The translations under genes were made by a program, and so were the position numbers. Shown in pieces: positions 1 through 64,000 of a DNA stretch of 64,000 nucleotides. Below the pieces are notes generated by a model. The model saw nothing but the letters and a program-made list of their open reading frames with translations. It had not been told where the DNA came from and did not search any database. Within the stretch, counting starts at the first letter, position 1. The number at the start of each line of letters is the position of its first letter. This DNA is from Erythrobacter sp. AP23 (lineage in GTDB: Bacteria > Pseudomonadota > Alphaproteobacteria > Sphingomonadales > Sphingomonadaceae), in the NCBI RefSeq assembly GCF_001542855.1, contig NZ_LNBY01000015.1:372001-436000 (forward strand), written 5' to 3'.

Positions 1-143
1 ATGGCATGACTGCCGATATCTATCCCTTCGACAGCACTTTTCTCAGCCGCGTCGCCACGCGCATCATCAACGAGGTACAGGGCATCAACCGCGTGGTATA
101 CGACTATACGTCGAAGCCCCCGGGCACGATCGAATGGGAGTGA
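1..143 (+). CDS. guaA: GMP synthase, C-terminal end (partial)
   Basis: These are the last 46 codons of glutamine-hydrolysing GMP synthase, which aminates XMP to GMP in purine synthesis; the rest lies upstream of the window. The frame ends in TGA. The residues INRVVYD, then SKPP and TIEWE at the very end, are the conserved tail of the GuaA dimerisation domain. The 3' end of guaA is known as an integration site for genomic islands in many bacteria, and a diverged second copy of this tail lies at 1605-1700. Identification is by C-terminal motif only, but the motif is very characteristic. Confidence 0.9.
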
Positions 144-220
144 GGCCAGCGGAGGCCGGGGAACATCCCCCACAGCCTCCCGTTCCAATTGCGAGACTTA
201 TTGTCGCAAGGGGAGCCCCA

Positions 221-664
221 ATGATCCGTCGCACGCTTGTCACCGCCACCGCTGCTATCGCTCTTACCGGCTGCGAAACGGTCCAGCAGACCTATACCGA
301 GGCCATTTCTTCGACCTATACTGCCGAACTAAGCGGCGCGAACGAGGTGCATCCGGGCGATCCCGATGGGTCGGGGTTGGCGGAAATCAGCTTTGCCGAC
401 GAGCTTACGCGGGTGTGCTGGGACCTGAGCGATCTTGAAAACATTGCGCCGATCACGGGCGCGCATATCCATCGCGGTGCCGCAGGAACGGATGGTCCAG
501 TGGTCCTCCCTCTCAAGCAGGCGACCGAGGGCGGCTGGCGTGGATGCAGCAGCGATACCTCGTGGGTGCAACAGGCCTTCGACGAAGGCATCGGCAATTA
601 TTACGTGAACGTCCACACGGCAGAATATCCCAGGGGCGCAATTCGCGGACAATTGCAGCAGTAG
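221..664 (+). CDS. CHRD-domain lipoprotein
   Basis: A 147-residue lipoprotein. Signal peptide residues 1-17 end in the lipobox L-T-G-C (Cys18). Residues about 33-147 read as a CHRD (chordin-type) domain: YTAELSGANEV, then GAHIHRGAAGTDGPVV, and the closing YVNVHTAEYPRGAIRGQL pattern. CHRD proteins in bacteria are envelope beta-sandwich proteins of unclear role. I chose the ATG at 221 because AAGGGGAG sits five bases upstream and it starts a proper signal peptide; an upstream start at 134 would overlap guaA and bury it. With the next gene it lies between the two guaA 3' ends, so both may be cargo of an old insertion. Confidence 0.8.
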   Translation: MIRRTLVTATAAIALTGCETVQQTYTEAISSTYTAELSGANEVHPGDPDGSGLAEISFADELTRVCWDLSDLENIAPITGAHIHRGAAGTDGPVVLPLKQATEGGWRGCSSDTSWVQQAFDEGIGNYYVNVHTAEYPRGAIRGQLQQ

Positions 665-689
665 AGCGCAAAGCGGGGAGGGGCGGGAC

Positions 690-1550
690 TTGACTTCGAT
701 ATCTAGCGGAACAGTCCTCCTCATACCGCTGACGCTTTGCCTTGCCGCATGCGCAACCACGCCGGACGTCGCGACAGCGCTTGACTGCAAGGCTCCCGAA
801 AAGCTGGGCCTGTACGATCCCTCGCGCGATCTTCTGGTTGCCAATTACGATTCCAAACCCGACGTCGATGATTTGCAGGCGGTCGCGGGGCTGGGATCGG
901 TGCTCAGGCACCCCGACTATGCCTGTATCGACTATATCGCCACCGCCGGTGCCTATGGCTCGCAGGGCGGGAAGTTTCTTCCGGCAGCACAGCTCTTCAC
1001 TCTCGCATTCGGCGCCAAGTGGTTGGACGCGCACACCGATCGCGATGCCACGGTCGTCGCGCTCGCCGAGCGGATGCACACGACTATTGCGCGTGGCGGC
1101 AGGGTGTGGGTTGCCGAGGCGGGGCAGTCCGACGTGACCGCTGCTGCGGTCGAGCAGCTGCCAAAGGACATGTGGACCGGCGTTCACGTGGTCCAGCACA
1201 GTTATTGGAATGAAAGCATGACCAGTGACGAGGCGATGCAGACGGTCGTCTACAACACACGCTATCACCGCATCCAGGACGGCAATTTCCCTGACAATGG
1301 CTCGCCCGCCTTCAATACGACGGAAAATCGGCACTGGCAGGCGCTGCTCGCCGACCCGCACATCGGCCCGATCTGGGCCGAAGCAAAACGCCTGTCCGAC
1401 CTTCACAACCCGGTAGCTGCCTATGTGAACCCGGCGGTCGCTGCAGGTGGGCTCGATTTCTCGGATACGGTCGAAATCGCCTACATCTTCGGCTTTGACG
1501 ACATGGAGGGTGTCGGGGATTTCGTGGAGCGGTTTGCGCGCGGCGAATAG
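690..1550 (+). CDS. Lipoprotein resembling a nucleoside hydrolase
   Basis: A 286-residue protein with a TTG start behind GGGGAGGGGC. The signal peptide ends at the lipobox L-A-A-C (Cys21). After it, residues about 49-62 (LLVANYDSKPDVDDLQA) resemble the DxDxxxDD calcium/ribose-binding motif that opens inosine-uridine nucleoside hydrolases, and a later NPAVAAGG stretch is also in keeping with that fold. The first Asp pair is spaced differently from classical enzymes, so catalytic activity is uncertain. A periplasmic role on nucleosides or related glycosides is an inference. It follows the CHRD lipoprotein by 25 bases and is probably co-transcribed with it. Unrelated Asp-rich hydrolase folds remain possible. 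Confidence 0.55.
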   Translation: MTSISSGTVLLIPLTLCLAACATTPDVATALDCKAPEKLGLYDPSRDLLVANYDSKPDVDDLQAVAGLGSVLRHPDYACIDYIATAGAYGSQGGKFLPAAQLFTLAFGAKWLDAHTDRDATVVALAERMHTTIARGGRVWVAEAGQSDVTAAAVEQLPKDMWTGVHVVQHSYWNESMTSDEAMQTVVYNTRYHRIQDGNFPDNGSPAFNTTENRHWQALLADPHIGPIWAEAKRLSDLHNPVAAYVNPAVAAGGLDFSDTVEIAYIFGFDDMEGVGDFVERFARGE

Positions 1551-1604
1551 ACGGAGCCAACGGGACGAGCGCGGAATTCGGGCCATGGGAGCGTCGCCCG
1601 CGGC

Positions 1605-1700
1605 CGTGTCGCCTCCCACATCACCAATGATGTTCAGCGTATCAATCGGCTGGTGTATGACGGTGCTTCGAAGCCGCCCACCAATATCGAATGGGAGTAG
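1605..1700 (+). repeat. Diverged second copy of the guaA 3' end
   Basis: Read in frame to the TAG at 1698-1700, this stretch gives [19 protein letters not shown] and then an SKPP...IEWE end. It matches the tail of guaA (52-143) at 20 of 30 residues, with most third codon positions changed. The last 13 bases before the stop (1686-1698) are identical to 129-141. No start codon or upstream guaA sequence accompanies it, so it is a fragment, not a gene. Its GGGAG serves as ribosome binding site for the ankyrin gene three bases later. It is most simply a relic attachment site or displaced guaA end left by an island inserted at guaA. Confidence 0.75.
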
Positions 1701-1703
1701 TCA

Positions 1704-2438
1704 ATGCAGCCAGACGAAGTGCTGATTCGCATCGCCTCCGGGCGGACCGACCTGTTCGTCGATCTGTTGAAGCGCGACGACTGGCGCGACGTTTTGACGC
1801 AGGGGCGCATCAAGCCGCTGCAGTGGCTGGTCTATTACGACGACGTCACTGCAATGAAGCTGGTGCTCGATGCCGGCGGGGACTTGTCGAGCATCGACCT
1901 CGATGAAGAATTGGGAAACGCCGCGTTCTTCGGTCACTGGAAGATGTGCGACTTCCTGCTGATGCAAGGCGCCGATGCGCGCTATGCCAATGCGGACACC
2001 GGCGAAACCGCGCTCCACAGTGCCTTCTGCAAGGCGGGTCGTCCCCACTACAACTATGTCGTCCGGCTGCTGCTCGAGCATGGGGCGGATACCAATGCCG
2101 CGACCGTGCCGGGGCGGGAAACCGGCGGGTTCATGCGCGATGTGAGAACGCGCGGTGAAACTCCGCTGCACCGCGCGGCCGCGTTCGCAGACCCGCGGGG
2201 TATCCAGCTATTGCTCGATCATGGAGCCGACAAGGAAGTGCGCGACGCCCATGGCGATACGCCGCTGGCCTGGGCGAGCTGGCATTTGCGTCCCGGGGCC
2301 GTGCTGTCCTTGCTGGCCTATGGGGAGCACCGGATCACGCCGGCCCATGTGGAGAGAAACACCAGCGACCACGGTGCGGGGTGGGGCAATGCGATGGAAC
2401 GCAGCCTGCTTGGCGACTATCTACCGGAATCGCTCTAA
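1704..2438 (+). CDS. Ankyrin-repeat protein
   Basis: A 244-residue soluble protein made almost wholly of ankyrin repeats. From about residue 30 to 215 there are roughly five units, the clearest being GETALHSAF...LLLEHGADTNA, GETPLHRAAAF...LLLDHGADKEV and GDTPLAWASW. There is no signal peptide or membrane segment. Ankyrin repeats bind other proteins; no enzymatic domain is present, so the partner cannot be named. The ATG follows directly after the guaA-tail fragment, whose GGGAG lies at Shine-Dalgarno distance. Function unknown. Confidence 0.85.
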   Translation: MQPDEVLIRIASGRTDLFVDLLKRDDWRDVLTQGRIKPLQWLVYYDDVTAMKLVLDAGGDLSSIDLDEELGNAAFFGHWKMCDFLLMQGADARYANADTGETALHSAFCKAGRPHYNYVVRLLLEHGADTNAATVPGRETGGFMRDVRTRGETPLHRAAAFADPRGIQLLLDHGADKEVRDAHGDTPLAWASWHLRPGAVLSLLAYGEHRITPAHVERNTSDHGAGWGNAMERSLLGDYLPESL

Positions 2439-2475
2439 CCGGCGCGGGATCCCACCCGATTTCGATTGAAACAGA

Positions 2476-3189
2476 TTGACTGAATTCGAACTCCCTTTCG
2501 AGCCCGATCCGCGTAGCGAAACTCTGCGTCGGCTACAGGCACTGCTGGTCCAGCGCTTCGGGCATATCGAACGCGCGGCCGCGAGTTGGCGGCGGCCCGA
2601 ATGGGTGCTGGTGCAAGGAGTGATCGGCGCGCGGACCAAATCCGAAATCTCCAATGCGGCGACGGATCGCCTGCTGAAACGCTGGGGAAGCTGGGAGGCG
2701 GTCGCCGATGCCCCGCTGGAAGAATTGCAGGCGGAGCTTGCGACTCAGACCTATCCCGCGATCGCTGCCGAGCGGCTCAAGGCGAGCCTCTCCGCACTGA
2801 TCGACTTGCGCGGTGCGGTGGATCTTGCGCATCTTGCGGATATGGAAACCGGACCGGCGATGGAGTGGCTCGAACGCCTGCCCGGCATCGGGCGCAAGAT
2901 CGCGGCGGGAGTAATGAACGCCAGCACGCTCGACCGCCGCGCTGTCGTGCTCGACGGACATCACACCCGCATCCTCCAGCGGATGGGGCTGGTTCCCGCC
3001 AAAGCCAGCACGGCACGCGCGTTCGACGCGATCATGCCGGCCATGCCCGAGGAGTGGTCGGGCGCGGATTACGACGAGCATCACCTGCTGATGAAGAAGC
3101 TCGGCCAGACCTGGTGTCGCCCGTCGGCACACCACTGCGCCGCTTGCCCCGCGCAGGCGCTGTGCGAAACGGGAGCCAAGCGCGCCTGA
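2476..3189 (+). CDS. HhH-GPD DNA glycosylase/AP lyase, endonuclease III type
   Basis: A 237-residue base-excision repair enzyme of the Nth family. The helix-hairpin-helix LERLPGIGRKIAAG contains the Lys of the bifunctional glycosylase/lyase class. The Asp of the GPD loop is in VVLDGHHTRI. The C-terminus has the four-cysteine iron-sulfur loop spaced C-x6-C-x2-C-x5-C. The region between helices is shorter and more divergent than in standard Nth, so this is probably a paralogue of the housekeeping enzyme and its lesion range is unknown. The start is TTG at 2476; no in-frame ATG lies near it. Confidence 0.8.
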   Translation: MTEFELPFEPDPRSETLRRLQALLVQRFGHIERAAASWRRPEWVLVQGVIGARTKSEISNAATDRLLKRWGSWEAVADAPLEELQAELATQTYPAIAAERLKASLSALIDLRGAVDLAHLADMETGPAMEWLERLPGIGRKIAAGVMNASTLDRRAVVLDGHHTRILQRMGLVPAKASTARAFDAIMPAMPEEWSGADYDEHHLLMKKLGQTWCRPSAHHCAACPAQALCETGAKRA

Positions 3190-3226
3190 TTGCGGCGCGC
3201 CTCGGCTTGCGTCACAAGGGCTGGCG

Positions 3227-4537
3227 ATGAAGCGTATCGGTTCGATCCTGTTGTGGTCCGCAATCGCGGCGGCGTTCATTGGGCCCGGTACGGTCGCCGC
3301 GGCGGCGAGCGCGGGTGCGAATATCGGCCCGGCGCTGCTGTGGGCTATCCTGTTCTCGGGCATCGCGACCTTTACCTTGCAGGAATTTGCCGGCCGTCTG
3401 TCGGTGGCGACGGGTGACGATCTCGCAACCGTCCTGCGCCGTCGCTACCCGAGAGGCTTTGCACGCGTGGCCACCTTGTTGCTGGTCGGCGGCGCGGTTC
3501 TGCTGGGCTGTGCGGCCTACGAAGCGAGCAACATACTCGGCGGGGCGGCCGGCGCGATGCTTGCGATCGATCTGTCGAAGGACGTGGTGACCGTGATCCT
3601 GGCGAGCGCCGCGGGCTGTTTGCTGCTCGCCGGATCGCCGCAGGGAGTAGCACGGCTCATGGCGATCTTCGTCGCGCTGATGGGCGCCGGGTTCCTGCTT
3701 GTGGCGATTTCGCTGGCTCCTGCCATCGGCCCGCTGCTTTCCGGTCTCGTCCCGACCCCCGGTTTCGCGGACGATCCCGCCGCCTTGCTGGCAGTCCTGG
3801 CGCTCGTGGGGACGACTGTCGTGCCCTACAATCTGTTTCTCGGAGCGGCGTTGGCGCGCGGGCAGAGCCTGGACGAAATGCGTTTCGGCCTCGCCGTTTC
3901 GGTGGGCCTTGGCGTACTCATCACTGCTGCGATTCTGGTCGTCGGAACCGCGCTTGCCGGGGAGTTCTCCTTCGCGGCACTGGGCGACGCGCTTGCCGCG
4001 CAGCTTGGCGGCTGGGCGCGAACCGGTTTTGGCATGGGCCTGCTCGCTGCGGGGGTTTCTTCAGCGGTGACCGCCCCTCTTGCGGCCGCATTGACCGCGC
4101 GGGGCCTGTTCGGCGCGGCCAACGATCCTCGCTGGCGGGCGAGCGGCTGGCGCTTTCGTTCGGTATGGTTCGCCGTTCTCGTTATCGGATTGGGTTTCGG
4201 ATTGGCGGCTATCAAACCCACTCCCGCGATTCTTGCAGCTCAGGCTTTCAATGGCGTCCTGCTGCCGCTCGTCGCGCTTTTTTTGCTGGCGGCTATGAAC
4301 GACGATTCGCTGCTGGGCGACAAGGCGAATGGCCTTGCCGCCAACGGGTTCGGACTTCTGGTGGTGGGCGTTGCGACAATGCTGGGCCTGACCGCAGTGG
4401 CGCGCGCGGCGGGCGCTGTGCTCGGGTTCGCCCTGCCGGATCCGGGATTGATGTTGCCCGCCTTCGCTCTGCTCGGCGTGTTGGCGGGCCGCGCGATTAT
4501 GCGCCGTGCTCAACCTTCGGCGTCGACCTTGTTATAA
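3227..4537 (+). CDS. Nramp-family transporter with non-canonical metal site
   Basis: A 436-residue membrane protein with about 11 hydrophobic helices, matching the Nramp (MntH) fold: TM1 has IGPGTVAAAASAG at residues 18-30 and TM6 has GTTVVPYN at 195-202. Nramp Mn/Fe transporters use DPGN in TM1 and MPH in TM6 as metal ligands. Here the equivalents are G19-P-G-T22 and V199-P-Y201, so Asp, Asn and Met are all missing. Related Nramp-like proteins of this type carry other substrates, so manganese import should not be assumed. The ATG follows AAGGG at normal distance. The 3' end overlaps the convergent next gene by 28 bases. Confidence 0.75.
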   Translation: MKRIGSILLWSAIAAAFIGPGTVAAAASAGANIGPALLWAILFSGIATFTLQEFAGRLSVATGDDLATVLRRRYPRGFARVATLLLVGGAVLLGCAAYEASNILGGAAGAMLAIDLSKDVVTVILASAAGCLLLAGSPQGVARLMAIFVALMGAGFLLVAISLAPAIGPLLSGLVPTPGFADDPAALLAVLALVGTTVVPYNLFLGAALARGQSLDEMRFGLAVSVGLGVLITAAILVVGTALAGEFSFAALGDALAAQLGGWARTGFGMGLLAAGVSSAVTAPLAAALTARGLFGAANDPRWRASGWRFRSVWFAVLVIGLGFGLAAIKPTPAILAAQAFNGVLLPLVALFLLAAMNDDSLLGDKANGLAANGFGLLVVGVATMLGLTAVARAAGAVLGFALPDPGLMLPAFALLGVLAGRAIMRRAQPSASTLL

Positions 4538-4932
4538 GGGACGAATTCGTCGAGGAAGATGACGCCGCTGAAAAAACCGCTAAAGCGGTCGACCAGATGA
4601 ATCTGGTCGGTACGGCACAGGCTCGTGCCATCGAACCGCCGGATGACCATCACATCGCTATCGTCGATGCTCTCGGGATTGCGCGTATAATTGACCCATA
4701 TGGTCTTGCCGTCGCGATAGGCCAGCGCAGTACCATCGATTTGCGTCAGGTTGCGGCTTCCGAATGTACGGATACACTGCCGGGGTTCGCCAGCCTCGCG
4801 CCCTTCGAGCAACTTGGCCAGCTTCTCTTCACCACGGGTCATTTCGACAGGCTCTTCGGCGGTCTCTTCCGCCTGGGCGGGTGCGGCCAGGAGGCCGAGC
4901 GCGGCAGTGGCGAGGGCAAGGTGCTTGAGCAT
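4510..4932 (-). CDS. Secreted protein of unknown function
   Basis: A 140-residue protein with a clean Sec signal peptide (cleavage after APAQA, about residue 21). The mature part has two cysteines, in RQCIRTF and TSLCRTD, a spacing typical of small periplasmic proteins with one disulfide, and ends in an FVPYN motif. It resembles DUF6491-type proteins of sphingomonads, but I am not sure of that assignment. AGGAG precedes the ATG. The 3' end overlaps that of the Nramp gene on the other strand. No catalytic motif is visible. Confidence 0.75.
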   Translation of the reverse strand: MLKHLALATAALGLLAAPAQAEETAEEPVEMTRGEEKLAKLLEGREAGEPRQCIRTFGSRNLTQIDGTALAYRDGKTIWVNYTRNPESIDDSDVMVIRRFDGTSLCRTDQIHLVDRFSGFFSGVIFLDEFVPYNKVDAEG

Positions 4933-5007
4933 GGCGAGTCTCCTGATGAGCGAGCAGATACTATATCACAAAGCCTGAACCTGCGATGAGTTCTGCGTCT
5001 GGGCGCC

Positions 5008-6429
5008 TCAGGCCGTGCCGCCCACCGTGATGCCGTCGATCAGCAAGGTCGGCTGGCCGACGCCCGCGGGAACACTTTGCCCGCCCTTGCCGCACATGCC
5101 GATGCCTTCGTCCAGCGCCATGTCGTTGCCAATGCCGCGGACCTTGGTGAGCACTGTGGGTCCGTCGCCGATCAGCGTTGCGCCCTTGATCGGGGCAACG
5201 ATCCTGCCCTTCTCTACCTTGTAGGCCTCGGTGCAGGCGAAGACGAACTTGCCCGAAACGATATCGACCTGTCCGCCGCCGAAGCTGGTCGCGTAGATGC
5301 CGTCGTCGACGCGGCTCAGCAGTTCCTCGGGATCGTCGATTCCGCCTTGCATGAAAGTATTCGTCATGCGCGGCATCGGCGCGTGCTCGTAAGACTGCCG
5401 GCGGCCGTTGCCGGTCGCATCGACCCCCATCAGCCGGGCGTTGAGACGGTCCTGCATGTAGCCTTTGAGTATGCCGTCCTCGATCAGCACGGTCTCGCGC
5501 GTCGGGGTGCCCTCGTCGTCGATGCTCAGCGAACCACGGCGATCGGCAATGCTGCCATCGTCGATCACGGTAACGCCGGGCGCGGCGACGCGCTCGCCGA
5601 TCCGGCCCGAAAAGGCGCTGGTGCCCTTGCGATTGAAATCGCCCTCGAGGCCGTGGCCTACCGCCTCGTGCAGCAGGACGCCGGGCCAGCCCGGGCCGAG
5701 CAGCACGGTCCGCTCGCCCGCCGGTGCCTCGACACTCTCGAGATTGACCATCGCCTGGCGCACGGCCTCGTCGACGGCCCGCATCCAGCGGCCCTCGTCG
5801 AACAGGTCGTCGTAGAGATAGCGTCCACCGAAACCGAAACTGCCGGTTTCGCGGCGGCCGTTTGTTTCGGCGACGATGCTGACGTTGAGCCGCACCAGCG
5901 GGCGAATGTCGCGGGCGGTGAAACCGTCGGCGCGGATGATGTCGATCGCGCTCCAGCTTCCCGCAAGGCTTGCGCTGACCTGCGCCACGCGCGGGTCCCG
6001 GGCGCGGGCGACCGCATCGATTTTCTCGAGCAGCGCGACCTTTTCCGCAAACGGCACGAGATCGAGCGGGCTGACGTCGGTGTAGAGATGGCGGTTGGTT
6101 CTCTCGGGCGGGGCGGCCTGCGGCGATTTTGTGGCGTCGAGCAATTGCAGCGTTTCGCCCGCCCGCGAGATCGCCCTGGCGCTGATCTCATTGGCATGCG
6201 CGAAACCGGTCGTTTCGCCCGAAACGCCGCGCAGGCCGAAACCCGAGTCGCGGCTGTAATCGGCGGTTTTCAATCGTCCATCGTCGAAAGTGAAACTCTC
6301 GGTCGCCATAAACTGGAGATAGAGTTCGCCATCGTCGCACGGCGCCAGCAGGCGCGCGGTCAGCGCCTTCGCTTCCTCGGGATCGAGCTGGTTGTAAAGA
6401 AGGGCGTGCGGGTCAGTCGATTGCGTCAT
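5008..6429 (-). CDS. tldD: Metalloprotease TldD
   Basis: A 473-residue cytosolic TldD/PmbA-family metallopeptidase. TldD and TldE form a heterodimer that degrades unfolded peptides and matures certain antibiotic peptides and the CcdA antitoxin. The zinc-site helix HEAVGHGLEGD lies at about residues 255-265, and the C-terminal part has GGTA and CGKGGQSVPAG. Length fits TldD (about 475-480). The partner tldE is not in the window. AGGG precedes the ATG at 6429. Confidence 0.93.
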   Translation of the reverse strand: MTQSTDPHALLYNQLDPEEAKALTARLLAPCDDGELYLQFMATESFTFDDGRLKTADYSRDSGFGLRGVSGETTGFAHANEISARAISRAGETLQLLDATKSPQAAPPERTNRHLYTDVSPLDLVPFAEKVALLEKIDAVARARDPRVAQVSASLAGSWSAIDIIRADGFTARDIRPLVRLNVSIVAETNGRRETGSFGFGGRYLYDDLFDEGRWMRAVDEAVRQAMVNLESVEAPAGERTVLLGPGWPGVLLHEAVGHGLEGDFNRKGTSAFSGRIGERVAAPGVTVIDDGSIADRRGSLSIDDEGTPTRETVLIEDGILKGYMQDRLNARLMGVDATGNGRRQSYEHAPMPRMTNTFMQGGIDDPEELLSRVDDGIYATSFGGGQVDIVSGKFVFACTEAYKVEKGRIVAPIKGATLIGDGPTVLTKVRGIGNDMALDEGIGMCGKGGQSVPAGVGQPTLLIDGITVGGTA

Positions 6430-6469
6430 GAGGCCCTATGTAGGAAGACGCAGCGGGGATGGCGAGAGG

Positions 6470-6730
6470 TCAGCGGTGTCCCGGATCGCCGCCTTCGGAA
6501 ATATCCATCAGCTGCGACTGGTCGACACCGTCTGCGGGGCCGCCTTCGAGCACGAAGCGCCGGTCGCAATAGCCGCAGTCGACATAGCCGTGCTCGTCGA
6601 TCTCGAGATAGATCTTGGGGTGGCCGAGGGCTGCAGCGCGGTAGTTCTTACCCGTGCGGATGTCGGTCGCGCCGTCGCACCACACGCTGCGCGTGGTTAC
6701 CATGGATATTTCGGGAGGTGGCAGGCTCAT
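6470..6730 (-). CDS. CHCC-type zinc-finger protein
   Basis: An 86-residue protein with the pattern GHPKIYLEID...VDCGYCDRRFVLEGG, the zf-CHCC domain shared with the mitochondrial complex I accessory subunit NDUFS6. One Cys at W-C-D-G, a His (GHPK) and the C-x2-C pair would bind zinc. In alphaproteobacteria such small proteins are common, and a link to complex I assembly is suspected but not shown here. It lies 40 bases downstream of the tldD start on the same strand's far side and is divergent from the ABC ATPase gene (55-base gap). The start is uncertain because no strong ribosome binding site precedes it. Confidence 0.8.
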   Translation of the reverse strand: MSLPPPEISMVTTRSVWCDGATDIRTGKNYRAAALGHPKIYLEIDEHGYVDCGYCDRRFVLEGGPADGVDQSQLMDISEGGDPGHR

Positions 6731-6785
6731 GCGGTGCGCCGATAATGGGTTTGACCGGGCCGCTCAAGAGCCTAGGTCACACGCC

Positions 6786-7724
6786 ATGACAACTCCTCCC
6801 GCAATCCGCATCGAAAACCTCGTCAAGGAATACGCCTCGCCGGGCCCCGGCGAGCCGCCCAAGCTGGCGCTCAAGGGCGTGAGCTTCGATGTGCCGCAAG
6901 GCGGCATCTTCGGCCTGCTCGGGCCCAATGGCGCGGGCAAGTCGACGCTCATCAACATCCTCGCAGGGCTGGTCCGCAAAACCAGCGGTAGCGCGGAAAT
7001 CTGGGGTTTCGACATTTCCGAGAATGCGCGTAACGCCAAGCGCTCGATCGGGATCGTGCCGCAAGAGATCGTTTTCGACCCCTTCTTCACCCCTTTCGAG
7101 GTGCTCGAAAACCAGGGCGGTTTCTACGGCGTCCCCAAATCCGAGCGCCGCAGCGAGGAACTGCTGAAAGCGGTGCATTTGTGGGACAAGCGCGATGCCT
7201 ATGCGCGCACGTTGTCGGGCGGGATGAAGCGCCGCCTTCTGATCGCCAAGGCGATGGTTCATTCGCCCCCGATCCTGGTGCTCGACGAACCCACCGCGGG
7301 CGTCGATGTCGAATTGCGACGCCAGCTGTGGGAACTGGTCACCGAACTCAATCGCGAAGGCGTGACGGTGGTACTGACCACCCATTATCTCGAGGAAGCC
7401 GAGCAATTGTGCGACCGCATCGCGATCATCAACCACGGGGAGCTCATCGCCGACAAGCCGACGCGGGAACTTGTCGGCATGGCGCGCGAGAAGATCGTCG
7501 CGGTGACGGTCGATAAGGACCTTGGCGGGCCGATCATGGAAGAGGCCTTCACCAAGGCCGAAGTCGTCGAGCCGCGACGGCTCGAGATCACCTACGACCG
7601 CGACAAGGCGAGCGCTGGCCAGGTGCTCGCGCTCGTCCAGTCACATGGTTACGCGATCGAGGATGTCACCACGCGCGAGGCCGATCTGGAAGACGTTTTC
7701 GTCCAGCTGACCGGCGCGGGGTGA
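6786..7724 (+). CDS. ABC transporter ATP-binding protein
   Basis: A 312-residue ATPase of the ABC-2 (CcmA/NatA-like) class. Walker A GPNGAGKST at about residue 48, signature LSGGMKRRL, Walker B ILVLDEP, and switch His in LTTHYLEEAEQL are all intact. After about residue 225 comes the C-terminal extension typical of ABC-2 exporters. No permease gene adjoins it: the downstream gene is on the opposite strand and unrelated, so the membrane partner must be encoded elsewhere. Starts further upstream would overlap the divergent zinc-finger gene; the ATG at 6786 begins a normal N-terminus. Substrate unknown. Confidence 0.88.
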   Translation: MTTPPAIRIENLVKEYASPGPGEPPKLALKGVSFDVPQGGIFGLLGPNGAGKSTLINILAGLVRKTSGSAEIWGFDISENARNAKRSIGIVPQEIVFDPFFTPFEVLENQGGFYGVPKSERRSEELLKAVHLWDKRDAYARTLSGGMKRRLLIAKAMVHSPPILVLDEPTAGVDVELRRQLWELVTELNREGVTVVLTTHYLEEAEQLCDRIAIINHGELIADKPTRELVGMAREKIVAVTVDKDLGGPIMEEAFTKAEVVEPRRLEITYDRDKASAGQVLALVQSHGYAIEDVTTREADLEDVFVQLTGAG

Positions 7725-7824
7725 TGTCCGTGAGTCTTTAGCTGACCTTGCTGTCCCCCCCTGGCAAGCCACGGCACAGTATCTTATAGGTGGCCGGTAG
7801 GAGAGCGGGACAGAACAGCCGCAA

Positions 7825-7846
7825 GCTAGCGGCGGATGCCGCTAGC
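7825..7846. terminator. Perfect 9-bp hairpin between convergent genes
   Basis: GCTAGCGGC and GCCGCTAGC form a perfect 9-bp stem around the loop GGAT. It sits between the end of the ABC ATPase gene (+) and the end of the small gene at 7859 (-), where a shared terminator is expected. No T-run follows on either side, so termination efficiency is uncertain. The rest of 7725-7858 shows nothing else. Confidence 0.45.
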
Positions 7847-7858
7847 GTATCCTGAAAC

Positions 7859-8047
7859 CTACTTAATAGCCCGCGGACCCAATCCTGCGTCCCTGACCAT
7901 CTGCACCGCCCAGTGATGCGGCTCGATCTCTTCCATCGGTGCCTTGCAGTTACGGCAACGACCGACCTGCTGGCCGCCGGCGCGCTTTACATTCTTCCGA
8001 TCGATGCTGTGCCTGCCGACAGTGCAGGCAATTCGTCCCAGTCCCAT
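7859..8047 (-). CDS. Small putative zinc-binding protein
   Basis: A 62-residue basic protein with Cys8, then VGRHSIDR, a C-x2-C pair (CRNC) and PHHW, a set that could bind zinc. The same general arrangement occurs in short sphingomonad proteins of unknown role. GAGGG lies eight bases upstream of the ATG and a hairpin follows the stop, which supports a real gene. No function can be assigned. Confidence 0.6.
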   Translation of the reverse strand: MGLGRIACTVGRHSIDRKNVKRAGGQQVGRCRNCKAPMEEIEPHHWAVQMVRDAGLGPRAIK

Positions 8048-8182
8048 GAACGACCCTCAATTTGCGGTTTTCGTTATCCCCTGTCGAATCGGGCGATAAT
8101 GTGGCGGCGGTGAAACCTTAACCCCGCTGCGCCGAATCGTTCCTTGCTTGCCGCGTAACGATTGCCTCGGCATGACGCGCGC

Positions 8183-9769
8183 ATGACAGACATCCCCCAC
8201 GACGTACTCGTCATCGGCTCGGGCGCGGCCGGGCTGACGGCCGCGCTGGCATTGGCCGAAACCAAGAAAGTGCTGGTGCTGGCCAAGGGTCGGCTCGACA
8301 GCGGTTCGACCGCCTGGGCGCAGGGCGGGATCGCCGCCGTGCTCCACGCGGGCGACACCTTCGACGATCATATCCGCGATACAATGGTCGCGGGCGCGGG
8401 GCTCAATGATCGCGCGACTGTCGAATACGTGATCGAACGCGCGCCGCAATCGATCGACCGGCTGTGCGAACTGGGTGTTCCCTTCAATCGCGAGGAGGGC
8501 GATCTCCATTTGACGCGCGAGGGCGGGCATTCGCATCGCCGGATCGTCCATGTGAACGATGCGACCGGCTGGGCGGTGCAGGCTGCACTGCTCAAGGCGG
8601 CGGAGGACAATCCGAACATCACGCTGTTGCCGGGGCAAAGCTGCATCGATCTGGTGACCGGGCGTAATCAGGTCGATTATTCGGGATCGGGCCGCGTCTG
8701 GGGTGCCTATGCGCTCGACGAGGCGAGCGGCGAGGTCGTCACCCATGTCGCGCGGGCAACCGTGCTCGCGGCAGGCGGGGCCGGGCGCGTCTATCTCTTC
8801 TCCACCTCGCCGCGCGGGGCGACGGGCGATGGTATTGCGATGGCATGGCGGGCGGGTGCGCGGGTCTCGAACATGGAAATGATGCAGTTCCACCCGACCT
8901 GCCTTTACAATCTCGAGGTCAAGAACTTCCTCATTACCGAGGCGGTGCGCGGTGAAGGCGGGCGGCTGTTCAATCCGGTTACCGGCGAGCGATACATGGA
9001 ACAGTACGATCCGGAACGTATGGAACTGGCGCCCCGCGATATCGTCGCGCGCGCGAATGACGACCAGATCAAGCGCTACGGGCTGGACTATGTCCATCTC
9101 GACATCAGCCACCAGCCGGCCGAATTCGTGACCGAACACTTCCCGACCATTCACGAGAAACTGCTGAGCTTGGGGATCGACATGACCAGGGGCCCGATCC
9201 CGGTCGTGCCCGCGCAGCATTACACCTGCGGTGGAGTAAAGATCGGGCTCGATGCCAAGACCGACCTGCCGGGCCTGTGGGCGGCAGGCGAGTGTACCGA
9301 AAGCGGTCTTCACGGCGCCAATCGTCTCGCGTCCAACTCATTGCTCGAGTGCTTTGTCTTCGGGGAGGCGGCGGCCAGGGACATCCTCGAATGCTGGGAC
9401 CGGCTCGACGACCCACCCGAAATTCTGCCGTGGGACGAAAGCCGTGTGACCGACTCGGACGAGGAGGTGGTCATCAAGCAGAACTGGACCGAGATACGTC
9501 GCTTCATGTGGAACTATGTGGGCATCGTACGCACCACTAAGCGGCTCGAGCGGGCGGGTAACCGGATCGATATGCTACGGCAGGAGGTGGAGGAATATTA
9601 CGGGTCCTTCCGCGTCACCACCGACCTGATCGAGCTCAGGAACCTGCTCGAATGCGCCGGCCTGATCGTAAAGAGCGCCCTCAAGCGCCACGAGAGCCGC
9701 GGGCTGCATTTCATCATGGATTATCCGGAAACCGATCCCATCGGGAGGGACACGGTGCTGGTGCCGTAG
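8183..9769 (+). CDS. nadB: L-aspartate oxidase
   Basis: A 528-residue flavoenzyme that oxidises L-aspartate to iminoaspartate, the first step of de novo NAD synthesis. The FAD dinucleotide-binding GSGAAGL lies at residues 13-19; MQFHPTCLYN and the active-site stretch HGANRLASNSLLECFVFG are typical of NadB and separate it from succinate dehydrogenase, which shares the fold. nadA and nadC are not in the window. The ATG at 8183 gives the expected N-terminus, although no clear ribosome binding site is seen. After the stop, TTTCGGG (9791) and CCCGAAA (9815) could form a weak terminator. Confidence 0.93.
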   Translation: MTDIPHDVLVIGSGAAGLTAALALAETKKVLVLAKGRLDSGSTAWAQGGIAAVLHAGDTFDDHIRDTMVAGAGLNDRATVEYVIERAPQSIDRLCELGVPFNREEGDLHLTREGGHSHRRIVHVNDATGWAVQAALLKAAEDNPNITLLPGQSCIDLVTGRNQVDYSGSGRVWGAYALDEASGEVVTHVARATVLAAGGAGRVYLFSTSPRGATGDGIAMAWRAGARVSNMEMMQFHPTCLYNLEVKNFLITEAVRGEGGRLFNPVTGERYMEQYDPERMELAPRDIVARANDDQIKRYGLDYVHLDISHQPAEFVTEHFPTIHEKLLSLGIDMTRGPIPVVPAQHYTCGGVKIGLDAKTDLPGLWAAGECTESGLHGANRLASNSLLECFVFGEAAARDILECWDRLDDPPEILPWDESRVTDSDEEVVIKQNWTEIRRFMWNYVGIVRTTKRLERAGNRIDMLRQEVEEYYGSFRVTTDLIELRNLLECAGLIVKSALKRHESRGLHFIMDYPETDPIGRDTVLVP

Positions 9770-9908
9770 CCGGCGTCAATTCAATCGGGCTTTCGGGCAA
9801 TATCCTTCGGGAGCCCCGAAAATCGCATGATATTGTGGAACTACGTCGACAAAGGTCCCGCGAGCGAACTCCTGGCGCTGCCCGCAAGTCGGCCGCTGCC
9901 CAAATGGC

Positions 9909-10289
9909 TCACTTCAGGTCGGGTTGGCGTCGCATGGGCGGCAATTCTCGCCCGAAGCGGTCGGCAGGTGACTGATGCTCCTCGTGCTCGATCGAGCGCA
10001 GCTGGAAGTATTTGAGAGTCGCATCAACCAGTTCCTGGTAAAACCCAACGCCCATACGGTCGCCATTCTTCCACATGATCTCGCCGATCACCGTAAACCC
10101 TTCGAGCAGTGTCACGGAGATTTTGCGCCCTGCCGTTGCGGTGACGCAATCGCCCTCGATCATACAACCGTCACGCGACAGGTTGAGCAACTTGCCGGGC
10201 ATGACCACCTCGTTAATGGTAAACAGCACTTCGTCGTCAGTCTTCGAGCGTTTGCCGTTACGTCTCTCGGTTTCTTCGTGCTGCGACAA
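9909..10289 (-). CDS. PilZ-domain protein
   Basis: A 126-residue protein made of one PilZ domain. The c-di-GMP motifs are present: RRNGKR (RxxxR) near residue 9 and NLSRDGCMIEG (NxSxxG) near residue 38. I place the start at TTG 10289 because AGGAGGG lies four bases upstream; open frame continues to 10334 but without any ribosome binding site. It lies downstream of a second PilZ gene on the same strand (91-base gap). A role as a c-di-GMP receptor is inferred from the motifs; the output is unknown. Confidence 0.8.
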   Translation of the reverse strand: MSQHEETERRNGKRSKTDDEVLFTINEVVMPGKLLNLSRDGCMIEGDCVTATAGRKISVTLLEGFTVIGEIMWKNGDRMGVGFYQELVDATLKYFQLRSIEHEEHQSPADRFGRELPPMRRQPDLK

Positions 10290-10380
10290 GCGACCCTCCT
10301 GTGGAAACGATATTTCTGTCACGATTGTGTCCAAATTTGGGCGTGCGACACGTGATAGTCCTTATGTAGCGTGAGCTGGT

Positions 10381-10716
10381 TCAGCTCTTCAGCGATCCCC
10401 AGCTCCCGAGCGACCAGTCGCCGCGCAGCATCCAGTCGTCGAGCGCGTATTGGCGGACGATATTGGGGCTGATCGGTTCCAGAAAGAAGATGCCGATGCT
10501 CTCGCCCAACTGCCAGGCGACTTCGCCGCGGGCGACATAACCCGGCAGCAGCGCAAGTTCCACCGGCGAGCCAATTTCGGCGATCAGGTCTCGGCACTCG
10601 ACCATACAGCCCGACGGTGAAAGGTTGCGCATGGCGCAGCGTAACCCAACGCCCGCAACACTTATGCGAACATCGTCATGTGTCAGCTTTCGCTCTTCTT
10701 GCCTGCGATCGGCCAT
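10381..10716 (-). CDS. PilZ-domain protein
   Basis: A 111-residue single PilZ domain. Its N-terminal RRQEERKL is a variant of the RxxxR arm and NLSPSGCMVEC gives the NxSxxG part. It is clearly related to the next gene downstream, so the pair probably arose by duplication. Replacement of the second Arg region by EERK makes c-di-GMP binding less certain than in its neighbour. No motility or cellulose gene is adjacent. Confidence 0.78.
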   Translation of the reverse strand: MADRRQEERKLTHDDVRISVAGVGLRCAMRNLSPSGCMVECRDLIAEIGSPVELALLPGYVARGEVAWQLGESIGIFFLEPISPNIVRQYALDDWMLRGDWSLGSWGSLKS

Positions 10717-10912
10717 AACGGGTCCAGAGGAAATCGATTCCCAGCGAGACTCAGAATGACCTGTCCGATGGCAGTGCGCTTGTACCCGAACGACATAATC
10801 GGGGGTGCGTTAGAACGATGCTAACCATGTTCCCCCCTCCGGCGATTTCGTGATGGACAATCGCACGTGTTTCCGGTGAATTCTCGCCACGAAATGCATG
10901 GGGAGAGGCAGA

Positions 10913-11812
10913 TTGCCCAAGGTTACCGCGAACGGGATCGAAATTCATTACGAAGAGCATGGCGACAAGGCGAACCCGCCGCTGTTGCTGATTATGGGGT
11001 TCGGCGCACAACTGACTCTGTGGCCCGACGAGTTGGTGGAGGCGCTCGCCGGCCACGGTTTTCGTGTGATCCGCTACGACAATCGCGACATCGGTCTCAG
11101 CCAAAAATTCGACGGGGTGAAAGCGCCCGGTCTCATCAAGATGACATTGCTGTCCAAGATCGGACTGACGCCCAGGGTCCCCTACACGCTGGCGGACATG
11201 GCCGATGACGGGGCGGGACTGCTCGATGCGTTGGGAATCGACAAGGCGCATATCGTCGGGGCGAGCATGGGCGGGATGATCGCGCAGCATTTCGCCGCGC
11301 GTCACGCCGACAAATGCCTCTCGCTCACCTCGATCTTCTCGACGACGGGCAATCCCAAGCTGCCGCCCGCCAAGCCCGAGGCGCTGAAGGCACTCGTCAC
11401 CCGGCCCAAGAGTACCGAAGAGGAGGTGCTTGTCGAACACGGCATGATGCTGGCCCGCACGATCGGCTCTCCCGGATATCCGTCCGACGAGGAGCGATTG
11501 CGCGAGCGCACCCGGGCCAGCGTACGGCGGAGCTTCTATCCCGAAGGGCCGACGCGGCACCTCTCGGCAATCGTCGCCGATGGCGACCGCCGCGAGATGC
11601 TGAAGTCAATCTCGGTGCCGACTCTGGTGCTGCATGGCGAGGATGATCCACTGGTGCCCTGCGAGGGGGGGCACGATACGGCGGCCTCGATCCCGGGGGC
11701 CAAACTGAAAACGATCCCGGGATGGGGGCACGACCTGCCACTGGCGCTGGTCGACGAGGTTGCCGATGCGATCGCCGATCATGCCAGGACGAGCGTGCGA
11801 CAAACCCAATAG
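10913..11812 (+). CDS. Alpha/beta-hydrolase
   Basis: A protein of about 299 residues with an alpha/beta-hydrolase fold. The nucleophile elbow is GASMGG near residue 119, the acid is in LHGEDDPLVP and the His in GWGHDLP. The sequence resembles the esterase group that includes aclacinomycin methylesterase RdmC, but the substrate is unknown. I prefer the TTG at 10913 (giving LPKVTANGIEI) because GGGGAGAGG lies at Shine-Dalgarno distance; the ATG at 10898 is within that same stretch and is the alternative. Confidence 0.85.
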   Translation: MPKVTANGIEIHYEEHGDKANPPLLLIMGFGAQLTLWPDELVEALAGHGFRVIRYDNRDIGLSQKFDGVKAPGLIKMTLLSKIGLTPRVPYTLADMADDGAGLLDALGIDKAHIVGASMGGMIAQHFAARHADKCLSLTSIFSTTGNPKLPPAKPEALKALVTRPKSTEEEVLVEHGMMLARTIGSPGYPSDEERLRERTRASVRRSFYPEGPTRHLSAIVADGDRREMLKSISVPTLVLHGEDDPLVPCEGGHDTAASIPGAKLKTIPGWGHDLPLALVDEVADAIADHARTSVRQTQ

Positions 11813-12227
11813 GGCTATTCCTGCGCTCCGGCTCGGCAGGCGTCAGCCCCCGTTTTCGACCAATGACTGGCTGCGCTCGACCGGCGGACGAACCGAAATT
11901 GTGCCATGAGCAAGGCCAATGCGAGTCTGTGTCGCCGAGCCGTAAACCTCTTGTGTGTCAGACTAACGGAACTCGATATTTGGATCATGATATGTCTGAC
12001 GGCTGTCAGAAAGTTTCAGTTCTGTTCTCAAAGCGCCTGAATTCGGCCTCGATTTGACAAGAATCAATCGCGACTTACGGTGGCGCACAGGACATCCGGC
12101 AACCGCAGCCGCTGGATTGTCCCGATCGACCAACGATCGTGCTTCAAGGGATTGTCACCTGCCGTCCGGCGGGGAGTGCGACACGAGACTGCGGCCGATC
12201 ATCTTTTGCGAAGGAAAGGATGATCCG
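11813..12227. other. Gene-free stretch with inverted repeats
   Basis: I see no convincing gene in these 415 bases. TCTGAC-GGCT-GTCAGA (11995-12010) is a perfect 6-bp hairpin, and a third arm, GTCAGA, lies at 11957-11962, so two alternative foldings with TCTGAC are possible. The part around 11940-12060 is more AT-rich than its surroundings, as expected for a promoter of the following gene. GGAAAGG before 12228 is that gene's ribosome binding site. Confidence 0.35.
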
Positions 12228-12713
12228 ATGAAAACCCCCCTAATTGCCCTTGCCGGCGCACTTCTGATGACGGCGGTTCCGGCCATTTCTCAGGACATCA
12301 TTGTGTCGGCTGAAGAAGCCGCGGCCGTCGAGAGGATTTCGCGCGAACTCGACCGCAACCTCGTCGCAGCCGACTGGTCGCGCAATCGGTCCGCGGGAGA
12401 AGGAATTGCCATGGTTCGCTTCCAGCGCGGTGCCGATGGTCGCCCGGTCAACGTCAAGATCTATCGCCGCTCGGGAAGCGGTAGCGTCGACCGCCTAGCA
12501 CGTCGCGCCGTAAACCGGCTTGGTCTCAGCGTGCCGTTGCCCGCGATCGGTGGGGATGGGCAGCTATTTCAGGCCAATATCATCGTCGCGAGCAGTGATG
12601 CGGAATTCGCAAATCTATCGACCACGCTCGGCAAGCTCGAGAAAGCTCGTCTCGCCGATCCGCGAGAGCGGGCGGTCTTCGCCTTCTCCGCATCGCCGCG
12701 CGAAGCGGGCTGA
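12228..12713 (+). CDS. Secreted TonB C-terminal-like protein
   Basis: A 161-residue protein with a signal peptide (MKTPLIALAGALLMTAVPAIS). The body resembles the TonB C-terminal fold: GIAMVRFQRGADGRPVNVKI, then a helix RLARRAVNRLG and a strand FQANIIV. Unlike true TonB it lacks the Pro-rich spacer and the ExbB-contacting membrane anchor, so it is a periplasmic stand-alone domain of unknown role. GGAAAGG at eight bases fixes the ATG. Confidence 0.7.
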   Translation: MKTPLIALAGALLMTAVPAISQDIIVSAEEAAAVERISRELDRNLVAADWSRNRSAGEGIAMVRFQRGADGRPVNVKIYRRSGSGSVDRLARRAVNRLGLSVPLPAIGGDGQLFQANIIVASSDAEFANLSTTLGKLEKARLADPRERAVFAFSASPREAG

Positions 12714-13278
12714 TCTCGAGCGAACTTTCACCCCTCTCCGGCGTCGTCGCGATCCCGTGCTGCGGACGGGCGCGGTGGCGCTGGAGTTGTTCTGCGACGG
12801 TCCCGTAAGCGCCGCGCCGATTCCAAAATTGCGTGCTCGGATTCGATTGAATCTCAAGTCGGCACGATGATTTTTGCCCGCAAAATTTTTTTCACCGATT
12901 CATTTTCGCCCTTGCGCTCGCCGCGAGTCCAGCTTGGTCCACGCGTCGCGGCGTTGCAGCAAACTAAGGCACCTCGTGCCGAAGCTGCGAAGCGGCCTTA
13001 ATTCGGCATTGACCCTCTTGCGCGTGAGTCCTGCCTGATTCAGTATCTAGTGGTCGGGCTACCGGGGGTACCCACAAGACCTAGCTATTGGCGGCCAAAT
13101 GCCCATATTGGCATGCACCCGCCCGGACGGCAGGCTTGTGGGAAAGAAGAGGATAAGTTTTCCCCCCGGTGCCGCGCAAAATTGCTAGGCGGGACAGCGG
13201 TCCCACCGACTCGAACACAAGCGGAACACGCGCGGTGCGAATGCAGCCGCGCGAAGCACACGGAAGGCGGGGCAGACG
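12714..13278 (+). promoter_or_regulatory. nrdA upstream region with seven GANTC sites
   Basis: This 565-base gene-free stretch holds seven GANTC motifs, starting at 12840, 12849, 12897, 12925, 13026, 13037 and 13208. About one per 300 bases is expected by chance at this GC content. GANTC is the CcrM methylation site in alphaproteobacteria, and GcrA uses it to time cell-cycle genes. ATTCAGTATCTAGTGG (13038-13053) matches an NrdR box at about 11 of 16 positions. GGAAGGCGGGG precedes the nrdA ATG. Regulation is inferred, not shown. Confidence 0.5.
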
Positions 13279-15294
13279 ATGGATTTCAAGACCGGGGACG
13301 ATACGGCGGTGGCACTGGATATCGATACGCAGGACGCCGCACCCGAGCCCAGCACGGAGACAAAGGCGGTCGCGATGGACAAAACGGACAAGGGCAGCGA
13401 CGGGCTGGTTCAGCAGGCCGCGGGCGAGGCGCTGGCCGGCGCGGTGGCGAGTGCCGCGGCCGAAGCCGCCAAGCACGACAGCAAGAAAGTGCTCGATCGC
13501 CGTTTCGACGTGAAGATCGACGAGAGTCGCGATGCATTGCTGACCGAATTCGGCAAGGAAACGCTTACCGATCGCTATCTGCTGCCGGGCGAGAAGTACC
13601 AGGACCTGTTCGCGCGCGTGGCCGATTACTTCGCCGACGACGCCGAGCATGCGCAGCGCCTCTACGATTATATCTCGAACCTGTGGTTCATGCCCGCCAC
13701 ACCCGTGCTGTCGAACGGCGGGACTACGCGCGGCCTGCCGATCTCCTGCTATCTCAACAGCGTCGAGGACAGCCTCGACGGGATCGTCGGCACCTGGAAC
13801 GAGAACGTCTGGCTGGCATCGAAGGGCGGCGGCATCGGCACCTACTGGGGCAATGTCCGCGGCATCGGCGAGCCCGTTGGCCTCAACGGCAAGACCAGCG
13901 GCATCATTCCATTCGTGCGCGTAATGGACTCGCTGACCCTGGCGATTTCGCAGGGGTCGCTGCGCCGCGGTTCGGCTGCCTGCTACATCGATATCTCGCA
14001 CCCGGAGATCGAGGAGTTCCTCGAAATCCGCAAACCTTCGGGCGACTTCAATCGCAAGGCGCTGAACCTGCACCACGGCGTGCTGGTGACCGATGCCTTC
14101 ATGGAAGCGGTTCGTGCCGGCGAGGAATTCGATCTCGTAAGCCCGCGCGACGGCAGCGTGCGCAAGACGGTCGACGCGCGCAGCCTGTTCCAGAAGCTGG
14201 TCGAGACCCGGCTGGCGACCGGCGAGCCCTACATCGTGTTTTCCGACACGGTGAACCGGATGATGCCCAAGCATCACCGCGAGCTGGGCCTCAAGGTCTC
14301 GACTTCGAACCTGTGCGCCGAAATCACCCTGCCGACGGGGATCGACCACCTCGGCAATGACCGCACGGCGGTGTGCTGCCTGTCCTCTCTCAACCTCGAG
14401 AAATGGGACGAGTGGAACGGTGACAAGCAGTTCATCGAGGACATCATGCGTTTCCTCGACAACGTGCTGCAGGACTATATCGACCGCGCGCCCGACGAGA
14501 TGGCGCGGGCGAAGTATTCCGCCATGCGCGAGCGCAGCGTGGGCATGGGCGTGATGGGCTTCCACTCCTTCCTCCAGCAAAAGGGTATCGGTTTCGAAAG
14601 CCCGATGGCCAAGGTGTGGAACCTCAAGATGTTCAAGCACATCAGCGGCAAGGCCGAAGAAGCTTCGCTAGTGCTCGCGCAGGAACGCGGCGCCTGCCCG
14701 GACGCCGAAGAAATGGGCGCAATGGAGCGCTTCAGCTGCAAGATGGCGATCGCGCCGACAGCGTCGATCAGCATCATTTGCGGCGGGACCAGCGCCTGTA
14801 TCGAACCGATCCCCGCCAATATCTACACCCACAAGACGCTGTCGGGCTCGTTCATCGTCAAGAATCCCTATCTCGAAAAGATCCTCGACAAGAAGAGCAA
14901 GAATTCGACCAATGTGTGGAACTCGATCCTCGAGCGCGGCGGGTCGGTCCAGCACCTCGATTTCCTCACCGACGAGGAAAAGGCCGCGTTCAAGACCAGC
15001 TTCGAGATCGACCAGCGCTGGCTGCTCGAATTCGCCGCCGACCGTGCGCCCTTCATCGACCAGGCGCAGTCGCTGAACCTGTTCATCCCGGCCGACGTCG
15101 ATAAGTGGGACCTGATGATGCTGCATTTCCAGGCGTGGGAGAAGGGCATCAAGTCGCTTTACTACCTCCGCTCGAAGAGCGTGCAGCGCGCCGGCTTCGC
15201 GGGCGGCGTCGAGGCCGACAACACGGCCGATGCGGCGAAGTACGAACTCGCTGCCGAGCAGACCGATTACGAGGAATGCCTCGCCTGCCAGTAA
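13279..15294 (+). CDS. nrdA: Ribonucleoside-diphosphate reductase, large subunit
   Basis: A 671-residue class Ia ribonucleotide reductase alpha chain, which makes dNDPs from NDPs. The redox cysteines are in PISCYLNS and AVCCLSSLNL, the radical-site Cys with its Asn and Glu in SNLCAEI, and the radical-transfer tyrosines in SLYYLRSKS. The C-terminal CLACQ is the shuttle Cys pair. The first 75 residues are Ala-rich and low complexity, and the ATP-cone (overall activity switch) usual in NrdA is missing. nrdB lies 2.4 kb downstream behind opposite-strand genes. A strong terminator follows the stop. Confidence 0.94.
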   Translation: MDFKTGDDTAVALDIDTQDAAPEPSTETKAVAMDKTDKGSDGLVQQAAGEALAGAVASAAAEAAKHDSKKVLDRRFDVKIDESRDALLTEFGKETLTDRYLLPGEKYQDLFARVADYFADDAEHAQRLYDYISNLWFMPATPVLSNGGTTRGLPISCYLNSVEDSLDGIVGTWNENVWLASKGGGIGTYWGNVRGIGEPVGLNGKTSGIIPFVRVMDSLTLAISQGSLRRGSAACYIDISHPEIEEFLEIRKPSGDFNRKALNLHHGVLVTDAFMEAVRAGEEFDLVSPRDGSVRKTVDARSLFQKLVETRLATGEPYIVFSDTVNRMMPKHHRELGLKVSTSNLCAEITLPTGIDHLGNDRTAVCCLSSLNLEKWDEWNGDKQFIEDIMRFLDNVLQDYIDRAPDEMARAKYSAMRERSVGMGVMGFHSFLQQKGIGFESPMAKVWNLKMFKHISGKAEEASLVLAQERGACPDAEEMGAMERFSCKMAIAPTASISIICGGTSACIEPIPANIYTHKTLSGSFIVKNPYLEKILDKKSKNSTNVWNSILERGGSVQHLDFLTDEEKAAFKTSFEIDQRWLLEFAADRAPFIDQAQSLNLFIPADVDKWDLMMLHFQAWEKGIKSLYYLRSKSVQRAGFAGGVEADNTADAAKYELAAEQTDYEECLACQ

Positions 15295-15318
15295 GGGGGC
15301 GCGAGCGCCCTTCATCGA

Positions 15319-15358
15319 GCGGGGCCGGCAACCTCGCGGTTGCCGGCCCCGCTTGTGT
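15319..15358 (+). terminator. Rho-independent terminator of nrdA
   Basis: A perfect 15-bp GC-rich stem (15319-15333 with 15338-15352) with a TCGC loop, followed by TTGTGTT. It lies 25 bases after the nrdA stop and also faces the end of the convergent GGDEF gene. Confidence 0.85.
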
Positions 15359-15369
15359 TCTAGCTCCGG

Positions 15370-16575
15370 TCAGGCATGCTGTGCCGCCACCACGCTGCGG
15401 TTTCGTCCCTCCGCCTTGGCGCGATAGAGCGCCTCGTCGGCAGCCGAGATCATCTCCGCCAGAATTGGCGCATCGGGCCCTTGGTGCAAGGCGATGCCGA
15501 TGCTCGCCGTGCAGCTCGCGGTTGCCCGGCCGCCGTCCTGGACGATCTCGATCCGTTCGATCGAGACCCTTAGATCTTCGGCTACCGCCAATGCCTGAGG
15601 GGCATCGTCCGCACGCAGTAGCATGACGAATTCCTCTCCCCCGAAACGTGCCGCAAGTCCGCCGTATCGAACCGAGGTGTGCCGCATGACTTCGGCTACC
15701 GCGCGCAGGCAATCGTCCCCCGCCTGGTGCCCCCAGCGATCGTTGAATTCCTTGAAATGGTCGATGTCGAGTATCAGCAGCGCAGTCTTCGGATGGCCGC
15801 TCGCCACCGGCATGGCGAAATGCGCAGCGAAATTTTCTTCCGCCCGGCGACGGTTTGCAAGCCCGGTCAACGGGTCTTCCATCGACATTTCGGTGAGTTC
15901 GGTATTGCTCTCCTGCAAGCTTGCGGCGCGACTGCCGGCCTCCAGCGTCGCCAGCAGTGTGCGGCGCTCGAGCCAGTGTACCCGGCGCGTGAGCACCGTC
16001 GCCGCGCCGGCCGTCAGCACCATGATCGGCAGATAGGCATCCGATGTGGCTATTACGCTCTGAAAGACGATTACGAAGCCGCTCACCGCACCGAAATACA
16101 GCAGCACGAAGGCCGGAACCTCCCATCCGCGAAAGGGCAGCACCGGCAGCGCAAAGCCGAGTAGTGAGACGACCCCGAGGGCAAGCAGGGCATCGGACGG
16201 CGGCGGCACGAACAGGCTGGCATATGCCAGACTCACCGCGAAGCCGGTCAGAAGCAGCGCCATCAGCACCTTTTGCAGGCCCAGCATGTGACGCGGCAGC
16301 AGCAGTGCGGCGATGCCCAGCGGGACCACCATGCCGAGCCGGAAAGCGGCGACTTCTCCGATGTGTTGCGGCGCCACCACCAAATCGACCGACAGCGACA
16401 GCACCGCGATGGTGAGCGCGAAACCGATCAGAAAGCGCGCCTCGCGGTGATGCGCATCGCCAAGCTCCTGCTCGACCGCGGAACGCAGGCGCGAATCCCA
16501 TGTCGAGGGAGGCTGTCTTCCCGCCAGCGCGGCCTGTGCGGCAGCGGCGAGGTCGAAGTGTTGCGGCCGGTCCAT
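15370..16575 (-). CDS. Membrane diguanylate cyclase (GGDEF)
   Basis: About 401 residues. The N-terminal half has six hydrophobic segments (about residues 50-210) and no recognisable sensor domain. The C-terminal half is a GGDEF domain with DPLTGLANRR and the active-site RFGGEEF, so it should make c-di-GMP. The inhibitory I-site RxxD five residues before GGEEF reads RYGG, so product inhibition is probably lost. The start is uncertain: ATG 16575 lacks a clear ribosome binding site, and the frame is open to 16647. It separates nrdA from nrdB on the opposite strand. Confidence 0.85.
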   Translation of the reverse strand: MDRPQHFDLAAAAQAALAGRQPPSTWDSRLRSAVEQELGDAHHREARFLIGFALTIAVLSLSVDLVVAPQHIGEVAAFRLGMVVPLGIAALLLPRHMLGLQKVLMALLLTGFAVSLAYASLFVPPPSDALLALGVVSLLGFALPVLPFRGWEVPAFVLLYFGAVSGFVIVFQSVIATSDAYLPIMVLTAGAATVLTRRVHWLERRTLLATLEAGSRAASLQESNTELTEMSMEDPLTGLANRRRAEENFAAHFAMPVASGHPKTALLILDIDHFKEFNDRWGHQAGDDCLRAVAEVMRHTSVRYGGLAARFGGEEFVMLLRADDAPQALAVAEDLRVSIERIEIVQDGGRATASCTASIGIALHQGPDAPILAEMISAADEALYRAKAEGRNRSVVAAQHA

Positions 16576-16648
16576 TCTGCAAGCGCGATACAAGACCAGG
16601 CGCGCGCCGCAAATGTTTCCTGCACCCATGCGCCGAACGCAAAGCAAT

Positions 16649-16678
16649 GCCCCGCCGCCGGCAAGACCGGGGCGGGGC
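16649..16678 (-). terminator. Terminator hairpin after the DUF2171 gene
   Basis: GCCCCGCCGCCGG (16649-16661) pairs with 16667-16678 around a five-base loop with one mismatch. On the minus strand ATTGCTTT follows. It lies 40 bases past the stop of the gene at 16719-16964, so it probably ends that transcript. Confidence 0.6.
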
Positions 16679-16718
16679 GTTGTCCGATCCGCTACGGGAT
16701 CGATTCACTTGTTATCGG

Positions 16719-16964
16719 TTAGGCGTCTTCGGTGACCGCCTTGTTGCCCAGTCCTTCGGGGATGCGGGCGCCTTCCTTCAGATAGATGCGATTGTCGTCG
16801 ATCTTCTCGACATCGTCGAGCGAGAGGAAGTGGTGCATGTCGTCCGCGCTGTCCGATTTGGTCAGCTTGATCGCGTCGTTCTCGACCGCGTCGACGGTGC
16901 CGACGTGCAGACCTTCTGCATTGGCGACTTCCATATGTTCCTTGATGCGTAGCTTCTCAAACAT
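16719..16964 (-). CDS. DUF2171 protein
   Basis: An 81-residue protein with the DUF2171 pattern: IKEHMEV, HVGTVDAVE, IKLTKSD and a closing VEKIDDNRIYL. The fold resembles a PRC-barrel strand set. Such proteins are abundant and often stress-induced in sphingomonads and rhizobia, but their role is unknown. AAAAGGG precedes the ATG at 16964; a much longer open frame to 17564 exists but its N-terminal part has no coding character. A terminator follows. Confidence 0.85.
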   Translation of the reverse strand: MFEKLRIKEHMEVANAEGLHVGTVDAVENDAIKLTKSDSADDMHHFLSLDDVEKIDDNRIYLKEGARIPEGLGNKAVTEDA

Positions 16965-17120
16965 GTAAAACCCTTTTGTTTTGCGTTGCTTATACCCTAC
17001 CAACGGGCGGCCACGGGCATGGGTCCACGCCTCGTCGAGGGTCATGCACGGGTGATGGAAGGAGGGAGTTTCGGGTGCCCCCGCCCTCAAGTAGCGGAGC
17101 GATAGGGCGCAAAAGTAGAC

Positions 17121-17149
17121 GCCCCACCCCTCTGGTCGAGGAGTGGGGC
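17121..17149 (-). terminator. Terminator of the small gene at 17227-17463
   Basis: GCCCCAC-c-CCTC pairs with GAGG-a-GTGGGGC around TGGTC, with one mismatch. On the minus strand TACTTTTG follows. The rest of 16965-17226 shows no gene. Confidence 0.6.
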
Positions 17150-17226
17150 GCCGGGGTTTGCGGACATCGCCCGCAAAAGGGGAAACCGGACGATGTCGCT
17201 GTTCCCCGTGGTCTGCCTTTTTTTCG

Positions 17227-17463
17227 TCAGCTTTCGCCGAGCGGCCTCGCGGCATCGGCGCGGGCGCGCGTGTCGGGCCGGGCGTCGTCGATGCGGTCCT
17301 GCCCCATCGCGCCTTGTGCATCGCGGGCATTGCCATAGCCCATCTGAGCCTCGCCTTCGGTCTGGGGCGCGTCGCTGCGGTCCTGCTGCTCTTCGGCCTC
17401 GCGCCAGTCTTCGGCTTGGGCCTTGTGTACGTCGCGTTGGTCGTCGGGGGCGTATTCACCCAT
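17227..17463 (-). CDS. Small hydrophilic protein of unknown function
   Basis: A 78-residue, very polar protein rich in Asp, Glu, Gln, Ala and Arg with no hydrophobic stretch, so probably disordered. It is judged real because AAGGAG stands eight bases before the ATG and a terminator hairpin follows. Low-complexity hydrophilic proteins of this kind are often stress-induced, but nothing in the sequence proves that. Confidence 0.65.
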   Translation of the reverse strand: MGEYAPDDQRDVHKAQAEDWREAEEQQDRSDAPQTEGEAQMGYGNARDAQGAMGQDRIDDARPDTRARADAARPLGES

Positions 17464-17576
17464 GGGTGTGTCTCCTTTACCCGATCAACGGCTGCTCGCT
17501 CTTGCACGTTCCGCAATTCGTCGCACAGGCGGAGCGGCGAGGCGCAGCGCGCGGGTTTTCCCATCTTATCCCCGCC

Positions 17577-17627
17577 GAATCACAACCGCTTGCCTTCGAA
17601 TCCAACCTCTGATTCACTATATGAGTC
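17577..17627 (+). promoter_or_regulatory. Four GANTC sites upstream of nrdB
   Basis: GANTC motifs start at 17577, 17598, 17611 and 17623, four in 51 bases and all within 80 bases of the nrdB start. The last two are the arms of a near-perfect 17-bp palindrome (17611-17627) whose centre CACTATAT also matches half of an NrdR box. TATAT there could be a -10 element. Control by CcrM methylation and GcrA is inferred. Confidence 0.55.
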
Positions 17628-17656
17628 GCCCACGCGAAAAACCGGAGAACCACCAG

Positions 17657-18718
17657 ATGTCGTTGCTCGAAGCCCGCAAGACCTACAAGCCCTTCGAGTA
17701 CCCCTGGGCCTACGAGTTCTGGAAGCGCCAGCAGCAGGTGCACTGGCTGCCCGAAGAAGTGCCGCTGGGCGAGGACTGCCGCGACTGGGCGCAGAAGCTG
17801 ACCGATCACGAGCGCAACCTGCTCACGCAGATCTTCCGCTTCTTCACCCAGGCCGATGTCGAGGTGCAGGATTGCTACCACGACAAATACGGCCGCGTGT
17901 TCAAGCCGACCGAGATCAAAATGATGCTGACCGCGTTCAGCAATATGGAGACGGTGCATATCGCCGCCTATTCGCACCTGCTCGACACGATAGGCATGCC
18001 CGAAAGCGAATACGGCATGTTCCTCGAATATGAGGAGATGAAGGACAAGCACGACTATCTGCAGGAGTTCGGCGTCGACACGGACGAGGATATCGCCCGC
18101 ACGCTTGCCATGTTCGGCGGCTTTACCGAAGGGCTGCAGCTGTTCGCCAGCTTCGCCATGCTGATGAACTTCCCGCGCTTCAACAAGATGAAGGGCATGG
18201 GCCAGATCGTCAGCTGGTCGGTGCGCGACGAGAGCCTCCACTGCGAAGGCATCACCCGCCTGTTCCACGAATTCGTCCGCGAGCGCGACTGCCTGACCAA
18301 GGCGGTCAAGGAAGACATCATGGACATGTGCCAGAAGACGGTGCGGCTGGAGGATGCCTTCATCGACCTCGCCTTCGAGGATGGCCCGGTGCCGGGGATG
18401 ACCGCGAAGGAAATCAAGAAGTATATCCGCTACATCGCCGACTGGCGCCTCAGCCAGCTGGGCCTGCAGCCGATCTACATGGTCGACGACCACCCGCTGC
18501 CCTGGCTCGCCCCGTTGCTCAACGGCGTGGAGCACGCCAACTTCTTCGAAACCCGCGCGACCGAATATTCCAAGGGCGCTACCCGCGGAGACTGGAACAC
18601 CGTCTGGTCGAGCTTCGACAAGCGCAACAAGGCCAAGGCCGCGAACGAGGAAGAAGCCGAGGACGACGGCCCGGGCCTGTTCGGGGAAGAAGGCGAAGGA
18701 GCGCAGGCGGCGGAGTGA
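17657..18718 (+). CDS. nrdB: Ribonucleoside-diphosphate reductase, small subunit
   Basis: A 353-residue beta subunit carrying the diiron-tyrosyl radical used by NrdA. The helix METVHIAAYSHLL holds iron ligands Glu and His and the radical Tyr; SVRDESLHCEG holds the second Glu/His pair. The last 30 residues are acidic and end in GLFGEEGEGAQAAE, unlike the usual NrdA-binding tail, though GLF may still be part of it. There is no N-terminal ATP-cone. GGAG lies nine bases before the ATG at 17657; 17621 is an in-frame alternative. The stop overlaps the next gene's GTG. Confidence 0.92.
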   Translation: MSLLEARKTYKPFEYPWAYEFWKRQQQVHWLPEEVPLGEDCRDWAQKLTDHERNLLTQIFRFFTQADVEVQDCYHDKYGRVFKPTEIKMMLTAFSNMETVHIAAYSHLLDTIGMPESEYGMFLEYEEMKDKHDYLQEFGVDTDEDIARTLAMFGGFTEGLQLFASFAMLMNFPRFNKMKGMGQIVSWSVRDESLHCEGITRLFHEFVRERDCLTKAVKEDIMDMCQKTVRLEDAFIDLAFEDGPVPGMTAKEIKKYIRYIADWRLSQLGLQPIYMVDDHPLPWLAPLLNGVEHANFFETRATEYSKGATRGDWNTVWSSFDKRNKAKAANEEEAEDDGPGLFGEEGEGAQAAE

Positions 18719-19323
18719 GCCCGGTCGCGGGAATAGGAGGGAGCGAGCTTCTCGCACTGGCGATCTCGGCGATCGCACTAGGCATATCGGCCCTCACTCT
18801 CTGGTTGACGTATTTTCGTAAGGGAACGGTCAAAATGACCCGCCCCGCTCAGGTTTATCTGGGTCCTGACGGTTCACGCAAGGCTGGACCAAATGGAAGA
18901 CCGAAGATCTTTCTCAGAGCGTTGCTCTTGGCAGAATCGAAACGCGGACGCGTAGTCGAATCGCTATATGCGACTCTCACTCACGAGGAGACACGTCAGA
19001 ATTTCAACGTATGGGTATACGGTGAAGACAAGCTCGTGCGCGGCAGCGGGCTCCATGTGAGTAATGTCGGTGTAGTAACGAACCACCACTTTTCGTTGCC
19101 TGCGGACTTTTCCGATTTTCGATGGAAGGGTGGTCGCTATAAGCTTGAGATTTTTGCGGAACTCTTGGGGGACAAGAATCCGATTCAGCTCACATCCGTT
19201 TTCCTCGAGATGAGCGCGGACGAAGCTGGAAGCATCACTACAATGCAATGCGGAATGTACTACGATTGGGGGCCTCAGGCAGGGCGCTATATTTCGCACC
19301 TTGAACAGCCTGATGTGCCCTGA
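18715..19323 (+). CDS. Low-GC membrane-anchored protein
   Basis: A 202-residue protein with one N-terminal membrane helix (ELLALAISAIALGISALTLW) and a soluble remainder without known motifs. It begins with GTG overlapping the nrdB TGA by four bases, suggesting translational coupling. From about 18830 on, GC content and codon choice are clearly lower than in neighbouring genes, which points to recent acquisition, perhaps with the first codons supplied by host sequence. ATG 18836 is an alternative start but would lose the membrane helix. No homologue is recognised. Confidence 0.6.
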   Translation: MSPVAGIGGSELLALAISAIALGISALTLWLTYFRKGTVKMTRPAQVYLGPDGSRKAGPNGRPKIFLRALLLAESKRGRVVESLYATLTHEETRQNFNVWVYGEDKLVRGSGLHVSNVGVVTNHHFSLPADFSDFRWKGGRYKLEIFAELLGDKNPIQLTSVFLEMSADEAGSITTMQCGMYYDWGPQAGRYISHLEQPDVP

Positions 19324-19449
19324 GGGCTCGGTGCTTAAAGCAAATAGAGGGTGACAGGTAGAATACCGAGGCGCTTCGATACGCTGCGGTCCGGTCCGCC
19401 GAGCCTGAGATTGCGTTCCGCCACGGGGCTCTCATAGCGCTTCCGCTGT

Positions 19450-19845
19450 CTATCGTACTCGTCTAGTTATCCATAACGGCATCATCCCGAACGCCACTTG
19501 CCCGATCAATCCGTAGAGACCGGGCGGTTGCGAAATCGATGCGAGCCACTGGGCTGGGCTCATGGCAAACACCGCGACGCCGAGCGCCAATTCGGCCACC
19601 ATTAGCAGCGCAAAGGCGACCCCGCCCATCGCCAATGCTTCTCCGCGGCGCCGAATTTCGAAGCGCCCGACCAGCCATCGCGCAACCAGCCAACTCGCGC
19701 CCAGGATTATAGGCATCTCGATCAATCCGGCGACCGTTTCGCCCACCCGTGGAGCCAGCCACAGCACGCGCACAGTGCCGAGGATAAATCCCAGTCCGAA
19801 GATCAGCGTCCAATAGGCGACGCCCGCCTTTACCGCGCCTTTCAC
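19450..19845 (-). CDS. Four-TM integral membrane protein
   Basis: About 131 residues with four hydrophobic helices: WTLIFGLGFILGTVRVLW, IEMPIILGASWLVARWLV, MGGVAFALLMVAELALGVAVF and LYGLIGQVAFGMMPLW. GTG 19845 is chosen because GGGGAGG lies seven bases upstream, overlapping the stop of the preceding gene. The two genes form a minus-strand pair. Function unknown. Confidence 0.7.
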   Translation of the reverse strand: MKGAVKAGVAYWTLIFGLGFILGTVRVLWLAPRVGETVAGLIEMPIILGASWLVARWLVGRFEIRRRGEALAMGGVAFALLMVAELALGVAVFAMSPAQWLASISQPPGLYGLIGQVAFGMMPLWITRRVR

Positions 19846-19849
19846 CGCC

Positions 19850-20347
19850 TCACCTCCCCAGTCTGCGCACGCCGCCAAGAAGGAAGCGCGAATACCATTG
19901 GTGGGGGCGCTGCATCACGCGCCAGCCCGATTGTTCGAGATTACCGACCCACGAGCCGAAAAGCAGGCGGGTGCGGGGCGTTTTCGCGCCTACCGCTCCA
20001 AAGCCGGATTGTAGGGGCTCCACCGCCAGCCAGCTGGCCGTACCGGTGCCCTTGGATTCGAGCAGGATCTCATCCTCCCGCCGCTCGACCACTTTCCACA
20101 CCGCGATCGCGTCCGCCTGTCCGCGCGCCAGTGCCCTCACGTCGGCACTCGACGCGCCGCGGCCGATCAGGTCGAGCACGATCCGTTCGGGGCGAAAGGC
20201 CATGCTGCAATAGAAGCGCTCGATGAATTCCTTAAGCGTGACCGTGCCGGCCACCTCGCGGCAGAAGCAGTCGCGATAATCTTGCGGCCCGCCGAATGCG
20301 GCGAGCAGGCTGCCTTCGGGCACGTCGCAGGCGGTCACCCCGGCCAT
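19850..20347 (-). CDS. Conserved protein of unknown function
   Basis: A 165-residue cytosolic protein, starting MAGVTACDVPEGS. It has FIERFYCSMAFRPERIVLDL and a C-terminal RTRLLFGSWV segment, and lacks a signal peptide or catalytic motif I recognise. It resembles the small sphingomonad proteins loosely linked to DUF2867, but this is weak. It is the upstream partner of the membrane protein gene that begins four bases after its stop. The start is not supported by a strong ribosome binding site. Confidence 0.6.
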   Translation of the reverse strand: MAGVTACDVPEGSLLAAFGGPQDYRDCFCREVAGTVTLKEFIERFYCSMAFRPERIVLDLIGRGASSADVRALARGQADAIAVWKVVERREDEILLESKGTGTASWLAVEPLQSGFGAVGAKTPRTRLLFGSWVGNLEQSGWRVMQRPHQWYSRFLLGGVRRLGR

Positions 20348-20472
20348 GCAACGGGCATAACCCGCCCGGGCGCTCGCTGCCAGCGCGCAGGGCCAGTGCA
20401 AATTTGATCGAGCGCAATGAACGCCCTGCACCCGCTGCTAAAACCGGCTGCATCGTCACAGAGAGGATTCCC

Positions 20473-20727
20473 ATGTCGCAACATACGCCCAACGAACTCA
20501 CCACCATCTTCGCGCGCGATCGCGAGCTGGTGACGCGGCTCAAGCAGGAGGATGCGCATTACGCGCGGCTCGCCAAGGACTACCACGAGGTCAATCGCGA
20601 GGTGCACCGCATCGAGGCCGAGGCCGAAGCCGCAAGCGAGGAGCGGCTCGAAACGCTGAAGAAGCTACGCCTTGCGCTGCTCGACGAGATCACCGGGATC
20701 GTCAAGACAGCGCGCGCCGCGGCCTAG
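20473..20727 (+). CDS. DUF465 / YdcH-family protein
   Basis: An 84-residue, all-helical, highly charged protein. FARDRELVTRLKQEDAHYARLAKDYHEVN and the LKKLRLALLDEI end match the YdcH (DUF465) family, short coiled-coil proteins of unknown function that are ubiquitous in alphaproteobacteria. GAGAGG precedes the ATG. Confidence 0.85.
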   Translation: MSQHTPNELTTIFARDRELVTRLKQEDAHYARLAKDYHEVNREVHRIEAEAEAASEERLETLKKLRLALLDEITGIVKTARAAA

Positions 20728-20823
20728 TGGCACGGCTCACACCCGCCTCGCGCTTGCATGGCGCGGGCGGGAGTGCGAGGCTCTCTCGCCTCACGCAACC
20801 GCCCCCATACAGGAGATCTGCCG

Positions 20824-21060
20824 ATGACCACCCGCTTTACCACCGCCGCGCTGCCGCTGGCCGCCGCGCTGGCGCTCGTCGCTTGCGGCGAGGCAGAGGA
20901 TACGACCTATGAAGTCGGCGCCACCGACGAGGGCGGCGGCGAGCTAATCGTGTCCGAGGAAGACCCGAACGCGGTCGAGGTGGACCTGCCCGAAACGCCG
21001 ATGACCAACGTCCCCGAAGAGGGGGAAGCGACAGACGACGAGGGTCCGGGCGACGCCTAG
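20824..21060 (+). CDS. Small acidic lipoprotein
   Basis: A 78-residue lipoprotein. The signal peptide ends at L-V-A-C (Cys21); the remaining 57 residues are strongly acidic, with almost no basic residues, and probably unstructured. AGGAG lies eight bases before the ATG. With the next gene it forms a pair of small acidic envelope proteins. No function known. Confidence 0.7.
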   Translation: MTTRFTTAALPLAAALALVACGEAEDTTYEVGATDEGGGELIVSEEDPNAVEVDLPETPMTNVPEEGEATDDEGPGDA

Positions 21061-21159
21061 CCGACCATCTGATCGCGCTGAGATCGGCAACGGGAAATTC
21101 GGAACGGGCTGCCCAGCCCATCCATTGGTAGGGCGAAAGCCAACAGGAGAAGACCTGCC

Positions 21160-21468
21160 ATGACCGATCCCGTTCCCGACACCAAGGCCCCCCGCACGCG
21201 CTGGATGTGGGTAGGGGTTATCGCGCTGCTCGCCGTGGTGGCAGTCATCATGTTCATCAACCCCGATGGCGACGAGAGCCTTGAAACCATCCCCGACCAT
21301 GCGATCACAACTCAGGAAGAGCGGATCAACCAGCCGATCGACATCAACGAGCCGGGCGAGGAACCCGTCGACGAACTGCTCGAGGGTGCCGATGGCGAAT
21401 CCGTCGAAGCGATCGTCATCACCGAGGATGCAGACCCCGAAGCGGGCGCAACCGCTCCGGCGGAGTAG
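21160..21468 (+). CDS. Small single-TM acidic protein
   Basis: A 102-residue protein with a basic N-terminus, one membrane helix at about residues 16-33 and an acidic tail of about 65 residues placed outside the cytoplasm. AACAGGAG precedes the ATG and a good terminator follows. Charge profile and position suggest it works with the neighbouring acidic lipoprotein, but no role is known. Confidence 0.7.
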   Translation: MTDPVPDTKAPRTRWMWVGVIALLAVVAVIMFINPDGDESLETIPDHAITTQEERINQPIDINEPGEEPVDELLEGADGESVEAIVITEDADPEAGATAPAE

Positions 21469-21510
21469 GCCGCTCGGGCGATAGCGCGCTTGATCCCGGC
21501 CCGAGCAAAT

Positions 21511-21540
21511 CCCTCGTCATGATGGCGGGGGTTTTTGTTT
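21511..21540 (+). terminator. Rho-independent terminator
   Basis: CCC-t-CGTCA pairs with TGGCGGGG (one bulged T), loop TGA, followed by GTTTTTGTTT. It lies 43 bases after the stop of the single-TM protein gene. Confidence 0.7.
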
Positions 21541-21554
21541 GAGGCGCGCGCCCT

Positions 21555-22226
21555 TTACCAGCCCCAGGCGGACGGCGGCGGCGCGACAGGATCGCTCAGC
21601 CTCATCTCCACGCGGAACAGCCGCGCGGGGTCGTTGCGGCGGGTCAGCTGGTAGGCGAAGAGGCCGTGGGGCGTATCTGCCGGGTCGACCTCGACCCGCC
21701 AGACATTGGTCAGCGAGGCGTCGAGCCCCTCGCGCGTGAACAGCGCAATGCTCTCGGCATCGACGGGGAAATCCTGCCCGCGCGTTGCGCCGGCATCGGC
21801 GGTGGTGCCGCCGTAGAAGGTGACTGCATCGGCCTTGCCATCGGCATGGCGGTGATCGTGCTTGAGCGTGAGCCGCATGTCCGGCCCCGCGCCGCTCCGC
21901 GTGACGATCCAGGTGCGGCTGCGATTCCAGCCCCCCGGCGCATCGGCGTCCTCGACATGGAAAGCGATGGCGACGCGGTCCGCGCTGCATTCGGCCCAAT
22001 GCGCGACCATGCGCTTGCCCGCCCAATCGGAATCGCGCGCGTCGTCGCTGACAAGCCCGCCGGCATAGGCCATGCCGGGTCGGTCCCCGCCGCAATGGCT
22101 CGAAAGCGCGTCCCAGAAGGCCTCCTGCGCAGCGAGGCTGCTGCCCCCGACGGTTTCCGGTCCGGTGGCGCAGGCTGCTAGGGCGAGAGGCGCGCACAGC
22201 GCGGGCAGCAGGGGCTTGCAGGTCAT
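21555..22226 (-). CDS. Lipoprotein of unknown function
   Basis: A 223-residue lipoprotein with lipobox L-A-A-C (Cys19). The mature part contains AFWDALSSHCGG, HWAECSADRVAIAFHVEDA and TLKHDHRHADGKAD; the two Cys could pair. A repeated similar layout in marine alphaproteobacteria is known only as hypothetical. It faces the end of the acidic-protein pair and is divergent from the next gene (98-base gap). No catalytic motif is recognised. Confidence 0.7.
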   Translation of the reverse strand: MTCKPLLPALCAPLALAACATGPETVGGSSLAAQEAFWDALSSHCGGDRPGMAYAGGLVSDDARDSDWAGKRMVAHWAECSADRVAIAFHVEDADAPGGWNRSRTWIVTRSGAGPDMRLTLKHDHRHADGKADAVTFYGGTTADAGATRGQDFPVDAESIALFTREGLDASLTNVWRVEVDPADTPHGLFAYQLTRRNDPARLFRVEMRLSDPVAPPPSAWGW

Positions 22227-22324
22227 CGCGCGACCCTAGCCCAGTGGCCGCCAAAGGGAAGCGGTTGCAGCATGCGAGCCATGGTGTATTGCCCAAACAA
22301 CACACACGATTCGAGAGGTTCCTC

Positions 22325-22882
22325 ATGTTCACCACCCTTGCCGCCGCGTTGCTCTTTACGCAGGCGTCCACCACCGCGTCGCAGCCCATGCCCGCCGGGG
22401 ATGCGCTCGAGCAGGAGGTCGCGGCCAACGACGCGCGCCTGTTCTGGGGCTTCTTCGAGGGCTGCGATCCCGATGCCGTGGCCGAACTGGTTCACCCCGA
22501 TTTTCGGATGCTGCACGATCTCGTCGGAATGGCCACGTCGAGCGGGGCGCAGATGATCCAGCAGGCGCGCGAGAATTGCGACAAGCGCAAGCCCGGCGGG
22601 GCGAATAAGGGCTACAGGAACCGCCGCCTGCTGGTGCCCGGCTCGCGCCGAATCCAGAAGCTGGGCGACTGGGGCGCGCTGGAGGAGGGGCTTCACACCT
22701 TCCACGAATGGCGCGCCGATGCCAATGGCGGGCAGGGCGGCTGGGTGTTGACCGGTGGCGGGCGCTATATCCATTCGTGGCAATGGATGCCGCAAGAGGG
22801 CCGCTTCCGCCTGCTGGAAAGCCTGAGCATCGATCACGGCCCGGCCATGCCCTATCCGCCCCGGTCGGGCGCGGGCGAATAG
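22325..22882 (+). CDS. Secreted SnoaL/DUF4440-like protein
   Basis: A 185-residue protein with a signal peptide (cleavage near residue 19). The first part, LEQEVAANDARLFWGFFEGCDPDAVAELVHPDFRMLHD, has the NTF2-like cone-fold start found in SnoaL and DUF4440 proteins. A catalytic role cannot be assigned because these folds serve many functions. GAGAGG precedes the ATG. Confidence 0.65.
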   Translation: MFTTLAAALLFTQASTTASQPMPAGDALEQEVAANDARLFWGFFEGCDPDAVAELVHPDFRMLHDLVGMATSSGAQMIQQARENCDKRKPGGANKGYRNRRLLVPGSRRIQKLGDWGALEEGLHTFHEWRADANGGQGGWVLTGGGRYIHSWQWMPQEGRFRLLESLSIDHGPAMPYPPRSGAGE

Positions 22883-23103
22883 GGGCAAGCGAAAACCCCG
22901 GGCGGCTCCGCGCCGCTTCGGGTCGGTAACCTCGGTTCGATTGGCGGCGGTGGTCGGCCATCGCGCCCAGGACGCCGAAACCCGGCCCGAACGGCGCAAT
23001 GCTTTGGCGATGTTCCAACGTCCGGCGACCGGCGATCGCGACCGATCCACCGCCGCGCGGAAACCTTTGCCTCGCACGCTCGCCCCCGCTAGTCCGGCAC
23101 GCC

Positions 23104-24000
23104 ATGACCGAGACACGCGACATTCACGCCAAGGCCGAAACGCTGATCGAGGCGCTGCCCTATTTCCAGCGCTATGCCGGCCGCAGCTTCGTGGTGAAAT
23201 ACGGCGGCAATGCCATGGGCGACGATCGTGCCGCGCGCGAATTCGCCGAAGATGTGGTGTTGCTGAAGGCGGTTGGCATCAATCCCGTGGTGGTCCACGG
23301 CGGCGGCCCGCAGATCGGCGCAATGCTCGAAAAGCTGGGCGTCGAGACGACCTTCGTCGACGGGCTGCGCGTCACCGACAAGCAGACCGCCGATGTCGCA
23401 GAGATGGTCCTTTCTGGCGCGATCAACAAGGCGATCGTGGGCTCGATCGCGCGCGCGGGCGGCAAGGCGATCGGCATTTCGGGCAAGGATGGCGGCCTCG
23501 TCACCGCGACCAAGCTGCGGCGCACGCAAAAGGACCCCGACAGCAATATCGAAAAGGCGCTCGATCTCGGCTTCGTCGGCGAGCCGGCCAGGGTCGACAC
23601 GACCATCATCGAGACCGCCACCGGGGCGGGCATGATCCCCGTGGTCGCACCGATCGGCGTTGGCGAAGACGGGCATACCTACAATATCAATGCCGACACC
23701 ATGGCCGGAGCGCTGGCCGCGGCTTTGGGAGCGGCCCGCCTGCTGCTGCTGACCGACGTCTCGGGCGTCCTCGACAAGCAGGGCAAGCTGCTTACCGATT
23801 TGACCCCGGCCGACGTCCACCGGCTGCGCGACGACGGCACGATTTCGGGCGGGATGATCCCCAAGCTCGAGACTTGCGTCCGGGCTGTCGAATCGGGCTG
23901 CGAAGCCGCGGTCGTGCTCGATGGGCGTGTGCCGCATGCCATGCTGCTCGAATTCTTCACTGCGCGCGGCGCGGGAACGCTCGTCAGCCGCGGGGCGTAA
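23104..24000 (+). CDS. argB: Acetylglutamate kinase
   Basis: A 298-residue amino-acid kinase that phosphorylates N-acetyl-L-glutamate, the second step of arginine synthesis and usually the feedback-controlled one. [11 protein letters not shown] binds the phosphates, VVHGGGPQI the substrate, and [13 protein letters not shown] and [15 protein letters not shown] are typical ArgB motifs. The N-terminal helix [16 protein letters not shown] is the one that lets arginine-sensitive enzymes form hexamers, so feedback inhibition is likely. It stands 82 bases before yggT and may lead the run that follows. Confidence 0.94.
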
Positions 24001-24082
24001 CCCGTAGGAGAGGGGTGGCGCGCGGCGTATTGCGCTTGTAAGACGCGCCCCATAGCCAAAACGCAAGGGAACGCTCGGTCAC

Positions 24083-24373
24083 ATGCAGGCGCTCAGCACA
24101 GTCTACCAGATCATCGCGATGCTCACCAACGTGCTGGTGATGCTGATCATCATCCAGTTCATCATCGGCTTGTTGTTCGCCTTCAACGTGGTGAACCGGT
24201 CGAACGATTTCCTCGCCAGCTTCTACATGGCGATCAACCGCTTCCTCGATCCGGTGCTCCGTCCGATCCGCAACATCATGCCCAATACGGGCGCGATCGA
24301 TTTCTCGCCGCTGGTGCTGATTATAGTGCTCAATGTTGTCCTGATCGTTCTCGGCAATGTGATTTACGGTTGA
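24083..24373 (+). CDS. YggT-family membrane protein
   Basis: A 96-residue protein with two hydrophobic helices, one at each end, and the YggT signature between them: [24 protein letters not shown]. YggT proteins are linked to osmotic stress and membrane organisation, without a settled mechanism. Its TGA overlaps the folD ATG by one base, so the two are translationally coupled. Confidence 0.9.
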
Positions 24374-25269
24374 TGACGGCGCAGGTTATCGACGGGAAGG
24401 CTTTCGCCGCGAAGCTGCGCGAGCGCGTCGGCGAGCAGGCGGCCGAATTCGAAAGCGAAGCGGGACGCAAGGCGGGCCTTGCGGTGGTGCTGGTGGGAGA
24501 GGATCCGGCGAGCCAAGTCTATGTGCGCAGCAAGCACAAGGCGACCGTGGCCGCGAACATGGAAAGCTTCGAACATCGCCTGCCCGGCGACGCGTCGGAG
24601 GCGGACCTGCTGGCGTTGGTCGAAAAGCTCAATGCCGATCCGGCAGTCGACGGCATTCTCGTGCAGCTTCCGCTCCCGGACCACCTCGACGAACAGGCGG
24701 TGATCGCCGCGATCAGCCCGGACAAGGACGTCGACGGTTTCCACGTCACCAACGCCGGTCGGCTGGCGGTGGGGCAGAGCGGTTTCGTACCCTGCACACC
24801 GCTCGGGTGCATGATGCTGCTGCGCGACCGGCTGGGCGATCTCTCGGGGCTTGAGGCGGTGGTGATCGGCCGCTCCAACATCGTCGGAAAGCCGATGGCG
24901 CAGTTGCTGCTCGATGCTAACGCCACCGTTACTATCGCTCACAGCCGGACGAAGGATCTGCCCGCGGTGGTCAGGCGCGCCGATATCGTGGTTGCCGCCG
25001 TGGGCCGCGCCGAAATGGTCAAGGCGGACTGGGTCAAGGAGGGTGCCACGGTGATCGATGTCGGCATCAACCGCTTGCCCCCCGAACCTGGCGCGGAGAA
25101 GGGCCGGCTGGTCGGCGATGTCGATTACGCCGGCGCGCAGGATGTCGCTGCGGCGATCACGCCGGTGCCGGGCGGCGTCGGACCGATGACGATCGCCGTG
25201 CTGCTGCGCAACACGCTGGTCGCCGCCTATCGTAACGAAGGGCTCGAACTGCCCGAGGGCGCGCTGTGA
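24373..25269 (+). CDS. folD: Methylenetetrahydrofolate dehydrogenase/cyclohydrolase
   Basis: A 298-residue bifunctional enzyme interconverting 5,10-methylene-THF and 10-formyl-THF. [14 protein letters not shown] carries the active-site Tyr and Lys, [11 protein letters not shown] is the folate-binding stretch, and [18 protein letters not shown] and [16 protein letters not shown] are family signatures. Both ends overlap neighbouring genes, so it sits in a tightly packed operon. Confidence 0.95.
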
Positions 25270-25967
25270 GACTTGCTGTCGCCCTGCTCGCGCTGGGCCT
25301 CGCCGCCTGCTCGGCCAATCAGGGCCCGCGTGATCGCTATGCGCGCATGCTCACCCCGACGGCCAATCCATCGAAAGTCGTCGCTGCAGAGCTCGCCTTC
25401 GCCCGCGCGGCGCAGGAAGATGGGCAGTGGACCGCTTTTCGCGACTTCGCCGCCGATGAGGGGGTTATGTTCGTTCCCGAGCCAGTCGACGCGCGCCAGT
25501 GGCTGGCGGGCCGGGCCAACCCACCACAGGCGGTGCAATGGCAGCCGCACCAGGTCTGGTCGAGCTGCGATGGCTCGCTGGCAGTCACGCGTGGCGCATG
25601 GCAGCGGCCCGACGGTTCCAGCGGCTATTTCACCACGGTCTGGCAGCGCCAGCGCGATGGCGAGTATCGCTGGACGCTCGACCAGGGCGACGTGCTCGAA
25701 ACCCCGCTCGAAGCACCCGAATTCGTGCGCACCGATGTCGCCGACTGCCCGCAGCGTGGCCTCGCTGCCGCTCTGCGCGCGCAAGCCGAAAGGTCCCGGC
25801 CGGTGACCGGTGGGACCTATTTCGACCAGGTGAGTGCCGACAGCAGCCTGTTCCTGACATTCATCGTCTCGCCCGATTTGTCGCGCCACTGGAAGCTGAT
25901 GCTGCACCGCGACGGGCAGATGGTCGATGCCATGGCCGGTAGCGTGGACGCGCCGACGGGCGATTGA
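25266..25967 (+). CDS. Lipoprotein of unknown function
   Basis: A 233-residue lipoprotein starting with GTG that overlaps the folD stop by four bases. The signal peptide ends at L-A-A-C (Cys15). The region [23 protein letters not shown] followed by a beta-rich part with [17 protein letters not shown] resembles NTF2-like (DUF4440) proteins of the envelope. No active site can be named. It is between folD and marC in the operon. Confidence 0.7.
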
Positions 25968-25968
25968 C

Positions 25969-26610
25969 ATGACCGCGCTGTTTCTCTCCGCCTTCATCAC
26001 GCTGTTCGTGGTTATCGACCCGCCTGGCTGCGCGCCGATCTATGCCGGGCTGACGAAAGGCGCGACCTCAGCCCAGCGACGGATGATGGCGATCCGTGCC
26101 TGCGCTATTGCGCTCGTCATCCTGCTGGTCTTCGCGCTGTTCGGAGAAGATCTGCTCGCTGCGCTCCATATCGAACTGGACAGCTTCCGCATTGCCGGCG
26201 GTCTGATGCTGTTCTGGATCGCTTTCGAAATGGTCTTCGAAAAGCGCACCCAGCGCCGCGAGGAACGCGCCGAGAAGGTGGCCGCCACGCCCGAGGTCGA
26301 GGATGTCTCGGTCTTTCCCATGGCGATCCCGATGCTCGCGGGGCCCGGCGCGATCGCGGCGATCATGCTGCTGATGAACGAGGCGCAGGGGGCGGAAGAA
26401 ACCTTCATCGTCCTCGGTGCGCTGGTCGGCGTCCTGCTTATCACCATGCTCGCCCTGATGGCGGCAGGACCGCTGATGCGTCTGTTCGGAGACAAGGTCG
26501 AAGCTGCGATCACCCGGGTGCTCGGAGTGCTGCTCGCAGCGCTGGCAGCTCAGTATGTGATCGACGGATTGCGCGGAAGCTTCGGCCTCGTCACCGCTAC
26601 TGCAGCGTAA
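25969..26610 (+). CDS. MarC-family membrane protein
   Basis: A 213-residue protein with about six membrane helices. The MarC signatures are the first helix FITLFVVIDPPGCAPIYAGLT and the second-half FPMAIPMLAGPGAIAAIMLL. Despite the name, MarC proteins have no proven role in antibiotic resistance; transport is likely. It begins two bases after the preceding stop. Its 3' end overlaps the convergent Lon-domain gene by 14 bases. Confidence 0.9.
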   Translation: MTALFLSAFITLFVVIDPPGCAPIYAGLTKGATSAQRRMMAIRACAIALVILLVFALFGEDLLAALHIELDSFRIAGGLMLFWIAFEMVFEKRTQRREERAEKVAATPEVEDVSVFPMAIPMLAGPGAIAAIMLLMNEAQGAEETFIVLGALVGVLLITMLALMAAGPLMRLFGDKVEAAITRVLGVLLAALAAQYVIDGLRGSFGLVTATAA

Positions 26611-27208
26611 CGATCTCGTCGCCGTCGTCGCGCAAGGCGAAGAACTGCATCAGCTGGATCATCAGCTCGCAACGCTGACGCAGATCGGGTGCTTCCAGCA
26701 GTGCCTGTTTCGAAGCGGCGTCGAAGGGGATGATCTGGGCAACGCCGTTAATAAGCGTCTCGTCGTCGAGCTTGGCGACCGACTCCCAATCGACCGAGTA
26801 GCCCTGCATATCGGCGAAACGCCGGGCTTCGAATTCGAAGCCGGCGCGCTCGACGCTCGACAGCGTTTCGTCCTGCGGGTCCTCGATCAGCTCTGCTTCG
26901 ATCTGGCGGAAGCTGGTGGTCACGTCCAGTTCGCGCAGCAAACGGAAGCGCGCCTCGCCATCGAGCACGATGTTATAGCGTCCGTCCTCCAGCGCCTCGA
27001 CATCGCCGATCCGTCCGACGCAGCCGATCTCGTATAACGGCGCCCCCTCCTTCGACTTTTGCGGCTGGATCATGCCGATCAGCCGGTCCTTGGCCAGCGC
27101 ATTGCCGACGAGGTCGCGGTAACGCCGCTCGAAAATATGCAGCGGCAGTTGCAGACCGGGAAACAGGATTGCGCCGGGCAGGGGGAAGATGGGCAGGCGA
27201 GTACTCAA
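26597..27208 (-). CDS. Lon N-terminal-domain protein
   Basis: A 203-residue protein consisting only of the LON substrate-binding domain: RLPIFPLPGAILFPGLQLPLHIFERRYRDLV at the start and later GCVGRI and YNIVLDGEARFRLL. The ATPase and protease parts of Lon are absent. Its role is unknown, perhaps protein binding. I chose TTG 27208 because AGGGGG precedes it and the frame further up (to 27331) runs through the preceding gene. Its ribosome binding site overlaps the end of the CnoX gene, so the pair are co-translated. Confidence 0.88.
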   Translation of the reverse strand: MSTRLPIFPLPGAILFPGLQLPLHIFERRYRDLVGNALAKDRLIGMIQPQKSKEGAPLYEIGCVGRIGDVEALEDGRYNIVLDGEARFRLLRELDVTTSFRQIEAELIEDPQDETLSSVERAGFEFEARRFADMQGYSVDWESVAKLDDETLINGVAQIIPFDAASKQALLEAPDLRQRCELMIQLMQFFALRDDGDEIVTLQ

Positions 27209-27216
27209 GTGGCCCC

Positions 27217-28146
27217 CTATCCGAACAGGATCTTCGACAGGCGTCGGCGGGTCGCGACGACCCAGGGGTCTTCCAGCCCTACCGCTTCGAAGATCTGCAG
27301 CAGCTTGGCCTTGGCCGCACCCTCGTTCCATTCGCGATCGGCTTCGAACATGGACAGCAATTCGTCCGCCGCGATATCGCGCTCGCCCGCGGCAAAGGCA
27401 GCCTCGGCATAGTCGTAGCGCGCCTGCATGTCCCCGCTGCCGGCCTTTTCCTTCAGCGCGGCCAATTCGCCGTCGTCTACTTTACTGCCCGCCAGATCGA
27501 GCGCGCTCTTGGCCTGTTCGATCTGCGGGTCGGTGGCCAGGGCGGGATTGGTTTCGGCAGCCGAAAGCGCGGCTTGCGCCTGCTCGATATGGCCGGCCTG
27601 GACCAGCGCGCGGATAAGGCCCGCATGCGCAGCGGCGTTGTCTGGTGCCATCTGCACGACCTGCCCGAAGACGCCCGCGGCGCGTTCCGCATCGCCTTCG
27701 GCAAGCACTTGCTCGGCCATCGTTACGAATTGCGAGACATCCTGCTGCGGCTGGCCACCTTGCGATTCGTCGCCCGCACCGGGCTGGATCGGCAATTGCG
27801 CGAGAATCTGGTCGAGCGTCTGTTTCATCTGCGATTCGCTGCGCGCACTGGTCAGGTCGGCGACCGGCTGGCCCTGGAACAGCGCATAGATCGTCGGTAT
27901 CGACTGGACCTGGAACTGTGCGGCGATGAATTTTTCCTCGTCGACGTCGATCTTCTTGAGCACCACGCCCTTGTCGGCATATTCGGCGGCGACCTTTTCC
28001 AGCATGGGGGCGATCGCCTTGCAAGGCCCGCACCACTCGGCATGGAAATCGAGGATGACGAGCTTGGTCATCGACGGTTCGACAACTTCGGTCTTGAAGC
28101 GTTCGACCGCTTTCTGTTCATCCATGTTCAGGCCCATGCTCGCCAC
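27217..28146 (-). CDS. cnoX: Thioredoxin-type chaperedoxin CnoX (YbbN)
   Basis: About 309 residues. An N-terminal thioredoxin domain (VILDFHAEWCGPCKAIAPML) is joined to a helical TPR-like part ending in a KAKLLQIFEAVGLEDPWVVATRRRLSKILF motif typical of YbbN/CnoX. CnoX guards proteins against oxidative damage and hands them to GroEL. Both cysteines of W-C-G-P-C are kept, as in the redox-active alphaproteobacterial form and unlike E. coli. GTG 28146 has AAAGGTGG at the right distance; ATG 28137 is an alternative. Confidence 0.9.
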   Translation of the reverse strand: MASMGLNMDEQKAVERFKTEVVEPSMTKLVILDFHAEWCGPCKAIAPMLEKVAAEYADKGVVLKKIDVDEEKFIAAQFQVQSIPTIYALFQGQPVADLTSARSESQMKQTLDQILAQLPIQPGAGDESQGGQPQQDVSQFVTMAEQVLAEGDAERAAGVFGQVVQMAPDNAAAHAGLIRALVQAGHIEQAQAALSAAETNPALATDPQIEQAKSALDLAGSKVDDGELAALKEKAGSGDMQARYDYAEAAFAAGERDIAADELLSMFEADREWNEGAAKAKLLQIFEAVGLEDPWVVATRRRLSKILFG

Positions 28147-28333
28147 GTAGATCCACCTTTCGTTCGAAAAATCTTGCCCGCCCCATGTGGGCATTGTCGC
28201 GCGAATGTGAAGGAGCGTGGGGCCTGCCGCAAGGGTGGCAAAAAATCTGCAAATTCGGCTTGCGAGACTCGCAAGCCGCTGCTAGTTGGCCGCCTCCCCA
28301 CCGGGGCCGTACGGCTTCCGGTAGCGCCAGTGA

Positions 28334-28408
28334 GCGGGCGTAGCTCAGGGGTAGAGCACAACCTTGCCAAGGTTGGGGTCGGGCGTTCGAATCGCCTCGC
28401 CCGCTCCA
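28334..28408 (+). tRNA. tRNA-Gly (anticodon GCC)
   Basis: A 75-base tRNA with the acceptor stem GCGGGCG/CGCCCGC (28334-28340 with 28398-28404), anticodon loop centred on GCC, GTTCGAAT T-loop and an encoded CCA at 28406-28408. It reads glycine codons GGC and GGT. Confidence 0.97.
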
Positions 28409-28617
28409 TTTCCACTCGATAATTATGCGATGAGCCGCAGCTCGGTCTCGGTGTTCGGCAACGCGTTGAGGCTACGGCGCGAAGCACTATGACTGTCGGC
28501 AGACAGGATAGCATATGCCGGCATGCTCCATCATTGCGGTTGACCAGGCTCCCTTGTTGGGTGGCGACGCGGGTAGCATCTCCGGCAAGCCCGGCCGCAA
28601 GAGGGGCAAGGTAGGTG

Positions 28618-29388
28618 TCAGGGGGCGGGTAACCCCTTTTCGAGCATCCGGGCGCCTTTTTCATCCACCGGATAGAACAATTCGATGCGCAGGTCGGTCA
28701 GCGTCAGGTCGAACGCGGTGTTGAACACAGCCTGGACCGACACGAGCTCGAGTTCCCGATCGCCGATCCTGATTCGCGTCGTGAGCGCCGGGGCGAGCGG
28801 TCGGTCGAGGTTTGCGCGCGGCGCGCGCGCTGCCAACTGGCGGGCGATCGCCGCGGTTGCATCGTCGCTGCGCCGCCGCGCTTCGCCACTCACCCGCATG
28901 GCGAGATGGGCCACAGCCTTTTCCCAGTTGACGATTGCTCCCCCAAGGTCGGGATCGGCGGCAATCGCGGCGGCCGGATTGTCGCCAATCCTCAGCCCCA
29001 AATGTGCGAGCAGCCCGCTTCCCGCCTTGTTGGCTCGCACGATCTGCCAGGAAGCATCGAGCGCCCAGGCGGGATAGGGATCGTGTCGCGCGATGAGGCG
29101 CTCCAGCGCATCGAGATACGGGCGAAGCTCTTCGCTGCCGAGCGCGCTCCGCTCGACCACCGGCGCGTAGCCGGCGCTTGTCAGCCAATCGTTTCGTGCA
29201 TGCGGCGGGACCGAAAGAGCATCGGCGAGCTGGCGCACCATGCTCCGGCTCGGTGCGGATTTGCCGGTTTCGAGATATGAGATGTGGCGTGGCGAAACAT
29301 CGGCCGCATCGGCCAGCGCCATCTGGCTGAGACGCCTTCTCTTGCGCCAGCTGCGCAAAAGCTCACCGAACCGGTTTGTCCGCATCAT
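28618..29388 (-). CDS. XRE-type regulator with MmyB-like ligand domain
   Basis: About 256 residues. Residues 5-60 are a helix-turn-helix of the XRE class (LRSWRKRRRLSQMALADAADVS...SYLETGKSAPS). The rest matches the MmyB-like ligand-binding domain (WALDASWQIVRANKAGSGLL). Such regulators often control a neighbouring, divergent enzyme gene, here the thioesterase. ATG 29388 or 29385 are the likely starts, with GGGA upstream; a longer frame to 29457 overlaps the promoter region. Confidence 0.85.
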   Translation of the reverse strand: MMRTNRFGELLRSWRKRRRLSQMALADAADVSPRHISYLETGKSAPSRSMVRQLADALSVPPHARNDWLTSAGYAPVVERSALGSEELRPYLDALERLIARHDPYPAWALDASWQIVRANKAGSGLLAHLGLRIGDNPAAAIAADPDLGGAIVNWEKAVAHLAMRVSGEARRRSDDATAAIARQLAARAPRANLDRPLAPALTTRIRIGDRELELVSVQAVFNTAFDLTLTDLRIELFYPVDEKGARMLEKGLPAP

Positions 29389-29427
29389 TTTCCCATTTGC
29401 TGCCATCGCCTCGGCGGCAAGATTATC

Positions 29428-29444
29428 ATAACCTCGAACGTTAT
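29428..29444. promoter_or_regulatory. Candidate operator between regulator and thioesterase
   Basis: ATAAC-CTCGAAC-GTTAT is a perfect inverted repeat of five-base arms in the AT-rich gap between divergent genes at 29388 and 29505. It is the only clear dyad in that gap. Binding by the XRE/MmyB-type regulator is an inference. Confidence 0.4.
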
Positions 29445-29504
29445 TGCTTTGACGCAATCGAACGGGTCTCGTGGCGCATTATCCGATCCCGGAGGACAAC
29501 CGCC

Positions 29505-29891
29505 ATGACCGACTTCGCAAAATCCATGCCGCTCGCCGAACTCCTCGGCATCGAGATTGCGGTGGCGTCGAGCGAGCAGGTCACGGGAAACATCGAAGTG
29601 CGCCCCGATCTGTGCACCGCGGGCGAGACGGTGCATGGCGGGACGCTCATGGCGTTCGCCGATTCCCTCGGCGCCATCGGCGCCTATCTCGCGCTGCCCG
29701 AGGGCGCGAATGGAACGACAACCATCGAGAGCAAAACGAGCTTCGTCGGACGCGCCGTGCCTGGAGACCGGTTGACCGGCGACGCGCGTCCCATTTCGAT
29801 CGGAAAGAGAATCTCGGTATGGCAAACCCGGATCGAAACGGGCGACCATCGTCTCATTGCCCTGGTAACACAGACTCAGCTCGTCTTGTGA
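29505..29891 (+). CDS. PaaI-type hotdog thioesterase
   Basis: A 128-residue single hotdog domain. The stretch TAGETVHGGTLMAFADSLGAIGAYLALP holds the HGG and Asp pattern of the PaaI group of acyl-CoA thioesterases, and ESKTSFVGRAVPGDRL is the second conserved part. GGAGG lies ten bases before the ATG. Its position opposite the MmyB-like regulator suggests control by it, perhaps with an acyl-CoA-derived ligand. Confidence 0.88.
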   Translation: MTDFAKSMPLAELLGIEIAVASSEQVTGNIEVRPDLCTAGETVHGGTLMAFADSLGAIGAYLALPEGANGTTTIESKTSFVGRAVPGDRLTGDARPISIGKRISVWQTRIETGDHRLIALVTQTQLVL

Positions 29892-29972
29892 CTCAGGACG
29901 CCGGGACAAAAGCTGACGTCTTTTGGCCACAGCCTGAAATGATCTACGTTAACACCATCGCTGAAAGGGACG

Positions 29973-30281
29973 ATGACCATGATGAAGGCTTCCAACCCGG
30001 ATGGCGCAGGCCACGATCCCATTGGATCGGTCGGGACGCCGCTTGCCGATAGCGAGCGGGCAATGGCCTCACGCACCGAGATCGCGGACTGCGGGCTCGT
30101 GCTCGCCGCCAAGGATCGTCGCGAAACGGCGCCTATAGCTTTGAACGAGGGTGCCGAAGCAGCGAGCGGTTCGGCGGTGCCGTATCTCCCAACTCATGTC
30201 GAAGGGGGCGAGCATGTCGCGAAAATCGAGTTGAGCGAAGGCAGTCGCATCGCGCACCATCCGTCAATCGATTGCCCATGA
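29973..30281 (+). CDS. Possible small protein coupled to the methyltransferase
   Basis: A possible 102-residue soluble protein, low in hydrophobic residues, without known motifs. In favour: GAAAGGGA stands just before ATG 29973 (and at good distance for ATG 29979), third codon positions are GC-rich, and the TGA overlaps the methyltransferase ATG in the ATGA manner. Against: composition is unremarkable and no homologue is recognised. The rest of 29892-30277 shows nothing. Confidence 0.4.
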   Translation: MTMMKASNPDGAGHDPIGSVGTPLADSERAMASRTEIADCGLVLAAKDRRETAPIALNEGAEAASGSAVPYLPTHVEGGEHVAKIELSEGSRIAHHPSIDCP

Positions 30282-30886
30282 CTTCCATTTCCCATCACCG
30301 CCCCGGCAATTCCGATCCATCCTTTGGTTATGACGCGGTCGCCGACGCCTATTGCGCTGCCCGCTCTTCCATCGGGCGCGAGGTGGTCGAGACCTGGGCC
30401 GCGCAGCTTCCCGAGGGCGGCGCGGTTCTCGACGTCGGCGCCGGATCGGGCGATCCGATGACGCCCGTTCTTCTGGAAGCGGGTCTCGATGTCTTTGCGA
30501 TCGATGCATCGCCTCGTCTTGTCGCACTCTACCGCGAGCGTTTCCCAGAAGCGCGGATCGCCTGCGAACCGGCGGAAGCGAGCCCCTTTTTCGCGCGCAC
30601 TTTCGACGGAGTGCTGGCGATCGGTCTCGTCTTTCTCCTGCCCGAAGCGAGGCAGCGCGTAGTGCTCGCGAAGATGGCAAGGGCGCTCAATTCCGGGGGG
30701 AGCCTGCTCTTTTCCGCTCCGCGGCAGATGGTCTCCTGGGACGACGCTCTCACCGGACGGCCTTCGCGCTCGCTTGGCGAAACGGCCTACCGCGCGATCC
30801 TGCGCGATGAAGGGCTCGATGTGGTCGCAACTTCGAGCGATGAGGGCTCGAACCATTATTATCACGCGGTGCGGCCCGCATCTTGA
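30278..30886 (+). CDS. SAM-dependent methyltransferase
   Basis: A 202-residue class I methyltransferase. Motif I is VLDVGAGSGDP near residue 50, followed by VFAIDASPRLVAL (the ribose-binding acid) and FDGVLAIGLVFLL (motif IV region). It closely resembles small-molecule methyltransferases of the methyltransf_11/25 group. Substrate unknown. Confidence 0.85.
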   Translation: MTSISHHRPGNSDPSFGYDAVADAYCAARSSIGREVVETWAAQLPEGGAVLDVGAGSGDPMTPVLLEAGLDVFAIDASPRLVALYRERFPEARIACEPAEASPFFARTFDGVLAIGLVFLLPEARQRVVLAKMARALNSGGSLLFSAPRQMVSWDDALTGRPSRSLGETAYRAILRDEGLDVVATSSDEGSNHYYHAVRPAS

Positions 30887-31070
30887 CTGGACAAGCAGGC
30901 CGCGTAGCGGATCGCGCTTTGCCGATCTCCCATTTCCGGTTTTCTGCGCGCAGCGCGGGCGACCTCCCCCAACGGCGTCCAGACCGAGCACCGAGATAAG
31001 GCCCCAGCGAAGTGTCTTACGGCGATGCCGATATGGCCGATACCCGCCTCGATCGGCTATGAGGGCATCC

Positions 31071-31643
31071 ATGCCATTCGATCTGCTTCGCATCGATGAC
31101 CGACTTTCTCATGGCCTGAGGCATTGGCGGCGCACAGTCGGCGTGAAGCAAGAGAGCCTCGCGCATGATATCGGTGTCTCTCAGGCGACGATCTCGCGGC
31201 TGGAGAGCGGTCAAGCGCTCCCCGGCGAGCGCGATCTGCACCAATTGCTGGCGCGCATTTCGGCGAGCCCGTCGGCGCCGTCCGACAGGCAGCTCATTCG
31301 ATTCGTCCGGCAATCGGCCGAGCCGCTCCACCTCGTCTGCGATCTCACCCATCGTTTGCTCGCCGCTTCACCGTCCCGGGCTTCGGAATGGGCCATCGCG
31401 CCCGAGCGGCTCAACGGCCGATCATTGTGGCGATACGCGTCGCCTGACATCGTCGAGGCCGAATGTGGGCTGGGCGCGATCGGATGGCACGAGCGCACCT
31501 CGCTCGAGACACGATTTGTCACCGCTTCCTTCGAATGTTCCGCTATATCCATAAGAAAGAGCGTCGTGCACTGGGTCAGGATTCCGCTGGCAAACGGGAC
31601 GTTTGCCCGCCTCGTTCGAACCGGCAATGCCGGCACTGAATAA
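31071..31643 (+). CDS. XRE-type HTH regulator
   Basis: A 190-residue regulator. Residues about 10-65 form a Cro/C1-type helix-turn-helix (WRRTVGVKQESLAHDIGVSQATISRLESGQALP). The C-terminal 120 residues have no recognised domain but repeat a W-x-R/I rhythm seen in PAS-like sensor folds. GAGGG lies five bases before ATG 31071; ATG 31059 is an alternative. Target genes unknown. Confidence 0.78.
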   Translation: MPFDLLRIDDRLSHGLRHWRRTVGVKQESLAHDIGVSQATISRLESGQALPGERDLHQLLARISASPSAPSDRQLIRFVRQSAEPLHLVCDLTHRLLAASPSRASEWAIAPERLNGRSLWRYASPDIVEAECGLGAIGWHERTSLETRFVTASFECSAISIRKSVVHWVRIPLANGTFARLVRTGNAGTE

Positions 31644-31693
31644 AATATTCGCCCGATTGAGATCGGACACGGCGCGCGGGTAAGCGTTGACCC

Positions 31694-32302
31694 ATGTCCA
31701 ACGACCACGTTTCCCCCGGCTCTCCGCCCCATGAGGAGGGGCGCATGCATGCCCTCCTCGCCTTCCTTCAGAGTGCGGAACGGCTCAAGGACACCTTGCG
31801 ATCGGGGCGAACCGCAATGGGCCGACCGGAAAGCACTGCCGAACACACCTGGCGGCTCTGCCTTCTGGCGATGCTGCTCGAACGCGATCTGCCGGGCGTC
31901 GACCATCACCGTCTGCTGAAAATCTGCATGCTCCATGACCTTGGGGAGGCGATTTCCGGCGACGTGCCTGCTCCCGCGCAGGGCGCAGATGATGGACGGC
32001 ATGCGCGGGAGCGTGACGGTTTCGAGGAGCTGTGCTCCGAGCTTCCGCGCGACCTGCACGAGGAGTTCCTCGAGCTATACGATGACTATGCGCAGGGCCG
32101 TTCGATCGAGGCGCAGTTCGCCAAGGGCCTGGATAAGCTCGAGACCATGCTCCAGCACGTCGCGGGCAAGAACACGCCGGGTTTCGATTATGCCTTCAAC
32201 CTGGGTTACGGAATCGAGGCGACTTCGCGCCATCCCCTGCTCGTACGATTGCGGCGCATCGTCGATGAAGAGACCAGGATCAGCATGACGGGACCGACCT
32301 GA
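31694..32302 (+). CDS. HD-domain phosphohydrolase, YfbR-like
   Basis: A 202-residue HD-domain protein. The metal ligands are in ESTAEHTWR (His), ICMLHDLGEAISGD (His-Asp) and FAKGLDKLE (Asp), the arrangement of 5'-deoxynucleotidases such as YfbR and of eukaryotic HDDC2. It probably removes phosphate from dNMPs, but phosphatase specificity is inferred from motif order only. Confidence 0.85.
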   Translation: MSNDHVSPGSPPHEEGRMHALLAFLQSAERLKDTLRSGRTAMGRPESTAEHTWRLCLLAMLLERDLPGVDHHRLLKICMLHDLGEAISGDVPAPAQGADDGRHARERDGFEELCSELPRDLHEEFLELYDDYAQGRSIEAQFAKGLDKLETMLQHVAGKNTPGFDYAFNLGYGIEATSRHPLLVRLRRIVDEETRISMTGPT

Positions 32303-32456
32303 TCCTTGCGCCGATCTGGGCCGCCAGGCCGAGGCAATCCCGCGAGAGGCCGCCGGGCTGTCGGTGCACGAGATGGTCCCACCGGCATGCGAAACATTGG
32401 CCGGGCTAGTTCGCAGAACCCGGTTCGCGCGTTGCGCGCGCACCGCGGGTGAGATG

Positions 32457-32720
32457 TCAATCGATCAGGGGCAGGTCGCGCGAGATCGAGACGGCTTCGA
32501 CCGCAGGATCGTGTTCGAGCCGCTCAAGCACCGAGCGATCGACCTCGGCGGAATAGATCTGCCTACCGAAGCGTGCACGGCATGCCGTATAATCGGGGAC
32601 CGATGCATCCTTGGCGAGCTTGATCAGTACCAGAAACCGCTCGCGGCGCGCAGGATCGGCGGCTTCGCGCAAGGCGGGAAACCCCTCGATCTTTTTCAGC
32701 GATGACAAATCTATGGGCAT
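32457..32720 (-). CDS. Small protein resembling a subtilisin propeptide (I9-like)
   Basis: An 87-residue protein with GGAG nine bases before its ATG. Its order of elements, strand FLVLIKLA, helix, strand GRQIYSAEV, helix SVLERLEHDP and strand VEAVSISRDLPLI, is that of inhibitor-I9 domains and of the subtilase propeptide encoded just upstream (residues about 126-192 there). It follows the subtilase gene by 84 bases on the same strand. As a separate I9-like protein it could inhibit or help fold that protease. The similarity is at pattern level only, so function is inferred. Confidence 0.6.
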   Translation of the reverse strand: MPIDLSSLKKIEGFPALREAADPARRERFLVLIKLAKDASVPDYTACRARFGRQIYSAEVDRSVLERLEHDPAVEAVSISRDLPLID

Positions 32721-32804
32721 GAACGGCGCTCCAGGGCTTTATCGAATATAGCAATCGCTACGCCGGTCTTCAATTCGCGAGGGTGCAGCCGCGTCAAGAC
32801 CGTA

Positions 32805-34835
32805 TCAGATGTGCGCGCGTCCGAAGCCGCGGCGCGGATGCCAAGTGCCCTTCCTGCCTTTGGGCGGGTCGCGACGTGCTCGGCGGATCAATTCGTCGCG
32901 CAGCTCGTCGATCGACAGGTCCTGCCCGCGCCGCGCCGCATCGGCGTAAAGCAGTGCAATCAGGCCGCTCACCGCCGGCGCCGCCATGCTGGTTCCGGAT
33001 TTGCGCGTCACGCCCCCGGTCGTGCGCGAACGCGCCGCAAACACATTCTGGCCCGGGGCCGAGACTTCCGGTTTCTCGCGCCCGTCGCGCGTCGGCCCGG
33101 TACTCGAATAGGTGTAGATGGGTAAGCTCGCTTTGTGCCCGTCGAAGGCGCCGACCACGATCGCCTTGCGCGACGTCGAGATCGAACCCAACGTATGGCT
33201 CTCGACCGGCTGCGTGAAATAGGATTGCGCGTAGTCGTCGCGTTCGATCCAGGCATGAAAATCGGTGTCCTGCGATGTCATGTTGGTGAGCCGAACGGTC
33301 CACTCGCCTTCCATCACGTTTTCTGCCACCCAGATGCCGATCGCATTATCGCCATTGGTGCGATTGCCGACAATGCTCGCAATGAAGATGATAACTTCGT
33401 GATCGCCCAGCGGGAGGCTGGATCCCGGTCGAACGGGGCCGAAGCGTGTCCCGTCCGGCGCAATGAGTTCGACCTCGAGGCGACGATCGCCATCGTACCA
33501 AAGCTCGAATTCGCCGCCCCATTCCCCCGGATGGCTCCAGCCGATATCGAGGCTGCCCGATGCCGTCGCCCGGCCGCTCGTGTGCGTCCCGTCGCCATGC
33601 GAATTGCCTGCCGCGATCACGATCGCGCGATTGGAATCGCCTTCGACGAGCGCATCGATACCCTGTTCGACCAGCGATGAGCCGTCATGCGGGCCGCCAT
33701 TGGTCCCCAGGCTGAGATTGACGACGCATGGCCTGTCCCCCGCTTCATCGAAGATGTAGCGCACCGCTTCCAGAAGCTGCACCGAATCGCCGAAGTGCTG
33801 GTTCACGACACCCGGCCCCATCCGCGAAATGTCGGATGCTGCGATATCGACGAAGATCAGGGTCGCTTCCGGCGCAATTCCTGCCTGACCCGAACCCGTG
33901 CCATTACCGCCGGCAATGTCCATCACATGCGTCCCGTGCGTGCCGGTTCGTAAGGGCGAATCGGGTTCCGGGCCGTAGCCGAGCGCGTCGTAAGGATCGC
34001 TGGCCGACAAGGCAGCATCGATCTGAGCGGCGCTGTAGCGCCTGCCATAGCCCATCGGGCTGTCGATTGACGCGATTCCAAGCTGGTCCCAGATCGACTC
34101 CAGCCGGCTCGATCCATCGGCGCGCATGAAATTGCGATGCGCGAAATCGCAGCCGTAATCGACAATGCCGATGACGACCCCGTCGCCGCCCTGCGGGTCG
34201 AAGCCCTCCGGGAAGGAGGCCGGATCCGCACCTGTTTGCTCCACGCTCGCGCCCAGCGTCGGATGGACCGGCTGCGCCGCGCGAAGATCGAGAATATCAG
34301 TTTCTGCCGCCAGGGCTTCGACCCGGTCGATAGGAATCCTTCCGGTGACCAGAAAGCCTCGGCCTTTGGCCTTGCCCAGCTGCGCCCCCGCCATGACATC
34401 GGGGTGTTCGCGCCAGGCTTTGAGTGTTCGCACATGCGCGATCACGCTCACTTCATCGGCTTCGGTCGAGGCCGTTGCAAATCCGCGCATGCCCGAGCGG
34501 CGATTGGCGAGGGCGAGCTGCAGGCGCGGATCGAGGTCGGCATTTCCCGACACTGCGAGTTCGCGCAGCGCTCGCGCGCCGAGCGCGCGCGAATTGGACA
34601 CCTGCGTTGCCAGGCGCGGGCGCGCTGTGCCCAGTATGCCCGCCTCGGTCAGCATTATCGCGGCGTCATCCAAAACCGATTCCGGAAATCGGCCGACCTG
34701 CCCGGAGATGACCGATGGGAGTCTTTGGCCGGCGACCGCGCGTGCGAGCAAGGAGGCGAGACTCGGCAGCCGGTGGCGGACCGCGTCGCCTTCGCGCCGT
34801 GGCGACGGCTTTTCCTTGTCTGTTTCCTCGCCCAT
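32805..34835 (-). CDS. Subtilase (S8) with inserted beta domain
   Basis: A 676-residue serine protease without signal peptide or membrane helix. Residues 1-125 are helical and unknown; 126-192 look like an I9 propeptide; the catalytic domain has Asp226 (IVDYGCDFAH), His300 (THGTHVMD), oxyanion Asn411 (IAAGNSHGD) and Ser616 (SGTSMAAP). Between Asn and Ser, residues about 428-535 form a beta-rich insert with GEWTVRLTN, like the P-domain/jelly-roll of convertases or clostridial Csp proteases. The set is complete, so activity is likely. It is third in a four-gene unit with a lipoprotein and a membrane protein. Confidence 0.9.
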   Translation of the reverse strand: MGEETDKEKPSPRREGDAVRHRLPSLASLLARAVAGQRLPSVISGQVGRFPESVLDDAAIMLTEAGILGTARPRLATQVSNSRALGARALRELAVSGNADLDPRLQLALANRRSGMRGFATASTEADEVSVIAHVRTLKAWREHPDVMAGAQLGKAKGRGFLVTGRIPIDRVEALAAETDILDLRAAQPVHPTLGASVEQTGADPASFPEGFDPQGGDGVVIGIVDYGCDFAHRNFMRADGSSRLESIWDQLGIASIDSPMGYGRRYSAAQIDAALSASDPYDALGYGPEPDSPLRTGTHGTHVMDIAGGNGTGSGQAGIAPEATLIFVDIAASDISRMGPGVVNQHFGDSVQLLEAVRYIFDEAGDRPCVVNLSLGTNGGPHDGSSLVEQGIDALVEGDSNRAIVIAAGNSHGDGTHTSGRATASGSLDIGWSHPGEWGGEFELWYDGDRRLEVELIAPDGTRFGPVRPGSSLPLGDHEVIIFIASIVGNRTNGDNAIGIWVAENVMEGEWTVRLTNMTSQDTDFHAWIERDDYAQSYFTQPVESHTLGSISTSRKAIVVGAFDGHKASLPIYTYSSTGPTRDGREKPEVSAPGQNVFAARSRTTGGVTRKSGTSMAAPAVSGLIALLYADAARRGQDLSIDELRDELIRRARRDPPKGRKGTWHPRRGFGRAHI

Positions 34836-34877
34836 GCCTTTCTCCCTTCTGGTTAGGACAGACCGCCCGGGCGGTCT

Positions 34878-35708
34878 TCAGGCGGCTGCGCCGCGCTTCA
34901 GTGCCTGCTCCTTGATCAGGTAGGGTGCCAGCGAGACCCACATGATGGTGACAAAGCCAAACAATCCCGCCCCGGTTTCGGCGTTCACCGGCGCGCTGAA
35001 ACCGCCTTCTTCCACCCAGAAGCCGCCGGTGGCGCCGACCCAGAGGAGGAATGACACGAGCGAGGCGCCGATCTCGTTCCAGGCTGGTTCGCCATCCTCC
35101 TTGGTGGCGAAATAGCGCAGGGCGATCACGAAGCAGGCGACGATGACGATCACCAGTGCCACGATCGACGCGCTGCCATCTGCGAGCGTCAGCCCGAGCG
35201 GAAAAAGAGTGGCCGCTTCGATCGGAAACAGCTTCGCCACATCGGCGACATAGGCCGGAGCCTCACTGGTTTCTTTCCCCGCCGCTGCGCTTCTCTCGCT
35301 GGTGATACCCGGCCGGGTCGTGCGCGATGTGCGGCTCGAAGCAACCCGAAGCGAACCCGACAGAGTGCCGAGCTGGCGCGCGGCGCGGCTCGTCGCGCCA
35401 ACCAGCTTGCTGGCCCTCGCATTGGCTTTGGTCGCCGCTGCGATAACGCTCTGGATCGCCTTCGCATCCTTGGGATCGGCAGCTTCTGCTTTGCTTCGGG
35501 CGTCTCGCGCAAGGGCGACGACTTGCTCGCCATCGGGCACTTCGCCACCGCCGAATTGATCCTCTATCCGCTCGCCGAGATTGCCCGCTAACCAAGCGCG
35601 CTGCAGGAGAATATTTCGGCTCTGCGGGTTCTGAACCCGCATGGCGAAATTGCTCAGGCTGTCTCGCATTGCTTCGAGTGCATCGATCACTTCGGTGGCC
35701 GAACTCAT
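34878..35708 (-). CDS. Helical-domain three-TM membrane protein
   Basis: A 276-residue protein. Residues 1-110 are predicted helical and charged, 110-150 are Ser/Arg/Thr-rich and probably flexible, and three membrane helices follow: ASIVALVIVIVACFVIALRYF, EIGASLVSFLLWVGATGGFW and GLFGFVTIMWVSLAPYL. No known domain is seen. It lies 10 bases downstream of the lipoprotein gene and 42 bases upstream of the subtilase gene, so all three are surely co-transcribed. It could be the membrane partner or substrate of the protease. Confidence 0.75.
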   Translation of the reverse strand: MSSATEVIDALEAMRDSLSNFAMRVQNPQSRNILLQRAWLAGNLGERIEDQFGGGEVPDGEQVVALARDARSKAEAADPKDAKAIQSVIAAATKANARASKLVGATSRAARQLGTLSGSLRVASSRTSRTTRPGITSERSAAAGKETSEAPAYVADVAKLFPIEAATLFPLGLTLADGSASIVALVIVIVACFVIALRYFATKEDGEPAWNEIGASLVSFLLWVGATGGFWVEEGGFSAPVNAETGAGLFGFVTIMWVSLAPYLIKEQALKRGAAA

Positions 35709-35718
35709 GCAGCCCTCC

Positions 35719-36699
35719 TCATTTCAGTGGCGGGAAAATTGCGGCTATCTGACTCAGGATCGAAAAGACCGCGCGCCGGTTCTCGCGCGCGATCCGCGCG
35801 CGCTCGGCCTCGCTGAAATCGCCGGCGAGCGCCCGGCGCATAGCCTGATCGACCTTGGCGAGCTCGGCCAGCACCTTCGCCAGCTCCTGGGCTGCCTCGG
35901 TATTGGCACCGCTCACGAGATCGTTCGCTGCGGCAATCTCACGTATCAACGCACGCCGCTCGGCAAAAGGCGCGCGCTGCGCCTCGCTCGCATAGGCAAG
36001 CGAAAGCGCGAGCAGCAGCTGGGTATCGGCATTGCCTCCCTGAAGGCTCTCGAGCCTGCCAATCGCCGTTTCAAGATCCTCGATCAGCATCGCGGTGTTG
36101 GCACGATCGACCAGCGCGCGCACCTTGCGAACCTTCATCTTGGTCTCGTACATATCGCTCAGCGTCTGCACCAATGTCAGCACCGCATCCTGTCGTTCGC
36201 CGGTGAGCGGGCCCAAATCGATCGCCGCGCCCCCGGTAATCCGATTGATGTCGGTCGCCGCGACCGCGAGCGTGCTCGTCGCGGTCGCCAGCGTGAGGCG
36301 CGCTTCATCGGGCTTTTCCTCCAGAATATCGGCGAGCGCTGCCTGGTATGCAGCAAGCCCCGCCACGATAGTCGTGAGCGTAGCCAGCCGATCTTCCGCA
36401 ATCGGTTCGAGCGAGACCTCTATCTGACGGGCTTCGGGCACGCCTTGAAGGTCGCACAGGCTGCGCGACCCATCCCATTGCCGATCCACGGTAATGGTGC
36501 CGCCCCACATGCAGAGGGGATCGCTTGCGACGAGCGCGACGGCCGCTTCGCGCCGCCGCAACTGGAGCTCGTTTGTGTAATTGCGCGCAAGGGCAACCGT
36601 CGACCTCGTGACTGTCGAGGCCGCGCCGGCCCGTTCGAGCTGCAGGTTCGACGCCGCGCAGCCGGACAGCAGGAGCGCTGCAAGAATGGCGATGCGCAT
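35719..36699 (-). CDS. Helical lipoprotein, first gene of the subtilase unit
   Basis: A 326-residue lipoprotein (lipobox L-S-G-C, Cys14). The mature part is mostly alpha-helical, with coiled-coil-like stretches such as residues 210-320 and many Ala and Glu, and two cysteines (DPLCMWG and SLCDLQG) that may pair. No domain is recognised. It opens the operon that continues with the three-TM protein, the subtilase and the I9-like protein. Confidence 0.75.
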   Translation of the reverse strand: MRIAILAALLLSGCAASNLQLERAGAASTVTRSTVALARNYTNELQLRRREAAVALVASDPLCMWGGTITVDRQWDGSRSLCDLQGVPEARQIEVSLEPIAEDRLATLTTIVAGLAAYQAALADILEEKPDEARLTLATATSTLAVAATDINRITGGAAIDLGPLTGERQDAVLTLVQTLSDMYETKMKVRKVRALVDRANTAMLIEDLETAIGRLESLQGGNADTQLLLALSLAYASEAQRAPFAERRALIREIAAANDLVSGANTEAAQELAKVLAELAKVDQAMRRALAGDFSEAERARIARENRRAVFSILSQIAAIFPPLK

Positions 36700-37082
36700 A
36701 TCGATGCCCCTTCCCCAAGATTGCGCGGTTTGAGTAACACAAGGTCACGAAAACCTCAATCGAGTGTATTTCCCCCGTCAATACCTACCACCGAATTGTT
36801 TTTCTATTTTCGGTTTCGTCTCGTCGAAAACGGAAACAGTAAACGCGATGTTGAGTGGAATAATGAACCAAGCCAATTCACGATCCGGGGGCGGTGTATC
36901 GCGGGATGAAGAGAAAGATTGGCCATACCCGTTATACGTCATTTCGGGCGGCCCCTGAAAAAGGGGCGGCCGCTCGCATTGCCCTCCCGTTGCATCGGCT
37001 TCCAGGTCGAACTTCCAGCGCATGGTTTGCGAAGTATCGCGGACCATTCTAGCCTTGCGCGCGTTCGACGCGGGAGGAACCT
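36700..37082. other. AT-rich gap between divergent units
   Basis: This 383-base gap between the subtilase unit (-) and the gene at 37083 (+) is clearly more AT-rich than the rest, especially 36760-36900. TTTTCG...CGAAAA and TTTCG...CGAAA dyads lie near 36805-36830, and GCCCCT-GAAAA-AGGGGC (36951-36967) is a hairpin. An open frame at 37047-36778 (-), 89 codons, has AAGG before its ATG but uses rare codons (AGG, ATA) and has no recognisable content. I take the gap mainly as promoter region. Confidence 0.35.
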
Positions 37083-37637
37083 ATGCGCGCACTGGCTTCG
37101 TTCGGATTATTGACATTGGCGCTTGGCTTGGCGGTGCCAGGGCAGGCGCAGGATCGACCGGTCACCGACCAGCGGCCCGATGCCGAAGACGTGGTCACTA
37201 CTCCGCTGACCGATCTCAACCTCAAGAAGGGCGAAATTCCCGGACTGCTCGAGCGAGCGGTCGAACGACCCTACGATCTCGAGGGGCTAGGGAGCTGCAG
37301 CGCGCTGATCGGCGAGGTCGAGCGGTTCGACATCATGCTCGGAGACGATTTCGATCTTCCCGCGGAGGAACTGGGCGGCCTCGGCGCGGGCGCGGTTGGC
37401 AAGATGGCAGTCAGTTCGCTCATTCCCTTTCGCGGCCTGATTCGCGAGGTGTCGGGCGCGCGCAAGCAGCAGGAGCGATTGGAGACCGCGATCCGTGCGG
37501 GACTCGCGCGGCGCGGCTTCCTGAAGGGCATCGGTGCCCAGCGCGGCTGTGCCTATCCGGCGCGACCGGCACGCGAAGCCGATATTGCCCGCATCGTCGC
37601 GCAACGCCAATCGGAAGAAGCCGAACGCGACGAATAG
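37083..37637 (+). CDS. Secreted protein of unknown function
   Basis: A 184-residue protein with a signal peptide cut after PGQAQ (about residue 23). The mature sequence has two cysteines, GSCSALI and RGCAYPA, and the segment FRGLIREVSGARKQQERLETAIRAGLARRGFLKG that I have seen in general form in sphingomonad periplasmic proteins without assigned function. GGGAGG precedes the ATG. Confidence 0.7.
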   Translation: MRALASFGLLTLALGLAVPGQAQDRPVTDQRPDAEDVVTTPLTDLNLKKGEIPGLLERAVERPYDLEGLGSCSALIGEVERFDIMLGDDFDLPAEELGGLGAGAVGKMAVSSLIPFRGLIREVSGARKQQERLETAIRAGLARRGFLKGIGAQRGCAYPARPAREADIARIVAQRQSEEAERDE

Positions 37638-37702
37638 ACCGTCTTCGCGGCGGTGCCGTTCGTCGTTCAGCCGCGTATTTTCGTCGAACGAAGGCGAATC
37701 TG

Positions 37703-39988
37703 ATGCGAAAAGGGGTTGCGCGCGCGGGCGGGCTCTCTATCAGGCACGATATGTTGTATCGTTCTAAACACTCGCTCCGCCTTTTCGGTTCCACCCTGTC
37801 GGTCGCGGCCATGCTTGCCGCGGGTCCGGCGCTTGCCCAGACGGCCGGCGACACGGCCGTCGCCACGCAGGCAGCTGCCGACGACGAGCCGCCCGCCGAA
37901 GATCTGCACGATCGCCGGATCGACTACCAGGGCCGGATCGTGGTCAGCGCCGAAGGGATCCGCGATCTCGACCTGCTGGCGGGCACCGATGTCGTCGAGG
38001 GCGTCGAACTGCAGCGCAATCTCGACGGGCAGATCGGCGACGTGCTCGACAGCCAGCCCGGCGTTTCGGCCAGCGGTTTCGCTCCGGGCTCCTCGCGTCC
38101 CGTATTGCGCGGTTTCGCGGGCGAACGCGTCAAGGTGCTGGTCGACGGGATCGGTGCGATCGATGCCTCGAACACTTCGGACGACCACGCGGTGTCTATC
38201 AACCCGCTTGCTGCCGAACGCATCGAAGTTCTGCGCGGCCCGGCCGTGCTGCTGTTCGGCAGCCAGGCAATCGGCGGCGCGGTCAATGTGATCGACAAGC
38301 GCATCCCACGCCGCATTCCGGCCGAACCGATCCATGTCGACCTTCTGGCGCGCGGCGATACCGCGAGCAATCTGCGCGAGTTCGGCGGATCGGTCGACGT
38401 TCCGCTCGGCAGCAGTGGCGTCGTGTTCCACGCCGACGGATCGTGGCGCGAAACCAACGATCTCGAGGTCGCCGGTTTCACCGTCGCCCCCGCTCTGCGC
38501 GCCGAACTGCTCGAAGAGGCGGCGGAAGAAGAGGAAGAGGGCGAATTCGAGGGGGCCGAGGAACTGCGCGAGGCGGCCGAACAGCGCGGCGTGCTGCCCA
38601 ACAGCGCGACCGAGACCTGGACCGCCAATGCCGGCCTGGCCTTCTTCCGCGGCGATAGCACGCTCGGCGTATCCTTCGGCGTCTACGACACCGCTTACGG
38701 CGTTCCCGGAAGGCCGGGTGCTGGCCACCACCATCATGGCGAAGAAGAGGGCGACCATGATGACGGGGATCACGAGGATGAGGATCACGGCGAAGAGCAC
38801 GGCGAAGAAGAGGGTGAAGAGCTGGTCAGCATCGGCCTGCGCCAGTATCGCGCAGACCTGCGCGGTGACATCTTCCTCGGCGAAGGCTTCTTCGAGCGGT
38901 TGAAGATCCGCGCGGGCTATTCCGACTACACCCACACCGAGTTCGAAGGCGACGAAGTCGGCACCGTGTTCGACGTCGAAGGCCTCGAAGCGCGCGCCGA
39001 ACTGGTGCAGGACACCTCCGGCCCTTGGCGCGGATCGCTCGGCGTGCAATATTACTGGCGCGACTTCGAAGCCATCGGCGCCGAAGCCTTCGTCGCGCCC
39101 AACCGTACCGACCAGATCGCCGTTTTCGCACTGCAGGAATACAGCAGCGGACCTTTCCAGATCGAAGGCTCGGCGCGTTTCGAAAGCACTGCTGTCGATG
39201 CGACCACGCTCGGCATAGAGCGCAGCTTCGACACGTTTTCGGGTGCGCTCGGCTTCGCCTACGATGTCACGCCGACCGTGCGTACGGGGATCAATCTTTC
39301 TCGCGTCGCACGCGCGCCTTCGGGTGAAGAGCTCTATTCGAACGGCCCGCACATCGCCACGCAAGCCTTCGAGATCGGCGATCCCGATCTCGATGAAGAA
39401 AAGGCCTGGGGCGGGGAAATCTTCGCGCGCGGCAGCATCGGCGGGGCGAGCTTCAGCATCGCTGCCTATCGCAACTGGTTCGACGACTTCATCTACCTGA
39501 CCCCGAACGGCGAGGAAGAGGACGACCTACCCGTGTTCTTGTTCCTCCAACAGGATGCGACCTACACCGGGATCGAGGGCGAACTCGCGTTCGACTTCAT
39601 CGATACCGGCGATCTCACCGTCGGCACCGAATTGCTGGGCGAATACGTTCACGCAGAGCTCGACGACGACACCTTTGTCCCGCGCATCCCGCCGCTTCAC
39701 CTGGCGGCGGCGCTGACCGCCTCGACCCGCGCCTTCGACCTGCGCGGCGAGGTCGAGTGGTACGACGATCAGGACGACGTCGCCGCGTTCGAAACTGCCA
39801 CCGACGGCTTCACCCATGTGAATGCCTCCGTCGCCTGGCGGCCGATGCGCGACAATCCGAACATCAGCATCATCCTGAAGGCAGACAACATCTTCGACGA
39901 GACCGGTCGCCGCCACACCAGCTTCACGAAGGATTTCGTGCCGCTTGCGGGCCGCAACTTCAGCGCGAGCGTGCGCGCCAGCTTCTAG
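37703..39988 (+). CDS. TonB-dependent receptor, probably for zinc (ZnuD-like)
   Basis: About 761 residues: signal peptide (ends GPALAQ), plug domain with VLRGPAVLLFGSQAIGGAVNV, and a beta barrel ending in aromatic F. Between 38724 and 38820 an extracellular loop carries HHHH and repeated H, D and E, the feature of zinc receptors such as ZnuD. GAAGG stands eight bases before ATG 37703; ATG 37751 gives a shorter, more usual signal peptide. The stop shares a CTAG with the convergent DoxX gene. Zinc is inferred from the loop. Confidence 0.85.
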   Translation: MRKGVARAGGLSIRHDMLYRSKHSLRLFGSTLSVAAMLAAGPALAQTAGDTAVATQAAADDEPPAEDLHDRRIDYQGRIVVSAEGIRDLDLLAGTDVVEGVELQRNLDGQIGDVLDSQPGVSASGFAPGSSRPVLRGFAGERVKVLVDGIGAIDASNTSDDHAVSINPLAAERIEVLRGPAVLLFGSQAIGGAVNVIDKRIPRRIPAEPIHVDLLARGDTASNLREFGGSVDVPLGSSGVVFHADGSWRETNDLEVAGFTVAPALRAELLEEAAEEEEEGEFEGAEELREAAEQRGVLPNSATETWTANAGLAFFRGDSTLGVSFGVYDTAYGVPGRPGAGHHHHGEEEGDHDDGDHEDEDHGEEHGEEEGEELVSIGLRQYRADLRGDIFLGEGFFERLKIRAGYSDYTHTEFEGDEVGTVFDVEGLEARAELVQDTSGPWRGSLGVQYYWRDFEAIGAEAFVAPNRTDQIAVFALQEYSSGPFQIEGSARFESTAVDATTLGIERSFDTFSGALGFAYDVTPTVRTGINLSRVARAPSGEELYSNGPHIATQAFEIGDPDLDEEKAWGGEIFARGSIGGASFSIAAYRNWFDDFIYLTPNGEEEDDLPVFLFLQQDATYTGIEGELAFDFIDTGDLTVGTELLGEYVHAELDDDTFVPRIPPLHLAAALTASTRAFDLRGEVEWYDDQDDVAAFETATDGFTHVNASVAWRPMRDNPNISIILKADNIFDETGRRHTSFTKDFVPLAGRNFSASVRASF

Positions 39989-40443
39989 TCGGAGCCGGCG
40001 TCGCCCGCAGCCTCGGCCTTGCCCTCGGCGCGGGCGGCGCGGACTTCGGCGTCGAGCCGCTTCGCGCGCTCGTCGACCACCTCGATCCGGCTGCGCTGCT
40101 GGCCATAGGCGAAGACCATCAGCAGCCCACCCATGATGGCGAGGTTCTTCAAGGCCATCGCAGCCTGGACCTGGTCGGTCACCTGCTCGTGGAAGAACAG
40201 CGTCGCGAGCGCGGTGAAGACCACCAGCGCCAGGCTGGCGATGCGGGTCATGTAGCCGCTGGCCAGCACCAGCCCGGCGACGATCTCGAACACGCCGACG
40301 GCCAGCGCCATGCTGCCGGGGAAGGGCGATTCGGCTTCCATGTAGGCGGCCGTTCCGGCGGTATCCATCACCTTCCCGAATCCGGCGAATACGAACAAGG
40401 CGCCGAGCAGGATGCGTCCGACCAGTGCAGCGATTGTAGCCAT
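39985..40443 (-). CDS. DoxX-family membrane protein
   Basis: A 152-residue protein with four membrane helices and the DoxX start MATIAALVGRILLGALFVFAGFGK. A charged C-terminal tail of about 35 residues (RIEVVDERAKRLDAEVRAAR) follows. DoxX proteins are linked to redox and envelope stress; the exact reaction is unknown. GGGGGAGAAG precedes the ATG. Confidence 0.88.
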   Translation of the reverse strand: MATIAALVGRILLGALFVFAGFGKVMDTAGTAAYMEAESPFPGSMALAVGVFEIVAGLVLASGYMTRIASLALVVFTALATLFFHEQVTDQVQAAMALKNLAIMGGLLMVFAYGQQRSRIEVVDERAKRLDAEVRAARAEGKAEAAGDAGSD

Positions 40444-40499
40444 CGTTTCTTCTCCCCCGTTGATTGTCCTTGCGAAACTCCCGCTCGCGCGGCGGGTTC

Positions 40500-41675
40500 C
40501 TATTCCTCCACCGCGAAGGTCAGCTCGGCATGCTCTCGCAACCTTTCGACCAGCGCTTCGCCGAGGAAGGAGCCGGGCGTGCCGATGCCGCCTTCGGCGT
40601 CGCAGTCGAGCAGTGCCATGCCGGTTTCCGCGAGCATCCGGCTGGTCGAGCCGTAGCCCGGATCGTACTTGCCCTTCACGCCGTAGTGGAGCCGCTTTCC
40701 TTCCGGCCATTCGCCCACGAACAGCACGTCGTAATAGCCGTTCTCGCGCTCTTCCTGGCTCGGCCCTTCGCCCGGTTTGGGCGGCTTGGCGCCGAAGGGA
40801 TTCTTGAGCATTTCGACCACCGCATTGGCGGCGGCCTTACCCGCTTCGCCAGGGCTGGTGAGCATCATCTCGTCATAGCGGAAATCCTCGCCATAGGGAT
40901 GCCCGCGCAGGAAATTGGTGCGATGCACGTTCTTGGTGTTGATCGTCGCCATGATGAAGGGCGCGGCCCATTTGCCCAGTTCCTCTTCATGGCGCGGGAT
41001 CATGCCGCTGGGCTGGTCGGGGCCCTCGAAACCGGGTGTCAGGCCGAAGGGATCGTTCAGAACCTTGATGATGCCGGGATTCTTCGCGGCCGCCTTCATC
41101 GTAGCGGTCAGGCTGGCTGCGGTGCCGCCCGAGAAGGTGCCCTGCATCGCACGCACCCGGCCCTTCACGCGCGGGGCGGGCGAACCGTGGCGCGCGACCG
41201 CTTCCTTCTGCAACATCAACACGCCGAGATCGAAGGGGATCGAATCGAACCCGCTCGAAAAGGCGATCCGCGCGCCGCTCTGCTTCGCCGCTTCGTGGTG
41301 CTTGTCGATCTGTTCGCGCATCCAGGCGGGTTCGCCGCACAGATCGGCATAGTCCGTGCCGGTCTTGACGCAGGCGGCGACCAGCTTGTCGCCATAGAGC
41401 TGGTAGGGTCCGACCGTGGTCAGCACGACCTTCGTACGATTGCACATCGCCTCCAGGCTCGCCGGATCGTTCGCATCGGCGACCACCAGCGGGGTGGATT
41501 TGGGGGCGCCGATTTCGTCGCGTACCGCCTCCAGCTTGTCCATGCTGCGTCCGGCCATTGCCCATTTGGGTCCGTCGTCGCGGCTCCCGTATTCGCGCAC
41601 GAAGTGCTCGGCGACGAGGCGCCCCGTATATCCGGTTGCGCCATAGACGATGATATCGAATTCGCGGTCGGCCAT
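40500..41675 (-). CDS. Saccharopine dehydrogenase-like / trans-acting enoyl reductase family protein
   Basis: A 391-residue protein. The N-terminal Rossmann part IIVYGATGYTGRLVAEHF binds NAD(P); AMAGRSMDKL and ALVVADANDPASL follow. Overall it matches the family of mycobacterial trans-acting enoyl reductases and eukaryotic SCCPDH, named saccharopine dehydrogenase-like without that activity. FSSGFDSIPFDLG is a signature. The substrate is unknown, probably a lipid. Confidence 0.85.
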   Translation of the reverse strand: MADREFDIIVYGATGYTGRLVAEHFVREYGSRDDGPKWAMAGRSMDKLEAVRDEIGAPKSTPLVVADANDPASLEAMCNRTKVVLTTVGPYQLYGDKLVAACVKTGTDYADLCGEPAWMREQIDKHHEAAKQSGARIAFSSGFDSIPFDLGVLMLQKEAVARHGSPAPRVKGRVRAMQGTFSGGTAASLTATMKAAAKNPGIIKVLNDPFGLTPGFEGPDQPSGMIPRHEEELGKWAAPFIMATINTKNVHRTNFLRGHPYGEDFRYDEMMLTSPGEAGKAAANAVVEMLKNPFGAKPPKPGEGPSQEERENGYYDVLFVGEWPEGKRLHYGVKGKYDPGYGSTSRMLAETGMALLDCDAEGGIGTPGSFLGEALVERLREHAELTFAVEE

Positions 41676-41732
41676 GGATTATCTCTCCTTCGAGCGCATG
41701 TGTGCGCGCGGGCGTGCGGAGAGTCAAAGCCG

Positions 41733-42518
41733 TTACGTCACGAAGGGCGTGTGCGGCAGGACCCCGGTCTGGCTCGAGATTGCCAGCAAAGTACCGTCCT
41801 CCGCAAAATGGCGCGCGCTGCCATGGACCACGCCACGGTCGAAGGCTGCAAACTCGGTCACGCTCAGTACCCAGCCGGGCTCGGCGGCACGGATAAAGCG
41901 GAAGGTCGCATCGAGGCTCGACCCGCCGCGCGTGCGCGGATGCGCTCCCAGGAAGAAATCGCTCACCAGGGCGAGCCAGCCCGCATCGTTGGCGAATCCT
42001 GCGGCCGAGCGCGACCACACCGCTTCGTGGCCCCGCGCATTATCCTCGTGCGCGATGCGGCGTTCGAGCTGACCGACGAGATTGTCGTCATAGCCGTTGG
42101 GATCGGAGGGCTTCGCCTCGCTGCCGTCGGGCCTGGGTACATCGGGCATCTGCGCGAATTGCGTATCGCTGTCTCCCGGCCTTGCGCCGAGGGCCGCGCT
42201 GACGCGGTGCACGGGACGCTCTCCGGCATAGGCGGTCGCCGCCCATTGCGAGACGCTCCTGCCGCCGCCGACCGGTTCGCAGTTGATGACCAGCTCGTCC
42301 ACGCCCTGCGTCGGCGAGAGGAACTGCGTATTGGCCCAGAGCAGCGGCTGGCCGCTTTCCTGCTCTAGCGCGTCGATCGTCGCCGCCAAGGCAGCGCCGC
42401 CCATCACATGCGGATGCTCCGGCGGGCCGACCGTGGCCGGCCTGGTGACCGGGAAGAGATAGCGGCCCTCACCGCCTTCGGGTGCGCATCGCCAGAAGGG
42501 GAAGCGCGCGATGCTCAC
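41733..42518 (-). CDS. Acyl-CoA thioesterase-like (double hotdog) protein
   Basis: A 261-residue protein with two hotdog-like halves: [14 protein letters not shown]...[19 protein letters not shown] and the C-terminal [21 protein letters not shown]. This is the TesB-type arrangement. It starts with a GTG overlapping the dcd stop by four bases. Substrate and activity are inferred from the fold. Confidence 0.8.
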
Positions 42519-43069
42519 AGTCTTGGCAGCGTGACCCCGCGCTGGCCCATATATTTGCCCGCGCGGTCGGCATAGGTGACTTCGGGCCGCTCGTTGCCCT
42601 GCAGGAACAGGAACTGGCACGCACCCTCATTGGCGTAGATCCTGGCAGGTAGCGGGGTGGTGTTGGAGAACTCCAAAGTGACGTGCCCTTCCCAGCCCGG
42701 CTCGAGCGGGGTGACGTTCACGATGATGCCGCAACGCGCATAGGTGCTCTTGCCGAGGCAGATCACCAGCACGTCCTCGGGTACGCGGAAATACTCGACC
42801 GTGCGGGCCAGCGCGAAGCTGTTGGGCGGGATCACGCAGACCTCGGTCTCGCGATCGACGAAGCTGTTGCTGGCAAAATCCTTGGGATCGACCACCGCGG
42901 AATCGACATTGGTGAAAATCTTGAACTCGGGCGCCACGCGCGCGTCGTAGCCATAGCTCGACAGGCCGTAGCTGATCACCCCTTCGCGCCGCTGCGCCTC
43001 GACGAAGGGTTCGATCATGCCCTCGTTCAACGCCTTGTCGCGGATCCACTTGTCCGAAAGAATCGCCAT
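42515..43069 (-). CDS. dcd: dCTP deaminase
   Basis: A 184-residue enzyme converting dCTP to dUTP, the usual source of dTTP precursors in Gram-negatives. [17 protein letters not shown] is the family opening, [22 protein letters not shown] and [17 protein letters not shown] hold the active-site Arg, Ser and Glu. Standard length. A dut-type dUTPase would be needed elsewhere. It sits first in a coupled pair with the thioesterase-like gene. Confidence 0.95.
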
Positions 43070-43178
43070 GGCCAAGGGATTCCCGATTGGCCTCGCCGGG
43101 GCAAGCGGGGCGAGGGGAATATCCCCTTCCGCGGCTGGGGTAGCCTATGAGTGGGCCGAAGACAGGTCCACTGGCGGC

Positions 43179-43565
43179 TCACCTTGTTTTCGGCGTGACG
43201 ATCCAAAACAGCAGACCGGCGACAAGGATCCCAAGGGCGGTCGCGCCGATGTCATTCAGATCAAAGACGAACCGATCGCTCGTCGTCTGTATGGCTTCCC
43301 ATGCCAGCAAGCCGACACCACTGATGGATGCACAGATGAGAAACCGGCGCTTGACGGAGCGGGGGGCGGCATCGCCCTTGTGGTTGGTCCAGATACTGAG
43401 CAGTACGAAGGCAATGGCGATTGCAGCGGCGAAGTTGGGCAGGGTGCCAAGCAGATAATCGCTTGTCGGCCCTGACCACCTCGGATTGTCACGCAACCGA
43501 TGGACCACCGTCAAAAGCGCGAGGGCGCCAATGCCTGCCAGCCCGTAACGTGTCGATAGCTGCAT
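43179..43565 (-). CDS. Small membrane protein
   Basis: A 128-residue protein with four hydrophobic helices; VHRLRDNPRWSGPTSDYLLGTLPNFAAAI and the C-terminal DLNDIGATALGILVAGLLFWI suggest a VanZ-like layout, but this is weak. ATG 43565 is preceded by GGAG at seven bases; the frame is open to 43598 without a ribosome binding site. Function unknown. Confidence 0.6.
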   Translation of the reverse strand: MQLSTRYGLAGIGALALLTVVHRLRDNPRWSGPTSDYLLGTLPNFAAAIAIAFVLLSIWTNHKGDAAPRSVKRRFLICASISGVGLLAWEAIQTTSDRFVFDLNDIGATALGILVAGLLFWIVTPKTR

Positions 43566-43643
43566 CTTGCGCTCCAGCAAACCAAAGCGTTTTGCCAAAA
43601 CTCGATCGACGTCGGCAATCGGGGCGTATCCAGCCCCATCGCT

Positions 43644-44420
43644 CTACTCTTCGCCCCGGTTCTTCAGCGCGCGTATTTCCTGCCTCAAGCCCCGCAACTC
43701 GCGCAGGATTTCTTCGCGCTCGTCATGCGCTTCCTCGCTGGTGGTTTCCGCCATCGCATTGACGATTACACCGATGAACAGGTTGAGGACGATGAAGCTG
43801 GTAAGCAGGATGAACGGGACGAAGAACGCCCAGGCATAAGGGTAGAGCTCCATCACCGGACGCACGATCCCCATCGACCAGCTTTCCAGCGTCATCACCT
43901 GGAACAGCGAATAGAGCGAGGCGCCGAGCGTGCCGAACCATTCGGGAAATGCCCCGCCGAACAGCTTCGTCGCCATCACCGCGCTGATATAGAACAGCAG
44001 CACTAGCATCACGATGACGGTCCCGATGCTGGGGATCGCGCTGAACAGGCCGACGATGACCTTGCGCATGCTCGGCACGACCGAGACCAGCCGCAACGCA
44101 CGCAGGATGCGCAGCGCGCGCAGGACGGAGAATTGTTGGCTGGCCGGGATCAGCGCCACGCTGACGATCACGAAATCGAACACGTTCCAGCCATTGCGGA
44201 AAAAGCGCCACCCGTAGGCGAACAGCTTCAGCGCCAGTTCGACGACGAAGATCGCGATCGCCGCCCGATCGAGCGCAATGATGAAGGGCCCGAACCGCGC
44301 CATCACCTCGGGCGAGGTTTCGAGACCGAGCCCGATAGCATTGAGCACGATCACCGCGGTGATCGCGTGCTCGAAGCGGCGGGTCTCGACAAGGGCACGG
44401 ATGCGCTCGCGCAAGGTCAT
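43644..44420 (-). CDS. Voltage-gated sodium channel, NaChBac/NavAb type
   Basis: A 258-residue six-TM ion channel subunit that should assemble as a tetramer. The S4 sensor VLRALRILRALRLVSVVPSMRKV has Arg every third residue. The selectivity filter reads TLESWSM, identical to that of the sodium channel NavAb. After S6 the C-terminal EERREILRELRGLRQEIRAL-like heptads form the usual coiled coil. GGAGG before ATG 44420 fixes the start. In alkaliphilic and marine bacteria these channels serve pH homeostasis and motility. Confidence 0.93.
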   Translation of the reverse strand: MTLRERIRALVETRRFEHAITAVIVLNAIGLGLETSPEVMARFGPFIIALDRAAIAIFVVELALKLFAYGWRFFRNGWNVFDFVIVSVALIPASQQFSVLRALRILRALRLVSVVPSMRKVIVGLFSAIPSIGTVIVMLVLLFYISAVMATKLFGGAFPEWFGTLGASLYSLFQVMTLESWSMGIVRPVMELYPYAWAFFVPFILLTSFIVLNLFIGVIVNAMAETTSEEAHDEREEILRELRGLRQEIRALKNRGEE

Positions 44421-44544
44421 TCGGCCTCCATAGACAGCGAATCGGCCTTCACCGCGCCGCACGAGCCCGCGCATTAACATCGCCGCAAGTCAGCTTCCAA
44501 GCAGGAACGCATCGCGCCCGATCATGCGGAGCGACGATGCCGGC

Positions 44545-47500
44545 TCAACTTGCCAGCAGCGTCGCATTGCCCCCGGCGGCGGTCGTGTCGATGCACACTA
44601 CCCGCTCGGTGGCGAAGCGCTGGACGTAATGCGGACCGCCCGCCTTGGGGCCGGTGCCCGAGAGGCCCTCGCCGCCGAAGGGCTGGCTTTCGACGACCGC
44701 GCCGATCTGGTTGCGGTTTACGTAGAAATTGCCGACCTTGGCGCGTGCCTCGACGAAGGCGCGGGTGTCGTCGTTGCGGCTGTGCAGGCCCAGCGTAAGG
44801 CCATATCCGGTCGCGTTGATATCGGCGATCACCTGCTCCAGATCCTCGGCGCGATACCGCACGACATGCAGGATCGGCCCGAAATTCTCGCGTTTCAGAT
44901 CGAGGATCGAATCCATCTCGATAATGGTCGGCGCGACGAAGCAGCCCGCATTGGCACCGCGATGCAGGCGGCGGCGCCAGACGGGTCGCCCGCCCTTCTT
45001 GCGGCGCGCGACGTGCCGTTCGAGCGAGGACTTGGCATCGGGATCGATCACCGGGCCGACATCGGTCGATAGCTCTTCCGGATTGCCGATGGTCAGCGCT
45101 TCGAACCCGCCGCGGATCATGCGCAGCATTTCGTCGTAGACGTCGTCCTGAATGTAGAGCACGCGCAGCGCCGAGCAGCGCTGACCCGCGCTCTGAAAGG
45201 CCGATGCAACGACGTCGCGCGTAACCTGTTCGGGCAGGGCGGTGGAATCGACGATCATTGCGTTCTGGCCGCCGGTCTCGGCGATCAGCGTGGCGATGGG
45301 GCCGTCGCGCGAGGCGAGGCTGCGATTGATCGCCTGCGCGGTTTGCGTCGAGCCGGTGAAGGCAACGCCCGCGATGCGCGGATCGGAGGTGATGAATTCG
45401 CCCACATCGCCCGCGCCGGGGAGCAGCTGGAAAGCTTCCTCGGGAATGCCCGCCTCGTGACACAGGCGCACCGCCAGCGCTGCGATCAGCGGGGTCTGCT
45501 CGGCGGGCTTGGCGATCACCGTATTGCCTGCGGCCAGCGCGGCGGCTGGCGTGCCGATGAAGATCGCCAGCGGGAAGTTCCAGGGGCTGATGCAGGCGAA
45601 GACGCCGCGGCCATGCAGGCTCAGGCGGTTTTCCTCGCCGGTGGGGCCTGGCAGTGGCATGGGCTGCGTGAACAGGCGCCGCGCCTCATTGGCATAGAAG
45701 CGGAGGAAGTCGACCGCCTCGCGCAGTTCGAGCACCGCATCCATCAGCGTCTTGCCCGCTTCGCGCTGGCACAGGCTGAGGAATTCGTCGGTGTGCTCCT
45801 CGAACAAATCGGCGGCCGCCTCGAGCAGCAAGGCGCGCTTTTCGCCGCCGAGCCGGTCCCAACCGGGCTGGATCGCCTCGGCGCGGGTGATCGCTTCCTC
45901 GACCTCGAAATCGAGCGTGTCCCGCCGCGTGCCGACTTCCGCGGTCAGATCGTGCGGCTTGTTGATCGGCGCACTTTCGCTTTCGGCCCCCGACATAAAG
46001 GTCGGTTCGGCTTCCCAGTGCCTTGCTTCGAGCGCGGCGAGCCGCTCCTGCAGCGGTTCGAGCACGAGCGGGTCGGACAGGTCGACCCCGGCCGAGTTGC
46101 GCCGATCGGGGAAGATGTCGGCGGGCAGCGGGATGGTGGGATTGCGATACGGCTCGAGCGCGGCCAGCTCGGCCACCGGGTCGGTCGCCAGATCGGCGGC
46201 GGGGACTTCGGCATCGGCCATGCGGTTGACGAAGGAACTGTTGGCTCCGTTCTCGAGCAGGCGGCGTACCAGATAGGCCAGCAGATCCTTATGCGTCCCG
46301 GTCGGCGCATAGATGCGCACATTGGTCCGGCTGTTACCCTCCATCTGGGCCAGCGCGCCGTAGATATCCTCGCCCATTCCATGCAGCCGCTGGAATTCGA
46401 GCGGCTTCGAACCGGCGAGCGCCTTGATCGCGCCAATCGTATAGGCGTTGTGGGTTGCGAAGGCGGGGTAGATCGTATCGTCCGCCGCGAGCATCTTCTC
46501 GGCACAGGCAAGGTAGCTGACATCGGTCGCCAGCTTGCGGGTGAAGACCGGGAAATCGGTAAAGCCGCCGACATGGCTGAGCTTGATCTCGGTATCCCAA
46601 TAGGCGCCCTTGACCAGCCGGACAAAGAACTTGCGGTCGTGCTTGCGCGCCAGCCGCGCGGTCCACTCGACCAGCGGGACGCCGCGTTTCTGATAGGCCT
46701 GGATGGCGAGCCCGAAACCTTCCCAGCGGCTGCCGTCGGGCCGGGTGAATAGCGCATCGTCGCGCGCCAGCGCCTCGATCAGGTCCATCGACAGTTCGAG
46801 CCGGTCGGCTTCCTCTGCATCGATGGTGAAGTGGATATTTGCATCGCGCGCGGCAGTGGCGAGATCGCGGACGATCGGCAGCAGGTCGGCCACTGCCAAA
46901 TCGGCGTGGAGGAAGGTGTATTTGGGATGCAGCGCGGAAAGCTTGACCGAAATGCCGGGCGAGGTGCGGACATCGCCGGTCGCCTCCTTGACCAGCCGCT
47001 CGATCGCCTTGTGGTAATTGACCCGGTAGCGCTCGGCATCGTCGAAGGTCATTGCCGCTTCGCCGAGCATGTCGAAGCTGTGCGTCAGGCCGCGCGCGCG
47101 TTCCGGAGCGGCGCGCTTGAGAGATTCGCCAATCGTGCGCCCATAAACGAACTGCCCGCCGAGAATGCGCATGGCCTGCAGCGTCGCCTTGCGGATGACG
47201 GGTTCGCCCAGCCGCTTGACTGCGCTCTTGAGGGTGCGCCGCATGCCCTTCTGCGCTTCCTCGGGCCGTTCGAGCACTTCGCCCGTCAGCATCAGCGAAA
47301 ACGTGGCGGCGTTGACGAAGGTCGAAGAGCTTTCACCCATGTGCTCGGCCCAGTCGATATCGCCGATCTTGTCGCGGATCAGCGCATCCGCGGTTGCCGC
47401 ATCGGGCACGCGCAACAGTGCCTCGGCAAGGCACATCAGGGCGACGCCCTCTTCGGTCGCGAGGCCGTATTGGTGGAGAAAGGCATCGATCCCGCTCGCC

Positions 47501-47682
47501 TTGCGCTTGCGCGCATCCTCGATCAGCCGGATTGCGATTGCCGCCGCTTCCTGGTGCTTGGCGCTCGCCCCAGCCGCCTGCGAAAGCCGTTCGGCGACGC
47601 AGGCATTCTCTTCCGCGCGATAGGCTTCGCGGACGGCTTGGCGGGAAATTGCGGGCAGGGGGGCAGGATCGTGCAGGGCCAT
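44545..47682 (-). CDS. putA: Bifunctional proline dehydrogenase / P5C dehydrogenase
   Basis: A 1045-residue enzyme oxidising proline to glutamate in two steps. The N-terminal half is the FAD-dependent proline dehydrogenase (FFVRLVKGAYWDTEIK), the C-terminal half an aldehyde dehydrogenase with ISPWNFPLAIF, LIAETGGQNAMIV and catalytic Cys in SAGQRCSALR. It is about 270 residues shorter than E. coli PutA: there is no N-terminal ribbon-helix-helix DNA-binding domain, so it does not repress its own gene. CCGGAG precedes the ATG. Confidence 0.95.
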   Translation of the reverse strand: MALHDPAPLPAISRQAVREAYRAEENACVAERLSQAAGASAKHQEAAAIAIRLIEDARKRKASGIDAFLHQYGLATEEGVALMCLAEALLRVPDAATADALIRDKIGDIDWAEHMGESSSTFVNAATFSLMLTGEVLERPEEAQKGMRRTLKSAVKRLGEPVIRKATLQAMRILGGQFVYGRTIGESLKRAAPERARGLTHSFDMLGEAAMTFDDAERYRVNYHKAIERLVKEATGDVRTSPGISVKLSALHPKYTFLHADLAVADLLPIVRDLATAARDANIHFTIDAEEADRLELSMDLIEALARDDALFTRPDGSRWEGFGLAIQAYQKRGVPLVEWTARLARKHDRKFFVRLVKGAYWDTEIKLSHVGGFTDFPVFTRKLATDVSYLACAEKMLAADDTIYPAFATHNAYTIGAIKALAGSKPLEFQRLHGMGEDIYGALAQMEGNSRTNVRIYAPTGTHKDLLAYLVRRLLENGANSSFVNRMADAEVPAADLATDPVAELAALEPYRNPTIPLPADIFPDRRNSAGVDLSDPLVLEPLQERLAALEARHWEAEPTFMSGAESESAPINKPHDLTAEVGTRRDTLDFEVEEAITRAEAIQPGWDRLGGEKRALLLEAAADLFEEHTDEFLSLCQREAGKTLMDAVLELREAVDFLRFYANEARRLFTQPMPLPGPTGEENRLSLHGRGVFACISPWNFPLAIFIGTPAAALAAGNTVIAKPAEQTPLIAALAVRLCHEAGIPEEAFQLLPGAGDVGEFITSDPRIAGVAFTGSTQTAQAINRSLASRDGPIATLIAETGGQNAMIVDSTALPEQVTRDVVASAFQSAGQRCSALRVLYIQDDVYDEMLRMIRGGFEALTIGNPEELSTDVGPVIDPDAKSSLERHVARRKKGGRPVWRRRLHRGANAGCFVAPTIIEMDSILDLKRENFGPILHVVRYRAEDLEQVIADINATGYGLTLGLHSRNDDTRAFVEARAKVGNFYVNRNQIGAVVESQPFGGEGLSGTGPKAGGPHYVQRFATERVVCIDTTAAGGNATLLAS

Positions 47683-47777
47683 ACGACTCCGGGGTAAAGA
47701 AAGGTGTCTCGGGTCACTTGGACCCGCGGTGTTACCCTTTCAAGCTTTGTGAAACACGCTTGTTCCGTAGCGTCGTC

Positions 47778-49265
47778 TCAGGGTCGCTGCGCAAACCAGG
47801 TCTCGACGGCCTGCCGCGCTTCAGCAGGCAGGTGCAGGCCCAGCTTGCTGCGCCGCCACAGCAAATCCTCGGCCCTGCGCGCGTACTCGTGCTCGACGAG
47901 ATAGCGCAGCTCCGCCTCGTACAGCGTGCCGCCGAGATGCCGCCCGAGATCGTCGAGCGAGACGGCCATTCCGAGCACGAGGTCCAGCCGCGTGCCATAG
48001 GCACGGGCGAGGCGCAGAAGCATTTCGGGCGGGACCCAGCTATAGCGCTCGCTTGCTCGCCAGAGAAAGGCGGCGAAATCGCCATCCGGCATGTCGCCGC
48101 CCGGAAGCGGCGCGCGTGCGGTCCATTTCTCGCAAGGCATATCGAGTACCTTGCCGAGCTTTGCCAGCGCATGTTCGGCGAGCTTGCGATAGGTGGTGAT
48201 CTTGCCGCCATAGACCGACAGGATCGGGGCGCCGCCCTCGGCCTCGAGCTCGAAGACATAGTCGCGAGTCACAGTGGAATTGCTCGACGCATTGTCCTCG
48301 TAAAGCGGGCGCACTCCGGAATAGGTGGAAACTATCTCTTCGTTGGTAACCGCGCTGGTGAAATAGCGCGAGGCGGCCTCGCACAGATAGCGGGTCTCCT
48401 CCTCCGAAATCCGCACGGCCTCGAGATCGCCTACATAGAGCTGGTCGGTGGTGCCGATGAGCGTGAAGTCGCGTTCGTAGGGGATCGCGAAGACGATGCG
48501 CCCATCGGGCTGCTGGAAGATATAGGCGTGCTCGCCGGGGAAGCGGCGCGAGACGATGATGTGACTGCCTTTGACGAGCCGCAGATGGGCCGGCGTTCCT
48601 TGGCCGAGCGCGGTCTTCGCCACGCGGTCGACGAAGGGCCCGGCGGCGTTGATCACCGCGCGCGCAGTGACTTGCCGTTCGCCATCGGTATTGCGCAAGG
48701 TCGCGGTCCAGCTCTCCGCAGAACGCTTCAGATCGGTGCATTCGGTGCCCACCAGCACTTTGGCTCCGCGTTCCTGCGCATCCATCGCCGTCAGCACCAC
48801 CAGCCGCGCGTCTTCGACCCAGCAATCGGAGTATTCGAACCCCGTCTTGAGCCGTTCCTGCAAAACGCCGCGATGCGGCGCTACTCGCAAGTCGACGCGC
48901 TTGCTGCGGGGCAGGCTCATCTTCCCGCCGATGCGGTCGTAAAGTGCAAGGCCGAGCCGCAGCATCCATTTGGGCCGCATGCTCGGCTCGTGCGGCATGA
49001 CGAAGCGCAACGGCCAGATGATATGCGGCGCATTGCGCAGCAACACTTCGCGCTCGCGCAGGCTCTCGGCGACGAGGCGGAATTCGTATTGTTCGAGATA
49101 GCGCAGCCCGCCGTGGACCAGCTTGGTACTGGCCGAGGAGGTGTGCGAGGCGAGGTCGTCCTTCTCGACCAGCAGCACCTTCATCCCGCGCCCGGCGGCG
49201 TCGCGCGCGATCCCCGCGCCGTTGATTCCGCCGCCAATGACCAGGAGGTCGCAGGTCTCGCTCAT
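47778..49265 (-). CDS. glpD: Glycerol-3-phosphate dehydrogenase, aerobic
   Basis: A 495-residue membrane-associated flavoenzyme passing electrons from sn-glycerol 3-phosphate to quinone. The FAD site is VIGGGINGAGIARDAAGRG at the N-terminus; TKLVHGGLRYLE, VGTTDQ and STYSGVRPLY are GlpD motifs, with SVYGGKITTYRKLAE near the C-terminal domain. Its ATG overlaps the mtnP stop by four bases. No glpF or glpK lies in the window. Confidence 0.94.
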   Translation of the reverse strand: MSETCDLLVIGGGINGAGIARDAAGRGMKVLLVEKDDLASHTSSASTKLVHGGLRYLEQYEFRLVAESLREREVLLRNAPHIIWPLRFVMPHEPSMRPKWMLRLGLALYDRIGGKMSLPRSKRVDLRVAPHRGVLQERLKTGFEYSDCWVEDARLVVLTAMDAQERGAKVLVGTECTDLKRSAESWTATLRNTDGERQVTARAVINAAGPFVDRVAKTALGQGTPAHLRLVKGSHIIVSRRFPGEHAYIFQQPDGRIVFAIPYERDFTLIGTTDQLYVGDLEAVRISEEETRYLCEAASRYFTSAVTNEEIVSTYSGVRPLYEDNASSNSTVTRDYVFELEAEGGAPILSVYGGKITTYRKLAEHALAKLGKVLDMPCEKWTARAPLPGGDMPDGDFAAFLWRASERYSWVPPEMLLRLARAYGTRLDLVLGMAVSLDDLGRHLGGTLYEAELRYLVEHEYARRAEDLLWRRSKLGLHLPAEARQAVETWFAQRP

Positions 49266-50134
49266 CCGCCCTCGAACAATCGCCCGGCAACCGCATCGAG
49301 CTTGGCGAGGACGGTACGGTCGTGCTTGTCGGGGGCGGTGATGACCGCATCGGCCAGCGCCCGGTCGATCGGCGAGGGGCTGCGCTTCTTCGGCAGGTCC
49401 TCGCAGAAGGCCTCGATTGCCTTGCGCGCCAGTTTCGAATTCTGCTGCATCCGTTCGATTACCTGCGCCACATCGACCGCCTCGCCGTTGGCCTGCCAGC
49501 TGTCGTAATCGGTGACCATGGCGAGCAGCGCGTAGGGCAGCTCCGCCTCGCGCGCCAGCCGGGCCTCGGGCATGCCGGTCATGCCGATCACCTCGGCGCC
49601 CCAGTGGCGGTAGAGGCGACTTTCGGCGCGGGTTGAGAATTGCGGACCTTCCATCGCGAGATAGGTCGCACCCTCGCTGCATTCTCCGCCGGCCTTGGCG
49701 ACCGACTTTGCGGCATGTTTCGAGAGGCGGTGGCACACCGGGTCGGCCATCGAGACATGCGCGACGAAACCGTCGCCGTAAAAGCTGGAAGGGCGGCCCT
49801 TCGTATTGTCGATGAACTGGTCGACCGTCACGAAGCGGCCCGGTGGCAGTTCCTCGGACAGCGAGCCGACCGCGCTGATTGCGAGGATGTCGGTGCATCC
49901 GGCTCGCTTGAGCGCATCGATATTGGCCCGCGAATTGAGCGTCGAGGGCGCAATCCGATGCCCGCGGCCGTGGCGCGGCAGGAAGCGCACGCGGACGTGG
50001 CCGATCCTGCCGCACAGGATCTCGTCGGATGGTTCGCCCCAGGGCGATTGCACCGGGATCCACTGCGCATCCTCGAGTGCATCGATGGCATAGAGCCCCG
50101 ACCCGCCGATGATGCCGATCGTCCAGTCGCTCAT
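49262..50134 (-). CDS. mtnP: S-methyl-5'-thioadenosine phosphorylase
   Basis: A 290-residue phosphorylase that splits methylthioadenosine into adenine and methylthioribose-1-phosphate in methionine salvage. IGIIGGSGLY, FLPRHGRGHRIAPS, AISAVGSLSEEL and YLAMEGPQFSTRAESRLYR are the MTAP signatures; the last also shows phosphate- and base-binding residues. AAAGGA precedes the ATG. Coupling to glpD is unusual in function and probably only a matter of shared transcription. Confidence 0.94.
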   Translation of the reverse strand: MSDWTIGIIGGSGLYAIDALEDAQWIPVQSPWGEPSDEILCGRIGHVRVRFLPRHGRGHRIAPSTLNSRANIDALKRAGCTDILAISAVGSLSEELPPGRFVTVDQFIDNTKGRPSSFYGDGFVAHVSMADPVCHRLSKHAAKSVAKAGGECSEGATYLAMEGPQFSTRAESRLYRHWGAEVIGMTGMPEARLAREAELPYALLAMVTDYDSWQANGEAVDVAQVIERMQQNSKLARKAIEAFCEDLPKKRSPSPIDRALADAVITAPDKHDRTVLAKLDAVAGRLFEGG

Positions 50135-50206
50135 GAAGTTCCTTTGCCCAAACCGCTTGCCAGCACGGCCATGGGGTGGCGACTGGCGCGGCCGGTGTCC
50201 AGCGCT

Positions 50207-50737
50207 TTAGCGCTCGACGATATCGCGGCTCATCGGGGCGAGCTTGGCGAGAAAGCGGTTCTGCGCCGCGAAAGGCACATCTTCCTCGCGCATTGCCTGC
50301 TGGAGGTTCTCGACGATGGCGTTGAGGTCGGCCTTGCGGCTGCCCAGCCCTGAATGCGAGCTCCGCATGTCACGTCCGGTGTAGTCGCAGCCGGCGTTGA
50401 GGATGTAGCAGAACTGCTCGAAAATCGTACGGCGGAAGCGAACTTCATCGTGCCCCGCGAAAATCCCGGCGACGCGCGGGTCGGAAAAGCTGAGATCGGT
50501 GAAACGGTCCGCAATTCGGCGGATGCCCTCGCGCCCGCCGAAATGAGCGGCCATCGCCTCGCCGTCGAAGGGCGTCGCACCGGCATTGGCGTTGCTTTGT
50601 TCGTAGGGCTCGACCGGAATCTCACCCGTCTCGGGGTCGCGCGCGACTTCCTCGACTCCGAATTCGGCATCCCAGTCGACGTTTTCGGCGGGGGCCTGCT
50701 GCATCAGCAGGAGCGGCAGGGTGGCGGTAAACAACAT
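50207..50737 (-). CDS. Exported truncated haemoglobin (group 1-like)
   Basis: A 176-residue protein. A signal-like N-terminus (LFTATLPLLLMQQAPA) leads a 45-residue linker, then a truncated globin: LGGREGIRRIADRF-like helix B, FEQFCYILNAGCDYTGRDM and the proximal His in SSHSGLGS. Truncated globins bind O2 or NO and are normally cytosolic, so export is unusual. Its ribosome binding site AGGAG overlaps the stop region of the upstream barrel gene (11-base gap), so the two are coupled. Haem ligation is inferred from motifs. Confidence 0.8.
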   Translation of the reverse strand: MLFTATLPLLLMQQAPAENVDWDAEFGVEEVARDPETGEIPVEPYEQSNANAGATPFDGEAMAAHFGGREGIRRIADRFTDLSFSDPRVAGIFAGHDEVRFRRTIFEQFCYILNAGCDYTGRDMRSSHSGLGSRKADLNAIVENLQQAMREEDVPFAAQNRFLAKLAPMSRDIVER

Positions 50738-50748
50738 GGTACGGGCTC

Positions 50749-51672
50749 CTAGAATGCGACCTGCGCCTGCAGGAAGGCGCCGCGCTGGCCGGTAAAGGTC
50801 GCGATCGATCCGAGGTCGGCATAGGCGGCGGTAAGAGTGATATTGTCGGTCGGTGCGTAGGCGGCGAACAGGTCGAACCAGTCGTCTTCGCCGAGGCCGA
50901 GATTGTCGGGCTTGCTGCGGAATTCTCCGCCGATGACGAAGCGTCGCGAAAACTGATACGCGACCGCGCCCTCGAACTGCAGCGAGTAATCGTCATCCGC
51001 CACGCTGCCGAAGCCGAGCAGGCCGTTCTGGTTGGCCTTGGTCAGCCGCGCGGCGGCGTTCACCAAAAGGCTATGGCTGAGGAACAGCTTGGTCGCGCTG
51101 AGCGTGACATCGACTCCATCGTCGTCCGCGGCGCCGACGGCTGCGGCGACGGCGCCATCGAGGTTGTGCTTGTATTGCACGCCGAGCGAGACCTGCGGGA
51201 CCAGCGGATCGCCATAGACGAGATCGCCCAGCAGGCGGACCTTGGCCCCGAACACATCCTGATTGAGCACATATCCTTGCCCGATTCCGAGCGCCGCGCC
51301 GACATCCTGCGTGTCGAAATTCTGCCGTGCGTAGCTGAGTTCGACCCGGTCGGCGATGCCGAGAGCAACGCCATGCGACTGGTAGAAATAGTCCGGCAGC
51401 AGGACGGCGGTGACATGCGCCTGGACGCCGATGCCGCGGGATTCCTGTCTGCCTGCGATCGTCGCCCAGTTGGAAATGCCGCCCCCGCTTGCACCATCGA
51501 TGGTGCTGACCGCATTGGTGAGCAACAGCTTTGCATTGTACTCGGCGAACCCTTCTGCGCGCGCAGGCTCCTCGGCCGTGGAAGTCGTGTCCTGCGCGGC
51601 AAGCGGGGCGGGAATGAGGGCCAGAGCCAGCGTCGCAACCGCGGGGGCAGGCGGCCATATGGTCTTTATCAT
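50749..51672 (-). CDS. DUF3034 outer-membrane beta-barrel protein
   Basis: A 307-residue protein with a signal peptide ending PAPLAAQ and then alternating strands typical of an outer-membrane barrel, ending in F. The start AKLLLTNAVSTIDGASGGGISNWATIAG and the SHGVALGIADRVELSYARQNFDT segment fit DUF3034. Function unknown; it could be a pore or a small-molecule binder. It is coupled to the globin gene downstream and divergent from the cupredoxin-like gene (88 bases). Confidence 0.8.
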   Translation of the reverse strand: MIKTIWPPAPAVATLALALIPAPLAAQDTTSTAEEPARAEGFAEYNAKLLLTNAVSTIDGASGGGISNWATIAGRQESRGIGVQAHVTAVLLPDYFYQSHGVALGIADRVELSYARQNFDTQDVGAALGIGQGYVLNQDVFGAKVRLLGDLVYGDPLVPQVSLGVQYKHNLDGAVAAAVGAADDDGVDVTLSATKLFLSHSLLVNAAARLTKANQNGLLGFGSVADDDYSLQFEGAVAYQFSRRFVIGGEFRSKPDNLGLGEDDWFDLFAAYAPTDNITLTAAYADLGSIATFTGQRGAFLQAQVAF

Positions 51673-51760
51673 GGCGCGCCGGATCGCAGCATTTCATGGA
51701 AAACGCGTTAACCCTCTGCGGAGAATTCTTAACTCCCGGTCGTTTACCGGCAGTCTCATC

Positions 51761-52363
51761 GTGATTCGCTTTCTTGCCCTGCTCGCCGCGCTGGCGGCCT
51801 TGCCCGCATCCATCGCATGGGCCGCATCGACTGGCGCGGTGACGGTGCAAATCGTGGACGAGCGCGGCGTGCCTGTGCGCGACGCCGTGGTCGAACTCGA
51901 GACTTCGGGCTGGCGCGGGGGCCGTATCACCTTTCCCTGGCGCATGGCGATGGCGCAAAGAAACGAGCAATTCGTTCCCGGCACGCTGGTGATCGCGCGA
52001 GGGAGCACGGTGGCTTTTCCCAATCTCGATAAGGTCCGCCACTCGGTCTACAGCTTTTCGAAGCCGGCCCGCTTCCAGATCGATCTCTACGGCCGCGACC
52101 AGACGCGTTCGCATACCTTCCCCGTCAGCGGTTCGGTTACGCTCGGCTGCAATATCCATGACGATATGAGCGGATATATCCGCGTGGTCGATACGCCTTT
52201 TGCCGCCAAGACCGACGCCAATGGCTATGTTACGCTGACCGGCGTGCCGTCGGGGGCTGCGACCCTCACCGTATCGCATCCACGCCTGCGCGCGCCCGGA
52301 GGGGAAATGTCGAAGAGCATTTCGGCACGCGGTGCGCAAAAGATCGCGGTCCGCCTGCGGTGA
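51761..52363 (+). CDS. Cupredoxin-like periplasmic protein (methylamine-utilisation type)
   Basis: A 200-residue protein with a GTG start and signal peptide (FLALLAALAALPASIAWA). The fold reads as a plastocyanin-like domain, VARGSTVAFPNLDKVRHSVYSFS at the first copper His, and SVTLGCNIHDDMSGYI giving Cys, His and Met; together this is a type-1 copper site. Proteins of this kind are annotated as methylamine-utilisation protein. The stop overlaps the start of the GGDEF-EAL gene by four bases. Confidence 0.8.
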   Translation: MIRFLALLAALAALPASIAWAASTGAVTVQIVDERGVPVRDAVVELETSGWRGGRITFPWRMAMAQRNEQFVPGTLVIARGSTVAFPNLDKVRHSVYSFSKPARFQIDLYGRDQTRSHTFPVSGSVTLGCNIHDDMSGYIRVVDTPFAAKTDANGYVTLTGVPSGAATLTVSHPRLRAPGGEMSKSISARGAQKIAVRLR

Positions 52364-54675
52364 AGAGCGCCTTCCCATCGTTCCCGATGCCGACCTTTCG
52401 CTCGCTCAAGAGCCGGATCGCCGCGCTCTACGCCGCGCTGTTCGCGGTGGTGGCTGCGGTCCTCATGGTGCTGGTCAATTCGGGTATCGAACGGTTCGGC
52501 GAAGCCAGCGCAAGCCGGGATCTCGCCGCCAATGCCCGGGTGTTCGACGAGATCATCGATCTGCGAGCGAGGCAGATGCGCGCATCTGCCGATGTGCTCG
52601 CGCGCGACTTCGGCTTTCGCGAGGCGGTTGCGACGGGCGATGCGCCGACCATCGCCAGCGCGTTGCGATCGCTGCGCGACCGCTCGCAGGCGAGCGCAGC
52701 CTTCGTGGTCGGGCTCGACGGATCGCTGATCGGCGATGGCCAAACGGCTACGCCGCCGCTCGAGGCGATCTGGTACAATCTCGACGACGGAATCGAAAAG
52801 GGCACCTTACGCCTCGGCGGCGTGCTGGCCTTGGCGGCGGCATCGCCGATCGAAGCGCCGGAACTGATGGGCTGGCTGGTACTGGCAGCGCCCTTCGATG
52901 AAAGGGAAATGGCGCGCCTGGCGGAACTCGCCGCGGTCGAAACCGAAGCTGCCGTGCTCGGCGAGGCCAGTCTCACTCCGCTCCTCGCCGATGCGGGGCT
53001 TGGCGAAATCGTCGAGGCGGACGATCCTGCGCGCAACCTGTATCATGTGAGCGCATTGCCGAGCCTGCAGGAAGGCATCGAACCGCGTCTCGTTCTGCGC
53101 CATTCGATGGCGGGGGCGCTCGCGGAATATGCGAGGCTCAAATACGTGCTGGCCGGCGTTGCGCTGGCGGGTCTCGCGCTCATGGTGGGGCTTGGCTGGC
53201 GTATCGCACGCGGTATCACCGGGCCGCTGTCCACGCTCGACGAAGCCATGCGCCGCTTCGGGAAGGGCGAGGAGACTGTGGTACGCGTCGAGACCGAGGA
53301 CGAGGTCGGGCGGCTTGCCTCCAGCTTCAATTCGATGTTTGCGGCAATCGCGGAGCGGGAGCGCCAGATCGTCCATGTCGGCCTGCATGACGAATTGACC
53401 GACCTGCCCAATCGGAAGCTGTTCGCCGAACAACTCGACCAGGCTCTGGCAAGGCGTGACGATCGCGAGCGCGTGCTGGTCGCCTATTGCGACCTCGACG
53501 ATTTCAAGCTGGTCAACGATACGCTGGGCCATCCGGCCGGCGATACGCTGCTGCGTAAGGTCGCCGAAGGCTTGACCGCCGATCTCGGCAAGGCGCTGAT
53601 CGCGCGGCTGGGGGGCGACGAGTTTGCAGTGCTCGTGGTGGTCGATGACGATCAGGCCAGTCTGCTGCCTATCGCCCGTCGCATACAGGAAAGTTTCGAC
53701 CGTCAGGTCGATCTCGATGGCTACACCGCCTTGTGTTCGGCCAGCGTTGGTATCGCCGTGGCCCCGGGCGACGGCGAGAACGGGACCGATCTGCTCAAGC
53801 ATGCCGACCTGGCCCTTTATCGCGCCAAGCGCGAGGGCAAGTCGTCCTTCCACTTCTTCGAGCCGATGCTCGATCAGGAAGCCCGCCGGCGGCGCGAACT
53901 CGAACTCGAACTGCGCCTGGCGATCAAGAACGGCGAATTCGAACTCTATTTCCAGCCGCTCTACAGTCTGGCCCAGGAGAAGCTTCAGGGCTTCGAGGCC
54001 CTGATCCGCTGGAACCACCCGACGCGAGGCCTCGTCAACCCGGCCGAATTCATCCCTCTTGCCGAGGAAACCGGGCTAATCCTGCAGATCGGCGAATGGG
54101 TCGTGCGCGAAGGCTGCCGCGCGGCGCTCGCCTGGCCCGAAGCCCTGTCGATCGCCATCAATATCTCACCCAGGCAGTTCGCCGCGCCGGGACTGGCAGC
54201 TACCATCATGCAGGCACTCGCCGATTCCGGCCTGCAGCCGGAGCGGCTCGAGCTGGAAATCACGGAAAGCGTTTTCATCGCCGACATCGAAAAGACGCTC
54301 GGTACCCTCCACGAGCTGCGCGACCTGGGCGTGCGTATTGCACTGGACGATTTCGGCACGGGCTATTCTTCGCTCAGCTACCTGCGCAGCTTCCCCTTCG
54401 ACAAGGTGAAGATCGACCAGACCTTCGTGCGCGACCTGAACGACAAGGGCAACAACGCCCATGCGGTCATCCGCGCGATCACGACGCTCGCTTCGGCGCT
54501 GGGGATGGATACGCTGGCCGAGGGTGTCGAAAACCTGGAGCAACGCGAAATCCTGCGCCGCGAAGGGTGCGAATTCATCCAGGGCTATCTGCTCAGTCGT
54601 CCGGTTCCGGCTCACGAATTGGCCCTGCTGATCGGCACGGAGGAGATGGAGGGCCTCGCCGGCGTGGTGGTTTGA
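52360..54675 (+). CDS. Membrane GGDEF-EAL protein with HAMP
   Basis: A 771-residue protein: membrane helix at about 20-42, a periplasmic sensor of about 220 residues, second helix near 260-280, HAMP (RGITGPLSTLDEAMRRFGKGEE), GGDEF (RLGGDEFAVLV) and EAL (LQGFEALIRWNHP, DDFGTGYSSLSYL, KIDQTFV). Both active sites look intact; the RxxD inhibition site is not seen. It can make and break c-di-GMP. Its GTG overlaps the cupredoxin-like gene's stop, so a periplasmic copper or redox signal is a natural guess. Confidence 0.9.
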   Translation: MKSAFPSFPMPTFRSLKSRIAALYAALFAVVAAVLMVLVNSGIERFGEASASRDLAANARVFDEIIDLRARQMRASADVLARDFGFREAVATGDAPTIASALRSLRDRSQASAAFVVGLDGSLIGDGQTATPPLEAIWYNLDDGIEKGTLRLGGVLALAAASPIEAPELMGWLVLAAPFDEREMARLAELAAVETEAAVLGEASLTPLLADAGLGEIVEADDPARNLYHVSALPSLQEGIEPRLVLRHSMAGALAEYARLKYVLAGVALAGLALMVGLGWRIARGITGPLSTLDEAMRRFGKGEETVVRVETEDEVGRLASSFNSMFAAIAERERQIVHVGLHDELTDLPNRKLFAEQLDQALARRDDRERVLVAYCDLDDFKLVNDTLGHPAGDTLLRKVAEGLTADLGKALIARLGGDEFAVLVVVDDDQASLLPIARRIQESFDRQVDLDGYTALCSASVGIAVAPGDGENGTDLLKHADLALYRAKREGKSSFHFFEPMLDQEARRRRELELELRLAIKNGEFELYFQPLYSLAQEKLQGFEALIRWNHPTRGLVNPAEFIPLAEETGLILQIGEWVVREGCRAALAWPEALSIAINISPRQFAAPGLAATIMQALADSGLQPERLELEITESVFIADIEKTLGTLHELRDLGVRIALDDFGTGYSSLSYLRSFPFDKVKIDQTFVRDLNDKGNNAHAVIRAITTLASALGMDTLAEGVENLEQREILRREGCEFIQGYLLSRPVPAHELALLIGTEEMEGLAGVVV

Positions 54676-54780
54676 AACGGCGACCGCATGCGTATTCATG
54701 CGCTCCTCGCGGGGCCGCGCCTTGACACTTGCCGCGGTATGGCGCGGAACTCATCGCTTCCCCCGGGATAGAGAAGAGCG

Positions 54781-57561
54781 ATGGCCGAGACGAATATCGA
54801 ACCGACACTGGCGAGCCTGAGCGAGCGCCTGAGGGTACTGCACCGCCAGACGCGGGAAACTCCGCTGTTCAATCCCGTGTTCCAGCTCTCGCTCGATATC
54901 TCGCGCAAACTCGAAAGCGGCGAGCTGGGAATTGCGGCGCTGGCCGGGCTGGTGGACGAGCTCGAGGCGCAATCGCTCGATGCGCGGGCCATGAGATTGC
55001 GTACTCTGCTCGCGCCCCGCAAGGCGGAGGAAAGGCTGGCGGCGCTGGCCGAGACGGGCGATGACTTCGAGCGGTTCCGCACCCAATGGGAACACCCGCA
55101 CATGCATGCGGTCTTTACCGCCCACCCGACTTTCCTGCTGTCGCCACAGCAGAGCGAGGCGGTGGCGGGAGCGGTCGCCGAGGGCGGCGAGGCCGAGACG
55201 GACGGGGAAAGGCAAAAGCCAGACATCACGCTGCGTTACGAGCATGACCGCGCCATGGCGGCGCTCGCCAATGCCCAGGAGGCACGCGATCGCATCGTGA
55301 GCGCCGTGCTGCGCGAAGCGCAGAAGGCCTACCCCGATCGCTGGACCGAATTGCAGCCGCTGCCGTTCCGTTTCGCCAGCTGGGTCGGCTACGACATGGA
55401 TGGGCGTACCGATATCAAATGGTACACTTCGATCGCGTTCCGGCTTGCCGAGAAAGCGGAACGGCTGGGTCGTTACGCGGCATCGCTGGAAGCGATCGAT
55501 TCCTCGCATGCGCTGGTCGCGACCTTGCGGGCGGCGCAGGACCGTGCGCAGCGCAGCGCGGAGGAATTCGCCGGAGACCTGTCCGACCCGAAGGACCTGT
55601 CGCAAGCGGCCAACCGCTTGACCGCAGATCACTCCGACAAGCTGCTCTCGCTCGCTCCGCTGATCGACTGTCTCGAAAGCGAGGCCGCCGAAAGCGACAG
55701 CGATCGGGCGATTGCGCTGCGCACGCTGGTCGCCGCCATGCGTGCGGACGGGCTGGGCATGGGCTGGATCCATTTCCGCGTGAACGCCAAGCAATTGCAC
55801 AACGCCATTCGCACGCGGCTCGGCGATGCGGCGGATATCGATCTATCCAGTCGCGGCGCGATCGCCGCGCTGCGCGAGCTTCTCGCGAATGTCGCGCCGC
55901 AGAGCGCGAATTTTGCCAGCCTCGCGGTCGAGAGCTCGACCGCCGTGCGTCAGTTCCTCGCGATGGCGCAGATACTCAAGCACATCGATTCCGATGCGCC
56001 GATCCGCATGCTGGTGGCGGAATGCGAACAGCCCTCCACCGTTCTTGCCGCGCTCTATTTCGCGAAGCTCTTCGGGATCGCCGACAAGGTCGACGTATCG
56101 CCCCTGTTCGAAACCGAAACCGCGCTCGAACATGGCGGCCGCTTCCTCGACCTGTTGCTCGCCGAACCGGACTACCAGGCCTATGCCAGGGAGCGCGGAC
56201 GCGTGGCCATCCAGACGGGTTTCTCGGACGCGGGTCGCTTCGTCGGCCAGATCCCCGCGAGCCTTGCCATCGAACGTCTTCAGGGCCGGCTGGCGGAGGC
56301 GATGAGTGCTAACGGCCTCACCGATGTCGCGGCGTTGATCTTCGACACGCATGGCGAGGGGATGGGCCGTGGCGCGCATCCCTCGAGCTTCGAGGATCGG
56401 ATCGAGTGGGCGCTCAGTCCATGGGCCCAGCGACGTTTCGCCCGTGCCAGCATCATGCTGGAGCCCGAGGCGAGCTTCCAGGGCGGCGATGGCTACCTTC
56501 TCTTCGCGACGCCGCAGATCGCGCTCGCGACGCTGACGCAGATCGTGACCTACAGTCCGGCGCATACCGATGCCGATGTTCCCACCGATCCCTTCTATCG
56601 GCGGACCGACCTCAGCCTCGATTTCTACCGCGCGATCAAGGATCACCAGCGCGAGCATCTAGAGAGCCGCACCTACAGCCGTGCGATCACCGCCTTCGGC
56701 CTCGGCCTGCTCAACGAAACGGGCAGCCGCAAGTCTCGCCGCCAGAGCGACATCAATGCCGATCGCGAGATGAGCCTGCGGCAGATCCGCGCGATCCCGC
56801 ACAATGCGATTCTCCAGCAGCTCGGATATCCGGTCAACATCATCGCAGGGGTGGGCAGCGCGGCGGAAAGCAATATCGAAGAGATCGGCGCGCTGCTTTC
56901 CGAAAGCCCGCGTGGGCGACAGATCATGCGGCTGGTTCGCGCCTCCAATGCGCTTGCCAGCATCAAGACCGTCGCCGCCTTCGGCGAGCTGTTCAATTCG
57001 GCCTATTGGGCAAGCCGCCCCTATCGCGGCACGGAACCGCACCTGGCGCAAGCCTGCGAGGCACTCGCGGAATATCTTATCAAGGACGACCGCAACGGCG
57101 TGTTCCGCCGCCTTGCCTCGCGCTTGCGGGTCGATGCCTTGAAGCTCCACCGATTGTTCGACCTGGTGCCCGACGACGAACCGCATCCCGAGCGCGAAAG
57201 CGTCCGCCGGGCGATCGGCGTGTTGCAAGCGGTGCGGCTTGCCTTGCTCCAGCACATGTTCCTCAAGGTCGTCTCGGTGCCGGCTTTTAGCCGCGCCAAC
57301 GATATCAGCCGCACCGACGTGCTCGAGATGGTCTTTACGCTGCGAGTCGACGAAGCGCTGGCCCAGTTGCGGCGCGCCTTCCCGACGAGTTTCCCGCGCA
57401 AGGGCGATTTTGCTCTCGACGAGGCCGGTGAGTATCCGGTTGGTGCGGGCGAAGGCTATGCCGCGATCCGCGAGAACTACATCGACCCGATCGAGCAAGC
57501 CTATGCGTTGTGTCTACGTATCTCGACTGCCATCGCCAATGAGTTCGGCGCACACGGCTGA
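54781..57561 (+). CDS. PEP carboxylase homologue with altered catalytic motifs
   Basis: A 926-residue protein, clearly PEPC-related by length and by FTAHPT, SWVGYDMDG, FRVNAKQLH, GFSDAGRFVG, HGEGMGRGAHP and TGSRKSRR. But the standard forms are FTAHPTE, GGDRDGNP, GYSDSAKDAG, HGRGGSIGRGG and GSRPAKR. The first Arg of the glycine loop is Glu here, with two residues deleted; the Lys of GYSDxxKD is Arg; the C-terminal NTG is AHG. It may not fix bicarbonate. A divergent anaplerotic enzyme is also possible. GAGAAGAG precedes the ATG. Confidence 0.75.
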   Translation: MAETNIEPTLASLSERLRVLHRQTRETPLFNPVFQLSLDISRKLESGELGIAALAGLVDELEAQSLDARAMRLRTLLAPRKAEERLAALAETGDDFERFRTQWEHPHMHAVFTAHPTFLLSPQQSEAVAGAVAEGGEAETDGERQKPDITLRYEHDRAMAALANAQEARDRIVSAVLREAQKAYPDRWTELQPLPFRFASWVGYDMDGRTDIKWYTSIAFRLAEKAERLGRYAASLEAIDSSHALVATLRAAQDRAQRSAEEFAGDLSDPKDLSQAANRLTADHSDKLLSLAPLIDCLESEAAESDSDRAIALRTLVAAMRADGLGMGWIHFRVNAKQLHNAIRTRLGDAADIDLSSRGAIAALRELLANVAPQSANFASLAVESSTAVRQFLAMAQILKHIDSDAPIRMLVAECEQPSTVLAALYFAKLFGIADKVDVSPLFETETALEHGGRFLDLLLAEPDYQAYARERGRVAIQTGFSDAGRFVGQIPASLAIERLQGRLAEAMSANGLTDVAALIFDTHGEGMGRGAHPSSFEDRIEWALSPWAQRRFARASIMLEPEASFQGGDGYLLFATPQIALATLTQIVTYSPAHTDADVPTDPFYRRTDLSLDFYRAIKDHQREHLESRTYSRAITAFGLGLLNETGSRKSRRQSDINADREMSLRQIRAIPHNAILQQLGYPVNIIAGVGSAAESNIEEIGALLSESPRGRQIMRLVRASNALASIKTVAAFGELFNSAYWASRPYRGTEPHLAQACEALAEYLIKDDRNGVFRRLASRLRVDALKLHRLFDLVPDDEPHPERESVRRAIGVLQAVRLALLQHMFLKVVSVPAFSRANDISRTDVLEMVFTLRVDEALAQLRRAFPTSFPRKGDFALDEAGEYPVGAGEGYAAIRENYIDPIEQAYALCLRISTAIANEFGAHG

Positions 57562-57618
57562 TTGAATTTCCCGCGATTCCAGCGCAGTATCCCCCGGGAT
57601 CATTCGGGGGGTGCGATC

Positions 57619-58965
57619 ATGGAAAATTTCCTGCTCGGTGTGGGCGCCACGTTGTTGGCGCTGGGCGTGTTAGGCTATCTCGGCTTCAGGCTGTTCCGTC
57701 GCGGGCCGCTGACCTTCGCCATCGACGGTTTCTACACGCATGTCGTCGACGGGGATGTCGGCCCGTTCATCCGCGATGTGCAGGCCGACGTGCCCGATGC
57801 CGAGATATGCCGCCTGGACGATCGCATGTCGTGCTCCATTCGCGATGCGGTGCAGTGTCATAATCAGGCCGGCCGGCCCGACTGCAACGTTCTGCTGCTC
57901 TCGGGCGGTGGTCAGTGGGGCGCTTATGGCGCTGGCCTGTTCGATACGCTCAGCCGCAACAGCGGCAACGATCTTGCGCTCCCCGATATCGGAGTGATCA
58001 CCGGCATCTCGACCGGTTCGCTCCAGGCGCTGATGCTGATGGTAGCGCTCGATCCAAAGCAGACACCCGATATGCGCCGCTTGGCGCTCAAACGACTGGT
58101 GTGGGGCTATTCGCCCGAACGCGAGAGCGATGTCGTAAGGCACACCAAGATGATCGGTGTCCCGATCTTCGGATCTGCCGCAGGTACCGCGCCCCTGCGC
58201 AAGCGGATCGTGGAAGCGCTGATGCCCGATGGCGACGAGAGCCTCGTCACGGCTATCGGCCAGTCGAGTATCGAAGGCTTCGCCGGCTTCGTCGAAGCCG
58301 GGCGCGGTGTCTTCCGCTATGCCGATATCAAGGAACTGGTGAATGCCGCGCCCAATGCCGCGGCAGCGGCGCAGGCTCTGGCTGCGGCGACCATGGCGTC
58401 TTCCGCCATGCCCGTGTTCCACCAGCAGCTGCGCGTCGCCGGTAGCGACGGGAAACCGCTCGCGCTCTACGACGGCGGGGTCCGGCGCTCGGTCTTCTTC
58501 GACCGCGCGATGGCGGCGGTCGACCAGGAAGTGCGCGTGCAGATGAAGGGCCACGCGGTGGCAAAGGTGGCGGGCGGTGCATCGCAGGAAGCCATCGCCC
58601 AGGACTACGAGGCCACGGCGCCGACCGTTTACGTCGTGCGCAACGGCCCGACCGCGCGCAAAGATCAGATTTCGCTCAACTCGACGTCCGGCCCGCTCAA
58701 GAACGGGCAGCGCGGCTACGACCTGCTTGTCAATGAGAGCGAGATCGGCGCAATCGCCGGTCTAAGGCTCAACAATCCCTATGGCCGTATCATGCTGACC
58801 AGCGCGGATCGCTACGACACTTTCTGCAGCGAAGTGGGCGAGAATTTCAAGAAAGACGAAATGTTCAAACCCGCCTTCATGGCTCGCCTGCGCGACCTCG
58901 GCCGCCACAAGGCCGAACGCGCCGAGGGGCCATGGTGGCCGCTGAGCACGATAAAGCCGGTTTGA
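57619..58965 (+). CDS. Patatin-like phospholipase, membrane-anchored
   Basis: A 448-residue protein with one N-terminal membrane helix (LLGVGATLLALGVLGYLGF) and a patatin domain: oxyanion loop LSGGGQWGAYGAG, nucleophile GISTGS and Asp of the dyad in LYDGGVRRS. All catalytic residues are present, so it probably hydrolyses acyl esters, perhaps of phospholipids. ATG 57619 is chosen over TTG 57562 because it starts directly at the membrane helix. Confidence 0.85.
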   Translation: MENFLLGVGATLLALGVLGYLGFRLFRRGPLTFAIDGFYTHVVDGDVGPFIRDVQADVPDAEICRLDDRMSCSIRDAVQCHNQAGRPDCNVLLLSGGGQWGAYGAGLFDTLSRNSGNDLALPDIGVITGISTGSLQALMLMVALDPKQTPDMRRLALKRLVWGYSPERESDVVRHTKMIGVPIFGSAAGTAPLRKRIVEALMPDGDESLVTAIGQSSIEGFAGFVEAGRGVFRYADIKELVNAAPNAAAAAQALAAATMASSAMPVFHQQLRVAGSDGKPLALYDGGVRRSVFFDRAMAAVDQEVRVQMKGHAVAKVAGGASQEAIAQDYEATAPTVYVVRNGPTARKDQISLNSTSGPLKNGQRGYDLLVNESEIGAIAGLRLNNPYGRIMLTSADRYDTFCSEVGENFKKDEMFKPAFMARLRDLGRHKAERAEGPWWPLSTIKPV

Positions 58966-58990
58966 TAAATGTCCTACGACGGGGACTGTT

Positions 58991-59077
58991 TGGTGCGGTC
59001 GAGAAGACTCGAACTTCCACGGCCTTGCGGCCACAACGACCTCAACGTTGCGCGTCTACCAGTTCCGCCACGACCGC
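58991..59077 (-). tRNA. tRNA-Leu (anticodon GAG)
   Basis: An 87-base class II tRNA with acceptor stem GCGGTCG/CGACCGC (59077-59071 with 59001-58995), long variable arm, anticodon stem CAACG/CGTTG around the loop TTGAGGT, TTCGAGTC T-loop and encoded CCA at 58991-58993. It reads leucine CTC/CTT. Confidence 0.96.
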
Positions 59078-59189
59078 ACACAGTCAGCATCGGGAGCGAA
59101 TCCGTATTCGGAGGCTCCCGTCGGTAGGAGCGCGCCACTAGCAGCGAGGCTGCGGCCCCGCAAGCATCTTTATCGCAGGTTTGCGGACG

Positions 59190-60017
59190 CTAACGCGGTG
59201 CCCAGCCGATATCGGCGAAAACGGCCGATTTGGGCACGTCGGTTACGGCTTCGTTGATGGTCAGTTCCTCGCCCGGCGCGAGCGTGGACTGCGGTGGCTG
59301 GACCACCCAGCTATAGACCTGTCGCTCGCGCTGGTCGCGCAGCACGATCAGGATCGGCGGGATCGGCCGGGATTCGCGTGCGGTGTTCTTGACGATGATC
59401 CGCGCGCCGAAGAATTCGGTGCCATTGGGCAGCGTGCGGCGCTCCTGCTGCTCGACCGGGAACGACAATTCGAGATCGGGCTGCGCAGCACCGAACAGCG
59501 GGCGGGAGACCGGAACCCACTCGGGCAGGCCGACGGTGTTGACCGCCGCGATCGTGCCCAGTGCGATCGCCGCGAAAATCGCCGCGGCCCAGGTCCACAG
59601 CTTGGTGATGTTGCGGCGCGGCCGGAACGGCGGCGCATGGTCGAAGCGCGAAGGGCCGTCGCTCTCCTCCGGGGCAGGCGGAGGCGGCAGGTCGTCCTGC
59701 ACCTCGCCATAAGGCGGAGCGGTCTCGTCGAAATCGGGGCCCTCGCGGAACGGCGGTTCGCTTGCCGTGTCGTCGTAGCTAAAGCCCGGCTTTGCAGCCG
59801 GGTCGGGTGCCCCGGCAGCGGGCTTGGGCGACGTAGGCGGCGGCGGAGCGGCTGCGGGGACCGGCACCGCTGCGGCGGCCGCGATCCGCTCGGCATCCGG
59901 GCCTTCTTGGAACCAGCTATGCTTGCACTTCGCGCAGCGCACGGTGCGCCCGTCGATTCCGATGGCGCTGTCGGGCACGACATAGCGCGTGGAACAGGCG
60001 GGGCAGGCGATGATCAT
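59190..60017 (-). CDS. Zinc-ribbon (MJ0042) / DUF3426 protein
   Basis: A 275-residue protein. It starts with the MJ0042 zinc ribbon MIIACPACSTRYVVPDSAI...VRCAKCKHSW (two C-x2-C knuckles), followed by a Pro/Ala-rich disordered part of about 90 residues, one membrane helix (TWAAAIFAAIALGTIAAVN) and a C-terminal DUF3426-type domain that would lie in the periplasm. Such genes commonly sit divergent from ftsE in this order. Role unknown. Confidence 0.85.
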   Translation of the reverse strand: MIIACPACSTRYVVPDSAIGIDGRTVRCAKCKHSWFQEGPDAERIAAAAAVPVPAAAPPPPTSPKPAAGAPDPAAKPGFSYDDTASEPPFREGPDFDETAPPYGEVQDDLPPPPAPEESDGPSRFDHAPPFRPRRNITKLWTWAAAIFAAIALGTIAAVNTVGLPEWVPVSRPLFGAAQPDLELSFPVEQQERRTLPNGTEFFGARIIVKNTARESRPIPPILIVLRDQRERQVYSWVVQPPQSTLAPGEELTINEAVTDVPKSAVFADIGWAPR

Positions 60018-60172
60018 GGTGACCCGAGGCCTTAGGACGCCATGCGAATCACGACAAGCGACAGTCCTGTTCGCAAACCCCGGAGGCGGCTTTTTTCCAC
60101 ATGCAAGCGCGGTTATAGGCGGTTCGAGACGATGACGGGCGTTCCTTTCCTCTTTATCGAACGGGCCGGGCG

Positions 60173-60898
60173 ATGAGCGTGCCCGAGGACGAGATCGTCC
60201 AGTTCGACAATGTCGGATTGCGCTACGGCACCGATCGCGAGGTTCTCTCGAATGTTTCCTTCACGCTCTATCCGGGCCGTTTCTACTTTCTCACGGGGGC
60301 AAGCGGGGCGGGCAAGACAACACTCCTGAAACTGCTCTACCTCGCCCAGCGCCCCTCGCGCGGGGCGATCCGCATGTTCGGGACCGATGTCATCACGCTC
60401 CCGCGCGAGCGCCTTCCGGCCTATCGGCGCCGGATGGGGGTCGTGTTCCAGGACTTCCGACTGGTCGATCACCTTTCGGCCTTCGACAATATCGCGCTGC
60501 CGCTGCGCGTTTCGGGCGTGCGCGAGGCGGACTTGCTGGGGCCGGTTACGGACATGCTCGAATGGGTCGGGCTCGCGCATCGTGCCGGCGCGCGTCCCGC
60601 TACCTTGTCGGGCGGCGAACAGCAGCGCGTCGCTATTGCGCGCGCGGTCATCGGTCGACCCGACATGCTGGTGGCCGACGAACCGACGGGCAATGTCGAC
60701 CCTGAAATGGCGCTCAAGCTGATCCGCCTGTTCGAGGCGCTCAACCGGCTCGGCACGACCGTCGTGGTGGCGACTCACGATGTGCACTTGCTGCGCAAGG
60801 TGCCCGATTCACTCATCATGCGGCTCGACAAGGGGCGGCTGTCCGACCCGACCGGCGCATTGCGTTATCCGCCGCGGCGGGTGGGGGCGGGCGAATGA
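60173..60898 (+). CDS. ftsE: Cell-division ATP-binding protein FtsE
   Basis: A 241-residue ABC ATPase that with FtsX transmits cytoplasmic division signals to periplasmic peptidoglycan hydrolases. Walker A GASGAGKTT, signature LSGGEQQRVA, Walker B MLVADEPTGNVD and H-loop VATHD are complete. The ATGA overlap with ftsX is the standard arrangement. Confidence 0.95.
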   Translation: MSVPEDEIVQFDNVGLRYGTDREVLSNVSFTLYPGRFYFLTGASGAGKTTLLKLLYLAQRPSRGAIRMFGTDVITLPRERLPAYRRRMGVVFQDFRLVDHLSAFDNIALPLRVSGVREADLLGPVTDMLEWVGLAHRAGARPATLSGGEQQRVAIARAVIGRPDMLVADEPTGNVDPEMALKLIRLFEALNRLGTTVVVATHDVHLLRKVPDSLIMRLDKGRLSDPTGALRYPPRRVGAGE

Positions 60899-61827
60899 AG
60901 AAGCCCCCGGTCCTCGCCCGCGCCGCGGAGCGCGGTTTGTCGCCTTTCAGCGGACGCCGCGCCGCGCATCTGCTGCCTCAGGCGCGGCTGGGCGGGCCGA
61001 TGCCCTGGGTGATCGCGATCATGGTCGCGATCACGGTGCTGGCGGCGGGCGGTGGGCTCGCGCTGGACAACCTTGCCGACCGCGCGCGCGGCGAACTCGC
61101 AGGCAGCGCCACGGTGCAGATCGTCGAAGCCGACCCGCAACTTCGTGCCCGGCAGGCCGAAGCCGCAGCCACGATCCTGGTGCAGGATCCGGAGGTCGCC
61201 GGGCTCTCGATAGTGCCGCAGGAGGCGGTGGAGCAACTGCTCGAACCCTGGCTGGGCACCGATGATCTCGAAGACGCGGTGCCAATCCCCGCGCTGATCG
61301 ACCTGCGGCTGCGCGACGGGGCGGACGAGGCGACGCTACAGCGGCTGCGCAGCCTGCTTGCCGATCGTGCCCCTGCTGCGCGGATCGACGCGCAGGCTCA
61401 GTGGCTCGCGCCCGTACTGTCCGCGCTGTCGGCCCTCGGCTGGATGGCTGTGGGACTGATCGCCCTGCTGGCTTTCACCGGTGCGGCGGCGGTCTGGCTT
61501 GCGGCGCGCAATGCGCTGGGCACCAATCGCGACACGATCGAGATCGTTCATCTGCTCGGCGGCAGTGACGACCAGATCGCGCGCGTGTTCCAGCGCTCGA
61601 TCCTGACCGACGCGCTGGCCGGCGGCGTGTTGGGCCTGCTGATCGGCATGGCGGCGGTGTGGCTGATGGGCGCCCAATTTTCGGCACTCGATTCCGGGTT
61701 GGTTTCGGGTGGTGGGCTCGAAAATACCGATTGGCTGGTCTTGGCGCTTGTTCCCGTGGGGGCGGTTGTTCTAGCGGTCTATACGGCGCGCTTTACCGTG
61801 CTCGCGTCGCTCAGGAAAATGCTGTGA
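60895..61827 (+). CDS. ftsX: Cell-division protein FtsX
   Basis: A 310-residue membrane protein with four helices: one at about 37-57, a periplasmic loop of about 110 residues, then three near the C-terminus. EIVHLLGGSDDQIARVFQRSIL is the conserved FtsX stretch before the last helices. It follows ftsE with a four-base overlap and leads into the DUF218 gene with another. Confidence 0.92.
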   Translation: MKKPPVLARAAERGLSPFSGRRAAHLLPQARLGGPMPWVIAIMVAITVLAAGGGLALDNLADRARGELAGSATVQIVEADPQLRARQAEAAATILVQDPEVAGLSIVPQEAVEQLLEPWLGTDDLEDAVPIPALIDLRLRDGADEATLQRLRSLLADRAPAARIDAQAQWLAPVLSALSALGWMAVGLIALLAFTGAAAVWLAARNALGTNRDTIEIVHLLGGSDDQIARVFQRSILTDALAGGVLGLLIGMAAVWLMGAQFSALDSGLVSGGGLENTDWLVLALVPVGAVVLAVYTARFTVLASLRKML

Positions 61828-62354
61828 TCCTTCGTTTCTTCGCCGCCGTCCTGTTAGTTTACGCCTTCGGTTTTCTCGGCTTTGCCGTCTCGCTGCCGAA
61901 ACCGGTGGCGGGCGAGCGGACGGACGCGGTAATCGTGCTGACGGGCGGGCCGGGAAGGATCGCGCGCGGGCTCGCGGTGGTCGAGCAAGGGTTGGCGAAG
62001 GAAATGTTCGTCTCGGGGGTCGATCCGGAAGTCCGGCCTGCCGAATTCGCGGCCGAATTCGACGTTTCGCGGCGCACCATGGAATGCTGCGTCAAGCTCG
62101 GCTATCTCGCGGTCGACACGCGCAGCAATGCGGGCGAAGCGGCGCAATGGCTGAGGGAGAACGAATTCGAGTCGGTCCGGCTGGTGACGACCGACTGGCA
62201 TATGGCCCGCGCGAGTTCCGAATTCGGCGAAACCCTGCCGCCCGACATGCGCGTGGTGGAGGATGCGGTGGTCTCGCATCCCGATCTCGCCACGCTTTAT
62301 CTGGAATACAACAAGCTGCTCGCAGCGGCGATCTCGCAAGGGTTGCCGAGCTGA
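61824..62354 (+). CDS. DUF218 / YdcF-type envelope protein
   Basis: A 176-residue protein with an N-terminal membrane helix and the DUF218 core: DAVIVLTGGPGRIARGLAVVEQGLAKEMFVSG, then TRSNAGEAAQWL and RLVTTDWHMARA. Relatives (ElyC, SanA, YdcF) act on envelope polysaccharide or lipid-carrier metabolism. GTG 61824 overlaps the ftsX stop, so it belongs to the division operon. Confidence 0.88.
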   Translation: MILRFFAAVLLVYAFGFLGFAVSLPKPVAGERTDAVIVLTGGPGRIARGLAVVEQGLAKEMFVSGVDPEVRPAEFAAEFDVSRRTMECCVKLGYLAVDTRSNAGEAAQWLRENEFESVRLVTTDWHMARASSEFGETLPPDMRVVEDAVVSHPDLATLYLEYNKLLAAAISQGLPS

Positions 62355-62361
62355 AACTGTC

Positions 62362-63042
62362 ATGCGTCTGCTCCGCAATCTCGCCTTCTACCTCGCCTTC
62401 TATCTTGGCAGCCTGCTGATAACCGCGGCCTCGCTCGCGTCGCTGCCGTTCAGTATCGATGCCTTCCGCGCCCGCGTGCGCAACTGGGCGCAGTGGCAGC
62501 GCTGGTGCCTGACGCACCTGCTCGGTTGCGAGATCGTGCTCGACGGCGCGCCGCTCGACGAACCGGTGCTCTATGCCATCAAGCACGAAAGCTTCTTCGA
62601 GGCGATCGATGCGCCCGCACTGTTCGACACGCCAAGCGTCTTCGCCAAGCAGGAGCTGTTCCGTATCCCCTTGTGGGGCCGCGCGGCCGCCGCCTTCGGT
62701 CTGGTGCCGGTCGAACGCGATGCCGGGGCGAGGGCACTGATGACCATGATCCGCTCGGCCAAGGCACTGGTGGCGGATGGGCGCCCGCTGGTGATCTTTC
62801 CCGAGGGTACGCGCGTGCCACATGGCGAAAACCGCAAGCTGCAGGCGGGCTTTGCGGGGCTCTACAAGATGCTCGGCTTGCCAGTGGTGCCGGTAGCGGT
62901 CGATAGCGGGCCGGTCTATCACAGCCTGCTCAAGACACCGGGCCGGATCACCTACCGCTTCGCCGAACCGATCCCGCCGGGCCTCCCGCGCGCCGAATTG
63001 GAAGAGCGGGTGCGAGAGGCGATCAACGCGCTCAACAGCTGA
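62362..63042 (+). CDS. plsC: 1-acyl-sn-glycerol-3-phosphate acyltransferase
   Basis: A 226-residue PlsC-family enzyme that makes phosphatidic acid. One membrane helix leads the protein. IFPEGTR (motif III) and VPVAVDSG (motif IV) are clear. The catalytic HX4D motif reads KHESFFEAID: the fifth residue after His is Glu, not Asp, a conservative but notable change. Fourth gene of the ftsE operon. Confidence 0.88.
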   Translation: MRLLRNLAFYLAFYLGSLLITAASLASLPFSIDAFRARVRNWAQWQRWCLTHLLGCEIVLDGAPLDEPVLYAIKHESFFEAIDAPALFDTPSVFAKQELFRIPLWGRAAAAFGLVPVERDAGARALMTMIRSAKALVADGRPLVIFPEGTRVPHGENRKLQAGFAGLYKMLGLPVVPVAVDSGPVYHSLLKTPGRITYRFAEPIPPGLPRAELEERVREAINALNS

Positions 63043-63164
63043 AACTTACAGCCCGTCGCAGGGCGATGTCCATGCTGCGAGCGTTCGTTCGCGAATGTCT
63101 GCCTTTCCGCGGGATGGCTGGTGCATTCAGCGGGCATCTAACCGGCAACGGCTAGGCATCGCGC

Positions 63165-63836
63165 ATGGACAGACGCCAATTCCTTGCCTCCACAGCGGCC
63201 CTCGCATGCGTGACCGGTGCGGCACCACTCGGTGCGGTGCGCGCGCCAATGCGTGCCGAGCGTGCGCCGCTGCGCGAATGGGAAATCGGACCGGTCATCC
63301 GCGGACGCAACTATTCGGTCGGCATGCCGCTGCACCCGGAAATCTCACGCGAGGGATGGTTCTTCGATTTTCCCGGCCCGCGCCGGCGCGATGGCCATGT
63401 GCATTACGTGACCAGGCGCACCGGCCCGCTCGACGGCGCGCGCGGCTTGAGGTTGCGCTATCGCATCGACGCACAGGCTGGCACGCGCTTCGTGCCGCAG
63501 GAATTTCCGGACAGGACGGCGCTCTTGTCGCTCTATATCCAGCGGAGGGGCGACGACTGGCTGGCGCGCAGGGGCACGCAGTTCCACCGCTGGTATTCGC
63601 CGCAAGATCGCGTTGTGCCGCTCGAGCCGGGCGAGCATGAATTGACCATCCTCTTCGCGGAGAACTGGATCAGCGTGATGGGATCGGATCACGCGCGCAG
63701 TCCGCAGGCATTCGCCGAGGCACTGGCCGAAGCGGGCCGTGTCGGATTCACGCTGGGCAGCAGCGGCGGCCGCGGCCATGGCGTCTATGCTACCGCCCCG
63801 GCACGTTTCACGGTCCTGGAATTCAGCGTAATCTGA
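63165..63836 (+). CDS. Tat-exported protein of unknown function
   Basis: A 223-residue protein beginning MDRRQFLASTAALACVTGA, a twin-arginine signal. The mature part is beta-rich with GWFFDFPGPRR, GLRLRYRIDAQAGTRFVPQEF and ends in a LEFSVI strand, a jelly-roll-like layout. No catalytic motif is recognised. Tat export suggests the protein folds, possibly with a cofactor, before transport. Confidence 0.75.
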   Translation: MDRRQFLASTAALACVTGAAPLGAVRAPMRAERAPLREWEIGPVIRGRNYSVGMPLHPEISREGWFFDFPGPRRRDGHVHYVTRRTGPLDGARGLRLRYRIDAQAGTRFVPQEFPDRTALLSLYIQRRGDDWLARRGTQFHRWYSPQDRVVPLEPGEHELTILFAENWISVMGSDHARSPQAFAEALAEAGRVGFTLGSSGGRGHGVYATAPARFTVLEFSVI

Positions 63837-63890
63837 AGGCGCGCGCGGGCACTACTGTCACGGGGGATGTCTCGCCGCGTCGTCTGCCAC

Positions 63891-64000
63891 CTAGTGATCC
63901 TTGCGGCCGAAATCTGGGCGTGCGTCGTCCTGGCCCTCTTCGATGATCGAATTGCGGATGGCGCGGGTTTTTTCGAATAGGTCGAACAGCGTGTCGCCGT
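63891..64000 (-). CDS. C-terminal end of an unidentified protein (partial)
   Basis: The last 36 residues of a minus-strand gene whose start lies beyond the window. The end reads TLFDLFEKTRAIRNSIIEEGQ, then DDARPDFGRKDH and TAG. I do not recognise the family. Codon use fits the other genes. Confidence 0.5.
   Translation of the reverse strand, partial: GDTLFDLFEKTRAIRNSIIEEGQDDARPDFGRKDH

Follow-up and report, generated by a model that had tools for sequence, protein, structure and literature searches.

A four-gene unit of Erythrobacter sp. AP23 with a recurring subtilase and a putative stand-alone propeptide inhibitor

Described systems nearest to the unit

The nearest solved relative of the subtilase considered here is CspB, a germination protease of Clostridium, which likewise carries an N-terminal prodomain. 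To our knowledge there is no spore context for bacteria carrying a unit of the present type, and the unit differs from CspB in having a second propeptide as a separate gene and in its other partners. In passages of PMC3567191, the CspB prodomain is described to remain bound and, when given in trans, to block the active site, and subtilase prodomains, that of CspB included, are stated to act as chaperones. Inhibitors of the I9 type, such as POIA1 (PDB 1itp), offer a further comparison. Subtilisin propeptides are the top matches to the model of our small protein, and POIA1 is matched at Z 4.5, whereas the protein itself is bacterial, lacks a Pfam I9 match and stands beside a subtilase with a homologous prodomain.

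IetS is an S8 peptidase paired with the AAA ATPase IetA. The subtilase is weakly similar to IetS models (E 3.3e-5 for the PADLOC-type model, E 0.019 for the NCBIfam model), but its 13.3 bits against the latter lie far below the cut-off of 900, and no AAA ATPase gene is present in the unit. The gated nuclease-protease pairs and canu loci, in the portions of PMC12799240 that describe them, use a trypsin or a caspase; the likeness is that MBL proteins overlap more distant subtilases, whereas the unit has an S8 protease and an inhibitor gene, and an MBL-type pronuclease gene is absent from its four genes and from the scanned hotspot genes. Last, the fungal HET-Q2/HET-Q1 pair, according to parts of PMC10989679, has an S8 protease encoded next to its substrate, a partner that acts on membranes; the present locus may be analogous. 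HET-Q1 is however a gasdermin, and neither the lipoprotein nor the membrane protein described below has a gasdermin match in Pfam, NCBIfam or PADLOC.

The window analyzed here is a stretch of 64,000 nucleotides of Erythrobacter sp. AP23 DNA. The initial annotation had placed in it four successive genes on one strand, and these ORFs were recovered at the same positions (Table 1), all on the minus strand, each with an ATG start codon, and separated by 10, 42 and 84 bases. The GC content by codon position is of the coding type in all four (GC3 0.69-0.76 vs GC2 0.44-0.53). The AT-rich promoter region proposed upstream was borne out in composition (GC 0.584 at 36500-36999, as compared to 0.604-0.672 in the remaining 500-base intervals of 28000-41000) but not in signals, as a sigma-70 scan found no promoter-like site in this lower-GC region. 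The probable promoter of the inhibitor gene, the prodomain homology, the changing partners and the tRNA hotspot, all discussed below, go beyond that annotation.

Table 1. Features of the unit and its surroundings (positions in the window).
Feature	Position	Strand	Basis and remarks
Gene 1, predicted lipoprotein, 326 aa	35719..36699	-	ORF and LLSGC lipobox; no family match
Gene 2, TM protein, 276 aa	34878..35708	-	helical N-terminus, linker, 3-4 hydrophobic C-terminal segments; candidate substrate/effector
Gene 3, S8 subtilase, CspB-like, 676 aa	32805..34835	-	Peptidase_S8 match, triad D226/H300/S616, no apparent signal peptide
Subtilase N-terminal prodomain, about residues 111-192	34260..34505	-	homologous to the small protein (hhalign)
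Promoter-like site, gap of genes 3 and 4	32745..32773	-	TTGAAG - 17 - TATATT, preceded by TG; enriched there across relatives
Gene 4, stand-alone subtilisin-propeptide-like protein, 87 aa	32457..32720	-	subtilase partner in 35/61 loci; model resembles propeptides; presumed trans inhibitor
Upstream intergenic region	36700..37082		lower GC; presumed operon promoter, without consensus site
tRNA-Gly(gcc), border of the variable hotspot holding the unit	28334..28408	+	hotspot comparison

The subtilase and its propeptide-like neighbor

The product of gene 3 belongs to Peptidase_S8 (Pfam E 7.8e-33), and its catalytic triad is accompanied by the oxyanion residue N411, all four residues being invariant in an alignment of 29 subtilases. 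Its N-terminus has no hydrophobic signal-like stretch, and the enzyme looks cytosolic from its sequence, in agreement with the cytosolic-type subtilase with intact triad first proposed. The alignment to CspB (4i0w, E 5e-39, residues 217-655 of the subtilase) runs unbroken through residues 420-545, and the jellyroll insertion of CspB, placed in Csp-type subtilases between the catalytic Asn and Ser regions, is described within this aligned part in a passage of PMC3567191. The subtilase falls below the cut-offs of the NCBIfam Csp models (108.9 vs 1250 bits for CspBA and 98 vs 675 for CspC). Apart from general subtilase similarity and that to IetS, none of the four proteins gave a specific match to known defence families.

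The small protein had been called propeptide-like, and two lines of evidence argue for this. Profiles built from 35 small proteins and 29 prodomains (six of the 35 prodomains were missed by the cutting pattern) align over 75 columns with an hhalign E of 1.9e-5, which is that of a single comparison, and a probability of 77%; the small protein is thus a homologue of the prodomain that the subtilase itself carries. Plain BLASTP of the small protein against the window subtilase did not detect this homology, and profile searches of PDB sequences gave no match of this type. Furthermore, the structural model (pLDDT 74) resembles subtilisin propeptides, with a best Foldseek E of 3.5e-3 and Z scores of 6.5 and below, and among the first 25 matches nearly all can be recognized, from their titles or known identity, as propeptides or proproteins of subtilases. 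We regard this predicted fold match as one of middling strength, because HisG and NapD, which are unrelated but have a similar sheet, score up to 5.1 against the best Z of 6.5; the CspB prodomain itself attains a Z of only 4.7. The curated Pfam families, Inhibitor_I9 included, are unmatched by the small protein apart from SopD at E 0.34. Taken together with the behavior of the CspB prodomain, these comparisons suggest that the small protein is probably a free inhibitor of the subtilase, and its restraint of the protease, raised as a question in the initial annotation, is probable. Among the matches listed from the open-access PMC literature, no bacterial subtilase with an adjoining stand-alone propeptide gene was found; as subscription papers and preprints lie outside its scope, this is weak evidence of novelty.

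The inhibitor gene also appears to be transcribed in more than one way. A promoter-like site lies in the 84-base gap, 24 bases ahead of the small-gene start codon, and sites scoring at least 9 occur in the corresponding gap of 15/28 loci (five near-copies and one zero-length gap being left out), with a pattern that was picked after the same gaps had been viewed in an earlier scan. Dinucleotide shuffles of these gaps gave a mean of 2.4 such gaps and a maximum of 6 (200 shuffles), and none of 56 other gaps used as control has such a site. The earlier scan, made with the E. coli consensus and with near-copies included, had found sites in 22/33 gaps vs 6.9 in single-base shuffles. A general sigma-70 scan over the whole 4.8 kb is not enriched (2 sites vs 1.1 expected), one of the two sites lying within the subtilase gene and the other in the gap of genes 3 and 4. 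Since the site is enriched relative to both shuffles and other gaps, the small gene probably has its own promoter besides operon transcription, and independent synthesis of the inhibitor is likewise probable.

Of 61 subtilase loci that were annotated, drawn from five phyla, 35 also encode a small protein of about 87 residues beside the enzyme; L011 (not annotated) and L035, L047, L064 and L065 (without a subtilase ORF) stand outside these counts. Six of the 35 small proteins, which were detected as HMM hits, had served to build that HMM, and the set contains several near-copies. The small gene is on the subtilase strand in 34 of the 35. In a tree of 49 chosen subtilases, from which L041 and L046 (short ORFs) and the distant L045, L055-L063, L066 and L067 were left out and which carries a long-branch warning, the 33 with a small protein form one group, and presence of the small protein requires 1 change as compared to a shuffled mean of 13.8 (0/500 shuffles as low). 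The branch support of this group is only 82/58, and phyla are mixed within the tree. Presence is patchy: the subtilase was found in 0/36 genus mates at E 1e-10 and in 3/396 order-level genomes at E 1e-15, the own genome included. Relatives occur in plasmid settings, and distant subtilases turned up in eight records of a phage collection, each aligning to less than 80% of the query. By these sequence comparisons, genes 3 and 4 are the conserved core of the unit.

The lipoprotein, the membrane protein and the hotspot

The two upstream genes stand differently. The lipoprotein assignment agrees with a lipobox read by eye, and searches of Pfam, NCBIfam and PADLOC up to E 1 left the protein unmatched. 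Of the membrane protein as first described, the helical N-terminal part is seen in a low-confidence single-sequence model (pLDDT 51), and the three transmembrane helices correspond to three, possibly four, hydrophobic segments in the C-terminal domain; a linker rich in Ser, Arg and Thr lies at about residues 117-150. Identity as a holin was considered and rejected, since the match to Phage_holin_2 spans nearly the whole profile but has an E of 0.13, far below the cut-off.

Judged by sequence searches, both proteins are nearly without detectable relatives. Among 41 genomes, the own included, the membrane domain has one relative (G048, L086:6291-6725, E 8.2e-7). In 385 genomes of the class, only weak matches to the membrane protein appeared besides the own (E 1.7e-3 or worse), and in 367 genomes the lipoprotein had one weak match besides the own (E 6e-4). 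A two-row profile of the membrane domain found only the own protein in the 385 genomes and, in 299 genomes, one weak match (G1030, E 2.4e-4) that by its sequence is probably due to chance. Plasmids held no relatives of either protein, nor of the G048 membrane-domain relative, and viral contigs held none of the two; in the genome-contig collection the subtilase was the only query. Elsewhere the subtilase and small protein occur together at 34 loci; in their neighborhoods of at most four called genes per side, some cut by contig ends, phmmer at E 1e-4 detected a homologue of neither the lipoprotein nor the membrane protein, and no other subtilase was seen with one.

The initial annotation regarded the four genes as a possible envelope system, and a search for the same gene order saw the combination at no other examined locus, with only genes 3 and 4 recurring; linkage to the lipoprotein and membrane protein, half of the unit, is wanting at those 34 loci, which for that half is the outcome that the initial annotation had itself named as refuting. 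A conserved envelope system of four genes is therefore unsupported. A parallel exists in rhizobia, where a lipoprotein and a helical protein of about 150 aa precede the subtilase and small protein in the same order (L007, L015), and this pair is also found without a nearby subtilase on Ti and other plasmids (L082-L085). Homology to the rhizobial pair, scored with a profile of five rhizobial rows, was rejected as unsupported for the lipoprotein (-5.6 bits; 432/500 shuffles and 373/500 block shuffles as high) and for the membrane protein (0.5 bits; 100/470 scored shuffles and 155/500 block shuffles as high). The layouts are alike; common descent is unsupported by these scores.

The unit sits in a variable hotspot bordered by tRNA-Gly(gcc). 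In one compared genome (G003) the tRNA-Gly and the TonB gene are about 0.3 kb apart, and two others (G014, G005) hold other cargo at the same hotspot. No exact repeat of the tRNA of at least 10 bases is present in 28409-38000, and an att-like repeat is therefore not supported. Neighboring genes match defence models (capH, RmrA, mad2) only through HTH or methyltransferase domains.

Possible modes of action and partners at other loci

We tentatively favor, at somewhat less than even probability, the view that the unit is a protease/antiprotease module of the cytosol with a partner in the membrane. The N-terminal prodomain of the newly made subtilase would fold and block the enzyme, as in CspB, while gene 4, transcribed with the operon and probably also from a promoter of its own, would supply a second, free copy of the prodomain; this copy would bind the active site in trans and hold the mature enzyme off. 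A signal of stress or of an invader, we infer, might then stop synthesis of the inhibitor, destroy it or compete for it, and the freed protease would cut its partner, here most likely the membrane protein at its linker. The cut would release the membrane domain and so lead to damage or signaling at the membrane, and the lipoprotein may serve as a sensor or envelope anchor. The arrangement is reminiscent of immune and cell-death devices set off by proteases, and the module may act in defence.

A reading that deserves serious weight, although its probability is well short of even, is that only genes 3 and 4 function together, as protease and inhibitor or chaperone, and that the lipoprotein and membrane protein are unrelated co-transcribed cargo. 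The missing homologues at the 34 loci, a tRNA-Gly hotspot that collects unrelated cargo, and the rhizobial pair that occurs both with and without the subtilase are all consistent with it; the single strand, the gaps of 10 and 42 bases and the parallel four-gene layout in rhizobia argue the other way, although homology of that pair to the one in the window is unsupported. It is rather improbable that the small protein acts mainly as a folding chaperone or dosage buffer in a pair serving general protein turnover or processing. Chaperone activity of subtilase prodomains is on record, including for CspB (passages of PMC3567191), and some pairs lie among genes that look housekeeping-like by eye, but the subtilase already has its own prodomain, and the patchy presence, plasmid settings and phylum-mixing tree suit a mobile accessory module better. 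Least probable is envelope stress or contact signaling, in which the lipoprotein would pass a surface signal to the membrane protein and the protease would perform regulated proteolysis. Although the three genes share one apparent operon, genome and plasmid searches found no relatives tying the lipoprotein or membrane protein to signaling, no known envelope-stress gene was recognized among the scanned hotspot genes, and no signal peptide is evident in the subtilase. The surface signal initially proposed is unsupported, and the protease looks cytosolic.

On a broader scale, the favored protease/antiprotease module might represent a widespread bacterial protease-antitoxin system, a proposal we consider speculative and on balance unlikely. 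In it, a CspB-like cytosolic subtilase would be held by a separately promoted propeptide copy, the inhibitor would be lost on infection or stress, and changing partners would be activated: a helical membrane protein here, PLD-like proteins in rhizobia and beta-proteobacteria, and gated nucleases or patatins beside distant cousins. Such a system would be a bacterial counterpart of HET-Q2/HET-Q1, with an antitoxin derived from the enzyme's prodomain. If true, a protease would have evolved its own antitoxin by freeing a prodomain copy with a promoter, and subtilases with dedicated inhibitors would join the proteases that activate immune effectors in bacteria. This reading also makes the function of a protein family seen here in five phyla, and without a described role in the literature searched, accessible to experiment with a pair of genes and a single point mutant.

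The earlier idea of a protease with a partner that it may cut fits the neighborhoods of some related subtilases, although in most of the 35 loci with both genes no adjoining membrane or effector gene was recognized among the selected neighbors scanned for families. At three Azospirillum loci (L022, L024, L025) the pair lies among genes that appear housekeeping-like by eye. A phospholipase D-like (PLD-like) protein stands beside the subtilase in seven loci. MBL proteins overlap four more distant subtilases by 4 bases (L004, L013, L098, L099), and those of the three scanned (L004, L013, L098) match LmuA/Avs1a/RTasMBL models; these MBL-paired subtilases have no small protein and are 32-38% identical to the window subtilase. 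A patatin is the partner of a more distant subtilase at L043, a caspase-domain gene lies near the subtilase of L013, and a gene annotated as a Shedu SduA-domain protein lies near that of L098.

A subtilase and a small protein as recurring core

The initial annotation described four consecutive genes on one strand, separated by 10, 42 and 84 bases, and this layout was borne out, with all four open reading frames running in the same direction on the minus strand and displaying coding-type codon-position GC. Family-model searches with the lipoprotein, the TM protein and the small protein gave no credible match. The third product matches Peptidase_S8 (E 7.8e-33), with the germination protease CspB as its best solved-structure match (E 5e-39), and the intact triad claimed for it is in place as D226, H300 and S616, which together with N411 are invariant across a 29-row alignment; no signal peptide is apparent in the window subtilase.

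Features of the subtilase unit and its surroundings (window positions)
Feature	Position	Strand	Basis
tRNA-Gly(gcc), one border of the unit's hotspot	28334		position in window
Variable hotspot, tRNA-Gly(gcc) to TonB receptor gene	28409-37810		content differs in G003, G014, G005 (comparison genomes)
Small protein, 87 residues	32720-32457	minus	ORF
S8 subtilase, 676 residues	34835-32805	minus	ORF
TM protein, 276 residues: helical N-terminal part, Ser/Arg/Thr-rich linker, 3 or 4 hydrophobic segments	35708-34878	minus	ORF
Predicted lipoprotein	36699-35719	minus	ORF
TonB receptor gene, other border	37811		position in window

Subtilase relatives were drawn from plasmids, genome contigs (54 loci), viral contigs (one locus) and further genomes, and genes were called by a custom script in 65 loci (the window and fetched loci L004-L068 minus L011), four of which had no subtilase ORF, leaving 61 for the counts. 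A match (cut-off E 1e-4) to a small-protein profile, itself built from six of the same loci, adjoins the subtilase in 35 of the 61, several of the 35 being near-copies, and these paired loci span Pseudomonadota, Cyanobacteriota, Bacteroidota, Acidobacteriota and Planctomycetota. In 34 of the 35 the small gene follows the subtilase on its strand, no more than 286 bases behind it; the exception, in Azospirillum sp. SYSU D00513 (L046:6277-6594), lies upstream on the opposite strand. On a subtilase tree of 49 chosen rows, the 33 with a small protein form a single group (one change, where 500 shuffles average 13.8 and none is as low), with branch support of just 82/58 and a long-branch warning on the tree. 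Phyla are intermixed inside this group, and the 16 rows lacking a small gene (Paenibacillus, a viral contig, Methanoperedens, those linked to MBL-fold proteins, and others) all lie outside it. What is conserved in the unit is thus the pair of subtilase and small protein. Beside two distant subtilases, 91-aa ORFs (L005:1066-1341, L051:8932-9207) look propeptide-like by eye and match neither the small-protein profile nor Pfam.

The small protein as putative propeptide and inhibitor

The suggestion that the small protein is propeptide-like held up: a profile-profile comparison of 35 small proteins with 29 partner-subtilase prodomains aligned 75 columns (E 1.9e-5 as a single comparison, probability 77%), and the window protein, as modelled from a 25-row alignment (pLDDT 74), resembles subtilase propeptides. 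Foldseek placed such propeptides on top (best E 3.5e-3), with a BLUF protein third. VIA-align gave its top Z of 6.5 to a short chain titled PAM Protease and 6.1 to 5.2 to the propeptides of Tk-subtilisin, subtilisin E, BPN', EpiP, cucumisin and PCSK9; POIA1 scored 4.5 and the CspB prodomain only 4.7, against a background in which unrelated chains of similar sheet (HisG, NapD) reach 5.1. Taken by themselves, these model-based Z values would be weak; because the sequence link to the prodomains adds to them, a stand-alone propeptide is the best reading. BLASTP of the window small protein against the window subtilase gave no match, nor did small-protein profiles against solved chains, and no Pfam model matched. 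As described for CspB (PMC3567191), the prodomain remains bound, its C-terminus blocks the active site, and it also blocks in trans; trans inhibition by a prodomain is therefore established for a relative, and by analogy we infer that the window small protein would inhibit its subtilase likewise.

A general promoter scan of 4.8 kb returned two promoter-like sites vs 1.1 expected, and one of the two, on the correct strand and with an extended -10, lies in the 84-base gap, 24 bases 5' of the small-gene start codon. Across relatives, 22 of 33 gaps (near-copies counted in) score at least 8 with the E. coli consensus, vs 6.9 in single-base shuffles. CTTGAC and TATAWT at a spacing of 17-19, which we take to be an alphaproteobacterial-type promoter pattern, was picked post hoc, after the gaps had been viewed with that consensus, and was run on 28 gaps, five near-copies and one zero-length gap being dropped. 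Nine matches are reached in 15 of the 28; 200 dinucleotide shuffles averaged 2.4 such gaps and never exceeded 6, and of 56 further same-strand gaps from these loci none got there. At eight matches the figures are 20 of 28, 7.8 shuffled and 7 of 56. The apparent enrichment is large despite the post hoc pattern, and the first test, by E. coli consensus, was untuned to the gaps. A putative inhibitor with its own promoter, placed behind its protease, is antitoxin logic.

Membrane neighbours and genomic setting

The earlier interpretation was partly supported, in that a protease with a propeptide-like small protein stands, whereas the four-gene set is not a conserved system, the recurring core being the pair, because the lipoprotein and TM protein are near-orphans and a rhizobial pair has no detectable homology to them. 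The TM membrane domain has one relative in 41 genomes, its own included (a 144-residue stand-alone protein in comparison genome G048, E 8.2e-7), and no convincing relative in 385 class genomes or 299 phylum genomes; the lipoprotein has, besides its own, one weak match in 367 genomes. The rhizobial pair, a lipoprotein and a ~150-aa helical protein (L082:6001-7334, L083:6001-7313, L084:5992-7502, L085:6001-7371, the unannotated L085 read as ORFs), is a module carried by Agrobacterium Ti plasmids and further plasmids of rhizobia; it resembles window genes 1-2 in layout, and homology to them was rejected as unsupported. Copies of it on Ti and further plasmids have no annotated subtilase within ~6 kb, and what follows the pair varies: a weakly HATPase-like gene, an amidohydrolase-like one (by eye), or, in L007 and L015, a subtilase. 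That genes 1-2 are unrelated neighbours of the pair is a strong rival to the more careful description, a pair with a locally recruited membrane partner.

By comparison of genomes the unit's site is a variable hotspot, the kind of place where an accessory module would be expected. The tRNA-Gly(gcc) and TonB genes lie ~0.3 kb apart in G003, where the hotspot is nearly empty; ~9 kb of unrelated genes separate them in G014, and G005 has different cargo before the TonB gene, including copper-oxidase-like genes by eye. An att-like repeat was sought at the hotspot and not found. The other window cargo comprises two HTH regulators, a thioesterase, a methyltransferase and an HD-domain protein, with HTH- and methyltransferase-domain matches only against defence models. 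The window subtilase has no relative in 36 genus mates (E 1e-10), and across the order just 3 of 396 genomes, counting its own, carry any (E 1e-15).

A protease-inhibitor core is, in our judgement, highly probable. More tentatively, and slightly short of an even chance, we propose a module of protease and antiprotease: once the inhibitor is lost, the cytosolic subtilase would be free to cut a partner, which at this locus may be the TM protein. Such a module would work as CspB does with its bound prodomain, and in the manner of protease-activated effectors, although by the features tested the window unit belongs to none of the gasdermin, gated-nuclease and IetAS systems.

Changing partners of the pair and of distant subtilases

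A phospholipase D-like (PLD-like) gene follows the pair in seven loci, five with near-copies merged (cluster C1); these proteins have weak DrmC similarity, and that of L006 matches PLDc_2 (E 1.1e-21). Among these genes (L006:8241-9845 and six similar ones), the L006 product has an N-terminal part weakly like that of plant NARROW LEAF 1, with a sub-threshold domain match (E 8e-4). Another unknown protein pair (C3, C4) lies upstream in four loci, in L007 and L015 the neighbours are a lipoprotein and a 152-residue helical protein, and in the window they are the lipoprotein and TM protein described above; in the remaining paired loci, neighbours recur in two or three loci at most.

At four loci (L004:3060-4349, L013:6578-7927, L098:5524-6825, L099:5581-6930), three of them on plasmids of rhizobia, more distant subtilases of the family overlap MBL-fold genes by 4 bases. 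Pairs of an S8 protease and a gated nuclease seem to exist, because the MBL proteins of L004, L013 and L098, the three scanned, match LmuA, Avs1a and RTasMBL models (best E 8.5e-44); according to PMC12799240, pronucleases of this kind are activated by trypsin-like proteases and caspases in several immune systems. A caspase-domain gene is close by in L013, and near the L098 subtilase lies a gene annotated as a Shedu SduA-domain protein. Such partner switching matches the behaviour of immune-system proteases, although no link of this kind is proven for the small-protein clade itself. At L043:6719-11013, a 1019-aa subtilase overlaps a patatin-like phospholipase gene by 4 bases.
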